This document shows positions 1 through 64,000 of a stretch of DNA of 64,000 nt, one piece after another. The DNA lies in contig OZ024792.1 in the NCBI GenBank assembly GCA_964017065.1, positions 1,827,254 through 1,891,253 of the forward strand. The letters run 5' to 3'. Under the pieces are notes generated by a model. It was not told where the DNA came from and made no database searches. It saw nothing but the letters and a program-made list of their open reading frames with translations. The position numbers were made by a program, and so were the translations under genes. This DNA is from Haliclona indistincta (lineage: Eukaryota > Porifera > Demospongiae > Haplosclerida > Chalinidae). Numbering within the stretch: the stretch's first letter is position 1; every line of letters begins with the position of its first letter.

Positions 1-3000
1 AAACAGCTGTACACATGTGCTATCAGTGGACAGAGCATCAGTATACAGATTGAGAGTAAGTTAAATACAACCAGAACTCTTAATAAGTTTGCCATGTTTG
101 CAGGTAACACAGTCCTATTAGCCATCTACATTGATCCTCCAGTTGATGTGAAGAGTGTTCCTCAGAACTACACAATACACTGCATCACTACTGGACAGAG
201 TAGCAGTAATATCACTGTTGGAATGTTTCTGGAGAGACATGGACAATCTTATTATTATATAAGTCATGCCATTTCACCAGTAATAGGGTACAGCCAGATC
301 CCTCCTACTGTCAATATACTGAACAGTGCTACTCTCACATATGACTACTCTGAGGAGGTAGTCTGGAGAGCAGACAGAACAGAGTTTGATGAAACAGAAT
401 TTGATGCACAAGGATTCACTAAGTACAATGCTGATCATGACTGGGCTTGTAGAGTTGATAAACCTATCAATGTATTTGATGACTTACAAACATACATCAG
501 AGGTGAGATTGTACAATAATTATGTCAATATTTACTTGCTTCACTGCGTTCAGCTCCCAACTTCACTCCCACTGACCTGACTCTACTCCACATGAATGCC
601 ACTAGTGCCACCATCAGCTGGACAGCAGTGAATGCTACAGAAGCTGATGGATATGTTGTGTACAGTACTCCACAATCCACTAACACTACAGCAGTTGATG
701 TTGGTAATGTCACACAGTACACACTGGAAGGACTGGTTCCAGGGAACACATACAATATTACAGTGAGAGCATATCAGGATCTACTGGGACCAGAGAGTGA
801 CAATATTACACTGATATTAAAAGCAGGTATATTTGTATATTTTTACGTTAAAAATAATTACTGTAGTTATTTTTGTACTCTATAGTAATAATCCAGCCTC
901 TCAGTTGGTCACTGTTATCAAATCGTACTAATCCAGTAGCTCAGTATCGTGTGTACTGTTCTGCTGCATATGTTATTCCTGAACACATTGTATGGAGAAA
1001 GAATGGCACTGTTGTGATGAACAGCACATCCACTACAATATCTCACCAGTTAGTGGATGCAGCTACTGACAACTATACCAATACTCTGACAGTGACTGGA
1101 GACCATCACACACAAACCATCTCATGTGTATTCTATCAAAATCAGAATAGCATAACAATTAATGGTATGTAGTAAATTTTTCTATCAGAAACAGTTCAGA
1201 ATTCTCTATCAGCTCCTAGTGGTCCTCCTGATGATGTGGCAGCGTCTATCAACTCCTCATCCAGTATTACAGTGAGCTGGTCACCTCCAGTGGGAGGAGC
1301 TGATGGATATGTCATCCTCTACTCTACGATTGATGATGAAGATAACAACTTGACACAGCTAGTGGAAGGAGAGGACCAGACTAGCTCACAGCTGACTGGA
1401 CTGAGTGAGGGACAGCTCTATACTATCAGAGTGTTAGCATACAAGGACCTACCATCACTACTGTCTGATCCTGTGCTAGTGAGGATTGATGGTATTAAAT
1501 GATCACAGGATTAAGTTACATGTAGTTTATAACGTGTTTCTATCTTAGTTCCTGTTTCTGTGTTTGATTTGACAGCAATCAATCTGTCTCTTACTACTGC
1601 AACTATCTCTTGGAATGGCTTACTTTCTATATTATTCAGACCAGTTTGGTTTACAATAACCTACCATAGTGTAACATGCTATAACCAAAGCATCAGTAAA
1701 CAAGTCAATGAAGCAACAGATGAGATCTCTGTGAACCTTGAACCAGGACAGCTTTACAATATCAGTTTAATAGCCTCTAATCCTGTAGGAGACTCCGAGG
1801 TGGTAACAATATCTTACACAACTCCATCACAAAGTTTGTTTAAAGTTACGTATAAATATAATTATGTTAATCATGCACCTTGCTCCACTATATATATATA
1901 TAGTACCTGATGGTCCTCCTCAGTTTTTAACTGCTGTTTCAGTCAACTCTTCATCAGTTTATGTGAGCTGGGGAGATGTGACTTGTGCTGATAGAAATGG
2001 AGAGATCACTGGATACTCGATCAACTACACCAGTACCTCAGAGAGCGGTGTTGATATAGCACAGGCTGATACATCTGGCAAAATCGTAACTGGTTTGAGT
2101 GCTTGCATTGTATACAACTTCAGAGTAGCAGCAATGAATATCATTGGGACAGGACCTTTCAGTCATGCTGTAACGATAAGTTTAGGTACTCATAATAAAA
2201 GGTTCATATCATATTTGTTTGTTTACTAAATTTTTGCAGTTGAAATCCAGCCTCTCAGTTGGTCACTGTTATCAAATCGTACTAATCCAGTAGCTCAGTA
2301 TCGTGTGTACTGTTCTGCTGCATATGTTATTCCTGAACACATTGTATGGAGAAAGAATGGCACTGTTGTGATGAACAGCACATCCACTACAATATCTCAC
2401 CAGTTAGTGGATGCAGCTACTGACAACTATACCAATACTCTGACAGTGACTGGAGACCATCACACACAGACCATCGCTTGTGAAGCAGTCTCTTCCCGCA
2501 ATATTACCATTCATGGTTTGTGGACAATATACATGTCTCTGTAATTTCTTTTATACAGCTCCTAGTGGTCCTCCTGATGATTTGGCAGTGTCTATCGACT
2601 CTTCATCCAGTGTTACAGTGAGTTGGTCACCTCCAGTGGGAGGAGCTGATGGATATGTCATCCTCTACATTGCTGAAGGAGTCAGTAACATAGTGAAGAT
2701 AGGAGACCAGACTAGCTCACTGCTGACTGGACTGAGTGAGGGACAGCTCTACATTATCAGAGTATTTGCATACAAGGACCTACCATCACTACTGACTGAT
2801 CCTGTCTTAGTGAGGATTGATGGTCAGTTATACTCAATGCTGAAGTACTATTGATCTTTAACGTAACTGACGTTTTCAGTTTCATTTTCTGAGCCTTATT
2901 GTTTTTTTCGACTGCTGCAACTACTTGTATACTGCTTCTTTGACATTGGTACCATCAGCATCTGTAGAACTAACAAATAGTGGTGTGTGTATTACATGTA

Positions 3001-5642
3001 CCTTGTTTGTAAAGTAAATTAATTTGCTAATTCTCTCAGGTCCAGTTTCTGGTATTGCAGTGTCAAAGATTACTACTAAATTTTTAATAGCTTGGATACC
3101 ACTGAATACAGTTGTATCACAGTATAATGTTGTCTATTTCAACATAACATGTCCATCAGAGCAACACAGCTCACTGAGTAGTAGTGTGGTAGTCAATTCA
3201 TCATCAACATCTACTCTGGTCTCACTGCAGTCAGGCCAGCTCTATAACATATCAGTGATAGCCATCAATGCTATTGGTCAGTCATCAGCTGTTAGCATCT
3301 CATATTGGACTCCATCAAGCCAAGGTGAGTCAACAAACATTGTTAGTACACTGTGTATAATGAGACATTCAGTTCCCAGTGCTCCTCCTGAGATGGTAAA
3401 TGTTAGTTCAGTACATGGATCATCATCCATTACTATTGTGAGATGGGGAGAAGTACCTTGCCAGCATCGTAATGGAGAGATTATCAGATATGCTGTGAAG
3501 TACATTAGAGGACAGAATCAAACTCAAGGAGTGACTGTAATGGTGGATGGTCATGCAACCACTCTATATCTGGAGCCACTAACTGAGTACAGTATAATGG
3601 TTGCAGCTGTGAACAGCAATGGAACTGGACAATTCAGTGAACTGGTTTATATTGCTACAACAGGACAGCAAGGTCTGCAAGTATTGTTAATACTTTCATG
3701 TGTCATTCTCAGTTTATCAGTGTCTTGTTGTTATAGCTGCATTAATTGTGTCTTCATTTCTCAGTTAACATGATAGAAGGTGCTGTTGCTGGCAGTGTTG
3801 TTGGTGTCATTGCACTTCTACTGGTAGTGTTGACTATCATTGCTCTAGTGATACTGTTTGCTGTTAGAAAGTATGAAACTACTCGTGTTGGGACTATCAT
3901 TCAACTGATGCTCAACCAGATTAATATCACATGACTATAAGTTGACTATAATTATTTCAACACAAAGTGAACTGTTTTTATTTATTTTATCGCTGAGATT
4001 GTTGATGATGAGCCTTGATATTCCCAACATGAATACACTATCTGTATACCCAACAGTAGATATTTGCATGTGCTTGATTTGAGAGACTAACACTAAAAAT
4101 ATGGGTACTACTTGTTTTTAATATTTTTATGCAGCATAATCATATTTATTATAAAAAGTACAATGTACTACTATCTCTAAACTTGATTTTTCTTATTTTA
4201 TAGGAAAGGTAAATCATTAAATAACAGCAAAAATGCTGATGGAGTTACCTATGAGTGAGTATGGTCTGTGCAGTAGTACACATGTAATGTTCAACTCTCA
4301 TGCAGTGCCCCTATGAAGATGAGTGTGTGTGAGGCATACTCCACTCACACACCTAGTGAACAGCAGATGTGTGACCATACAGCTGATGATGTCACCTATA
4401 AGTGAGTTCACTGACTGTAGTTATGCCTCGGTGGGCGGAGCCACGGGGCATAGTACAGTAGTCAGTTTGTGTATCTGTGTATGTACTGTATCAGTCTGTC
4501 TGTCGGCAGGATTTCTCGTCGCTCGCTGAAAATTAAGCGCTGAAACGTGCAACACAAGCTAAAGTCGATATTTGCTTGAAAATGAATTGTAAGGATTTTA
4601 GTCATAAGGCTCTGTTCGTGAGTTAGCGCATCACCTGGTTCAGTTTTGTAGCGCGCGCTGACAGTTAAGCCCTGAAACTAGCAATGCAAGTAGAACACGG
4701 TATTATCTCGCTTTCGACCAAGTGAAAACTTTATACGAAGCTTAGTTCGTGATCATGAGTTACGGCGCTATTTGCTCACTCGCGATTGATCATGGCTGTT
4801 GCTGGTGATCTGGAGTTCTTCAAACGCAAAGCTATCCACAGTTGACTACCTAGAAGCTGATAGGTTAGAATTTCACTTCAGGATAGCAGCGCAGGTCCAG
4901 AGAAATTGTGTAAGCAAGCTATTATAGAAGCTATTTCGCTCATTTTCAGTATGCGTGTGCTGTGCTGAACATTGTAGACACGCCCAGTTGAATTGTGGTT
5001 AGCACTGATTGGCTTCTGATTGCATAACTAAACCACTGCACTGTACAGAAATCCTGTATACATCCATCTGCAGTTGCTGTGTTTGTGAAATGGTGGATGG
5101 TTGTGTTTGTGGATATAGTGTCATTATTTTCTTTTCTCTACTCCTTACATCTGACTAGTATAATTATGTAAAATAATCCTTGCCATTATTGAATACAATG
5201 TCAGATTTAATGTCTCTCACATGAGGTGCAAAATTAAGCATGATAAACTTTAATTTGTGAACTTCGTAATGATTATGCCTCGGTTTTATAAGTTGTCAGC
5301 CACTAACATAGTGTTCAACTAGCAACAGCAGACTTTCATATATTACTGCTTGTGTATTTCACTTCAGCGTATTAGTCAGACAGGCATGTATGCATAACAT
5401 TCCACCGAGGCATAAGCACCTTCGGTGCCTAGTTTTTTTACTACTACATTTTGACTACAACTTTTATCTGCAGTGAGCCTATGAAGATGAGTGTGTGTGA
5501 GGCATACTCTACTAGTGGGCGGCAGTGTGACCATGCTGGTGATGTCATCCAAATGACTGAATGTGCAGCTTACATCAGTCATCCTGCAGAGAGAAAGCAA
5601 CAACAACAGCAAGATCCTGATTACACTGATATTCAATACTAA
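1..5642 (+). CDS. Gene A: Ig/FN3 receptor with YDxP tyrosine tail (5' partial, longest ectodomain)
   Basis: Single-pass surface receptor, start outside the window. Exons: 1-55, 104-502, 554-826, 886-1164, 1213-1491, 1549-1833, 1904-2185, 2240-2515, 2559-2822, 3040-3324, 3373-3672, 3765-3870, 4204-4254, 4306-4401, 5474-5642. They join to 1132 residues in one frame. Order: end of Ig1, Ig2 (Cys...Trp...DHDWAC), FN3, Ig3, FN3, FN3, FN3, a second Ig3-type, FN3, FN3, FN3, TM (hydrophobic run after EGAVAGSVVG), tail. All extracellular introns are phase 1. The tail carries TYDAPMKMSVCEAYST, a second copy beginning TYNEP, then AAYISH and terminal YTDIQY. Odd: the Ig3-FN3 cassette occurs twice, the acceptor at 1903 lies in a TA repeat, and a 1-kb transposon sits in the last intron. 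Family-level function (ligand or cell recognition) is inferred; the exon structure is seen directly. Confidence 0.85.
886..2822 (+). repeat. Duplicated Ig3-FN3 exon cassette in gene A
   Basis: Exons 886-1164 plus 1213-1491 and exons 2240-2515 plus 2559-2822 are near-copies of the same Ig3-FN3 pair (both contain VYCSAAYVIPEHIVWRKNG and GADGYVILY). Two divergent FN3 exons (1549-1833, 1904-2185) lie between them and have no close match elsewhere in the window. The copies differ mostly at the 3' end of the Ig exon and in the FN3 loop after the YVILY strand. Confidence 0.85.
3871..4203 (+). other. Long conserved intron after the TM exon (gene A)
   Basis: This 333-bp intron separates the TM exon from the tail exons. 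Related introns follow the TM exon in B (9107-9377), C (12960-13350), H (38578-38938), J (46533-46916) and L (52447-52782). They share blocks such as gatattcccaacatgaata and a pyrimidine-rich acceptor ending ttttatag. Read-through of the intron start gives a short alternative tail ending in a stop (A: KYETTRVGTIIQ and on), so retention could make a receptor lacking the YDxP motifs. Confidence 0.5.
4422..5432. mobile_element. TE-B: about 1-kb element with 13-bp terminal inverted repeats
   Basis: The element lies inside the last intron of gene A. Its ends are perfect 13-bp inverted repeats: tatgcctcggtgg at 4422-4434 and its complement at 5402-5414, followed by a small hairpin (gcaccttcggtgc). 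The start also folds back on itself (atgcctcggtgg...ccacggggcat). Other genes have only about 50 bp in this intron (for example 9572-9614), so the insertion is clear. No coding sequence is seen. Two partial copies flank the large transposon at 31472-31900 and 37372-37924. The superfamily is not recognised. Confidence 0.75.
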
Positions 5643-6893
5643 GACTGTGTGACACTTGCCCATTGCCGTGGTAGCTAGCATTAATTATTGTTTTACTAGC
5701 TAGACACTCAATGTGTGTGAAACATTTTAGTGTCTTGTGACCTAAAGAGGATGTGATGCATTAATCTGTTTGTTATTCAAAGAAAATTAAAAAGATTTCT
5801 ATTGAAATCAAAAGGATGTAGGGTTGTGGTCCACAATGTAAACTAACGAGGAACAAGCATGGGACATCAGTGGATGCTGTGGTTGGCTATAGCTAGTTCA
5901 GCCAGTTACTGTTGACTGACACCTGACGTGCATTCAGCTTGTGATAAAAAATATTGATCTTATGTTAGCGAGGTGCGTGGGCATGGTCATGCGGCCGGAA
6001 ATGTCTCCGCCTTTTTCAATTCAAAAAGTGGAAATTGTCTGCGCGACGTCTGAGTGTCGTTTCAGTGGCTAAAAACCACCCAAGGTTTCATATACGCTGA
6101 TTCAAACTAATTATGAAATTTAAGCGGATGATTCTTGAAACAATGCTGTTTTGCTAGCTAGATCAAAATAAACCCAGCAAATTGGTTATAAAAACTTTTT
6201 TAAAGTCAAACAGTTTGCAATGTCAGTTAAACTTGGAGAATGCCTCTGACCAGCACTTACAAAGATATTAGTGACAGTTTAGGTAAGTGCAAACGTGCTC
6301 CAAAGTCGCGCACAGCTGGAGTGTCATGCTAACTGGCCTGTTCACCATGTACTGCAACAGGCAAATAGCTGGTCGAACGTCCGTTATCAGTAGCCATTTT
6401 TGTGGATCTGGCTGGTCGTAGTTTGCTTCAAAAAGAATGCCGAACAGGTCAGCGTAGCCCAGGCTGTCGTGTCATACTCAAAATTTCTGTTCTGCACCTA
6501 TGCTACGAAGTGCGCAACAGCGCCGCTGTAACCAGGAAGCTTGCTTTGTAACGTAAATATTAGTGGAGAACAAAATCACACAGTAACCGCCACAAAACCG
6601 TTGTAACTCAGCCATTTTAGCACCGATTCTAACGAAATTTAGATTTATGTGCTGCTAAAGGTTAGCGGAAGCTACCTAAAACAAGTAGTAATTGATTCAG
6701 AAAGTTTAAACTTTTTAGTGCACATCGCTACTAAAGGGTTAATGTATGGTGTCGGGTTAATCTATCGGGTACAACACCGATAACAGTCCGAGGGGCGAAC
6801 CCCCGAGAGCTGCTATCATAACCACTTCGTGATATACCCCATAGCACACCGCCCACCATACCGTGATGAACTCAGTAATACCTACTTGCTAAA
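5643..6893. other. Intergenic stretch A-B with repeat remnants
   Basis: 5767-5955 matches one arm plus the centre of the foldback in TE-A (aaaaagatttctattgaaat and the ctagttcagccagtt region). 5956-6740 is low-coding sequence that I cannot assign. 6744-6861 is bounded by gtatggtg and caccatac and may be a small MITE. It ends about 30 bp before the gene B start codon, so the upstream block that other genes with the same signal peptide carry is missing here. No gene is seen. Confidence 0.5.
5767..5955 (+). mobile_element. TE-A remnant (one foldback arm)
   Basis: Sequence from the aaaattaaaaagatttctat block through the attcagcttgtgataaaaaat block matches the left arm and centre of the full TE-A copy at 22500-23726. 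The right arm is absent. It is a decayed fragment. Confidence 0.65.
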
Positions 6894-9783
6894 ATGCATT
6901 TTATGATAATAGTAGCGTTTCTACTGTCAATTTGGACACAAGCAACTGGAAAATGTCCTCATTCAGGTAAGATTAGCTATCACTATACTTATGACTGGAT
7001 AAATGTTCTCTTCCAGGGATCTACCTGATGCATGGTGGCTACTGTCTCCCAGAGTACACAGTGATCAGTTACTTCGGTCTGACTGCTGACAACCCACTCC
7101 ACTGTGTACTGGCTGGTAGTACTGGAACAGCATCAATAGGAAAGTGGCTTAGCAATGGCACACCAGTGCAGTGCAGTGGAGGGTCTGGTCCATTCACCTG
7201 CTCACAGTCATCAGACCCCACTAACATCACACTGTACAATACAGGAGCTACATTCACAGGGAAACAGCTGTACACATGTACCATCAGTGGACACAGCATC
7301 AGTGTGCAGATTGAGAGTGAGTTAAATACAACCAGAACTCTTGGACACACTAATAAGCTTACCTTGTCTGCAGGTAACACAGTCCTATTAGCCATCTACA
7401 TTGATCGACCAACTGATGTGAAGAGTTTTCCACAGAACTACACAATACACTGCATCACTACTGGACAGAGTAGCAGTAATATCACTGTTGGAATGTTTCT
7501 AGAGAGACATGGGCAATCCTATTATGATGCTGTAGATCCACCAGTAATGGGGTACAGCCAGATCCCTCCTACTGTCAATACACTGAACAGTACTACTCTC
7601 ACATATGACTACTCTGAGGAGGTACTCTGGAGAGCAGACAGAACAGAGTTTGATGGAACAGAATTTGATGAACAGGGATTCACTAAGTACAATGCTGATC
7701 ATGACTGGGCTTGTGTTATCAGCTATCCTATCAGTGGATATGATGACCTACAAACATACATCAGAGGTGAGACTATTGGATAAAATACTAAAAACAATGT
7801 TTATTTCACTGTGTTCAGCTCCCAACTTCACTCCCACTAACCTGACTCTACTCCACATGAATGCCACTAGTGCCACCATCAGCTGGACAGCAGTGAATGC
7901 TACAGAAGCTGATGGATATGTTGTGTACAGTACTCCACAATCCACTAACACTACAGCAGTTGATGTTGGTAATGTCACACAGTACACGCTGGAAGGACTG
8001 GTTCCAGGGAACACATACAATATCACAGTGAGAGCATATCAGGATCTACTAGGACCAGAGAGTGGTAGTATTCACCCAACAATACCTCCAGGTATTAATC
8101 TCATAACCATTGTACTAAATGCTTAAATTTAAATTTTCAGTAATGATCTTACCTCTCAGTTGGTCACTGTTATCAAATCGTACTAATCCAGTAGCTCAGT
8201 ATCGTGAATACTGTTCTGCTGCATATGTTATTCCTGAGCACATTGTATGGAGAAAGAATGGCACTGTTGTAATGAACAGCACATCCACTACAATATCTCA
8301 CCAGTTAGTGGATGCAGCTACTGACAACTATACCAATACACTGACAGTGACTGGAGACCATCACACACAAATCATCTCATGTGGAGCAGAAGTAGAATCA
8401 TTATCTTATCAAAGTGAAATATCTATCAATGGTTAGTGGATTATAATTATGTTCCAAAATTATCTCACAATGATAATATGCAGCTCCTAGTGGTCCTCCT
8501 GATGATGTGGCAGTGTCTATCAACTCCTCATCCAGTATTACAGTGAGCTGGTCACCTCCAGTGGGAGGAGCATGGATATGTCATGCTCTACTGTACGGAT
8601 GATGAGGAAGATTACGACGTGACACAGCTAGTGGAAGGAGGGTGCCAGACTAGCTCACTGCTGACTGGACTGAGTGAGGGACAGCTCTACACTATCAGAG
8701 TGTTAGCATACAAGGACCTACCATCTCTACTGTCTGATCCTGTGCTAGTGAGAATTGATGGTAAGAAGTGTAAATATTATCATTATTACTCTTTGTATGG
8801 TATAGTAGAACCTGATCCAACATCTAGTACTAGCAGTACAACCTTTATTGTAACACAAGGTTTGTAATTGGTAATGACTATCTTGGTTGTTATCTACCTT
8901 ATCCTATTGTAGTTTTACCATCAGAAACTCCTGGAGTACAAAATCCAAGTAAATCATCTGACAATATTAAATTTTACAATTGCTCATTTTTCTTAAGCAA
9001 TAACAAATGGAGCAGGTGCTGTTGCTGGCAGTGTTATTGGTGTCATTGTGCTTCTGCTGGTAGTGTTGACTATCATTGCTCTAGTGATACTGTTTGCTGT
9101 TAGAAAGTGAGGAATTGCTTGTGTTGGGACTTTTGTTGTACATGTACTATAATTCAACTGTTGATACTGTATGAGCCTTGATATTCCCAATGTGAATGCA
9201 CACCATCTGTATACCCAACAGCAGATATTTGCATGTGCTTGACTTGAGAGACTATAACACTACAAATATGGTAATTTTTAATAATTTTATGTATAATAAT
9301 ATTTTTACTCATCGTAATCATAATTATTATAAAAGTACTATAACTATCTATATACTTGATTTTTTTTATTTTTATAGGAAAGGTAAATCATTAAATAACA
9401 GCAAAAATGCTGATGAAGTTACCTATGAGTGAGTATGATCTGTGCATTAGTACATGTGTAATTTCAACTCTCATGCAGTGTTCCTATGAAGATGAGTGTG
9501 TGTGAGGCATACTCCACTCACACACCTAGTGAACAGCAGAAGTGTGACCATACTGATGATGTCACATATGAGTGAGTTCAATGCGATATTTTGACTACAA
9601 CTGTTTGTCTGCAGTGAGCCTATGAAGATGAGTGTGTGTGAGGCATACTCTACTAGTGGGCGGCAGTGTGACCATGCTGGTGATGTCATCCAAATGACTG
9701 AGTGTGCAGCTTACATCAGTCATCCAGCAGAGAGAAAGCAGCAACAACAGCAAGATCCTGATTACACTGATATTCAATACTAG
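6894..9783 (+). pseudogene. Gene B: short Ig/FN3 receptor with YDxP tail, one frameshift
   Basis: Exons: 6894-6966 (signal peptide, MHFMIIVAFLLSIWTQATG), 7017-7316 (Ig1), 7374-7766 (Ig2), 7819-8091 (FN3), 8141-8431 (Ig3), 8484-8760 (FN3), 8809-8859 and 8913-8948 (Ser/Thr/Pro stalk), 8998-9106 (TM, TNGAGAVAGSVIG then hydrophobic), 9378-9428, 9479-9571, 9615-9783 (tail with two YDxP motifs, ends YTDIQY). The second FN3 exon lacks 2 bp near 8571 compared with every paralogue (ggagcatgg against ggagctgatgg), which breaks the frame. Exon total 2116 becomes divisible by three when 2 is added. All else looks intact, so this is a very young pseudogene or a sequencing error. The stalk-TM version matches L and M rather than A, C and J. 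Confidence 0.8.
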
Positions 9784-10034
9784 GACTGTGTGACACTTGC
9801 CCATTGTCGTGGTAGCTAGCATTAATTTTTATTTTACTACCTAGCTAGAAACTCAATGTGTGTGAAACAATTTAGTGACTTGTGACCTAAAGTGGACGTG
9901 ATGCATGAATCCGTTTGTTATTCATACTGACCATTGTGTGTTGAAGGACTAAGTTACAGTTTTCCGTTTCCTAGTTAAGTTGATTAGTACTAGACCATGC
10001 AATGCACCTCCACAGCTAGCGATAGACCACTAGA

Positions 10035-13000
10035 ATGTGTGTGGTGTTGCTGGTAACGTTAGTGGTGTCGCTTTGGGCGGAAACTGTTAATAGAAAATAT
10101 CCTTCTGATTCAGGTACTCAGCAATGAGCATGCAAGGATAATTTCTTTCTTAGGTATCATCTACCTGATGCATGGTGGCTACTGTCTCCCAGAGTACACA
10201 GTGATTAGTGACTTTGCTCTGACTGCTGACAACCCACTCCACTGTGTACTGGCTGGTAGTACAGGAGGAGAAGGAGGACAGTGGACTGGTCCTGACAACG
10301 CACCAGTGCAGTGCAGTGGAGGGTCTGGTCCATTCACCTGCTCACAGTCATCAGACCCTACTAACATCACACTGTACAATACAGGAGCTTCATTCACAGG
10401 GAAACAGCTGTACACATGTACCATTAGTGGACAGAACATCAGTGTACAGATTGAGAGTGAGTGACAAATTTCAATGAGCTATAGGAATACTCAATTGTTT
10501 GCAGGTAACACAGTCCTATTAGCAATCTACATTGATCCTCCAGTTGATATGAAGAGTGTTCCTCAGAACTACACAATACACTGCATCACTACTGGACAGA
10601 GTAGCAGTAATATCACTGTTGGAATGTTTCTAGAGGCACATGGACAATGTTACTATAGTGTTATAGTACCACCAGTAATGGGGTACAGCCAGATCCCTCC
10701 TACTGTCAATACACTGAACAGTGCTACTCTCACATATTATGACTACTCTGAGGAGGTAGTCTGGAGAGCAGACAGAACAGAGTTTGATGAAACAGAATTT
10801 GATGAACAAGGATTCACTAAGTACAATGCTGATCATGACTGGGCTTGTAGAGTTGACAATCCTATCAGTGGATATGATGACTTACAAACATACATCAGAG
10901 GTGGGACTATATCGTGCATAGAATACTAAGATGTTTATTTCACTGCATGTGTTCAGCTCCTAACTTCACTCCCACTGACCTGACTCTACTCCATATGAAT
11001 GCCACTAGTGCCATCATCAGCTGGACAGCAGTGAATGCTACAGAAGATGATGGATATGTTGTGTACAGTACTCCACAATCCACTAACACTACAGCAGTTG
11101 ATGTTGGTAATGTCACACAGTACACACTGGAAGGACTGGTTCCAGGGAACACATACAATATCACAGTGAGAGCATATCAGGATCTACTGGGACCAGAGAG
11201 TGACGATATTGCACTGTCATTACTATCAGGTATATTCGGTGGGTAGATTTGTATATTTGTTACATTAAAAATGATTATTGTAAGTATTTTGTACTCTATA
11301 GTAATAATCCAGCCTCTCAGTTGGTCACTGTCATCAGATCGTACTAATCCAGTAGCTCAGTATCGTGTGTACTGTTCTGCTGCATATGTTATTCCTGAAC
11401 ACATTGTATGGAGAAAGAATGGCAGTGTTGTGATGAACAGCACATCCACTACAATATCTCACCAGTTAGTGGATGCAGCTACTGACAACTATACCAATAC
11501 TCTGACAGTGACTGGAGACCATCACACACAAACCATCTCATGTGGAGCAGAAGTAGAATCATTATCTTATCAAAGTGAAATATCTATCAATGGTTAGTGG
11601 ATTATATGCTCCAAAATTATCTCACAATGATAATATGCAGCACCTAGTGGTCCTCCTGATGATGTGGTAGTGTCTATCAGCTCCTCATCCAGTATTACAG
11701 TGAGCTGGTCACCTCCAGTGGGAGGAGCTGATGGATGTGTCATCCTCTACTCTACGGATGATGAGGAAGATTACAACATGACGCAGCTGGTGAAAGGAGT
11801 GTGCCAGACTAGCTCACTGCTGACTGGACTGAGTGAGGGACAGCTCTACACTATCAGAGTGTTAGCATACAAGGACCTACCATCACTACTGTCTGATCCT
11901 GTATTAGTGAGGATTGATGGTTAGTAATTGTGCACAATGCTCCGGGAATACTAATGATCCCCTTTAACGCAAGTGACGTTTTCAGTTTCATTCTCTGAGC
12001 CTATACAGTTTTTTCAACTGTCACTAGTACTGCCTCTTTGACTTTGGTACCGTCAACATCAACTAATAGTGGTGTATGTATTACATTTACCTACTGTATT
12101 AATGTACTATTTGTTTCAGTTCCTTATCCAGTTTCTGGTATTGGAATGGCAAAGATTACTACTAAATTTTTAATAGCTTGGATTCCACCAATTGAAACAG
12201 TTGTATCACAGTATAATGTTGTCTATTTCAACATAACATGTCCATCAGAGCAACACAGCTCACAGAGTAGTAGTGTGATAGTCAATTCATCATCAACATA
12301 TACCCTGGTCTCACTGCAGTCAGGCCAGCTCTATAACATATCAGTGATAGCTATCAATGCTATTGGTCAGTCATCAGCTGTTAGCATCTCATATTGGACT
12401 CCATCAAGCCAAGGTGAGTCAACAAACATTGTTAGTAAACTGTGTATATTGAGACATTCAGTTCCCAGTGCTCCTCCTGAGATGGTAAATGTTAGTTCCG
12501 TACATGGATCATCATCCATTACTATTGTGAGATGGGGAGAAGTACCTTGCCAGCATCGTAATGGAGAAATTATCAGATATGCTGTGAAGTACATTAGAGG
12601 ACAGAATCAAACTCAAGGAGTGACTGTAGTGGTGGATGGTCATGCAACCACTCTATATCTGGAGCCACTGACTGAGTACAGTATAATGGTTGCAGCTGTG
12701 AACAGCAATGGAACTGGAATATTCAGTGAACCAGTTTACGTTATAGTACAGCAAGGTCTGCATATAATATTGTTAATACTTTCATGTGTCATTCTCAGTT
12801 TATCAGTGTCTTGTTGTTATAGCTGCATTAATTGTGTCCGCTTCATTCCTCAGTTAACATGATAGAAGGTGCTGTTGCTGGCAGTGTTGTTGGTGTTCTG
12901 ATGTTACTACTGGTAGTGTTGACTATCATCGTTCTGGTGATATTGTTTGCTGTTAGAAAGTACGAAGCTACTTTTGGAGGGTGTGATGTTAGAGAGGGTG

Positions 13001-13761
13001 TGTTATGACTATCATTCAACTGTTGCTCAACCAGATTAGTATCACATGACTGTATGACTATAAGTTCTCTATTTCAACACAAAGTGAACTGTTTTTATTT
13101 TTTATTTTATCGTTGAGATTGTCGAAGATGAGCCCTAATTGATATTCCCAACATGAATACACACCATCTGTATACCCAACAGTAGATATTTTGCATGTGC
13201 TTGATTTGAGAGACTAACACCACAAATAATAATTATGGTAGTTTTTAATAATTTTACGTATATTAATATTTTACGGAGCATAATCGTAATTATTCTAAAA
13301 GAGCTACATTGTATGACTATCTCTAAATTTGATTTTTCTCATTTTTATAGGAAATGTAAACCATTAAAAAACAGCAAAAATGCTGATAAAGTTACCTATG
13401 AGTGAGTATGATATCTGTGCAGTAGTACATGTAATTTTCAACTCTAATGCAGTGCCCCTATGAAGATGAGTGTGTGTGAAGCATACTCCACTCACACATC
13501 TAGTGAGCAGCAGAAGTGTGACCATACTGCTGATGTCACCTATGAGTGAGTTCAATGCAATTTTTTGACATTTTGACTTCAACTTTTGTCTGCAGTGAGC
13601 CAATGAAGATGAGTGTGTGTGAGACATACTCTACTAGTGGGCGGCAGTGTGACCATGCTGGTGACGTCATCCAAATGACCGAATGTGCAGCTTACATCAG
13701 TCATCCTGCAGAGAGAAAGCAGCTACAACAGCAAGATCCTGATTATACTGATATTCAATAG
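10035..13761 (+). CDS. Gene C: Ig/FN3 receptor with YDxP tail, complete
   Basis: Exons: 10035-10113 (signal peptide, MCVVLLVTLVVSLWAETV), 10154-10456 (Ig1), 10505-10900 (Ig2), 10957-11229 (FN3), 11302-11592 (Ig3), 11641-11919 (FN3), 12120-12413 (FN3), 12462-12755 (FN3), 12854-12959 (TM), 13351-13401, 13453-13545, 13596-13761 (tail). The join is 2625 bp, 874 residues, open throughout. Order: SP-Ig-Ig-FN3-Ig-FN3-FN3-FN3-TM-tail. The tail reads TYDAPMKMSVCEAYST, TYDEPMKMSVCETYST, AAYISH and ends YTDIQ with a stop where A, B, H and L have a final Tyr. Many N-x-S/T sites fit an extracellular role. The start is chosen because the ATG opens a typical signal peptide joined in phase to Ig1. It is the sister of gene J for the 3' half. 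Confidence 0.88.
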
Positions 13762-14017
13762 CTACTAGGACTGTGTGACACTTGCCCATTGCCGTTGTAG
13801 CTAGCATTAATTTTTGTTTTACTACCTAGCTAGTTGTGTGTGAAACAATTTAGTGTCTTGTGACCTAAAATGGATGTGATGCATGAATCCGTTTGTTATT
13901 CATACTGACCATTGTGTGTTGAAGGACTCACTTACATATTTTCATTTCCTCATTATGTTGATTAGTACTAGACCATGCATATGCACCTCCCGGTACAGAT
14001 AGCGATAGACTGCTGGT

Positions 14018-15340
14018 ATGCGCATGGTGTTGCTGGTAACGTCAGTGGCATCGCTTTGGGTGGAAACTGTTAAAGAAAATATCCTTTTGATTCAGGTACA
14101 CAGCAAGGAGCATGCAAGGATAATTTTCTTTCTTATAGGTATCATCTATCTGATGCATGGTGCATGGCTACTGTCTCCCAGAGTACACAGTGATCAGTGA
14201 CTTTGCTCTGACTGCTGACAACCCACTCCACTGTGTACTGGTTGGTAGTACAGGAGGAGAAGGAGGACAGTGGACTGGTCCTGACAACACACCAGTGCAG
14301 TACAGTGGAGGGTCTGGTCCATTCACCTGCTCACAGTCATCAGACCCTACTAACATCACACTGTACAAGAATATTACAGGAGATCAATTCGCAGGAAAAC
14401 AGCTGTACACATGTACTACCACATCTGTGTACAGATTGAGAGTGAGTGACAAATAATAATTAGAGCAATGAAAATATTCAGTTATTGTTTGCAGGGAACA
14501 CAGTCCTATTAGCCATCTACATTAATCATCCAGTTGATATGAAGAGTGTTCTTCAGAACTACACAAGATACTGCATCACTACTGGTCAGAGTAGCAGTAA
14601 TATCTATGTTGGAATGTTTCTAGAGAATATTTCTATAGTGTTGTAGATCCACCAGTAACTGGGTACAGCCAGATCCCTCCTACTGTCAATACACTGATTC
14701 ATTTTAGGTATATTTTGTTACATTAAAATGATTACTGTAATTATTTTGTATTCTATAGTAATAATCCAGCCTCTCGGTTGGTCACTGTTATCAAATCGTA
14801 CTAATCCAGTAGCTCAGCAGTGGCGGATCCAGGAAAAGAAGATGGGGAGGGCCAATGTGCGGCGCGGAGCGCCGGCGAAATATTTTAGCTAATTAATATT
14901 CATGAAGGTCGTAATAATTGACTCTGTTCATCTATGCTCTGGCACGCATCATCGCAGCGAGCGCGCTAGTCAATACACAACACAGCGAGCGCGCTAGTCA
15001 GTAGTGATAACTCTGGTAAGAGTGTTGCACTGTAGGTAAAACTTTAGGCGTGGCAATCAATAAAATAGTCTATGAATTAATTAAACGTGCTCGCAAAGGG
15101 GGGGAATTGGCCCCCGATTCCCCCCCCTGGATCCGCCACTGCTCAGTATCGTGTGTACTGTTCTGCTGCATATGTTATTCCTGAACACATTGTATGGAGA
15201 AAGAATGGCACTGTTGTGATGAACAGCACATCCACTACAATATCTCACCAGTTAGTGGATGCAGCTACTGACAACTATACCAATACTCTGACAGTGACTG
15301 GAGACCATCACACACAAACCATCTCATGTGGAGTACAACA
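14018..15340 (+). pseudogene. Gene D: decayed Ig/FN3 receptor, MITE in Ig3 exon
   Basis: Parts: signal-peptide exon 14018-14095 (one base short, phase lost), Ig1 14139-14441 (4-bp insertion near 14160; 3' end shortened), Ig2 remnant 14495-14703, then direct fusion to what looks like the end of the FN3 exon, so the rest of Ig2 and most of the FN3 are deleted. The Ig3 exon starts at 14759, is split by a MITE at 14818-15141 and resumes at 15142. After about 15340 the sequence changes to the 5' flank of gene E; TM and tail are gone. Gene K shows the same Ig2 to FN3 deletion and the same 3' truncation, so D and K descend from one broken ancestor by segmental duplication. Confidence 0.85.
14818..15141. 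mobile_element. 324-bp MITE with 16-bp TIRs and CTCAG target duplication
   Basis: Inverted ends cagtggcggatccagg and cctggatccgccactg bound the element. The host pentamer ctcag occurs at 14813-14817 and again at 15142-15146. The empty site is visible in every other Ig3 exon (for example agctcagtatcg in gene K near 49611), so the insertion is precise and recent. There is no coding capacity; an autonomous partner is not in the window. Confidence 0.9.
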
Positions 15341-15409
15341 TGTTTCACTGTCTTTCAGTGAAATTACTCATTTTATGGTTAGCATGCTTAACACTCTTTT
15401 CAATGCAAT

Positions 15410-15755
15410 TTTGAGATGGCAGCTCAAAACCATTCAACTGGCAGCAGCACAAAGTTTTGTACTAACTTGTGTGGATGTTGTTTTCAGTCTGATCCACCAG
15501 ATTTTGAGTACTTTATATTCGTATTTGTACTGAGAAGTTTTTGTGAATCCATGAACAATTTAACCCATTGCCGGCTCTGGGTATATGTAATGTTATTCAA
15601 ATGAGAGAATGTGCAGCTTACAACAGTTCATAAATAAAAAGGATTAATACTAATGTTTTCATCACTTTGGTACCTTGAGACTTCAATTGATATTACGGAG
15701 TTCAAGGCTTTAGTAAATCAGTACCCTTAACTTCTACTAGGACTTAATTGCTAAA
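15410..15755 (+). promoter_or_regulatory. Type I upstream flank (gene E)
   Basis: A block of about 350 bp that recurs before genes H (27295-27689), J (43266-43635) and L (49880-50243). It starts near gatggcagctcaaaaccatt and runs through atgttttcatcactttggta to the start codon. All four genes begin with the same signal peptide type (MH..VI/ML VAFLLSIWTQATG). The block probably holds promoter and 5' UTR; no TATA box or other motif can be assigned with confidence. Confidence 0.45.
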
Positions 15756-18700
15756 ATGCATTTTGTGATGCTAGTAGCATTTCTATTGTCAATTTGGACA
15801 CAAGCAACTGGAAAATGTCCTCCTAATTTAGGTAAGATTAGCTATTTCTATATGACTGAATAAACTTTCTTTTCCAGGGATCTACCTGATGCATGGTGGC
15901 TACTGTCTTCCAGAGTACACATTGATCAGTGACTTTGCTCTGACTGCTGACAACCCACTCCACTGTGTACTGGCTGGTAGTACAGGAGGAGAAGGAGGAC
16001 AGTGGACTGGTCCTGACAACACACCAGTGCAGTGCAGTGGAGGGTCTGGTCCATTCACCTGTTCACAGTCATCAGACCCCACTAACATCACACTGTACAA
16101 TACAGGAGCTTTATTCACAGTGAAACAGCTGTACTCATGTACTATCAGTGGACAGAGCATCAGTGTGCAGATTGAGAGTGAGTGACAACTTAATTACAAT
16201 GAGCTATAAGAATACTCAATTGTTTGCAGGTAATACAGTCCTATTAGCCATCTACATTGATCGACCAACTGATATGAAGAGTGTTCCTCAGAACTACACG
16301 ATACACTGCATCACTACTGGACAGAATAGCAGTGATATCACTGTTGGAATGTTTATAGAGAAACATGGACAATCTTTCTATAATGCTGAAGATCCACCAG
16401 TAATGGGGTACAGCCAGATCCCTCCTACTGTCAATACACTGAACAGTACTACTCTCACATATGACTACTCTGAGGAGGTAGTCTGGAGAGCAGACAGAAC
16501 AGAGTTTAATGAAACAGAATTTTATGAACAGGGATTCACTAAGTACAATGCTGATCATGACTGGGCTTGTGGTGTCAACTATACTACCAAGAGATATAAT
16601 GACTTACAAACATACATCAGAGGTGAGAGAATACAAAATAAAATAGTAATATGTCAATGTTTACTTACTTCACTGTGTTCAGCTCCCAACTTCACTCCCA
16701 CTAACCTGACTCTACTCCACATGAATGCCACTAGTGCCACCATCAGCTGGACAGCAGTGAATGCTACAGAAGCTGATGGATATGTTGTGTACAGTACTCC
16801 ACAATCCACTAACACTACAGCAGTTGATGTTGGTAATGTCACACAGTACACATTGGAAGGACTATTTCCAGGGAACACATACAATATCACAGTGAGAGCA
16901 TATCAGGATCTACTAGGACCAGAGAGTAGCAGTATTCAACCAAAAATACCTTCAGGTATTAATTTCACACCCATTGTAATAAATGCTTTAATTTAAAACT
17001 TTAGTGCTGTTCAAACCTCTGAATTGGTCACTGTTATCAAATCGTACTAATCCAGTAGCTCAGTATCGTGTGCACTGTTCTGCTGCATATGTTATTCCTG
17101 AACACATTGTATGGAGAAAGAATGGCACTGTTGTGATGAACAGCACATCCACTACAATATCTCACCAGTTAGTGGATGCAGCTACTGACAACTATACCAA
17201 TACTCTGACAGTGACTGGAGACCATCACACACAAACCATCTCATGTGGAGCAGAAGTAGAATCATTATCTTATCAAAGTGAAATATCTATCAATGGTTAG
17301 TGGATAATATGCTCCAAAATTATCTCACAATGATAATATGCAGCTCCTAGTGGTCCTCCTGATGATGTAGCAGTGTCTATCAACTCATCATCTAGTATTA
17401 CAGTTAGCTGGTCACCTCCAGTGGGAGGAGCTGATGGATATGTCATCCTCTACTCTACGGATGATGAGGTAGATTACAAAATGACACAGCTAGTGGAAAG
17501 AGGGGACCAGACTAGCTCACTGCTGACTGGACTGAGTAAGGGACAGCTCTACACTATCAGAGTGTTAGCATACAAGGACCTACCATCACTACTGTCTGAT
17601 CCTGTGCTAGTGAGGTTTGATGGTAAGGAATTGTTTAAACTGTGTTCATCCTATACCTTTGTACTTTAGAACCAGATCCAGTATCTAGCCTTGGCACTAA
17701 AACTGTCTCTTCAATTTCCTTCATTTCATGGATCCCACCAATTGAAACAGTTGTATCACAGTATAATGTTGTCTATTTCAACATATTAGCATGTCCATCA
17801 GAGCAACACAGCTCACAGAGTAGTAGCGTGATAGTCAATTCATCATCAACATCTACCCTGGTCTCACTGCAGCCAGGCCAGCTCTATAACATATCAGTGA
17901 TAGCTATCAATGCTATTGGTCAGTCATCAGCTGTTAATATCTCATATTGGACTCCATCAAGCCAAGGTGAGTCAACAAACATTGTTAGTACACTGTGTAT
18001 TATGAGACATTCAGTTCCCAGTGCTCCTCCTGAGATAGTAAATGTTAGTTCAGTACATGGATCATCATCCATTACTATTGTGAGATGGGGAGAAGTACCT
18101 TGCCAGCATCGTAATGGAGAGATTATCAGATATGCTGTGAAGTACATTAGAGGACAGAATCTTACTCAAGGAGTGACTGTAATGGTGGATGGTCATGCAA
18201 CCACTCTATATCTGGAGCCACTGACTGAGTACAGTATAATGGTTGCAGCTGTGAACAGCAATGGAACTGGACAATTCAGTGAACCAGTTGCTATAGTAAC
18301 AGAAGGTACATAGCTAGCTAACGGTTTTGCTGGCCAATGAATAATGGTTTTTTGTTGAGATTATTATTTTGGTTCCAGTCACCATTTATACTAATGGACT
18401 ATGGTGTATACATTGTTTTCCTTGTTCTTATGCTGTAGGTCTTATTTTTGGAGTAATATCAAGTGGAATTGCTGTCCTGACTCTTATTGTGCTGATCATA
18501 ACAGTTACTTTTGTTGTTTCTGCAATCGTCATCAGTAAAAAGTGAGATATGACATCAGTCGGTATCATAATCATTTATTTTATCATGATAATTATTAAAT
18601 TTTAAAACTGTTACTCATATGTAGAAAAAGACATCTATCAAAGAATAAAGCTGAAAATAAAAAACTGATTGACTCAGTAAAAGTCGCTTATGAGTGAGTT

Positions 18701-18833
18701 GACTGCAAAATTATATAAACACAATTTCTTTCTCTCTTGTTCATGCTGCAGTGTGCCGATGAAGGTAATGGGTGATTATGTCTACATGGATGCAGCATGC
18801 AAGTTACAACATGGAGGATCAAAGGGCAAATAA
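15756..18833 (+). CDS. Gene E: Ig/FN3 receptor with distinct TM and YDVP/YVYM tail
   Basis: Exons: 15756-15831 (signal peptide), 15878-16177 (Ig1), 16230-16622 (Ig2), 16683-16955 (FN3), 17005-17295 (Ig3), 17344-17622 (FN3), 17670-17966 (FN3), 18015-18305 (FN3), 18439-18541 (TM), 18625-18693, 18752-18833 (tail). The join is 2454 bp, 817 residues, open. The ectodomain follows the cluster plan, but the TM (GLIFGVISSGIAVLTLIVLI and on) and the basic juxtamembrane exon (KKRHLSKNKAENKK) have no close match in the other units. The tail is short: VAYDVPMK, then GDYVYMDAACK and a stop. YDVP is a Crk/Nck-type SH2 target pattern and YxxM a PI3K p85 pattern in animals in general; binding here is inference. 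Confidence 0.87.
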
Positions 18834-19586
18834 TAATGTATCATAAACGCTTATGTCATGTTGCTCTATAGTAGAGCTATTCTGTAAACGGACTTTTTAA
18901 TATACTTTATTGAGTACTGTTCATAATGTTAACTATAATGGATTCATGCTATGATGAGTAGTCAAGTGCATGCATTTAACATGTTGTGGTGAATCCAATC
19001 TATAGCTAATGTGTATACGTAATGGCTGGTAAGACAGTTACGTAAGTACACCAGGTGTACAGTCCACTGGAGCTGTAGTAATTTAACCACTACGCATCAA
19101 TTACGTCATCTGTATAGTGTGAACTACAGCAATATACTGAAAACAGGGAAATAAATTAAAACTGGGAAATAAATTTTGGTCCTAACCACATCACTTGTGA
19201 AATCAGATCCAACAACACATAATGCGTAATACGTCACAAAGCCACAAATCCAAATTTGAAATAAACATGCTTGTATCACTAGAATCACCTAAGAGCGTTT
19301 ATCAACAACATGATGTGTTGATCAACACACGTTTCCCCTCGGAAGAGCACAAACAGTTAGCCAGAACAAACAAGGAAACCAAGAAAATAAACTGTTGCAG
19401 TATTGCATTGTACTACAGAATTTAACATGCATACAATCTAAAAAACATCATTTCTTACTGTCTGTACGCTAAGTCCTTCAACCAGCTTGGAAGTTTCCGA
19501 TACGGTAAGTCACTGAACATTTTACACAGAGCAAATTATGATAGCACCATTATTTTTTATATTTCTCTTTTAGTACAAGTTGAGTA
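18834..19586. other. Intergenic stretch E-F
   Basis: No homology to the repeats or upstream flanks elsewhere in the window and no convincing gene. A 67-codon open frame at 19222-19425 has low-complexity composition and no paralogue. The region must contain the 3' end of E and the promoter of F. Confidence 0.5.
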
Positions 19587-21920
19587 ATGATTGTAAAGTT
19601 GATAACAGTGGTAGCATTACTTTGCTTGGTAGCAGCTGGAAAATGTCCTTCAAATTCAGGTGCAAATACATGAATTGATTCTAAATTTAAGTTACAATTT
19701 TCCAGGTATCTACCTGATGCATGGTGGCTACTGTCTTCCAGAGTACACAGTGATCAGTGACTTTGCTCTGACTGCTGACAACCCACTCCACTGTGTACTG
19801 GCTGGTAGTACTGGAACAGGATCAATAGGAAAGTGGACTAGCAATGGCACACCAGTGCAGTGCAGTGGAGGGTCTGGTCCATTCACCTGCTCACAGTCAT
19901 CAGACCCCACTAACATCACACTGTACAAGAATAATAGAGGAGCTCCATTCACAGGGAAACAGCTGTACACATGTACTATCAGTGGACAGAGCATCAGTGT
20001 ACAGATTGAGAGTGAGTGTACATCAGTATAAAAAATGGAGATACATTCCTATGCTTTGCAGATAACAAACTCCTATTAGCCATCTATATTGATCCTCCAG
20101 TTGATATGAAGAGTGTTCCTCAGAACTACACAATACACTGCATCACTACTGGACTGAGTAGAAGTGATATCACTGTTGGAATGTTTCTAGAGAGACATGG
20201 ACAATCTTACTATAATGCTGAAGATCCACCGGTAATAGGGTACAGCCAGATCCCTCCTACTGTCAATACACTGAGCCGTGCTACTCTCACATATGACTAC
20301 TCTGAGGAGGTAGTCTGGAGAGCAGACAGAACAGAGTTTGATAGAACAGAATTTGAAGAACAAGGATTCACTAAGTACAATGCTGATCATGACTGGGCTT
20401 GTGGTGTCAGCTATCCTACCAAAGCATATGATGACCTACAAATATACATCAGAGGTGAAACTATCATGCATAGAATACTAAGATGTTTATTTCACTGTGT
20501 TCAGCTCCCAACTTCACTCCCACTAACCTGACTCTACTTCACATGAATGCCACTAGTGCCACCATCAGCTGGACAGCAGTGAATGCTACAGAAGCTGATG
20601 GATATGTTGTGTACAGTACTCCAAAATCCACTAACACTACAGCAGTTGATGTTGGTAATGTCACACAGTACACACTGGAAGGACTGGTTCCAGGGAACAC
20701 ATGCAATATCACAGTGAGAGCATATCAAGATCTACTGGGACCAGAGAGTGGTAGTATTCAACTAAGAATACCTCCAGGTATTAATCTCATAACCATTGTA
20801 CTAAAAATGCTTGAATTTAATATTAATTTTCAGTAATAATCCAGACTCTCAGTTGGTCACTGTTATCAAATCGTACTAATCCAGTAGCTCAGTATCGTGT
20901 GTACTGTTCTGCTGCATATGTTATTCCTGAGTACATTGTATGGAGAAAGAATGGCACTGTTGTGATGAACAGCACATCCACTACAATATCTCACCAGTTA
21001 GTGGATGCAGTTACTGACAACTATACCAATACTCTGACAGTGACTGGAGACCATCACACACAAACCATCTCATGTGGAGCAGAAGTAGAATCATTATCTT
21101 ATCAAAGTGAAATATCTATCAATGGTTAGTGGATTATATGCTCCAAAATTATCTCACAATGATAATATGCAGCTCCTAGTGGTCCTCCTGATGATGTAGC
21201 AGTGTCTATCAACTCATCATCCAGTATTACAGTGAGCTGGCCACCTCCAGTGGGAGGAGCTGATGGATATATCATCTTATATAATGAAGCTACATGGCTA
21301 GTGGAAGGAGGGGACCAGACTAGCTTACTGCTGACTGGACTGAGTGAAGGACAGCTCTACACTATCAGAGTGTTAGCATACAAGGACCTACCATCACTAC
21401 TGTCTGATCCTGTGCTAGTAAAATTTGATGGTAAATTATGGTGCAATTCTGATATTAATTTATTAGCATAATTATTATTGCAGTTCCTGATTCAGTGTTT
21501 AATATACAAGCATCGCAGTATTCAACAACTAATAGCTTAATTTCTTGGAAACCACCTCCTCTCATAGAAACAGTTGTATCAAAGTACAATGTCACTTATT
21601 ACAACATAACATGTCCATCAGAGCAACACAGCTCACAGAGTAGTAGTGTGATAGTCAATTCATCATCAACATCTACTCTGGTCTCACTGCAGTCAGGCCA
21701 GCTCTATAACATATCAGTGATAGCTATCAATGCTATTGGTCAGTCATCAGCTGTTAGCATCTCATATTGGACTCCATCAAGCCAAGGTGAGTCAACAAAC
21801 ATTGTTAGTACACTGTGTATAATGAGACATTCAGTTCCCAGTGCTCCTCCTGAGATGGTAAATGTTAGTTCAGTACATGGATCATCATCCATTACTACTG
21901 TGCAAGAAGACACACAGTGA
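19587..21920 (+). CDS. Gene F: Ig/FN3 protein lacking TM and tail (truncated or secreted)
   Basis: Exons: 19587-19659 (signal peptide, MIVKLITVVALLCLVAAG, unlike the other units), 19706-20011 (Ig1), 20062-20454 (Ig2), 20505-20777 (FN3), 20834-21124 (Ig3), 21173-21430 (FN3), 21484-21786 (FN3), 21835-21920 (start of last FN3). The join is 1983 bp, 660 residues. The final FN3 exon follows its paralogues up to about 21900, then switches to unrelated sequence and stops (codons ...VQEDTQ, TGA). No TM or tail exon is seen before the signal peptide of gene G at 22383. It is either a 3'-truncated gene or a soluble ectodomain; the open frame to the breakpoint leaves both possible. Confidence 0.75.
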
Positions 21921-22382
21921 ACTATGATCCAAGGTGACCTTCACGGAACGGAGCGGTTGTCATTAGCAACCCGTTATATTAATCGTGTTACATTACAAGT
22001 AAATCGTGTTCTGTGCATAAACGTAATTCCGTGTGATGTCCTTTATTTCTGGTAATGGTATAGATACCCAGTTTTGTTATTGATATCTTTGGTGAGTCAC
22101 GAGTGCCACTGGGGATGTTAATCAGTTGATTGAATATGCTGTTTGTACTATGATCATTACAGTAGTTGTAATTTACTACAGTACATCAGATTTAAACGTA
22201 TATAAATGCAGTTTATTACGACATGAGCAACTTACTTGTTATAGCAAGTTTTAGAGTACACAACCATTGTTCAGTAAATAAGTCTGTTTCTGTAACATTT
22301 TACTTGTTGTGAACAACAACCTCTATAGAATAAGTATAAACATCAGTTCTATAGTGGCAGGTGGTCTTCAGAACACCAAGAT
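21921..22382. other. Intergenic stretch F-G
   Basis: Unique sequence after the breakpoint in gene F. I see no TM exon, repeat copy or shared upstream flank. It should hold the gene G promoter. Confidence 0.45.
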
Positions 22383-25300
22383 ATGGCCTTTAAAACTTGC
22401 TTAACATTGGCAATGATTGTCCAAGCAGTACTTTCAACTTGTCCTCCAACAAAAGGTATTATCAATTTATTATTTTTAAAATTCCTATGTTGCATTTATA
22501 AAGAAAATTAAAAAGATTTCTATCGAAATCAAAAGGATGTAGTGATGAAGAAATCTACTACTGGTTCACAATGTAAACCAACAAGGAACAACCATGGAAT
22601 GGTAACACGATTGACTTGCTAACAGACCATAGATCCCTACATCAGTGGCTGCTGTACATGTGGCTGACTATAGCTAGTTCAGCTAGTTGCTGTTGACTGA
22701 CACATGACGTGCATTGAATTGAATTCAGCTTGTGACAAAAATATTGATCTTATGTACAGCCACTGATGTAGGGATCTATGGTCTGTTAGCAAGTCAATCG
22801 TGTTACCATTCCATGGTTGTTCCTTGTTGGTTTACATTGTGAACCAGTAGTAGATTTCTTCATCACTACATCCTTTTGATTTCGATAGAAATCTTTTTAA
22901 TTTTCTTGTTTGTGTCCTTTCTCTTTTTCAGTGAAATGCAGTTCAATATCATGCATGTACTGAGCCGTCTTTGTTTCCTCCATTAGTTTACTTTTACTGT
23001 TGTTGATGCCCTTTCTTTATAATTATTACAGCTAAAAATTGATTGTCATATCAGCTCACCTACGCATACATGCAGTGCATACGAGCCCGGCCCACACTTG
23101 CTTGTAGACACGGAGGACAGGTTATAATAATCTGGCAAGCGCAGAATAGTGATCCTACACGAGCTTACCGTTCTTCGAAGACTCCAGACAAATAAATTAT
23201 GTGTTCGATACGTACGGCGCGACGATACTCAAGCTGGTGCTTGGTCACGTGCGCTAACCACTGCTTGGTCACGTGCGTATTGCGCAAACACAATAATGGC
23301 GTCTAACACTTAGCTGACAATGGATCACGATCGAGAAGTCGCGGAATTTATATCGCCGTTTCGCTAAAAACGAAGTTCGAAAGGCACCTGCCAGGAGAAT
23401 TTCACAACTGTTCGTGGGTGTTTTGGTCTCGGCACTGCTCGCATAAAGGCGCTAGGCGCGCTGAAGAAAGAAAGAAGAAAGAAGAAAACGAAGATGACGA
23501 AACTCGATTTTCACCGTTTCCAGGTTCGTCACTTTAGTAACAATTTCGAGCGATCTCCTTGCTACTGTAAGATGGGGCAACGCTAGAGAGCAGATCAAAG
23601 TGTCTTTGGACGTTTAAAATTCATCACCAGGCGAAATATCAGCGTTTGAACACTAATACATTGTATGTAGCCGCCATCTTGTTTTCTCGTTCATCCCTAC
23701 ATAGGGAGTCACTACCGTGCCTCCCTAATACAAAAACTAATGTGATAATGATGTAGGTATCTACCTGATGCATGGTGGCTACTGTCTCCCAGAGTACACA
23801 GTGATCAGTGACTTTGCTCTGACTGCTGACAACCCACTCCACTGTGTACTGGTTGGTAGTACTGGGACAGGATCAATAGGAAAGTGGACTAGCAATGGCA
23901 CACCAGTGCAGTGCAGTGGAGGGTCTGGTCCATTCACCTGCTCACAGTCATCAGACCCCACTAACATCACACTGTACAATACAGGAGCTTCATTCACAGG
24001 GAAACAGCTGTACACATGCACCATCAGTGGACAGAGCATCAGTGTACAGATCGAGAGTGAGTATTCATCAGTATACAGAAAAATGGTGATACGTTGCTTT
24101 TCTTTGCAGATAACACAGTCCTATTAGCTATCTACATTGATCCACCAGTTGATATGAAGAGTGTTCCTCAGAACTACGCAATACACTGCATCACTACTGG
24201 ACAGAATAGCAGTAATATCACTGTTGGAATGTTTCTGGAGAGACATGGACAATCTTATTATAATTTAAGTCAAACCATTTCACCAGTAATAGGGTACAGC
24301 GAGATCCCTCCTACTGTTAATACACTGAACAGTGCTACTCTCACATATGACTACTCTGAGGAGGTAGTCTGGAGAGCAGACAGAACAGAGTTTGATGAAA
24401 CAGAATTTGATGAACAAGGATTTACTAAGTACAATGCTGATCATGACTGGGCTTGTGGTGTCAGCTATCCTACAAAAGGATATGATGACTTACAAACATA
24501 CATCAGAGGTGAGACTATATCGTGCATAGAATACTAAGATATTTATTTCACTGCATGTGTTCAGCTCCCAACTTCACTCCTACTGACCTGACTCTACTCC
24601 ACATGAATTCCACTAGTGCCACCATCAGCTGGACAGCAGTGAATGCTACAGAAGCTGATGGATATGTTGTGTACAGTACTCCACAATCCACTAACACTAC
24701 AGCAGTTGATGTTGGTAATGTCACACAGTACACACTGGAAGGAGTGAAGCTATTCAACAACCACATATACAATATCAGTGTTAGAGCTTATCAAGATTTA
24801 CTAGGACCAAAGTCTGTACCATTGATTGTAGTATCCTCAAAAGGTTAGTATTCGAAATGTCCTAAATCTGTGTTGATATTTTTATAGCTCAGATTCAGAT
24901 GCTGAATTGGTCACTTCTGATAAGTATCGCTGACGACAACGTCATGTATCGTGTGGATTGCATCACTGTCTATATCAATGCTTCCGAGATTGTTCATTGG
25001 ATGAGGAATGGGCAGATGATACCAACTGCTCATAGTGAAACAGTCACTCAAAAACTGATCAATGAATCCGTCTTTGCATACAATAGCTCCTTGCTCATTC
25101 AAGAAGGAGTGAGTGGGATAAACAACTTTACCTGTTCAGCAGTACTAGGAGACACTACATTGACTCAATCCATCACAATACAAGGTTTCACTATTTATAC
25201 AGTCATACACAAATTTAATTCCACTCTTTTAGGGCCTACTGCTCCACCGCAGAATGTCGAGGTAGATATTTTGTCAGCTGATAGTGTCTCTGTGACATGG

Positions 25301-27060
25301 ACATCTCCTAATAATGATGGAGAAGTTAAAGAATTCATCATCAGAGAGATAAATGGGTTAGTGGACGTGAAGAAAGCTCAAGGAAATAATTATTCAGCTA
25401 TTTTGAGTGGGTTAACTCGTGGAATGACCTACACTTTCGTAGTCCATGCCTTTATAGATTTTGCATCTCCTGCGAGCAGTTCTACCAGCATTCTATTTGA
25501 TGGTGAGTCAGCGAACATGCACTCTAGACCGTTAAACACATTTTTCAATGCAGTTCCATCACAAGTCACTTCTCTTCATGTTGATTTATCCTCAAGGACA
25601 GTCACATGGGTTCTTCCTCAGGACAGTAGTGATGTCACTATGTATCAACTACTGTATACTCCACTGTGCAGTAATGATACTCTTATTACTGATCATGATA
25701 ATACAACCAACACCAGTATTGATCTACCAGACATTGATCAAACAGTACCTTACAATATAACTGTGAAAGCAGTGAATAATATTGGACCAGGGCAACAGAA
25801 AAACATCACTGTCAAGAGAATTGATACTGAAAGTAAGAGAAACTTTGTATCAATTGCTATTTTGAATTTTCTCTACAGTTCCTGCTAGTGCTCCTGACAA
25901 TGTCACAGTGACTCATGTTGGAGAAAGTGTTATTTGGGTATCTTGGAGAGAAGCTGACTGCAGACTACGCCACAGTCAGTCACTGGAGTATGTAATGCTG
26001 GTGACAATGATCTGGAGAGGCAGCAACTACACCTACTTCATACCACTGAGCCAGTCTAGTAGAATGCTAACTGGTCTCAGCTCACTAACTGAGTACAGTA
26101 TCCAGATGGCACTAAGGAACAACTTAGGACAAGGACCATACAGTGATCAAATCAATGTAACCACTTTGCTGTCAACTTCAGGTAATCTAGACATTGAAAC
26201 TTTAAAGCCTTTTTGCATGTATTTTCAGAGATTCAAAGGGTTACAATTTCTGACATAACCTGTCATGATTTCTTTCACCGCATATCCATGCATGCAATAG
26301 GATTTCTCGCTAATAATTGTAGTGTTCAAGATTTTCTGAACACTACAATTGTAGTAAGAAACGCTAATAAACATTGGTGGGGTACCCTATCAGCAGGTAT
26401 CAACCTGGTAGCTCAACGGTAGCTAAAATACAGTTACGAGAATTTTCTGTAACTGTACTTATAGCTCATAGCTTGTAGACAAAAATATGACAGTTGTTTT
26501 GATTATTCCGAAACTTCAGCTACAGACCCAGAAACTTCAGCTACACAACCACCAGGTTAGTTCAATACTTACTGCCGTGATTTTTATACGTGTATTATAT
26601 AGCTTTTCCCGGGATAAACGTAAGTGTGATTGCTGCCGTAGTTGCCTTTGTACTGGTAGTGATAGCAATGGTAGTCATTGTTGTGGTTCTTAATAAAAGG
26701 TGAGATACCTCGAAAATATTGATCATCTATTTATGATTATTATTTTTTTAGAAAGACGAAATCATCAAATAAAATTAGCAACTCTGAAGAGTGAGTCTGT
26801 TGCTAATGATAGTTCAGGACATTCCAACAGTGCTTGTAACAAACTTTCTTGCTCTGTGCAGTGTTGCTATGAAGATGAGTGTGTGTGACACACACACACC
26901 TAGTAAGCAGCAGCAGAGTGACCATGCTGGTGATGTCACATATGAGTTAGCCTGCATGCAATTTATGACACTGATTTCAATAAACTGTTATTTTTACCTC
27001 AGTGAGCCCATACAGATCAGTGTGTGTGTACAGCAGTATGATGATGATTGCAGCTTATAG
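22383..27060 (+). CDS. Gene G: phosphatase-type ectodomain on a short YDxP tail
   Basis: Exons: 22383-22455 (signal peptide, MAFKTCLTLAMIVQAVLST), 23757-24056 (Ig1), 24110-24508 (Ig2), 24565-24843 (FN3), 24888-25184 (Ig3), 25233-25502, 25554-25832, 25879-26181 (three FN3), 26520-26555 (stalk ATDPETSATQPP), 26603-26699 (TM), 26752-26790, 26862-26945, 27003-27060 (tail). The join is 2514 bp, 837 residues. From the FN3-1 end onward the ectodomain matches phosphatase N (LNWSLLISIAD..., [14 protein letters not shown]...), not genes A to F. The tail is shortened: the first motif is lost (EEDVAMK), the second kept (TYDEPIQISVC), and a stop comes before the AAYISH and YTDIQY region, which persists as decayed sequence downstream. 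Intron 1 holds a full TE-A copy, and the acceptor at 23756 lacks a strong pyrimidine tract. Confidence 0.85.
22500..23726 (+). mobile_element. TE-A: 1.23-kb foldback-containing element, full copy
   Basis: Left part is a large palindrome: arms 22500-22651 and 22757-22907 are inverted copies of each other (each with the fatefully paired blocks aaagatttctatcgaaatca and tccctacatcagtggctg). The remainder, to gtgcctccct at 23726, includes a GAAGAAA-rich stretch. A second full copy lies inverted at 48035-49265. No open frame is shared by the copies, so it is non-autonomous; no simple terminal inverted repeat joins the outer ends. It occupies intron 1 of gene G. Confidence 0.8.
26315..26350. repeat. 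13-bp hairpin in gene G intron before the stalk exon
   Basis: aattgtagtgttc and gaacactacaatt form a perfect 13-bp stem with a 10-base loop. Gene I carries an almost identical but mismatched version near 42270-42305. It could be a small palindromic element or an intronic RNA structure. Confidence 0.6.
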
Positions 27061-27689
27061 CATTCATCCTCCAGAGAGAAAGCACCAAGATCCAATAATT
27101 GGACTTTTATTATTGTGTGACACTTGCACTGATAGCATGTGTGTTTGCATGATACAAAATAGTCTAAAAGCAACAAAATGTGTGGCTCCTTTATAGTCAG
27201 TGTACCATCTTGTCTTAGTAAACCAGTGTATGTATGTCATGTGTGCAAGTCATACTAGCTCTGTACCAAGTGGGTGTGATTTTGATGGTGATTAAGATGG
27301 CAGCTCAAAACCATTCAACTTGCAGCAAGTAAATGTTTATACTTAAAACACAAAGTTTTGTACTAGCTTGCGTGAATGTTGTTTCCAGTCTGATCCACCA
27401 GATTTTGAGTACTTTATACTCGTATTAGTACTGAGAAGTTTTTGTGAATCCATGAACAATATAAGCACAAACTATACTCACCCATTGCCGGCTCTGGGTA
27501 TAATGTTATTCAAATGAGTGAATGTGCAGCTTACAACAGTTCAAAAACAAAAAGGAATAGTATTAAAATGTTTTCATCACTTTGGTACCTTGAGACTTCA
27601 ATTCATATTACGGAGTTCAATACTTCAGTAAACAGCCTTAACTTCTACTTGGATCCCTTATGCGCTCCTGCTAGGACTCAATTTCTAAA
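27061..27689. other. Intergenic stretch G-H with decayed tail and type I flank
   Basis: 27061-27130 still resembles the lost end of the standard tail exon (histidine-rich and RKHQDP-like stretch) but is out of frame after the gene G stop. 27295-27689 is the type I upstream flank shared with E, J and L. No other gene is seen. Confidence 0.55.
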
Positions 27690-30600
27690 ATGCATATTGT
27701 GATAATAGTAGCATTTCTATTGTCAATTTGGACACAAGCAACTGGAAAGTGTCCTAATTCAGGTAAGACTATAGCTATTACTATGACTGCACCGTGTGAC
27801 TGCATGAATAAATTTTCTCTCCCAGGTATCTACCTGATGCATGGTAGCTACTGTCTCCCAGAGTACACAGTGATCAGTGACATTGCTCTGACTGCTGACA
27901 ACCCACTCCACTGTGTACTGGCTGGTAGTACAGGAGGAGAAGGAGGACAGTGGACTGGTCCTGACAACACACCAGTGCAGTGCAGTGGAGGGTCTGGTCC
28001 ATTCACCTGCTCAAAGTCGTCAGACCCCACTAACATCACACTGTACAATACAGGAGCTTCATTCACAGGGAAACAGCTGTACACTTGTACTATCAGTGGA
28101 CAGAGCATCAGTGTACAGATCAAGAGTGAGTTAAATATACACCAGAACTCTTGGATACACTAATAAGCTTGCCTTATTTGCAGATAACACAGTCCTATTA
28201 GCCATCTACATTGATCCACCAAATGATGTGAAGGCTGTTTCTCAGAACTACAAAATACACTGCATCACTACTGGACAGAGTAGCAGTAGTATCACTGTTG
28301 GAATGTTTCTAGAGAGACATGGACTATCTTACTATGATACTGTAGATCCACCAGTAATGGGGTACAGCGAGATCCCTCCTACTGTCAATACACTGAACAG
28401 TACTACTCTCACATATGACTACTCTGAGGAGGTAGTCTGGAGAGCAGACAGAACAGAGTTTGATCAAACAGAATTTGATGAACAAGGATTCACTAAGTAC
28501 AATGCTGATCATGACTGGGCTTGTGTTGTCAACTTTCTTATCAATGTATATGATGACTTGCAAACGTACATCAGAGGTGAGACTGCACAAATAATTATAC
28601 TAAATTATTTTTAATTTTATTTCACTGTGTTCAGCTCCTAACTTCACTCCTGCTAACCTGACTCTACTCCACATGAATGCCACTAGTGCCACCATCAGCT
28701 GGACAGCAGTGAATGCTACAGAAGCTGATGGATATGTTGTGTACAGTACTACACAATCCACTAACACTACAGCAGTTGATGTTGGTAATGTCACACAGCA
28801 CACACTGGAAGGAGTGAAGCTATTCAACAACCACATATACAATATCAGTGTTAGAGCTTATCAAGATTTACTAGGACCAAAGTCACCATTGATTGTAGTA
28901 TCCTCAGAAGGTTAGTATTCGATGTCCTAAATCTGTGTTAATTCTTTTATAGCTCAGATTCAGATGCTGAAATGGTCACTTCTGACAAGTATCGCTGACG
29001 AAAACGTCATGTATCGTGTGGATTGCATCACTGTCTATATCAATGCTTCCGAGAATGTTCATTGGATGAGGAATGGGCAGATGATACCAACTGCTCATAG
29101 TGAAACAGTCACTCATAAACTTATCAATGAATCCAGCTTTGCATACAATAGCTCCTTGCTCATTCAGGAAGGAGTGAGTGGTATAAACAACTTCACCTGT
29201 TCAGCAATACTAGGAGACACTACATTGACTCAATCCATCATAATACAAGGTTTCACTATTTAAAAAATCATAAAAAAAAATTTAGTTCCACTCTTTTAGG
29301 GCCTACTGCTCCACCACAAAATGTCGAGGTGAATATTTTGTCAGCTGATAGTGTCTCTGTGTCATGGACATCTCCTGTTGATGATGGAGAAGTTAAAGAG
29401 TTTATCATCAGAGAGATAAATGGGTTTGTGGATGAGACAAGGATTCAAGGAAATAATTATTTAGCTATTTTGAGCGGGTTAACTCGTGGAATGACCTACA
29501 CTTTCGTAGTCCATGCCTTTATAAATTTTGCATCTCCTGCGAGCAGTTCTATCAGCATTCTCTTTGATGGTGAGTGAGCGAACATGCATTCTAGACCGTT
29601 AACCACTCTTTTTCAATGCAGTTCCATCACAAGTCACTTCTCTTCATGTTGATTTATCCTCAAGGACAGTCACATGGGTTCTTCCTCAGGACAGTAGTGA
29701 TGTCACTATGTATCAATTACAGTATACTCCACTGTGCAGTAATCATACTCTTATTACTGATCATGATAATACAACCAACACCAGTATTGATCTACCAGAC
29801 ATTGATCAAACAGTACCTTACAATATAACTGTGAAAGCAGTGAATAATATTGGACCAGGGCAACAGAAAAACATCACTGTCGAGAGAATTGATACTGAAA
29901 GTAAGAGAAACTTTGTATCAAATTTCTATTTTGAATTTTGTCTATACAGTTCCTGCTAGTGCTCCTGACAATGTGACAGTGACTCATGTTGGAGGTAGTG
30001 TTATTTGGGTATCTTGGAGAGAAGCTGACTGTAGACTACGCCACAGTCAGTCACTGAAATACGTAATGCTGGTAACAATGATCGGAAGGGGCAGCAACTA
30101 CACCTACTTCATACCACTGAGCCAGTCTAGTAGAATGCTAACTGGTCTCAGCTCACAAACTGAGTACAGTATCCAGATGGCACTAAGGAACAACCTAGGA
30201 CAAGGACCATACAGTGATCAAATCAATGTAACCACTTTGATGTCAACTTCAGGTAATCTAGACATTGAAACTTTAAAGCCAAGATTTGTTCATACTTTTA
30301 TAAGAAAATTGAAAAGATAAATCAAAGGGATGTAGAGATGAAGAAATCTACCACTGGTCCACAATGTAAACCAACAAGGAAATGGTAACACGATTGACTG
30401 GATAATAAACCATCAATCCCTACACCAGTGGCTGCTTTACTGGATATACTGATTTAGGCATTGGAATGCTGGTGTTGACTGATAGTTCATAATAATCAGT
30501 GTGCAGCCACTGATGGATGGTTTATTATCCAGTCAATCGTTTACCATTTCCTTGTTGGTTTACATTGTGGACCAGTGATAGATTTCTTCATCCTTACATC

Positions 30601-33600
30601 CTTTTGATTTCGTCAAAAATCTTTTTTTTTAATTTCTTGTTGGTATCATTTTTTCCAGTGAGTTTCAAATTTTTGGTGCAGTTCAAGTACATGTACTTAG
30701 TTTCTTTTTTTTCCACCACAAGTTTGGTTTTGTGCTGTCGTTGATGTTTTCTTTATGTAAGCTTTTGCTCATACTGAAACTAGCTCACCCACACAGGCAT
30801 TAACCCTTTAACCCCTATTGTCGCCTTTTGGCGACATACATGCTTCAGACACCATAACTTTATCAAAAAGTGTTAAAATATCCCAAAATTAAGCTAAATT
30901 GAAGAATACAAATAACCCTTAAAAATCCACTGGTTTTCGGCACGCCCCCTGCGCTAAACGTTATGTCGACGGCATTTCTATGGCTTCAGTGCAAATTTCA
31001 CGACATTTTAAGAAAAACAAAATGGCTGCCAAGAAAATTTGGACATTTTATGGCTTCAGAGTGCTCGGAAAACACATTTTGCGCATTCTGTATGATCTGG
31101 GCTACATTTTGCACTCACCAAAACCACTGCTATTTGTATGTACTTTTCAGTAGCCAGCCCCAAAGTACTAACTTTGAGCAAAATTTGACGAGGTCGTTGC
31201 ACTTTATCGGCTTCACTTCCGAAGTGGGAGGGGCATATTGGCCGACTTGAGTGTGGACAATTGCGGCTACTCACTGGTGTAAAAGGACGCAAATTTGAGA
31301 CCAGTAGCACAAAAGACACACGAGATATTCACGAGAGAAGTGGTCAGCATTTACGAGGTTAAAATTTCAGCAAAATAATTTAGTAATTAAAGGGTTAATG
31401 CATGCTGCATGCGTATGAACTGCATACGAGCCCCGCCCACTATTGTTTAGACAATTCTGTACGGTCGTTATTATGCCTCGGTGGGCGGAGCCACGAGGCA
31501 TACAGTAATCGCGTTGTCTGTCGTTCACTCATTCTGTCTGTCTGTCTGTTACACAATTTTTGCAGCGCACGCTGAACGGTGAGCTCTGAAACTTGCAATG
31601 CAGGTAGAACTCGACATTATCTCGGTTATGAACTAGCGAAAGTTCGATGCAAAGCTTTGTTCTAGAGTTATGGCTTGGTTTGCTCAGCTAGATGGCTTTT
31701 GCCGACGATCAGGACTTCTCAGAAAACAATACTACTCACAGTTGACTGTCTAGAAGCTCTTAGGTTATAATTTTACTACAGGATAGCAGCGCAGGTTCAG
31801 AGAAATCGTGTAAGCAAGCTATGAGAGCTATCTAGCTCGTGGTATGCGTAAACACTGCAGATCGACACGCCCAGTTGAATTGTGGTTAGCACTGACTGCC
31901 TTACAGCCATAAGCGGCTGCAGGCCCGGGCATGCCCGGGCTGGCTTGGCTAACTGAAATGTTGATGCGCGTGCGCAACGTATATAACGTGCAGTGATCAA
32001 GGCTAAACTGGCTTGTAGTAACGAGACTTATCTTCGAAACTGTGAGACCAAGTAGATGAGCTCGTTCTTCGCTTCGCAGAATCTCACGAGAGCTTTATAT
32101 CTTCAAATTATGAAACCACACCCCGTATGAATATCATTAACGCAAAAATTTTCGCGGCACGCAAGCGCTATCAGAGTAGTCCAGTCAATCTATGGTTATA
32201 CCCCAAACAAATTGCAACACAAGCTTTTTTAACTTTTTCTAGTACATAAAAATATGCTCTACAACATACTAAAAGTCTTAAGGAATCACATTGGGGGAAA
32301 GCATAAAAAAACCATAAAAAGAAAATGCGTTTTTAAATGATATGCGTGCGTGGGTGGATATTGTCCGCCCACGCATTTTATCAAAATTTTGGTTGGTCAC
32401 GCCCACGTATAGCGCCTGTCCACGTGTTTACAGTCACGCCCACCTCGTGTTCTTTCCAATGGATTGCCCTAAAGATGCTCTGGAAGACTCTGTGCTGTGT
32501 GCTATATGTAAGAAATCTCTTGGATCGGAACCTAAAGTCACTCTAGGAGAAAAAGGAAGCGAAAGTATAAACAAGGCAAGCAGAGAAAGGCGTGATAACA
32601 TACATTGTACAGCTGGGCAGCTGGTGCACTCATATTGTCGCAAAAAATATTGTGCCCCACATCAAATAGCTAAAGCTGTTAGAGAAACTAGCCAGCTAAG
32701 TGTCCAAGAAAGTATTGTTAGTAATCCTAAAGTTCTCAGATCTGCCCAAGGGCAATTTGATTTTAGCACTGAATGCTTTTATTGTGGCCAAGCAGTGACT
32801 CATGGAAAAAAAAGAAAAAGTTCAGACGTTCTTACAGTCAGAACAGTTGAAACCAGGGAGACAATTTTAGATGTGTGCAAAGAGAGAGGAGATGATTGGG
32901 CAAACGTTGTACAAGCGCGACTACTACATGTTCATGATTTGCATGCTGCAGACGCAGTATATCATAGAGTATGTAGTACAAACTTTCGAACGATGAAACA
33001 AGTACCAGCAAGCCATGCAACAGAAGAGTCCTTGTCAAAAAAGGTAAAAATAGGTAGGCCATTAGAGAAGCAAAGAACTGATGCATTTCTAGAAGTAGCC
33101 AGGTACTTGGAAGAGAACGATGATGAACAAATCACTGTTCAAGAGCTTATTCAACGCATGGACAAAATTCTAGCAGATACAGGACACAGGTCTTATAGCC
33201 AACCTTATATGAAACAGAGACTGCATGAGCATTTTGGAGACAGAATCATTGAAGCAGAAATCAATGGCAAGCCTGATGTTGTCACGTTCAGGAATAAGGC
33301 TAGTAAAGTGCTATATGAATTCTACAACCAGCATGATCTTGATGTCGATGAAAGCAAACAAAGAATTATCGAAACTGCAGCCAAGTTGATAAAAGAAGAC
33401 ATCAAAGCACTGAAAACATCCCACTTCATGTATCCTGGAGCAGAGGAAATGAGCTCTGAAGAATCCATTAACTTTCTGCCTACATCTTTGCAAGCATTTC
33501 TTGGCAATCTTTTTTCTGGAAGAGATGTGCAGACAAAAATTGCCTCAATTGGGCAGGCTGTGATGCAGGCAACTCGACCACGAGTACTACTGGCACCGTT

Positions 33601-36600
33601 ACAAGTAGGTTTAGGCATACAGCTGCACCATCACTATGCATCAAGGTTTTTAATTGACACGTTACACAAACATGGTTTTTGCTGTTCTTACAATGAAGTG
33701 CATCACTTTGAACAAAACGCGGTAGTGAGTTTGGTACTGATATTCCAAATTTCTCTCAGTCTCACTTTGTCCAATACGTTGCAGACAATGTTGATCACAA
33801 TACCAGGACCCTAGATGGCAATGATACATTTCATGGGATGGGAATGATAGCTGTGGTCACTCCAGCTGTTAAGAAGTGCCTTCAAGTTTCTAGAATGAAA
33901 GTTACACCCAAAGATATTGCTGATATAGGAAAAGTTCTCATCCATTTCCACAACAAAGAGGGTTTGGGAACATCAATGATAAAGTATGAAAAGTTGCATT
34001 GCTTTAAGGCTGAAGATCCTACAGCTGCTTTAGATGTCTTGTGGAAAAGTTCTGTTATGTTTGGTTCACCTAGACCTGCATGGTCTGGTATGATGCAGCT
34101 TGTACATCAGGGTAAACACCTTGGTAAATCTTCAGTAATGTTTCTTCCTATGATAGACATGAACCCTAGCGATATTTCTTGCGTGTATTCTACATTGAAG
34201 TATATCGAAAGCCATGCTCGTCGGTATTGTGTAACACCAATTGTCACCTTTGACCAACCTCTTTGGTGGAAAGCCACAATGGCTATTATCGCTGAGCCAA
34301 TCGGGAGTGACCTTAAAAGCATAATTGTTCGTCTTGGTGGCTTCCACACAGAAATGAGCTTCCTTGGCTGCATTGGCCACCTAATGGTTGAATCAGGATT
34401 GCAGGAGCTGTTGGAATTAATTTATGCTTCTAACGCTGTTGAACACATGCTCACTGGCAAAGCCATTGCTAGAGCTATTAGGGGACATTTTATAGTTGAT
34501 GCAGCACTTAATGCTTTACTTTTTGCCTCCACACTAGATGTTCCCATACCCTTGCCTGACGCAGAGGAAGCAGTTGAAGTCACACATTCCAATGGAAAAG
34601 CTGTTCTTGATGAGCTAGCTAGCCTATATGACAAGCTAATGCGAGGTTTAGTGTCTGGTGACGAAGTCTGCCACACTGTTATCATGAAGAAGATCAGTGA
34701 TACTCTTCAAGAAAAAAAACAGCAACTATTATCTTCAAGAACTGCAGCATTGTGGTTACAGTATATGGATATGGTTGATATTCTTAGAAAATATCTTCGA
34801 GCAGAGCGAACAGGCAATTGGCAATTGCACCTTGAAGCAATTTCAGACATGCTTCCCTATCTAGCTGCTTCTGGGCACAATAATTACACAAAATCAGCAT
34901 TGCTTTACCTACAGCAAATGTCTCATCTTGATCAACATCACCCAGAAGTATACCAACACTTTAAGAATGGCATGCATGTAGTCAGGAGGAGTGATCGCTA
35001 CTGGGCTGGTCTTTCAACAGATCTCGTAATAGAGCAAGTGTTAATGCGTAGCATTAAGTCAAGTGGTGGCCTTACAAGAGGACGTGGTATGACTGAACAG
35101 CAGCGGTTAGTTTGGTCATTATCAATGCCAGCCTGCGCCGAAGTAAACAGGGTGATGCAAGAGCTAACTGGTGTGTCCTACAATTCTGGAGAGCAGAACA
35201 AGGACATAACAGTAGCTAGGCAAACTCGTGATTGGAAGGACACTCACAAAATTTTGAGTTACTTTCAAGAACGGGATCCTTTCACTACTAATCCTGTGTT
35301 GCACAGCATAAGCACTGGAGCTCATGCACACAGTACTGTTAATGTTGACAAAGCAAGATCAGTTGGCATTAAAATTTTGTCAAGTATGGAAGGTGCAACA
35401 CCAGCTGATTATACTTTCAAGAGGAGTAACCAGGTTGTCACAATGGCTACAAAAACTTCTGTCAAGATTGATGGTGCTACAGTGCACATAGATCCTCAAC
35501 TATTATTTCAGAGATTGATAATAGCTGCAAAAACAAGCGATGAAATTGGAGATACCTTTAAATTCGAACTTTGCAGTTATCCACCTGCTCTGTTTGAATC
35601 ATCTCTATTTCTTAGAGAGGCACATAAGCCAGCAATTGCTAATGCTATTTGGGATTGTTTACCACAATGTAAAACTCAAGTTACAGGTATTGTTAAGTTT
35701 GTGCTAGACGGTGGTTCTCTCCTCCAACGCATACCTTGGACAAGAGGAACAACTTACGGAGAAATTTGCGCAGCCTACACTGACTATGTTTTGAAGAAGT
35801 ACGGAGAGGCAGTTATTGTATTCGATGGATATGGTACAGCTTCAACAAAGGACATGACACATCGAAGAAGAGAAAAGGGCCAAACAGGTATAGCAGTTAC
35901 AGTCTCGAAACAAATGAAGCTGAGCACAAAGAAAGCTGCATTCCTGGCTAATAACAGCAATAAACAACAGTTTATCAACCTACTCAGTGACTGTCTCAAG
36001 AACAATAAATGTGAAGTTCATCATGCCCCAAGTGATGCAGATGTGTTAATTGTACAGACAGCTATACAATCTGCTAAATCTCACAATACCGTACTGGTCG
36101 GTGAAGACACAGATCTCCTAATTCTACTATGCTACTATGCTGATTCTAGTTCATACAACATTTTTTTCCGACCCGAACCAAAGAAGAGCACTATAAAACC
36201 AAGAGTTTGGGACATCAAAGTTGTGAAGAAACAGCTTGGTCATGAAGTGTGCACCAACATTCTTTTCCTGCATGCCTTTCTTGGATGTGATACAACTTCG
36301 CAGTTGTTTGGTATTGGTAAAGGTGCTTCTCTCAAGAAGTTTAAATCTAGTAAGCAATTTCAAGAACTAGCCAAGGTCTTCGATATGGAATCTGCTACTG
36401 AAAGTGAAATTTCCTCAGCAGGAGAAAAAGCACTAGTTCTTTTGTACAATGGTAAAACGTCTGATTCTATAGATGGTTTGCGCTATAAGCGTTTTTATGA
36501 GAAAGTGGCTACTAACAATTCGCACATTCATCCGAAGACATTGCCACCTACTTCAGCTGCTGCAAAGTATCATAGTCTTAGAGTTTACTACCAAGTAAAG

Positions 36601-39356
36601 GAGTGGAAGGGCAGTGACAAGGATCTAAGCCCTTTGAACTGGGGGTGGAAAAGAGACCTTAATGGGTCACTATTGCCAATACTCACTGATTTGCCACCTG
36701 CACCTAACGCATTACTCAAGTTAATTCGGTGTAACTGTCAATCTGACTGTAGTACTATGCGTTGTACTTGCAAGAAGCATAACATTGACTGCACTTCTGC
36801 TTGCGGTAACTGCAAAGGCTCCAGCTGCAGTAACTCCAATCAAGTAATATGTGATGCATATGACGATGACACAGAAGATGGTTTTTGTTTAAGTGACTAA
36901 TAATCAGTATTACTTCATTCAATTATTACTTTCAGTCATATTAGTATTACTTACAGTATCAGTTAATTTATTGCCATTATACTGCAATTAATTTTCTTGT
37001 TGTATGTGACACTTTCCTTGTAATTGTCTTCACAAACAACCATAATTTGTAACTAAAATAATTTATAGCTAGTTCATTTTGCCATTATATCACTTATTTT
37101 GCTTGGAACTGTCATTTCTGTAGTGTTGTTGTGTATAATAAAACATTTTTGATCATTATGCATGTAACAATAATTATGCAAATTAGGTTGATTTAAAATT
37201 CAATTTATATAATACTTCCCCCAATGTGATTCCTTAAGACTTTTAGTATGTTATAGAGCATATTTTTCTGTACATGAAACATTTAAAATAGCTTGTGTTG
37301 CAATTTGTTTGGGGTTGACCCTATTTATTCCATAAAATGACTGGACTATTCATATTCCTGCAGCCGCCTATGCTTACAGCTAGTGAGTTCGCCTTTACTT
37401 CAGAACAGCAAGGCAGACTTGTATATGAAGCTGCGTTCTGGCGAGTTATGGCATAGCTTTGCTTACCTCACGATCGAGTAGCCGTTGCTGGCGATCTAGA
37501 GTTCTCCGTAGACAAAACTATCCACATCAGTTGACTGCCTAGAAGCTGATAGGCTACAGGATAGCAGCGTATGTCTAAAGAAAGTGTGTAAGCAAGCTAT
37601 GGACGCTATCTCGCTCGTTGTACGTGCTGTGCCCTCGAGTGCCCTGAACATTATAGACACGCCCAGTTGAATTAGTGGTCAGCACTGATTGGCTTCTGAT
37701 TGCATAACCGATTGCTGTACAGAGAGGTACAACAGTTGCAGTTTAACTTTACTGTGTATGTTTTTTGCAGTATTCTCACAGCAATGAGTGCAGTAGTCTT
37801 GTTGCAGTATACTTTAACTTGTAAAATAACTGCAGTAGCTTTGTGTTTGTCAAAGCATGTCCAGTGTGAGTGTATAACACAATGCATGGAAATATACCGA
37901 GGCATCAGCACCGCTTTAGGTGCTTTTATTATCTGGCAGGCGTGATCCCACACGAGCTTACTCGATGGGTTGTATTTCGAAGACTCCATACTCCTATTTG
38001 CGCTTTCCATGCAGCGATACTCAGCATACTCTACTTCTAGTATTGCGCAAACACAATACACTTAGTCTTAGCTGAACTCGTCAGATTTATATTCTCGAAA
38101 CTAAGTTCAAAAGGCACCTGCCAGGAGAATTTCACTGCTTTTCGTGGATGCTTCGCGATGGGCACAGCACGTGTAAAGGCGCTAGGCGCGCTGAGGGAAG
38201 AAAGAAAGACGGAAGATGACGAAATTCGATTTTCACCATTTACAGGTTCGTCACTTTCGTAACAATGTCGAGCAACCTTATGACTATTATGAGGATGGGG
38301 CATTGCCAAAGAACAGATCTAAATGTCTTTGGACGTACAAAATTCACCACCAGGGAAAATATCAGCGTCTGAACGCTAATACATTGTATTGTAGCCGCCA
38401 TCTTGTTTTGCCTTAATCCCATCATTCTCAGTTTATCAGTGTCTTGTTATAATTGTGTCTTTATTCCTCAGTAAACATGGTAGAAGGTGCTGTTGCTGGC
38501 AGTGTCGTTGGTGTTCTGATGTTACTACTGGTAGTGTTGACTATCATTGCTCTAGTGATACTGTTTGCTGTTAGAAAGTACGAAACTACTTGTGTTGGGA
38601 CTATCATTCAACAGTTGCTCAACCAGATTAGTATCACATGACTGTATATGACTATAAATTCTCTATTTCAACACAAAGTGAACTGTTTTTATTTTATTTT
38701 ATCGTTGAGATTTTTGATGATGAGCCTTGATATTCCCAACATGAATACACACTATCTGTATACCCAACAGTAGATATATGCATGTGCTTGCTTTGAGAGA
38801 CTAACACTACAAATTAATATGGGTACTATTAGTTTTTAATAATTTTACGTATAATAATATTTTTACGCAGCATAATCATAATTATTATTAAAAAAATACT
38901 ATAACTATCTCTAAACTTGATTTTTCTTATTTTTATAGGAAAGGTAAATCATTAAACAACAGCAAAAATGCTGATGAAGTTACCTATGAGTGAGTATGAT
39001 CTGTGCAGTAGTACAAATGTAATGTTCCTCTCTCATGCAGTGTCCCTATGAAGATGAGTGTGTGTGAGGCATACTCCACTCACACACCTAGTGAACAGCA
39101 GAAGTGTGACCTTAGTACTGACGATGTCACCTATGAGTGAGTTTAATGCAATTTTTTGACATTTTGACTACAACTGTTTGTCTGCAGTGAACCTATGAAG
39201 ATGAGTGTGTGTGAGGCATACTCTACTAGTGGGCGGCAGTGTGACCATGCTGGTGATGTCATCCAAATGACTGAGTGTGCAGCTTACATCAGTCATCCAG
39301 CAGAGAGAAAGCAGCAACAACAGCAAGATCCTGATTACACTGATATTCAATACTAG
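27690..39356 (+). CDS. Gene H: phosphatase-type ectodomain, TM and YDxP tail beyond an 8.2-kb transposon-filled intron
   Basis: Exons: 27690-27762 (signal peptide), 27826-28125 (Ig1), 28184-28576 (Ig2), 28635-28910 (FN3), 28953-29249 (Ig3), 29300-29569, 29622-29900, 29950-30252 (three FN3), then 38472-38577 (TM), 38939-38989, 39041-39136, 39188-39356 (tail, two YDxP, ends YTDIQY). The join is phase-compatible and totals 2613 bp, 870 residues, open. The ectodomain is N/G type; the TM (NMVEGAVAGSVVG) and tail are A/C/J type. The sequence just before 38472 matches the normal pre-TM intron of C and J. Everything between 30302 and about 38415 is transposon. Whether the two halves are spliced together is inference; alternatively the 5' half is a truncated gene and the 3' half an orphan. 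Confidence 0.6.
30302..31471 (+). mobile_element. TE-A, left half of a split copy
   Basis: Shortened, diverged palindrome at about 30302-30640 followed by sequence matching 22908-23110 of the full copy, up to the gcatacgagccc block near 31420. Interrupted internally by the TTAA element at 30800-31398. Confidence 0.7.
30800..31398. mobile_element. 599-bp TTAA-flanked MITE, piggyBac-like ends
   Basis: TTAA at 30800-30803 and again at 31395-31398. The ends just inside are inverted (ccctttaa and ttaaaggg). TTAA target duplication with a CCC start is characteristic of piggyBac-type elements. It interrupts TE-A sequence, which resumes right after it. No transposase frame is seen. Confidence 0.6.
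31472..31900 (+). mobile_element. TE-B, left part
   Basis: Begins tatgcctcggtgggcggagc as in the full copy at 4422 and runs through the cacgcccagttgaattgtgg block (matches about 4980-5005). It contains a short TCTG repeat near 31535-31550. Confidence 0.7.
32201..32297 (+). repeat. Left inverted repeat of the 5.2-kb transposon
   Basis: 97 bp, about 85-90 percent identical by eye to the complement of 37218-37314; inner end is attggggg. Confidence 0.85.
32459..36900 (+). pseudogene. Transposon protein: Cys-rich ends with a PIN/FEN-like nuclease region, one frameshift
   Basis: Large protein of about 1480 residues, split by a single frame change near 33715-33735: the first frame is open to 33814, the second is open from about 33709 to the stop at 36898-36900. 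The start at 32459 is preferred because the cysteine motif (LCAICKKSLG) follows at once; the upstream frame from 32342 lies in low-similarity sequence. Features in order: N-terminal Cys/His clusters, a second Cys/His cluster (ECFYCGQ ... YHRVCSTNFRT), a long central part, acidic motifs VIVFDGYGTASTKD, GEDTDLLILL and FLGCDTT that resemble PIN/FEN-type nuclease metal sites, and a C-terminal Cys-rich domain (CNCQSDCSTMRCTCKKH). Proteins of this layout are common, uncharacterised, in cnidarians and sponges (recollection). The nuclease role is inference. Codon bias and the lack of introns differ from the receptor genes. Confidence 0.75.
37137..37142 (+). terminator. Candidate polyadenylation signal of the transposon gene
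   Basis: AATAAA 237 bases after the stop codon and before the right inverted repeat. Confidence 0.4.
37218..37314 (-). repeat. Right inverted repeat of the 5.2-kb transposon
   Basis: Complement matches 32201-32297, with small differences concentrated around the aactttttct segment. Confidence 0.85.
37372..37924 (+). mobile_element. TE-B, right part
   Basis: Matches about 4700-5430 of the full copy (ttgactgcctagaagctgat, cacgcccagttgaatt, and the end accgaggcatcagcacc). It overlaps in content with the left part at 31472-31900 by roughly 300 bp, so two copies or an internal duplication are involved rather than one cleanly split copy. Confidence 0.65.
37925..38415 (+). mobile_element. TE-A, right half of a split copy
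   Basis: Starts at ttattatctggca (as 23130) and ends near gccgccatcttgttttgcct (as 23670-23690), followed at once by the pre-TM intron sequence of gene H. Confidence 0.7.
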
Positions 39357-39606
39357 GACTGTGTGACACTTGCCCATTGTCGTGGTAACTAGCATTAATT
39401 TTTATTTTACTACCTAGCTAGAAACTCAATGTGTGTGAAACAATTTAGTGACTTGTGACCTAAAGTGGACATGATGCATGAATCCGTTTGTTATTCATAC
39501 TGACCATTGCGTTTGAAGGACTACGTTACAGTTTTCCGTTTCCTAGTTAAGTTGATTAGTACTAGACCATGCAATGCACCTCCACAGCTAGCGATAGACC
39601 ACTGGA

Positions 39607-42600
39607 ATGTGTGTGGTGTTGCTGGTAACGTGAGTGGCGTCGCTTTGGGCGGAAACTGTTAATAGAAAATATCCTTCTGATTCAGGTACTCAGCAATGAG
39701 CATGCAAGGATAATTTTCTTTTTTAGGTATCATCTACCTGATGCATGGTGGCTACTGTCTCCCAGAGTACACAGTGATTAGTGACTTTGCTCTGACTGCT
39801 GACAACCCACTCCACTGTGTACTGGCTGGTAGTACAGGAGGAGAAGGAGGACAGTGGACTGGTCCTGACAACGCACCAGTGCAGTGCAGTGGAGGGTCTG
39901 GTCCATTCACCTCAGTCATCAGACCCTACTAACATCACACTGTACAATACAGGAGCTTCATTCACAGGGAAACAACTGTACACATGTACCATAAGTGGAC
40001 AGAACATCAGTGTACAGATTGAGAGTGAGTGACAAATTTCAATGAGCTATAGGAATACTCAATTGTTTGCAGGTAACACAGTCCTATTAGCAATCTACAT
40101 TGATCCTCCAGTTGATATGAAGAGTGTTCCTCAGAACTACACAATACACTGCATCACTACTGGACAGAGTAGCAGTAATATCACTGTTGGAATGTTTCTA
40201 GAGGCACATGGACAATGTTACTATAGTGCTATAGTACCACCAGTAATGGGGTACAGCCAGATCCCTCCTACTGTCAATACACTGAACAGTGCTACTCTCA
40301 CATATTATGACTACTCTGAGGAGGTAGTCTGGAGAGCAGACAGAACAGAGTTTGATGAAACAGAATTTGATGAACAAGGATTCACTAAGTACAAAGCTGA
40401 TCATGACTGGGCTTGTAGAGTTGACAAACCTATCAATCGATATGATGACTTACAAACATGCATCAGAGGTGGGACTATATCGTGCATAGAATACTAAGAT
40501 GTTTATTTCACTGCATGTGTTCAGCTCCCAACTTCACTCCCACTGACCTGACTCTACTCCATATGAATGCCACTAGTGCCACCATCAGCTGGACAGCAGT
40601 GAATGCTACAGAAGATGATGGATATGTTGTGTACAGTACTCCACAATTAATCCACTAACACTACAGCAGTTGATGTTGGTAATGTCACACAGTACACACT
40701 GGAAGGAGTGAAGCTATTCAACAACCACATGTACAATATCAGTGTTAGAGCTTATCAAGATTTACTAGGATCAAAGTCTGTACCATTGATTGTAGTATCC
40801 TCAGGTTAGTATTCGAAATGTTCTAAATCAGTTTTAATTTTTTTATAGCTCTGATTCAGATGCTGAATTGGTCACTTCTAACAAGTATCGCTGACGACAA
40901 CATCATGTATCGTGTGGATTGCATCACTGTCTATATCAATGCTTCCGAGATTGTTCATTGGATGAGGAATGGGCAGATGATACCAACTGCTCATGGTGAA
41001 ACAGTCACTCAAAAACTGATCAATGAATCCAGCTTTGCATACAATAGCTCCTTGCTCATTCAGGAAGGAGTGAGTGGGATAAACAACTTCACCTGTTCAG
41101 CAGTACTAGGAGACACTAAATTGACTCAATCCATCATAATACAAGGTTTCACTATTTAAAAAATCTTAGACAAATTTATTTCCACTCTTTTAGGGCCTAC
41201 TGCTCCACCTCAAAATGTCGAGGTGGATATTTTGTCAGCTGATAGTGTCTCTGTGTCATGGACATCTCCTGTTGATGATGAGGAAGTTAAAGAGTTTATG
41301 ATCAGAGAGATAAATGGGTTAGTGGACGTGAAGACAGCTCAAGGAAATAATTATTCAGCTATTTTGAGCGGGTTAACTCGTGGAATGACCTACACTTTCG
41401 TAGTCCATGCCTTTATAGATTTTGCATCTCCTGCGAGCAATTCTACCAGCATTCTATTTGATGGTGAGTCAGCGAACATGCATTCTAGACCATTAAACAC
41501 ATTTTTCAATGCAGTTCCATCACAAGTCACTTCTCTTCATGTTGATTTATCCTCAAGGACAGTCACATGGGTTCTTCCTCAGGACAGTAGTGATGTCACT
41601 ATGTATCAACTACAGTATACTCCACTGTGCAGTAATGATACTCTTATTACTGATCATGATAATACAACCAACACCAGTATTGATCTACCAGACATTGATC
41701 AAACAGTACCTTACACTATAACTGTGAAAGCAGTGAATAATATTGGACCAGGGCAACAGAAAAACATCACTGTCAAGAGAATTGATACTGAAAGTAAGAG
41801 AAACTTGATATTTGATATTTTTAATCTTGTCTACAGTTCCTGCTAGTGCTCCTGACAATGTCACAGTGACTCATGTTGGAGATAGTGTTATTTGGGTATC
41901 TTGGAGAGAAGCTGACTGCAGACTACGCCACAGTCAGTCACTGGAGTATGTAATGCTGGTAACAATGATCGGGAAGGGCAGCAACTACACCTACTTCATA
42001 CCACTGAGCCAGTCTAGTAGAATGCTAACTGGTCTCAGCTCACTAACTGAGTACAGTATCCAGATGGCACTAAGGAACAACCTAGGACAAGGACCATACA
42101 GTGATCAAGTCAATGTAACCACTTTGATGTCAACTTTAGGTAATCTAGACATTGAAACTTTAAACCCTTTTTGCATGTATTATCAGAGATTTAAAGGGGT
42201 TACAATTTCTGACATAACCAGTCATAATTTCTTTCACCGCATATCCATGCAATAGGATATCCCGCTAATAATTGTAGTGTTCAAGATTTTCTGTGCACTA
42301 CAATTGTAGTAAGATACACTAATAAACATAGGTGGGGTACCTTATCAGCAGCTATCAACCTGGTAGCTCAATGGTAGCTAAAATACAGTTACGAGAATTT
42401 TTCTGTAGCTATACTTACAGCTCATAGCTTGTAGACGAAAATATAACAGTTGTTTTGATTATTCCGAAACTTCAGCTACAGACCCAGAAACTTCAGCTAC
42501 ACAACCACCAGGTTAGTCCTATACTTACTGCGTGCTTTTTATACGTGTACTATATAGTTTCTCCCGGGATAAACATAAGTGTGATTGCTGCCATAGTTAC

Positions 42601-43021
42601 CTTTGTACTGGTAGTGATAGCAATAGTAGCTATTGTTGTGGTTCTTAAGAAAAGGTGAGATACCTCGAAAATGTTGATCATCTATTAACTGATTGTTATT
42701 TTTTAGAAAGACGAAATCATCAAATAAAATTAGCAACTCTGAAGAGTGAGTCTGTTGCTAATGATAGTTCATGACATTCCAACAGTGCTTGTAACAAGCT
42801 TTCTTGCTCTGTGTAGTGTTCCTATGAAGATGAGTGCGTGTGACACTCACACACCTAGTGAACAGCAGCAGTGTGACCATACTGATGATGTCACATATGA
42901 GTTAGCCTGCATGCAATTTATGACACTGATTTCAATAAACTATTATTTTTACCTCAGTGAGCCCATACAGATCAGTGTGTGTGTACAGCAGTATGATCAT
43001 GATACTAATCCAAATGATTGA
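39607..43021 (+). pseudogene. Gene I: C-type 5' half joined to phosphatase-type 3' half, several lesions
   Basis: Exons: 39607-39685 (signal peptide), 39727-40024 (Ig1), 40073-40468 (Ig2), 40525-40804 (FN3), 40849-41145 (Ig3), 41194-41463, 41515-41793, 41837-42139 (three FN3), 42476-42511 (stalk), 42558-42654 (TM), 42707-42745, 42817-42900, 42958-43021 (tail). Lesions: TGA in the signal peptide at 39631 (gene C has TTA), a 5-bp deletion in Ig1 near 39911, a 4-bp insertion in FN3-1 near 40647. Undoing these lengths restores a multiple of three. Up to FN3-1 it is nearly identical to gene C; after the middle of FN3-1 it is G/N type. The tail keeps TYDEPIQISVC and stops early like G. A processed copy is excluded since all introns are present. 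Confidence 0.85.
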
Positions 43022-43635
43022 GTGTGCAGCTTATAGCATTCATCCTCCAGAGAGAAAGCACCAAGATCCAATAATTGGACTTTTATTATTGTGTGACACT
43101 TGCACTGATAGCACGTGTGTTTGCATGATACAAAATAGTCTAAAAACAACAAATTGTGTGGCTCCTTTATAGTTGTGCATCTTGTCTTAGTGAACCAGTG
43201 TATGTCATGTGTGCAAGTCATACTAGCTCTGCACCAAGTGGGTGTGATCTTGATGACGATATTAAGATGGCAGCTCAAAACCATCCAAGAAAATTTTTAT
43301 ACATATTTTTGTACTATAGCTAGTGTGAATGTTGTTTTCTTTCTGATCCACCAGACTTTTAGTACTTTATACTCGTATTTGTACTGAGATGTTTTTGTGA
43401 ATCCATGAACAATAAGCACACATTAATTGCTGGTGCTGGGTAAATATAATGTTATTCAAATGAGTGAATGTGCAGCTTACAACAGTTCACAAACAAAAAG
43501 GAATAATATTAAAATGTTTTCATCACTTTGGTACCTTGAGACTTCAATTCATATTACGGAGTTCAATACTTCAGTAAACAGCCTTAACTTCTACTAGGAT
43601 CCCTTATGCGCTCCTGCTAGGACTTAATTGCTAAA
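43022..43635. other. Intergenic stretch I-J with type I flank
   Basis: 43022-43110 is the decayed continuation of the tail exon, as after gene G. 43266-43635 is the type I upstream flank shared with E, H and L. No other gene is seen. Confidence 0.55.
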
Positions 43636-46600
43636 ATGCATTTTGTGATAATAGTAGCATTTCTATTGTCAATTTGGATACAAGCAACTGGAAAATGTCC
43701 TCCTAATTCAGGTAAGACTAGCTATTACTATGACTGAATAAATTTTCTCTTCCAGGGATCTACCTGACGCAGGGTGGCTACTGTCTCCCAGAGTACACAG
43801 TGATCAGTGACTTTGCTCTGACTGCTGACAACCCACTCCACTGTGTACTGGCTGGTAGTACAGGAGGAGAAGGAGGACAGTGGACTGGTCCTGACAACAC
43901 ACCAGTGCAGTGCAGTGGAGGGTCTGGTCCATTCACCTGCTCACAGTCATCAGACCCCACTAACATCACACTGTACAATACAGGAGCTTCATTCACAGGG
44001 AAACAGCTGTACACATGTACTATCAGTGGACAGAGCATCAGTGTACAGATTGAGAGTGAGTAAAATATACACCAGAACTCTTGGATACACTAATAAGCTT
44101 GCCTTGCTTGCAGATAACACAGTCCTATTAGCCATCTACATTGATCCACCAACTGATGTGAAGAGTGTTCCGAACTACACAATACACTGCATCACTACTG
44201 GACAGAGTAGCAGTAATATCACTGTTGGAATGTTTCTAGAGAGACATGGACAATCCTACTATAGTGTTGTAGATCCACCAGTAATAGGGTATAGCCAGAT
44301 CCCTCCTACTGTCAATACACTGAACAGTGCTACTCTCACATATGACTTCTCTGAGCAGGTAGTCTGGAGAGCAGACAGAACAGAGTTTGATGAAACAGAA
44401 TTTGAAGAACAAGGATTCACTAAGTACAATGCTGATCATGACTGGACTTGTGGTGTCAGCTATCCTATCAATGGATATGTTGACTTACAAACATACATCA
44501 GAGGTGAGACTGCACAAGTAATTATACTAAAATTTTATTTCACTATGTTCAGCTCCCAACTTCACTCCCACTAACCTGACTCTACTTCACATGAATTCCA
44601 CTAGTGCCACCATCAGCTGGACAGCAGTGAATGCTACAGAAGCTGATGGATATGTTGTGTACAGTACTCCACAATCCACTAACACTACAGCAGTTGATGT
44701 TGGTAATGTCACACAGTACACACTGGAAGGACTGGTTCCAGGGAACACATACAATATCACAGTGAGAGCATATCAGGATCTACTGGGACCAGAGAGTGAC
44801 AATATTACACTCAAATTAAAAGCAGGTATATTTGTTACATTTAAATGATTACTGTAATTATTTTGTATTCTATAGTAATAATCCAACCTCTCAGTTGGTC
44901 ACTGTTATCAAATCGTACTGATCCAGTAGCTCAGTATCGTGTGTACTGTTCTGCTGCATATGTTATTCCTGAGCACATTGTATGGAGAAAGAATGGCACT
45001 GTTGTGATGAACAGCACATCCACTACAATATCTCACCAGTTAGTGGATGCAGCTACTGACAACTATACCAGTACTCTGACAGTGACTGGAGACCGCCACA
45101 CACAAACCATCTCATGTGGAGCAGAAGTAAAATCATTATCTTATCAAAGTGAAATATCTATCAGTGGTTAGTGGATTATATGCTCCAAAATTATCTCACA
45201 ATGATAATATACAGCTCCTAGTGGTCCTCCTGATGATGTGGCAGTATCTATCTACTCCTCATCCAGTATTACAGTGAGCTGGTCACCTCCAGTGGGAGGA
45301 GCTGATGGATATGTCATCCTCTACTCTACGGATGATGAGAAAGATTACGACATGACACAGCTAGTGGAAGGAGTGTGCCAGACTAGCTCACTGCTGACTG
45401 GACTGAGTGAGGGACAGCTCTACACGATCAGAGTGTTAGCATACAAGGATCTACCATCACTACTGTCTGATCCTGTGCTAGTGAGGATTGATGGTCAGTT
45501 GTGCACAAAATGCTGCCGGGAATATTAATGATCCCTTTAACGCAACTGACGTTTCAGTTTCATTTTCTGAGCCTACATTACTGCTGAAATTATTAGTACT
45601 GCCTTTTTGAATTTGGTACCATCAACATCAACTAATAGTGGTGTGTGTATTACATTTACCTACTTTATTAATGTACCATTTGTTTCAGTTCCTTATCCAG
45701 TTTCTGGTATTGGAGTGGCAAAGATTACTACTAAATTTTTAATAGCTTGGATCCCACCAATTGAAACAGTTGTATCACAGTATAATGTTGTCTATTTCAA
45801 CATGACATGTCCATCAGAGCAACACAGCTCACAGAGTAGTAGTGTGATAGTCAATTCATCATCAACATCTACTCTGGTCTCACTGCAGTCAGGCCAGCTC
45901 TATAACATATCAGTGATAGCTATCAATGCTATTGGTCAGTCATCAGCTGTTAGCATCTCATATTGGACTCCATCAAGCCAAGGTGAGTCAACAAACATTG
46001 TTAGTACACTGTGTATAATGAGACATTCAGTTCCCAGTGCTCCTCCTGAGATGGTAAATGTTAGTTCAGTACATGGATCATCATCCATTACTATTGTGAG
46101 ATGGGGAGAAGTACCTTGCCAGCATCATAATGGAGAAATTTTCAGATATGCTGTGAAGTACATTAGAGGACAGAATCAAACTCAAGGAGTGACTGTAATG
46201 GTGGATGGTCATGCAACCACTCTATATCTGGAGCCACTGACTGAGTACAGTATAATGGTTGCAGCTGTGAACAGCAATGGAACTGGAATATTCAGTGAAC
46301 CAGTTTACATTATAGTACAGCAAGGTCTGCATATAATAATTATTGTTAATACTTTCATGTGTCATTCTCAGTTTATCAGTGTCTTGTTGTTATAGCTGCA
46401 TTAATTGTGTCCGCTTCATTCCTCAGTTAACATGATAGAAGGTGCTGTTGCTGGCAGTGTTGTTGGTGTTCTGATGTTACTACTGGTAGTGTTGACTATC
46501 ATCGTTCTAGTGATATTGTTTGCTGTTAGAAAGTACGAAGCTACTTTTGGAGGGTGTGATGTTAGAGAGGGTGTGTTGGGACTATCATTCAACTGTTGCT

Positions 46601-47342
46601 CAACCAGATTAGTATCACATGACTGTATGACTATAAGTTCTCTATTTCAACACAAAGTGAACTGTTTTTATTTTTTATTTTATCGTTGAGATTGTCGAAG
46701 ATGAGCCCTAATTGATATTCCCAACATGAATACACACCATCTGTATACCCAACAGTAGATATTTTGCATGTGCTTGATTTGAGAGACTAATACCACAAAT
46801 AATAATTATGGTAGTTTTTAATAATTTTACGTATAATAATATTTTACGGAGCATAATCGTAATTATTCTAAAAGTGCTATGACTATCTCTAAACTTGATT
46901 TTTCTTATTTTTATAGGAAATGTAAACCATTAAAAAACAGCAAAAATGCTGATAAAGTTACCTATGAGTGAGAATGATATCTGTGCAGTAGTACACGTGT
47001 AATGTGTAAAAATTGCATTAAACTCTAATGCAGTGCCCCTATGAAGATGAGTGTGTGTGAGGCATACTCCACTCACACACCTAGTGAGCAGCAGAAGTGT
47101 GACCATACTGGTGATGTCACCTATGAGTGAGTTCAATGCAATTTTTTGACATTTTGACTACAACTTTTGTCTGCAGTGAGCCTATGAAGATGAGTGTGTG
47201 TGAGACATACTCTACTAGTGGGCGGCAGTGTGACCATGCTGGTGACGTCATCCGAATGACCGAATGTGCAGCTTACATCAGTCATCCTGCAGAGAGAAAG
47301 CAGCTACAACAGCAAGATCCTGATTACACTGATATTCAATAG
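43636..47342 (+). CDS. Gene J: Ig/FN3 receptor with YDxP tail, complete
   Basis: Exons: 43636-43711 (signal peptide, MHFVIIVAFLLSIWIQATG), 43756-44055 (Ig1), 44114-44503 (Ig2), 44553-44825 (FN3), 44876-45166 (Ig3), 45215-45493, 45689-45982, 46031-46324 (three FN3), 46427-46532 (TM), 46917-46967, 47034-47126, 47177-47342 (tail). The join is 2613 bp, 870 residues, open. Same architecture as gene C, and the 3' two thirds are nearly identical to it, including loss of the final Tyr (ends YTDIQ). The 5' end differs: J has the type I signal peptide, C type II. Ig2 lacks one codon compared with paralogues (KSVPNYT). Tail: TYDAPMKMSVCEAYST, TYDEPMKMSVCETYST, AAYISH. Confidence 0.88.
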
Positions 47343-47598
47343 CTACTAGGACTGTGTGACACTTGCCCATTGCCGTTGTAGCTAGCATTAATTTTTGTTT
47401 TACTACCTAGCTAGTTGTGTGTGAAACAATTTAGTGTCTTGTGACCTAAAGTGGATGTGATGCATGAATCCGTTTGTTATTCATACTGACCATTGTGTGT
47501 TGAAGGACTCACTTACATATTTTCATTTCCTCATTATGTTGATTAGTACTAGACCATGCATATGCACCTCCCGGTACAGATAGCGATAGACTGCTGGT

Positions 47599-49850
47599 AT
47601 GTGCATGGTGTTGCTGGTAACATCAGTTGCGTCGCTTTGGGCCGGAAACTGTTAAAGAAAATATCCTTTTGATTCAGATACACAGCAACGAGCATGCAAG
47701 GATAATTTTCTTTCTTAGGTATCATCTACCTGATGCATGGTGGCTACTGTCTCTCAGAGTAGACAGTGATCAGTGACTTTGCTCTGACTGCTGACAACCC
47801 ACTCCACTGTGTACTGGCTGGTAGTACAGGAGGAGAAGGAGGACAGTGGACTGGTCCTGACAACACAGCAGTGCAGTGCAGTGGAGGGTCTGGTCCATTC
47901 ACCTGCTCATAGTCATCAGACCCCACTAACATCACACTGTACAAGAATATTACAGGAGATCAATTCGCAGGAAAACAGCTGTACACATGTACTACCACAT
48001 CTGTGTACAGATTGAGAGTGAGTGACAAATAATTAGGGAGGCACGGTAGTGACTCCCTATGTAGGGATGAACGAGAAAACAAGATGGCGGCTACATACAA
48101 TGTATTAGCGTTCAAACGCTGATATTCCGCCTTGTGATGAATTTTAAACGTCCAAAAACACTTAGATCTGCTCTCTAGCGTTGCCCCATCTTGCAGTAGC
48201 AAGGAGATTGCTCGGAATTGTTACTAAAGTGACGAACCTGGAAACGGTGAAAATCGAGTTTCGTCATCTTCGTCTTCTTCTTTCTTCTTCTTCTTCTTCT
48301 TCTTTCTTCAGCGCGCCTAGCGCCTTTATGCGAGCAGTGCCGAGACCAAAACACCCACGAACAGTCGTGAAATTCTCCTGGCAGGTGCCTTTCGAACTTC
48401 GTTTTTAGCGAAACGGCGATATAAATTCCGCGACTTCTCGATCGTGATCCATTGTCAGCTAAGTGTTAGACGCCATTATTGTGATTGCGCAATACGCACG
48501 TGACCAAGCAGTTGTTAGCGCACGTGACCAAGCACTAGCTTGAGTATCGCCGCGCCGTATCAATCACAGAGAACACATAATTTATTTGTCTGGAGTATTC
48601 GAAGAACGGTAAGCTCGTGTAGGATCACTATTCTGCGCTTGCCAGACTATTATAACCTGTCCTCCGTGTCTACAAACAAGTGTGGGCGGGGCTCGTGTGC
48701 ACTGCGTTGGCGAGCTGATATGACAATCAATTTTTAGCTGTAATAATTATAAAGAAAAGGCATCAACAACAGTAAAAGTAACTAATGGTAGAAACAAAGA
48801 CGGCTCAGTACATGCATAATAATTATTGAACTGCACTTCACTGAAAAAGAAAAAAGGACACAAACAAGAAATTAAAAAGATTTCTATCGAAATCAAAAGG
48901 ATGCAGTGATGAAGAAATCTACTACTGGTCCACAATGTAAACCAACAAGGAACAACCATGGAATGGTAACACGATTGACTTGCTAACAGACCATAGATCC
49001 CTACATCAGTGGCTGTACATGAGATCGATATTTTTGTCACAAGCTGAATTCAATTCAATGCACGTCATGTGTCAGTCAACAGCAACTAGCTGAACTAGCT
49101 ATAGTCATCCACGGCAGCCACTGATGTAGGGATCTATGGTCTGTTAGCAAGTCAATCGTGTTACCATTCCATGGTTGTTCCTTGTTGGTTTACATTGTGG
49201 ACCAGTAGTAGATTTCTTCATCACTGCATCCTTTTGATTTCGATAGAAATCTTTTTAATTTCTTGTAATTAGAGCAATGAAAATATTCAGTTATTGTTTG
49301 CAGGGAACACAGTCCTATTAGCCATCTACATTAATCATCCAGTTGTTAGGAAGAGTGTTCTTCAGAACTACACAATACACTGCATCACTACTGGTCAGAG
49401 TAGCAGTAATATCCATGTTGGAATGTTTCTAGAGAATATTTCTATAGTGTTGTAGATCCACCAGTAACAGGGTACAGCCAGATCCCTCCTACTGTCAATA
49501 CACAGATTCATTTTAGGTATATTTGTTACATTAAAATGATTACTGTAATAATTTTGTATTCAATCCAGCCTCTCAGTTGGTCTCTGTTATCAAATCGTAC
49601 TAATCCAGTAGCTCAGTATCGTGTGTACTGTTCTGCTGCATATGTTATTCCTGAGCACATTGTATGGAGAAAGAATGGCACTGTTGTGAAGAACAGCACA
49701 TCCACTACAATATCTCACCAGTTAGTGGATGCAGCTACTGACAACTATACCAATACTCTGACAGTGACTGGAGACCATCACACACAAACCATCTCATGTG
49801 GAGTACATCATGTTTCACTGTCTTTCAATGAAATTACTCATTTTATGGTT
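47599..49850 (+). pseudogene. Gene K: decayed receptor split by TE-A, sister of D
   Basis: Signal-peptide exon at 47599 with its donor changed (ttcag followed by at, not gt). Ig1 exon from 47719 has stop codons TAG near 47759 and 47910. TE-A is inserted at 48035-49265 in the following intron. The Ig2 remnant 49304-49515 shows the same fusion to the FN3 end as gene D. The Ig3 exon from about 49562 is intact at the site where D has its MITE. Sequence after about 49800 passes into the gene L flank exactly as D passes into the gene E flank. TM and tail are absent. Confidence 0.85.
48035..49265 (-). mobile_element. TE-A, full copy in inverted orientation, TAATT target duplication
   Basis: 1231 bp, complement of 22500-23726. 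Flanked by TAATT at 48030-48034 and 49266-49270. The unfilled site is seen in gene D at about 14450-14465. It contains a TTC-rich microsatellite at 48267-48310 and the palindrome at 48866-49265. Confidence 0.85.
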
Positions 49851-50011
49851 AGCATGCTTAACACTCTTTTCAATGCAATTTTGAGATGGCAGCTCAAAAC
49901 CATTCAACTGGCAGCAACACAAAGTTTTGTACTAACTTGTGTGGATGTTGTTTTCAGTCTGATCCACCAGATTTTGAGTACTTTATATTCGTATTTGTAT
50001 TTAACCCATTA

Positions 50012-50061
50012 TATATACCCAGAGCCAGCAATTTAACCCATTGCCGGCTCTGGGTATATAT
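50012..50061. repeat. Hairpin in the gene L upstream flank
   Basis: tatatacccagagcc and ggctctgggtatata form a 15-bp stem around a 20-base loop. The equivalent flank of gene E (near 15570) has only the right arm, so the left arm is a new inverted copy. Confidence 0.6.
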
Positions 50062-50243
50062 AATGTTATTCAAATGAGAGAATGTGCAGCTTACAACAGA
50101 TCACAAACAAAAAGGATTAATAATAAAATGTTTTCATTACTATGGTACTTTGAGACTTCGATTGATAAATTATTGTGAACCAGTAAGCGGCCTTAACTTC
50201 TACTAGGACTTCTTATGCGCTCCTGCTAGGAGTTAATTGCTAA

Positions 50244-53188
50244 ATGCATTTAGTGATAATAGTAGCAGTTCTGTTGTCAATTTGGACACAAGCTAATGGA
50301 AAATGTCCTAAGTCAGGTAAGATTAGCTATTACTATGACTGAATAAAATTTTCTCTTCCAGGTATCTATCTGATGCATGGTGGCTACTGTCTCCCAGAGT
50401 ACACAGTGATCAGTGACTTTGCTCTGACTGCTGACAACCCACTCCACTGTGTACTGGCTGGTAGTACAGGAGGAGAAGGAGGACAGTGGACTGGTCCTGA
50501 CAACACACCAGTGCAGTGCAGTGGAGGGTCTGGTCCATTCACCTGCTCACAGTCATCAGACCCCACTAACATCACACTGTACAAGCATAATACAAGACCT
50601 CAATTCACAGGGAAACCACTGTACACATGTGCCATCAGTGGACAGAGCATCAGTGTGCAGATTGAGAGTGAGTGACAAATTACAATGAGCTATAGGAATA
50701 CTCAATTGTTTGCAGATAACACAGTTCTATTAGCCATCTACATTGATCCACCATCTGATATGAAGACTGTTCCTCAGAACTACACAATACACTGCATCAC
50801 TACTGGACAGAGTAACAGTGATATCACTGTTGGAATTTTTCTTGAGAGACATGCACAAAATTTTTATAATGGCACTAATATTATTCCACCAGTAATAGGG
50901 TACAGCCAGATCCCTCCTACTGTCAATACACTGAACAGTACTACTCTCACATATGACTACTCTGAGGAGGTAGTCTGGAGAGCAGACAGAACAGAGTTTG
51001 ATGAAACAGAATTTGATGACCTAGGATTCACTAAGTACAATGCTGATCATGACTGGGCTTGTAGAGTTGACAATCCTATCAGTGGATATGATGACTTACA
51101 AACATACATCAGAGGTGAGAGCTATCATGCATAAATACTAAAATGCTTTTTTTCGCTTTGTTCAGCTCCCAACTTCACTCCCACTAACCTGACTCTACTC
51201 CACATGAATGCCACTAGTGCCACCATCAGCTGGACAGCAGTGAATGCTACAGAAGCTGATGGATATGTTGTGTACAGTACTCCACAATCCACTAACACTA
51301 CAGCAGTTGATGTTGGTAATGTCACACAGTACACACTGGAAGGACTGGTTCCAGGGAACACATACAATATCACAGTGAGAGCATATCAGGATCTACTGGG
51401 ACCAGAGAGTAGCTGTATTCAACCAAAAATACCTACAGGTATTAATTTCACACCCATTGTAATAAATGCTTTAATAAAACTTCAGTGCTGTTCAAACCTC
51501 TGAATTTGTCACTGTTATCAAATCGTACTAATCCAGTAGCTCAGTATCGTGTATACTGTTCTGCTGCATATGTTATTCCTGAGCGCATTGTATGGAGAAA
51601 GAATGGCACTGTTGTGATGAACAGCACATCCACTACAATATCTCATCAGTTAGTGGATGCAGCTACTGACAACTATACCAATACTCTGACAGTGATTGGA
51701 GACCATCACACACAAACCATCTCATGTGGGACAGAGTATGATCCAATATTCTACCAAAATCAGAGTAGCATAACAATTAATGGTATGTAGTAAATTTTCT
51801 ATCAGAAACAGATCAGAATTTCTCTATCAGCTCCTAGTGGTCCTCCTGATGATGTGGCAGTGTCTATCAACTCCTCATCCAGTATTACAGTGAGCTGGTC
51901 ACCTCCAGTGGGAGGAGCTGATGGATATGTCATCTTATACAATGAAGCTACATGGCTAGTGGAAGGAGGGGACCAGACTAGCTCACTGCTGACTGAACTG
52001 AGTGAGGGACAGCTCTACACTATCAGAGTGTTAGCATACAAGGACCTACCATCACTACTGTCTGATCCTGTCACAGAGCGAGTAACATTTGATGGTAAGA
52101 AGTGTAAAATATAATATTATAATCATTATTACTTTTTGTATGGTGGTAGAACCAGATGCAACTAGTACTAGCAGTACAACCTTTTCTGTAACACAAGGTT
52201 TGTAATTGGTAATGATTATCTTCTGATTGTTATTTACTTTATCCTATATAGTTTTAACATCAGAAACTCCTGGAGTACAAAATCCATGTAAATCATCTGA
52301 CACTATTAATTTTTACGATTGCACATTGTTTCTTAAGCAATAACAAATGGAGCAGGTGCTGTTGCTGGCAGTGTTGTTGGTGTCATTGTGCTTCTACTGG
52401 TAGTGTTGACTATCATTGCTCTGGTGGTACTATTTGCTCTCAGAAAGTGAGGAATTGCTTGTGTTGGGACTTTGTTGTACATGTACTATAATTCAACTGT
52501 TGATACCGTACTCTTGGAACACATGACACAGTTTCTATTTCACTAAAATGTAATTTGTTTATAATTTTATGAGATTTTTGAAGATGAGCCTTAATTGATA
52601 TTCCCAACATGAATACACACAATCTGTATACCCAACAGTAGATATTTTGTGTACGACTTTGAGAGCTGGACTAGCACTACAAATATGGAGTTGTTGTAGA
52701 TAACATTTTTTACACAGCATAGTCATGTGTTAATCTGAATGAGTTAAAATGATTATTTTAAAAATGAAATTATATTTTAAAGGAAATGTAAATCATTAGA
52801 TATCAACAAAAATGCAGCTGCAGTTACCTATGAGTGAGTATACTGCATGATGGTCAGTACACATGTAATGTTCAACTCTCATGCAGTGTTCCTATGAAGA
52901 TGAGTGTGTGTGAGGCATACTTTACTCACACACCTAGTGAACAGCAGAAGTGTGACCATACTGGTGATGTCACATATGAGTGAGTTTGCAGTACAGTTTA
53001 TGACATCTTGATGTTTTTCGTTTATCTACAGTGAGCCTATGAAGATGAGTGTGTGTGAGGCATACTCTACTAGTGGGCAGCAGCTGTGTGACAATACTGG
53101 TGATGTCATCCAAATGACCGTCAGTCATCCTGCAGAGAGAAAGCAGCTACAACAGCAAGATCCTGATTACACTGATATTCAATACTAG
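50244..53188 (+). CDS. Gene L: Ig/FN3 receptor with YDxP tail, ectodomain twin of phosphatase M
   Basis: Exons: 50244-50316 (signal peptide), 50362-50667 (Ig1), 50716-51114 (Ig2), 51166-51438 (FN3), 51486-51782 (Ig3), 51831-52094 (FN3), 52150-52197 and 52252-52287 (stalk), 52338-52446 (TM), 52783-52833, 52887-52979, 53032-53188 (tail). The join is 2106 bp, 701 residues, open. Ig1 to TM is almost identical in DNA to 53586-55666 of gene M, introns included (shared loop FYNGTNIIPPVIGY; shared NEATWLVEGG). After the TM exon L carries the tail: TYDVPMKMSVCEAYFT, TYDEPMKMSVCEAYST, no AAYISH, ends YTDIQY. The signal peptide and flank are type I, M's are type II, so the duplication began after exon 1. 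Confidence 0.9.
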
Positions 53189-53307
53189 GACTGTGTGACA
53201 CTTGCACTGATAACATTACATGATAGCTAGCATTAATTCTTGTTAGTTTGCTATCTAGACGTAACTATTCAAAACAAACTATAGTGTCTTGCGAGGCTAT
53301 ACGTGTA

Positions 53308-53444
53308 CGTGATGCATGAATACGTTCGTTATTCATATTGACCATTGTGTTGAAGGGCTACAACACAGTTCCTGTTTCTGCAACAAGTTGATTAGTACTG
53401 ATCTACTGGACCGCAGTCTATATTCATCTCCACGGACTGCTGGA
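53308..53444 (+). promoter_or_regulatory. Type II upstream flank (gene M)
   Basis: A block with gtgatgcatgaat, gttattcata, gaccattgtgt and ttgattagtact recurs before C (9895-10034), D (13875-14017), I (39470-39606) and K (47456-47598), always followed by a signal peptide of the M(C/R)V..LVTLV type. Probable promoter and 5' UTR; no core promoter motif is assigned. Confidence 0.45.
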
Positions 53445-56400
53445 ATGCGTGTGATGTTCCTGGTAACGTTAGTGGCGACGTCGCTTTTGTCGCAGACTAC
53501 AACAACAAAATGTCTTCCTGATTCAGGTAGACGGCTACACAGCAACAAATGCAAATCGGTAAGCTTTCTTCTTTTTCTCTTCCAGGTATCTACCTGATGC
53601 ATGGTGGCTACTGTCTCCCAGAGTACACAGTGATCAGTGACTTTGCTCTGACTGCTGACAACCCACTCCACTGTGTACTGGCTGGTAGTACAGGAGGAGA
53701 AGGAGGAAATTGGACTGGTCCTGACAACACACCAGTGCAGTGCAGTGGAGGGTCTGGTCCATTCACCTGCTCACAGTCATCAGACCCCACTAACATCACA
53801 CTGTACAAGCATAATACAAGACCTCAATTCACAGGGAAACCACTGTACACATGTGCCATCAGTGGACAGAGCATCAGTGTGCAGATTGAGAGTGAGTGAC
53901 AAATTACAATGAGCTATAGGAATACTCAATTGTTTGCAGATAACACAGTTCTATTAGCCATCTACATTGATCCACCATCTGATATGAAGAGTGTTCCTCA
54001 GAACTACACAATACACTGCATCACTACTGGACAGAGTAACAGTGATATCACTGTTGGAATTTTTCTTGAGAGACATGCACAAAATTTTTATAATGGCACT
54101 AATATTATTCCACCAGTAATAGGGTACAGCCAGATCCCTCCTACTGTCAATACACTGAACAGTACTACTCTCACATATGACTACTCTGAGGAGGTAGTCT
54201 GGAGAGCAGACAGAACAGAGTTTGATGAAACAGAATTTGATGACCTAGGATTCACTAAGTACAATGCTGATCATGACTGGGCTTGTAGAGTTGACAATCC
54301 TATCAGTGGATATGATGACTTACAAACATACATCAGAGGTGAGAGCTATCATGCATAAATACTAAAATGCTTTTTTTCGCTTTGTTCAGCTCCCAACTTC
54401 ACTCCCACTAACCTGACTCTACTCCACATGAATGCCACTAGTGCCACCATCAGCTGGACAGCAGTGAATGCTACAGAAGCTGATGGATATGTTGTGTACA
54501 GTACTCCACAATCCACTAACACTACAGCAGTTGATGTTGGTAATGTCACACAGTACACACTGGAAGGACTGGTTCCAGGGAACACATACAATATCACAGT
54601 GAGAGCATATCAGGATCTACTGGGACCAGAGAGTAGCTGTATTCAACCAAAAATACCTACAGGTATTAATTTCACACCCATTGTAATAAATGCTTTAATA
54701 AAACTTCAGTGCTGTTCAAACCTCTGAATTTGTCACTGTTATCAAATCGTACTAATCCAGTAGCTGAGTATCGTGTGTACTGTTCTGCTACATATGTTAT
54801 TCCTGAGCACATTGTATGGAGAAAGAATGGCACTGTTGTGATGAACAGCACATCCACTACAATATCTCACCAGTTAGTGGATGCAGCTACTGACAACTAT
54901 ACCAATACTCTGACAGTGACTGGAGACCATCACACACAAACCATCTCATGTGGAGCAGAGTATGATCTAATATTCTACCAAAATCAGTATAATATAACAA
55001 TTAATGGTATGTAGTAAATTTTCTATCAGAAACAGTTCAAAATTTCTCTATCAGCTCCTAGTGGTCCTCCTGATGATGTGGCAGTGTCTATCAACTCCTC
55101 ATCCAGTATTACAGTGAGCTGGTCACCTCCAGTGGGAGGAGCTGATGGATATGTCATCTTATACAATGAAGCTACATGGCTAGTGGAAGGAGGGGACCAG
55201 ACTAGCTCACTGCTGACTGGACTGAGTGAGGGACAGCTCTACACTATCAGAGTGTTAGCATACAAGGACCTACCATCACTACTGTCTGATCCTGTCACAG
55301 AGCGAGTAACATTTGATGGTAATAAGTATAAAATATGTAATCATTATTACTTTTTGTATGGTGGTAGAACCAGATGCAACATCTAGTACTAGCAGTACAA
55401 CCTTTTTTGTAACACAAGGTTTGTAATTGGTAATGACTATCTTCATTGTTATCTACATTATCCTATTGTAGTTTTAACATCAGAAACTCCTGGAGTACAA
55501 AATCCATGTAAATCATCTGACACTATTAATTTTTACGATTGCACATTGTTTCTTAAGCAATAACAAATGGAGCAGGTGCTGTTGCTGGCAGTGTTGTTGG
55601 TGTTCTGATGTTACTACTGGTAGTGTTGACTATCATTGCTCTGGTGATACTGTTTGCTGTCAGAAAGTGAGGAATTGCTTGTGTTGGGACTTTTTGGTAC
55701 ATGTACTATAATCACCTGTTGATACTGTACTCTTGGAACACATGACACAGTTTCTATTTCACCAAAAAGTAAACAGTTTTTGTTTCATGAGGCTTGATAG
55801 TTGACACAAGGGACCAACAGTACTAGATACTATTTCACTGCTTTTCTATACATTGACGAAGTATATCATGGTTTGTATGTTTTTACCAGCGAAAAATGAA
55901 TTTATCAAAAACAAACAAACCTAAAAGTTTTTTTACAAATCGTTAATTTCAGTTTCTTCCCAGGTCTAGAAAAAAGATACAAAGAAGCAGTGACCCGACA
56001 GAACTGACTAAAGGAATGTACGAGAATGTTGATGAGAAAACGAACCCACTTACAATAAGTAAGAGATAGAAAAATTGATTGTTTATATTATTGAGACATT
56101 AACAGTTGAAGATAATTATGACTATATTGAAATGGAAGAGAAACCCATCATACCAGCAAGTATCGGTATGGTATTCTATAAAAGTGTGACTTTTCCCTAC
56201 TATGCTACTCAGATTGTAAAGAGCCTGACTATGATTACACTGCATCTGTGAATTCTTTTGATCTACGCATCCCGTCAACTCTACCGATTTCTCTCACTAA
56301 GATGAGTAGCTATGTTGAAGGATGTCACAGTGACTGCAATGAAGCTTTTTATACTCAATTTGAGGTCTAGGATTGGTCGATATAAAATAGCATTGAATGA

Positions 56401-58860
56401 TTCTCTGCATTTTAGGAGCTGTATGCATATGAAGACAGAAGCTTAGCTACAGTTGGGTTCAGTAAGGAAAATATGCCTCGGAACCGCTTCAAAAACATAA
56501 CAACCTGTAAGGATATGCATTGCTTATTCATGCCTCTGTTAAAATTTAATTTTCCAGATGACAGCAGTAGAGTGGTACTTCGACCTATATTAGAGCATGA
56601 TAATGATTTTATTAATGCTAGTTATATAAACGTGAGTTGTTGTGAAAGTAGCTACAAAGTGGGAAACCTCTATTGTTTATAAACAGGGATATAGCTCATC
56701 TAGAAAGTTTATTGCAGCTCAAGGTACTCTATTTTTTGTTTTTACTAGTGAATCACTGTGCTCTTTGTAATCCTCAACATTAAGGTCCCGTGAAGAAAAC
56801 AGTTGTGGACTTTTGGCGTTTGATATGGCAAGAGCGCCCTCATTGTATTGTGATGGTAACCAATGTTGTGGAAGGAGGGAAGATCAAATGTGAGCAGTAC
56901 TGGCCCACGAGAGACCAGGGTTCACAAACACATGGACCATTTGACGTCACTAGTCTAAATGAAGTCATCCTTCCTGATCTTGTTATTCGCACTTTTGAAG
57001 TTTCTGTAAGTCACAAATGAATATCATCAGTATAAATTATTAATCAATCATTATTAGATTGAAAGTAGCTCATCAAGTCTGAATGTCACTCAATACCACT
57101 TCACCTCCTGGCCTGATCATGGAGTCCCTGAATATGGTACTCCTCTTATGATACTGCACAAGAAAGCCACTGCTGACTGGAGGAGAGGAGGTCCACCCAT
57201 CCTGGTCCACTGCAGCGCTGGTGTGGGTCGTACTGGCACCTTCATCACCATCGACCTAGCCTTGGAGCAAGCTGAGAGGGAAGGATTGGTGGACATTGCT
57301 GGGATTGTGAACAGACTCAGAGAACAGAGAATGCAGATGGTGCAGTCTGTGGTATGCCGAGTACATCAAATGAAATTGTAATACTTTTCCTTTTTCCTTT
57401 AGCAACAGTACATATTTCTTCATGATGCTATATTGGAGCACGTAATCTGTGGTCAGACAGAAATACCCAGTGACCAGTTGGTCACAGAGGTAGCCAAACT
57501 GGGAGTAATAGCTCCTGATACTGGGAGGAGCAAACTACAGGACCAGTTTGAAGTTAGTTACATCTACATGCATATTTTGGTGGTTAGCTGTAGCACATAG
57601 TTTTATCATTATCAGTTTAGATTATAGTGCATGATAATGTTTCATTGACAACAATGATTGCTGTCAATGATAAAATGCTGTCAATATACAATGACAACAA
57701 TGTCAAGATTTTCATTCTGAAAAAAATAATAGATTCATAATTATTTGTTCTCTATAGTTGCTGGATAAGGTCACAGCTGCTCCTGGTGAAGGAATATTTA
57801 CAACTGCATTGAACCATCAGCACAAGAATAGAACACAATGCAACTTACCAAGTAAAAATGGATGCAGAAATTCTGTATCACAATTTAATCATTTCCAGAT
57901 GAGTGTTGTAGAGTACCACTGAAAGGAGAATATCCCGGATATATTCATGCTAGCTTTGTGAATGTAAGCAGTTAAAGTTAAGTATAGGTTTCTCTACACT
58001 TTTTTCACTCAGGGATATCGTGAAAAGAACACCTTTATCATAGCTCAAAGCCCAATGAATAACACTATCAGAGACTTCTGGAAGATGGTGGTAGACTACA
58101 AAGTACCAGCAGTGGTTGTGCTGTGTGATCTGAAGGAGGACAATGTAAGTCAGCGCATGAATGTAGCAGGATCAGAACAGTGTCGTTCTCCATATTAGAC
58201 TCTGTACCAGTACTGGCCACAACAAGAATACGGAGAAGTAGAGTATGGAGACATGCATGTTGAAGTACAGTCTGAGGCGCAAGATGATGGACATGTGAGA
58301 AGAAGCATCAAGATCCACCAGGAGGTGCAAGAATTACTGCATAACCATACAAATGCAAAATAATTTTTTCCTCACAGGATCAGGAACCGTTTCATGTTAT
58401 CCAGTTTCAAGTGACCATGTGGCCGCCCAGTGGAGTGGTTAAGAGTCCAGCTCAAATAGTTGGTCTAATAGATTTCGTACTAGCTGTGTGTCGTAGGAGA
58501 GAAAAAGGACCAGTAGTTGTTCAGTGCAGGTATAAACTAGCTCCAGATGCACTCGCTTCACACCAGTGCAAACTTTTTATCGCTTGTCTACTTCTAGTGA
58601 TACAGTGGGTCGTTCAGGTATGTACTGTGCTATCAGCAATGCTCTGGAGCAGTGCAAGGCAGAGGGAGTAGTGGATGTGTTCCAGGTTGTCAAAGCAATC
58701 AGAATGCAGAAACCAGGAGCAGTGACAACACAGGTAAAGTGGATATCTCTAACTTTGAGTCTCAAAATTAATTTTGTTCTTGTAGGAGCAATACAACCTC
58801 ATTTTTGATGTCGTGGCTGTATTTTTAAAGAATTATGAAAACTATTCCAACTTTACTTAA
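53445..58860 (+). CDS. Gene M: receptor-type tyrosine phosphatase with Ig/FN3 ectodomain
   Basis: Exons: 53445-53526 (SP), 53586-53891 (Ig1), 53940-54338 (Ig2), 54390-54662 (FN3), 54710-55006 (Ig3), 55055-55318 (FN3), 55368-55418 and 55472-55507 (stalk), 55558-55666 (TM), 55964-56058, 56106-56165, 56213-56364, 56416-56506, 56558-56631, 56687-56723, 56785-57005, 57058-57351, 57403-57552, 57758-57851, 57899-57963, 58013-58144, 58199-58324, 58378-58529, 58598-58733, 58786-58860. The join is 3771 bp, 1256 residues. TM lies at about residues 575-605. PTP D1 has NRFKNI, SWPDHG and [10 protein letters not shown], so it should be active. D2 has WPPSG for WPD and [10 protein letters not shown] for the P-loop, so it is probably inactive. 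The juxtamembrane region has YENV (Grb2-type pattern) and YDYIEME. It removes phosphate from tyrosines by family knowledge; the substrate is unknown. Confidence 0.9.
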
Positions 58861-59103
58861 TTTTATATTTAAATTCGTTTGATTTTGGAGCTGTATTAGA
58901 GTTTTAACAGTTTCAATAATTATTTAGTTTGCAAATACACTTATAAAAATAAGTATTTATAAATAATTATTAATAGTAAATGCAATTCTAAAAAAGGATA
59001 AAAGGTAAATTGTCACTCATGTTCTAATGTATGCACTCTGTATTTCAAATTCTATATATAAGTGTGTAGTCTATAATGTTCCCAAAATACATGTCAATGT
59101 GTG
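58861..59103. other. Shared 3' region between convergent phosphatases M and N
   Basis: Very AT-rich, no open frame. It must hold both 3' UTR ends; no clear AATAAA is seen on either strand. Confidence 0.5.
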
Positions 59104-62100
59104 TTACATGTGCTGGTAGAGATCAATGAATGCCTTTACTGTTGAATATGTGCTGGCGTACTGGTCCTGTTGAAATAGCAGAAAATAAAATAATTTTTAA
59201 TGGAAACAGGAAAGAGATAGTTTTGTTACCACAGTTGAGACTGCTCCCGGTTTCTGCATTCTAACTGTTTTGACAGTCTGGAACACATCCACCACTCCCT
59301 CTGCCTTGCACTGCTCCAGAGCATTACTGATAGCACAGTACATACCTGAACGACCCACTGTATCACTAGAGAAGAACAACAAACAGAGAGGAACATAAAG
59401 AGAGATGCATTGATCATACCTGCAATGAACTACGACAGGACCTTGTCCCATTGTTTGACGTCTTGTGATCACATTGCTCATCACCTTCAAGATGGTGGCT
59501 GGCTGACGAACCTGACAGTCAGGTGACCAGTCTTTCACCTCATACTGAGCTACCGTCCATTCTTTCTCATTCTATAGTGAGAATAAAGGCACTGCATGGG
59601 TACTTCATGTAGTCAAGCATATGCACCTTGTTGGAGTAGATGAGTAGTTCTCGTAGCACGTACCATCCCTCTCTCTTGAGGTTCTTCAGCTTTAGTGTGA
59701 ACTCACCATACTGCTCTGGCTCCTCAAACTGGGGCCAGTAGCAGTGACACACCTCCTGAAAAGAGCAAAATTACCAACACTCTTTTAATCCTTTCCTAAA
59801 CTTGTAAACCCACCGTATTGTTTTCCTTCATAGAGCACAGCATGACCACTGCTGGCACTTTATAGTCCATCACCATCTTCCAGAAATCTCTGGTCGTGTT
59901 CTCCATAGGACTCTGGGCTATAATGTAGGTCTTCTTCTCTCGATAACCCTGAGTATACGAACATCACTACTCCATTAATCCATTTCAACAAGCACCTTAA
60001 CAAAACTGGCATGAATATAATTCGGATATTCGTCCATTAGTGTAACTCTATAGAGTTCGTCTGAATGAGAATAAGAAATTGAGCTTTAGTGAGTAGCCAT
60101 ACTTACTTGGTAGGTAGCTTTCATCGCGATTCTTCTCAGGAAAAGTAACAGCAGTTTTTGGGCAAATGCTTGTTGGATTTGGAGTGATCTTTTGAAGCAC
60201 CTGTCATCAATGTTATTCGAAATCTGAAGGACAATGTTTCAAAAGCATACCTCAAACTGAGTCAAGAGATTGCTCTTCTTAGTGTATGGATTGCCTTGCT
60301 TCAATTTTGACATGAGTGAGTCAAATTTAGTGCTGTCAACAGCGGTGACTCCACACACTCCTATCTCTACCACAACGTCGTGTATAAACATGTACTGTCC
60401 CTGTTATACATGATTATAATAAACAACACATATAATCAGTGTTCTTAACTCAAGTGAGTTTCTTACTAACATACTTGTATAATCAACAAAGCTATTCATT
60501 AGAATACACCACTTGCCTCTGTTTGCACCATCTGCATCCTCTGTTCTCTTAGTCTGTTGACAATCCCAGCAATGTCTGCTGTTTTTGTTTTTTCGGCTTG
60601 CTCCAAGGCTAGGTCGATGGTGATGAAGGTGCCAGTGCGACCCACACCAGCACTGCAGTGGACCAGGATGGGCCCTCCCTCACTCCTCCATCCCTCCATC
60701 ACTTTCTTGTGCAGAGCCATGATAGGACCAGTGCACTCAGGGACGCCATGATCAGGCCAGGAGGTGAAGTGGTACTGAGTGATTTCTATACCTACCAATT
60801 CCCTAAGCTGTATAACAGAGTAAAACAATTAAGATATGACACTACTTTCTCCTTATACCTCCACTTTGAGTTGACGTTTGGTAATATCAGGGAGTATTGA
60901 TTTACTGAGTGTGGTCACTTTGAAGGGACCATACATTTGGCTTGTGTTCTCCATGGGCCAGTATCGCTCACACTTGGTAGCACTGCTCTCCTTCAGCTTG
61001 GTTACCATGACAATGTACTGTGGAGCTTCCTGCCAGATTAACCGCCAAAAGTCAATAACGGTATTCTTCAAGGGTCCTGTGGAGATTGAAATAATACAGT
61101 ATCAAAGAGTTTTGATAGATGTATTTAACCTTGTGCAGCAATGAATTTCAATGCACTGCTGTACCCCTGTAAAATACAACATGATTACAGCAATTTCCTG
61201 TTTATAAAACTGCATACGTCAACATAGCTGGCGTTGATGAAATCATCTTGACACTCTTCACTACCTGGTATTGGCTTCAGCTTTATTCTGTGACTATCAT
61301 CTGTCATGTGGTGTATAAAACAGTAGTAAATACATTTTATACGAGACCAGCTCCAAGTCATACTAACAAACAGTGATGTTCCTGAATCGATTTTTAAATA
61401 TGTTGTTGTCATTGAAGCCGATACAAACAGCCTTCCTGTCACCTGAGTAAAGTTGCTAAAACAGCAACAACAGAATGAGTGAGCTTTAATTTAAACAGTG
61501 ACACTCTTACTCGATACTCGTCTTTGAATTTCCTGTGGTTTTGGGCGTGGTACCTCGCTAAATGATTTGGTAGATTTTCTAGTTTGACAGGATTAGTTGG
61601 TTTAATGCCGTGACCAAACATGGGTGTGTACAATGCCTCGTTATCAGTAGGAGACGAAACTGCAGGAAAGTCATCATAAATTTCTATCGAGAGTTTCGTT
61701 TGTCTGTCTGCTTCTTCAGGAGGCGACAAAGCTATATTGTGCAGATCATACTTTTAGTCATTGAGACACACTTTATTACCTAACTCAATCTCTTCAAGCT
61801 CACTCTTGGCATTGTATTCAATTGACAACCCTTGCACCATTTTAGGCTTAATACTGTTTTGATATCTCCTGCATACAAGAAAGCAAACTGTATGAATTTT
61901 GATGAGTAGATCACACTTTACCTCCACTGAAGCGAACAAAGAAATATCAACAATAGAGCTATTGGAATTGATAACACTAAGAAGCCAGCCGCAGATCCGT
62001 ATACTATATAGGTGATATCAAAACCCACTATATAAATGAGAATGATAGTAAGTTATATTTTAGCTATAGTTGAAATTTATCACCTGAAGTTGACATCAAA

Positions 62101-64000
62101 GTGGTTACATTGATTTGATCACTGTATGGTCCTTGTCCTAAGTTGTTCCTTAGTGCCATCTGGATACTGTACTCAGTTAGTGAACTGAGACCAGTTAGCA
62201 TTCTACTAGACTGGCTCAGTGGTATGATGTAGGTGGAGTTGCTACCTCTCCCGATCATTGTCACCAGCATTACGTACTTCAGTGACTGACTGTGGCGTAG
62301 TCTGCAGTCAGCTTCTCTCCAAGATACCCAAATAACACTATCTCCAACATGAGTCACTGTGACATTGTCAGGAGCACTAGCAGGAACTGTAGACAAGATT
62401 AAAAATAGCAATTGATACAAAGTTTCTCTTACTTTCAGTATCAATTCTCTTGATAGTAATGTTTTTCTGTTGCCCTGGTCCAATATTATTCACTGCTTTC
62501 ACAGTTATAGTGTAAGGTACTGTTTGATCAATGTCTGGTAGATCAATACTGGTGTTAGTTGTATTATCATGATCAATATTAAGAGTATCATTACTGCACA
62601 GTGGAGTATACTGTAGTTGATACATAGTGACATCGCTACTGTCCTGAGGAAGAACCCATGTGACTGTCCTTGAGGATAAATCAACATGAAGAGAAGTGAC
62701 TTGTGATGGAACTGCATTGAAAAGAGTGGTTAACGGTCTAGAATGCATGTTCGCTGACTCACCATCAAATAGAATGCTGGTAGAATTGCTCGCAGGAGAT
62801 GCAATATCTATAAAGGCATGGACTACGAAAGTGTAGGTCATTCCACGAGTTAGCCCGCTCAAAATAGCTGGAAAATTATTTCCTTGGATCCTTGTCTCAT
62901 CCACAAACCCATTTATCTCTCTGATGATAAACTCTTTAACTTCCTCATCATCAACAGGAGATGCCCATGACACAGAGACACTATCAGCTGACAAAATATG
63001 CACCTCGACATTTTGTGGTGGAGCAGTAGGCCCTAAAAGAGTGGAACTAAATTTGTGTATGACTGCATAAATAGCGAAACCTTGTATTATGATGGATTGA
63101 GTCAATGTAGTGTCTCCTAGTACTGCTGAACAGGTGAAGTTGTTTATCCCACTCACTCCTTCCTGAATGAGCAAGGAGCTATTGTATGCAAAGCTGGATT
63201 CATTGATCAGTTTTTGAGTGACTGTTTCACTATGAGCAGTTGGTATCATCTGCCCATTCCTCATCCAATGAACAATCTCGGAAGCATTGATATAGACAGT
63301 GATGCAATCCACACGATACATGATGTTGTCGTCAGTGATACTTGTCAGAAGTGACCAATTCAGCATCTGAATCTGAGCTATATAAAAAAATTAACACAGA
63401 TTAAGGACATTTCGAATACTAACCTTTTGAGGATACTACAATCAATGGTACAGACTTTGGTCCTAGTAAATCTTGATAAGCTCTAACACTGATATTGTAT
63501 ATGTTGTTGTTGAATAGCTTCACTCCTTCCAGTGTGTACTGTGTGACATTACCAACATCAACTGCTGTAGTGTTAGTGGATTGTGGAGTACTGTACACAA
63601 CATATCCATCAGCTTCTGTAGCATTCACTGCTGTCCAGCTGATGGTGGCACTAGTGGCATTCATGTGAAGTAGAGTCAGGTCAGTGGGAGTGAAGTTGGG
63701 AGCTGAACACAGTGAAATAAAATTTTAGTATAATTATTTTGTACAGTCTCACCTCTGATGTATGTTTGTAAGTCATCAAATGCAATGATAGAGTCGTTGA
63801 CTCTACAAGCCCAGTCATGATCAGCATTGTACTTAGTGAATCCTTGTTCATCAAATTCTGTTTCATCAAACTCTATTTTGTCTGCTCTCCAGACTACCTC
63901 CTCAGAGTAGTCATTTGTGAGAGTAGCACTGTTCAGTGTATTGACAGTAGGAGGGATCTGGCTGTACCCCATTACTGGTGGATCTACAGCATTATAGAAA
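59104..64000 (-). CDS. Gene N: receptor-type tyrosine phosphatase, 5' partial
   Basis: Exons in transcript order: 64000-63753 (part of Ig2), 63702-63424 (FN3), 63377-63081 (Ig3), 63032-62763, 62711-62433, 62386-62084 (three FN3), 62027-61922 ([18 protein letters not shown]...), 61868-61780, 61731-61511, 61455-61368, 61300-61218, 61166-61130, 61076-60859, 60807-60517, 60400-60251, 60200-60107, 60060-59996, 59948-59814, 59755-59627, 59571-59420, 59365-59230, 59166-59104. Joined: 1243 residues, open. D1 has KNRFRNI, SWPDHG and [10 protein letters not shown] (active). D2 has DWSPD and [10 protein letters not shown], catalytic Cys and Arg kept but the loop altered. The donor at 60517/60516 is GC (GAG then gcaagt). 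Ectodomain is the type also found on G, H and I. Convergent with M; the 3' ends are 243 bp apart. Confidence 0.9.

Follow-up and report, generated by a model that had tools for sequence, protein, structure and literature searches.

Near-identical receptor ectodomains on tyrosine and phosphatase tails in a tandem gene array of the sponge Haliclona indistincta

The locus described here raises the question of why two adjacent sponge receptor genes, L and M, carry almost the same ectodomain and end in different cytoplasmic tails, one with tyrosine motifs and the other with phosphatase domains. The window, by which we mean the whole 64,000-nt stretch that was analysed, comes from Haliclona indistincta (OZ024792.1, 1,827,254-1,891,253; GCA_964017065.1). 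Positions are those of the window, and all features lie on its forward strand unless stated otherwise.

The L and M genes

Gene L (50244..53188) was modelled as a complete gene of 12 exons encoding 701 aa, in the order signal peptide, Ig1, Ig2, Fn1, Ig3, Fn2, stalk, transmembrane segment (TM) and tail. Gene M (53445..58860), also a complete model, has 25 exons and encodes 1256 aa, with an L-like ectodomain followed by tandem PTP domains; the introns of both genes are GT-AG with compatible phases. An earlier note had claimed that the two genes are nearly identical from Ig1 through the TM, introns included. This was borne out by exon-by-exon alignment, and the gene models place exons 2 to 9 exactly where the note had put the shared part, at 50362..52446 in L and 53586..55666 in M. 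Identical bases amounted to 303/306 in exon 2, 398/399 in exon 3, 273/273 in exon 4, 284/297 in exon 5 (Ig3), 263/264 in exon 6, 47/48 plus a 3-base gap in exon 7, 36/36 in exon 8 and 100/109 in the TM exon, and introns 2 to 8 were 92-100% identical. The base changes in Ig1-Ig2-Fn1 comprise one synonymous and three nonsynonymous substitutions, with two amino-acid differences across these domains; Ig3 is more different, the majority of its 13 changes in 297 bases being nonsynonymous, and no single donor could be traced for the exon 5 differences. As judged from the alignments, the resemblance is homology and not chance.

The borders of the shared block are sharp. Near-identity runs from intron 1 to just beyond the TM exon and stops approximately 110-127 bases inside intron 9. 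The signal exons, the upstream DNA and the tails all differ between the two genes: exon 1 (signal peptide) matched at 46/73 bases in a forced alignment, and upstream similarity was at background.

The tails are of the two kinds that had been claimed. That of L (exons 10-12, 52783..53188) reads AVTYDVPMKM...VTYDEPMKM...DPDYTDIQY, then stop, and its tyrosine sites, identified by eye, are TYDVP, EAYFT, TYDEP, EAYST and DPDYTDIQY. An intron cuts the Asp codon within each of the two YDxP motifs, and YDxP is retained across the split codon in 25 of the 34 junction rows of the array described below. An ITIM has the form I/V/L/S-x-Y-x-x-I/V/L and an ITAM consists of paired YxxL/I. Read by eye, the L tail holds one YxxI, no ITIM and no paired YxxL/I, and an ITAM/ITIM identity was rejected. 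YDVP and YDEP do fit the YxxP pattern of candidate Crk-type docking sites; the SH2 domain of Crk has YxxP as its consensus, and the accessible text of PMC5043372 reports that Amphimedon has an ancestor of Crk. In M, juxtamembrane exons with the tyrosine motifs MYENV, NYDYIEM and DYDYTAS (55964..56364) precede PTP D1 (56416..57552), which keeps its catalytic motifs (17 residues in all, WPDHGVP and a ten-residue motif), and D2 (57758..58860), which has a ten-residue motif of its own and no WPD. Pfam PF00102 matched the two PTP halves at 3.6e-58 and 1.1e-53, and the sequences closest to the PTP part in the PDB are PTPRS and LAR.

The domain labels of the ectodomain fared unevenly. For Ig1 a V-like fold is supported by the predicted structure (mean pLDDT 86.6) and by a structure search in which nearly all of the 50 listed matches were antibody, TCR or shark VNAR V domains, at TMq 0.37-0.61 and with one at E < 0.001 among the matches listed. 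The label Ig2 gained no such structural confirmation (mean pLDDT 66.1, zero structure matches at E < 0.001). Pfam recognised Fn3 clearly in the ectodomain and Ig weakly, under the cut-off, in Ig3. With the head alone as query, two protein searches drew on 1786 and 666 candidates, and no hit reached E 0.001. Searching with the whole of M gave 8 matches at E 1e-10; the two whose heads were inspected are Fn3 proteins from Amphimedon, and their heads are similar to that of M. An Rfam scan of the window gave 0 matches.

Heads and tails along the array

The earlier note presented L and M as neighbouring twins, and they proved to be one case among many. The pair sits inside a tandem array of approximately 155 kb with 28 head units, 24 of them usable (29 Ig1 matches, two being halves of one unit), and an isolated twin pair was rejected as the main account for this reason. 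Four tails of the array are phosphatases and the rest are mostly YDxP tails of three kinds. Upstream of L the window holds class-A ectodomains with Y-type tails in u16 (1..5639, long, beginning before the window), u17 (6894..9780, short), u18 (10159..13758) and u25 (43636..47339; YDAP, YDEP), and a class-A ectodomain with a short S-type tail (YDVP, then DYVYMD) in u20 (15756..18833). Class-B ectodomains have B-type tails in u22 (22383..27057) and u24 (39732..43001), the latter with a frameshift that divides Ig1; in u23 (27690..39353) the class-B ectodomain is followed some 8.3 kb later by a Y-type tail that was assigned to it purely by order. A broken head fragment with a stop in Ig1 (47724..49811) lies between u25 and L. 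Gene N (59104..64000, reverse strand; 24 exons, 1417 aa), with a class-B stalk and PTP D1-D2, is convergent with M and has its first exons past the window end. D1 of M, N and the partial models P1 and P2 has WPDHGVP and the ten-residue motif in all four array PTPs, and these genes appear to share the classical receptor PTP layout of a TM and a D1 with WPD loop and HCx5R. Kinase tails were also looked for, and of the PF07714 matches listed not one falls in C10:1.73-1.90 Mb, a weak negative for which 133 of 1135 candidates were scored.

Heads and tails have had separate histories. Tails were assigned to heads by order along the DNA, and in u11, u14, u16 and u23 a gap of several kb precedes or interrupts the tail or stalk. 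A head tree of 24 units (four fragments left out; 21 with a tail label), in which 9 of 20 inner branches were open, required 10 tail changes, where the minimum possible is 3 and the label-shuffled mean was 10.8; 76 of 200 shuffles had as few. With the four gap units removed there were 10 changes against 9.7 in shuffles, and with two broken heads removed as well, 9 against 8.6. The phosphatase genes tell the same story: the heads of P2 and M have a pS of 0.046 and their PTP parts a saturated 0.76, whereas P1 and P2 show the reverse (heads 0.174, PTP 0.096). This discordance indicates that heads have been exchanged or homogenised across different tails. M and N likewise differ by 0.119 in the head and 0.77 in the PTP part, the PTP tails having diverged much further than their heads. 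The u18 head is 96.7-96.9% like those of the B-tail units u15 and u24. The best other head reached 91.4% for N, 82.8% for P1 and 94.3% for P2, so that none of these has a twin as near as L is to M. In an unrooted five-gene PTP tree, the M PTP grouped with that of a gene on C9 at 94/95, just under the tool's support mark, and a protein tree of heads to which Amphimedon and C9 sequences were added left 15 of 20 inner branches open.

The tails are also more constrained than the heads. Among stop-free exon matches covering at least 80% of the length, dN/dS was 0.52-0.84 for the Ig1-Fn2 exons, 0.26 and 0.19 for the two tyrosine-tail exons and 0.15-0.26 for four PTP exons.

The DNA at the junction of the two genes has counterparts elsewhere in the array. 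The stretch 53189..53526, comprising the L 3' flank, the M upstream DNA and the M signal-peptide exon (53445-53526), is 69-71% like the stretch that follows 7 of 9 other Y-type tails, and partly like that after 2 more. Among the seven other genes with an M-like 5' region, u18 alone has a head that is not obviously broken, which suggests that a gene in this position is often lost.

Explanations for the shared head

That the locus is a tandem array in which heads and tails were reassorted is very probably correct. The note had read L and M as paired receptors, and at the gene level this signature was recovered more widely than claimed: ectodomains are highly similar in L and M, the signalling tails differ (YDxP and tandem PTP), the genes are clustered with homogenised ectodomains and discordant tails, and heads are common to several tail types along the array. 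The explanation we prefer is that the ligand-facing head (Ig1-Ig2-Fn1; in L and M the whole ectodomain to the TM) has been copied repeatedly, most likely through gene conversion, between genes with different tails. We infer that L and M may be co-expressed and signal in opposition: both proteins would be surface-exposed and bind one common ligand, Src-type kinases would phosphorylate the YDxP tyrosines of L, and the phosphorylated sites would recruit Crk/Nck-type SH2 adaptors. Once both heads had clustered at the same patch of ligand, M D1 would dephosphorylate tails of the L type or the partners of those tails, and a threshold would be set by how many tyrosine-tail receptors there are for each phosphatase-tail one; the negative partner would have its phosphatase built in, instead of an ITIM recruiting one. 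Head copying in the array combined with kinase/phosphatase antagonism at a shared ligand falls, taken whole, just short of an even chance. The functional antagonism of the two receptor types we hold more tentatively. As far as sequence can tell, the different 5' ends, the M-only glycosylation sequon and the divergent Ig3 count against perfect pairing. Because signal exons and upstream DNA differ, co-expression is doubtful, and because M alone among the 29 Ig1 matches of the array has an N-W-T sequon in Ig1, and Ig3 differs, binding by L and M may differ too. The reading is also weakened by the absence of equally close twins for N, P1 and P2 and by how often the M-like position has been lost.

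Random homogenisation of neighbouring genes would give most of the pattern as well. The strongest alternative, a real possibility though on balance doubtful, is that recombination homogenises heads whatever their tail, L and M being separate receptors in different cells whose likeness is a by-product of adjacency. Such concerted evolution without pairing fits the differing 5' regions of L and M and a head likeness that extends beyond tail partners to nearly all units; the broken units u15 and u24 join in the head sharing, and certain PTP exons are homogenised too. It sits less well with tails that stay constrained and distinct while heads swap, and with an L-M block that stops near the TM, although neither point is decisive.

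Another scenario, which we regard as improbable, places L and M on different cells, the heads binding each other, as both ligand and receptor, or binding a matrix ligand between the cells. In adhesion-type RPTPs one head serves as both ligand and receptor, and the Ig/Fn3 ectodomain, the tandem PTP nearest PTPRS and LAR, the near-identical heads and the separate 5' regions would all be compatible with homophilic binding between different cells. However, Ig and Fn domains alternate here, which is not the LAR layout, and head variation among units would weaken homophily over the array.

It is very improbable that L and M form one transcription unit that ends in two different ways, or that the ectodomain was doubled by the assembly. 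The phase in which the TM exon ends is the same in L and M, which on paper would let the L TM exon splice to the M PTP exons, and only 256 bases separate the L stop from the M ATG. Yet M possesses a signal exon and a 5' region of its own, of a type that recurs after other Y-type tails, and one gene with two 3' ends would have no need of a second ectodomain. A false duplication is largely answered by the clustered ectodomain differences, the distinct flanks and an assembly of 46 contigs for 144 Mb, which suggests long reads.

Relation to known receptors and significance

Among known systems, vertebrate paired receptors stand close to this array. In these, inhibition works through an ITIM in the tail, to which a phosphatase is recruited; in the sponge array, the phosphatase is inside the receptor and the other tail is YDxP. 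Siglec-11/Siglec-16 are described in the accessible part of PMC5701461 as kept alike through gene conversion, and CEACAM and CD300A/C are further such cases; as in the sponge, where conversion is the most likely route, adjacent genes with unlike tails have ectodomain exons that are homogenised by conversion under relaxed constraint. Same-cell expression is known for the vertebrate receptors. The FcoR (fester co-receptors) of Botryllus and the allorecognition genes of Hydractinia are likewise invertebrate Ig-type families, clustered (fuhc locus) and with tyrosine motifs that vary between members; compared by description only, they have ITIM or hemITAM tails, and no PTP tail is among the features described in the accessible text of PMC12065747.

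By its sequence, M resembles LAR/PTPRS RPTPs in its tandem PTP, active-looking D1 and ectodomain Fn3. In the LAR (R2A) layout an Ig block at the N-terminus is followed by Fn3 repeats and these by D1-D2; the order in M is Ig-Ig-Fn-Ig-Fn, and the PTP part alone is LAR/PTPRS-like. No LAR/PTPRS or R3 RPTP is known to us to have a twin that joins the same head to a tyrosine tail. R3 RPTPs are reported in Amphimedon and, according to the accessible text of PMC5336234, have one PTP domain and Fn3 only, in contrast to M. L is like p130Cas and the choanoflagellate YxxP transmembrane proteins (PMC12071665 and PMC5043372, in part) in its YxxP tyrosines, candidate Crk SH2 docking sites. Unlike them, it has only two YDxP sites and neither SH3 nor SH2. 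No sponge system of this kind appeared among the results listed by searches of open-access full text.

Self/non-self recognition has been shown by sponges. It is unlikely, although worth stating, that this is a tail-swapping recognition locus, in which some two dozen receptors would carry one homogenised head repertoire on SH2-docking (YDxP) and built-in-phosphatase tails, and the kinase-phosphatase balance at shared ligands would decide between self, symbiont and intruder. If true, sponges would have a paired-receptor logic with a phosphatase-in-receptor design, apart from ITAM/ITIM. A 2025 review states, in its accessible text, that the proteins proposed for allorecognition in sponges, cnidarians and ascidians are not conserved and that the mechanisms are unknown (PMC12065747). 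The locus offers a concrete case, open to testing, of what may be a family of sponge recognition receptors. Its exchanged heads and retained tails are the hallmark of paired receptors at the genomic level, here with phosphatase domains within the receptor. If the heads prove to share ligands, a design in which kinase is balanced against phosphatase at a common ligand would be old, or would have been invented repeatedly, and would not be a speciality of vertebrate immunity.

L and M: shared block and two kinds of tail

The window covers C10:1827254-1891253 of a genome of 144 Mb in 46 contigs. The exon-by-exon rebuild gave a model of L, the gene with a tyrosine tail, at 50244-53188 (12 exons, 701 amino acids) and of its neighbour M, with a phosphatase tail, at 53445-58860 (25 exons, 1256 amino acids), with GT-AG at every intron and compatible phases. 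The coordinates that the earlier note had assigned to exons 2-9 of both genes matched the rebuilt models exactly, and its claim of near-identity, introns included, was confirmed by alignment: exon identity ranged from 91.7% (TM) to 100% (Fn1 and exon 8), and introns 2-8 were 92.3 to 100% identical. The near-identical block runs from intron 1 to about 110-127 bases into intron 9, and beyond it, on either side, identity is at background. Across the head (Ig1-Ig2-Fn1), there is 1 synonymous change in 225 sites and there are 3 nonsynonymous changes in 759, with two amino-acid differences. Ig3 is the exception to this likeness, since 13 of its 297 bases differ (3-4 synonymous and 9-10 nonsynonymous changes by two counting methods).

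The tails are also of the two kinds proposed, YDxP tyrosine motifs in L and phosphatase (PTP) domains D1 and D2 in M. The C-terminal tail of L reads VTYDVPMKMSVCEAYFTHT...VTYDEPMKMSVCEAYSTSG...DPDYTDIQY, and an intron splits the Asp codon in both of its YDxP motifs. YDxP with a split Asp codon was found in 25 of 34 junction rows across the array of related units on contig C10 (10 first and 8 second sites of Y-type tails, 3 S-type and 4 B-type). Five of the nine remaining rows are B-type first sites without a tyrosine donor; the other four are one YDEL, one row without an acceptor, one without a donor within reach and one spurious match. D1 of M has WPDHGVP and a 10-residue motif. D2 has a 10-residue motif and no WPD and, because the Asp is missing, is probably weak or inactive. 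By sequence, the nearest solved structures to the PTP part of M are PTPRS, LAR and PTPRA.

The receptor array and its recurrent layout

A genome DNA search with the M ectodomain gave 53 matches, the majority within C10:1.737-1.892 Mb, which was then exon-mapped. Among the 29 Ig1 matches in this array, 23 are near full length without a stop. Four units are PTP-tailed: M, P1 (C10:1746673-1753843) and P2 (C10:1754458-1759614), the latter two placed by exon mapping, and N (59104-64618, minus strand, running past the window end), which is convergent with M. The stops of N and M are 243 bases apart, and N has a stalk of the other class and one GC-AG intron. The PTP tails of P1 and P2 are alike, and their heads differ as much as any pair in the array. 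Most other units have YDxP tails, ten of Y-type together with B-type and S-type; some are broken or have no recognisable tail. There are two stalk classes: class A precedes Y, S and PTP tails, and class B precedes B tails, PTP (N) and, over gaps, Y tails (units u14 and u23). Multi-kb stretches, possibly insertions, separate ectodomain from tail exons at 30300-38400, C10:1783.7-1799.6 kb and C10:1803-1808.8 kb. At 48175-48465 and 23400-23600, next to broken heads, lies a repeat whose reading frame is rich in arginine and lysine; it may be a piece of a mobile element. The array is a larger finding than the L-M pair itself.

The upstream DNA and signal exon of M differ from those of L, so that the two genes may be under different regulation. 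The L 3′ flank, M upstream DNA and M signal exon are 69-71% like the DNA after seven of nine other Y-type tails (about 350 aligned bases each), with a partial match after the remaining two; the array thus repeatedly places a gene with an M-type start close behind a Y-tail gene. The seven downstream partners comprise four short fragments, two units with a broken Ig1 (u15, u24) and one (u18) without a break in its head exons, and M is the only M-type-start gene with PTP. Head fragments follow Y-type tails at 14166-15341, 47724-49811, C10:1800918 and C10:1811702, and look as though the downstream gene of each cassette often decays. An N-W-T sequon, which arose by a two-base change, occurs in M only, one of the 29 Ig1 matches.

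Separate histories of heads and tails

Head identity carries no prediction of tail type. On a partly resolved tree of 24 heads (9 of 20 inner branches open), 21 of them labelled with one of four tail types, we counted 10 tail changes, where the minimum possible is 3. Shuffled labels gave a mean of 10.8 and were as low as observed in 76 of 200 shuffles. Without the four units in which a gap breaks up the tail or stalk, the count was 10 against 9.7 shuffled; without these and two broken heads, it was 9 against 8.6. The starred branches alone require 3 changes each for Y and B, and 2 for PTP.

The phosphatase comparisons are the cleanest test. The tails of P1 and P2 are similar (pS 0.096, PTP part outside the loop exons) and their heads less so (0.174), whereas P2 and M resemble each other in their heads (0.046) and are saturated in their tails (0.76); one duplication history cannot yield both patterns. 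For M and N, pS is 0.119 in heads and 0.77 in tails. Between M, N and P1/P2, the PTP loop exons differ less (pS 0.33-0.39) than the rest of PTP, indicating that exchange reaches the catalytic exons too. Constraint is likewise unequal: the dN/dS ratio is 0.52-0.84 in five class-A exons from Ig1 to Fn2, 0.26 and 0.19 in two tyrosine-tail exons, and 0.15-0.26 in four PTP exons.

Relatives and the paired-receptor reading

A divergent receptor phosphatase on C9 (4.74 Mb; C9:4744-4747 kb, minus strand) has the same domain order, with 35-38% identity in Ig1, and may be useful for rooting the family. Related units also lie on C1, with a Y-type tail, and on C5, with a weaker tail match. A protein-database search with M gave 8 hits, two of them Amphimedon queenslandica Fn3 proteins with a similar head and no PTP domain listed; P0007 aligns at 31% to the L head. 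Head-only searches of protein databases gave no match at E 0.001. On present evidence, the family is sponge-like. Among the matches listed there are, at the least, many more clustered PTP-domain matches (C3:15.62-15.81 Mb, C5:0.92-1.04 Mb and C10:6.16-6.51 Mb), a sign of large phosphatase expansions.

The earlier note had read L and M as paired receptors. What stands is that heads are common to docking tails and phosphatases and that both kinds of tail are constrained; that the two work as a pair is a proposal. In biochemistry their likeness to Siglec-11/16 is the looser one, because the inhibitory tail there recruits its phosphatase. In genetics it is close: there, ectodomain exons undergo conversion under relaxed constraint, and the tails differ (PMC5701461).

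In the mechanism that we propose, Src-type kinases would phosphorylate YDxP of L-type tails and Crk-type SH2 domains would then bind it; L and M would gather at one ligand, where D1 of M would then dephosphorylate. YxxP is described as the Crk SH2 consensus, of pre-animal origin, with a Crk ancestor in Amphimedon (PMC5043372); in p130Cas, PTP-PEST undoes the phosphorylation of YxxP sites by Src (PMC12071665). Judged from their sequences, L and M, from a sponge-like animal, appear to represent paired-receptor genetics in which one partner carries the phosphatase itself.
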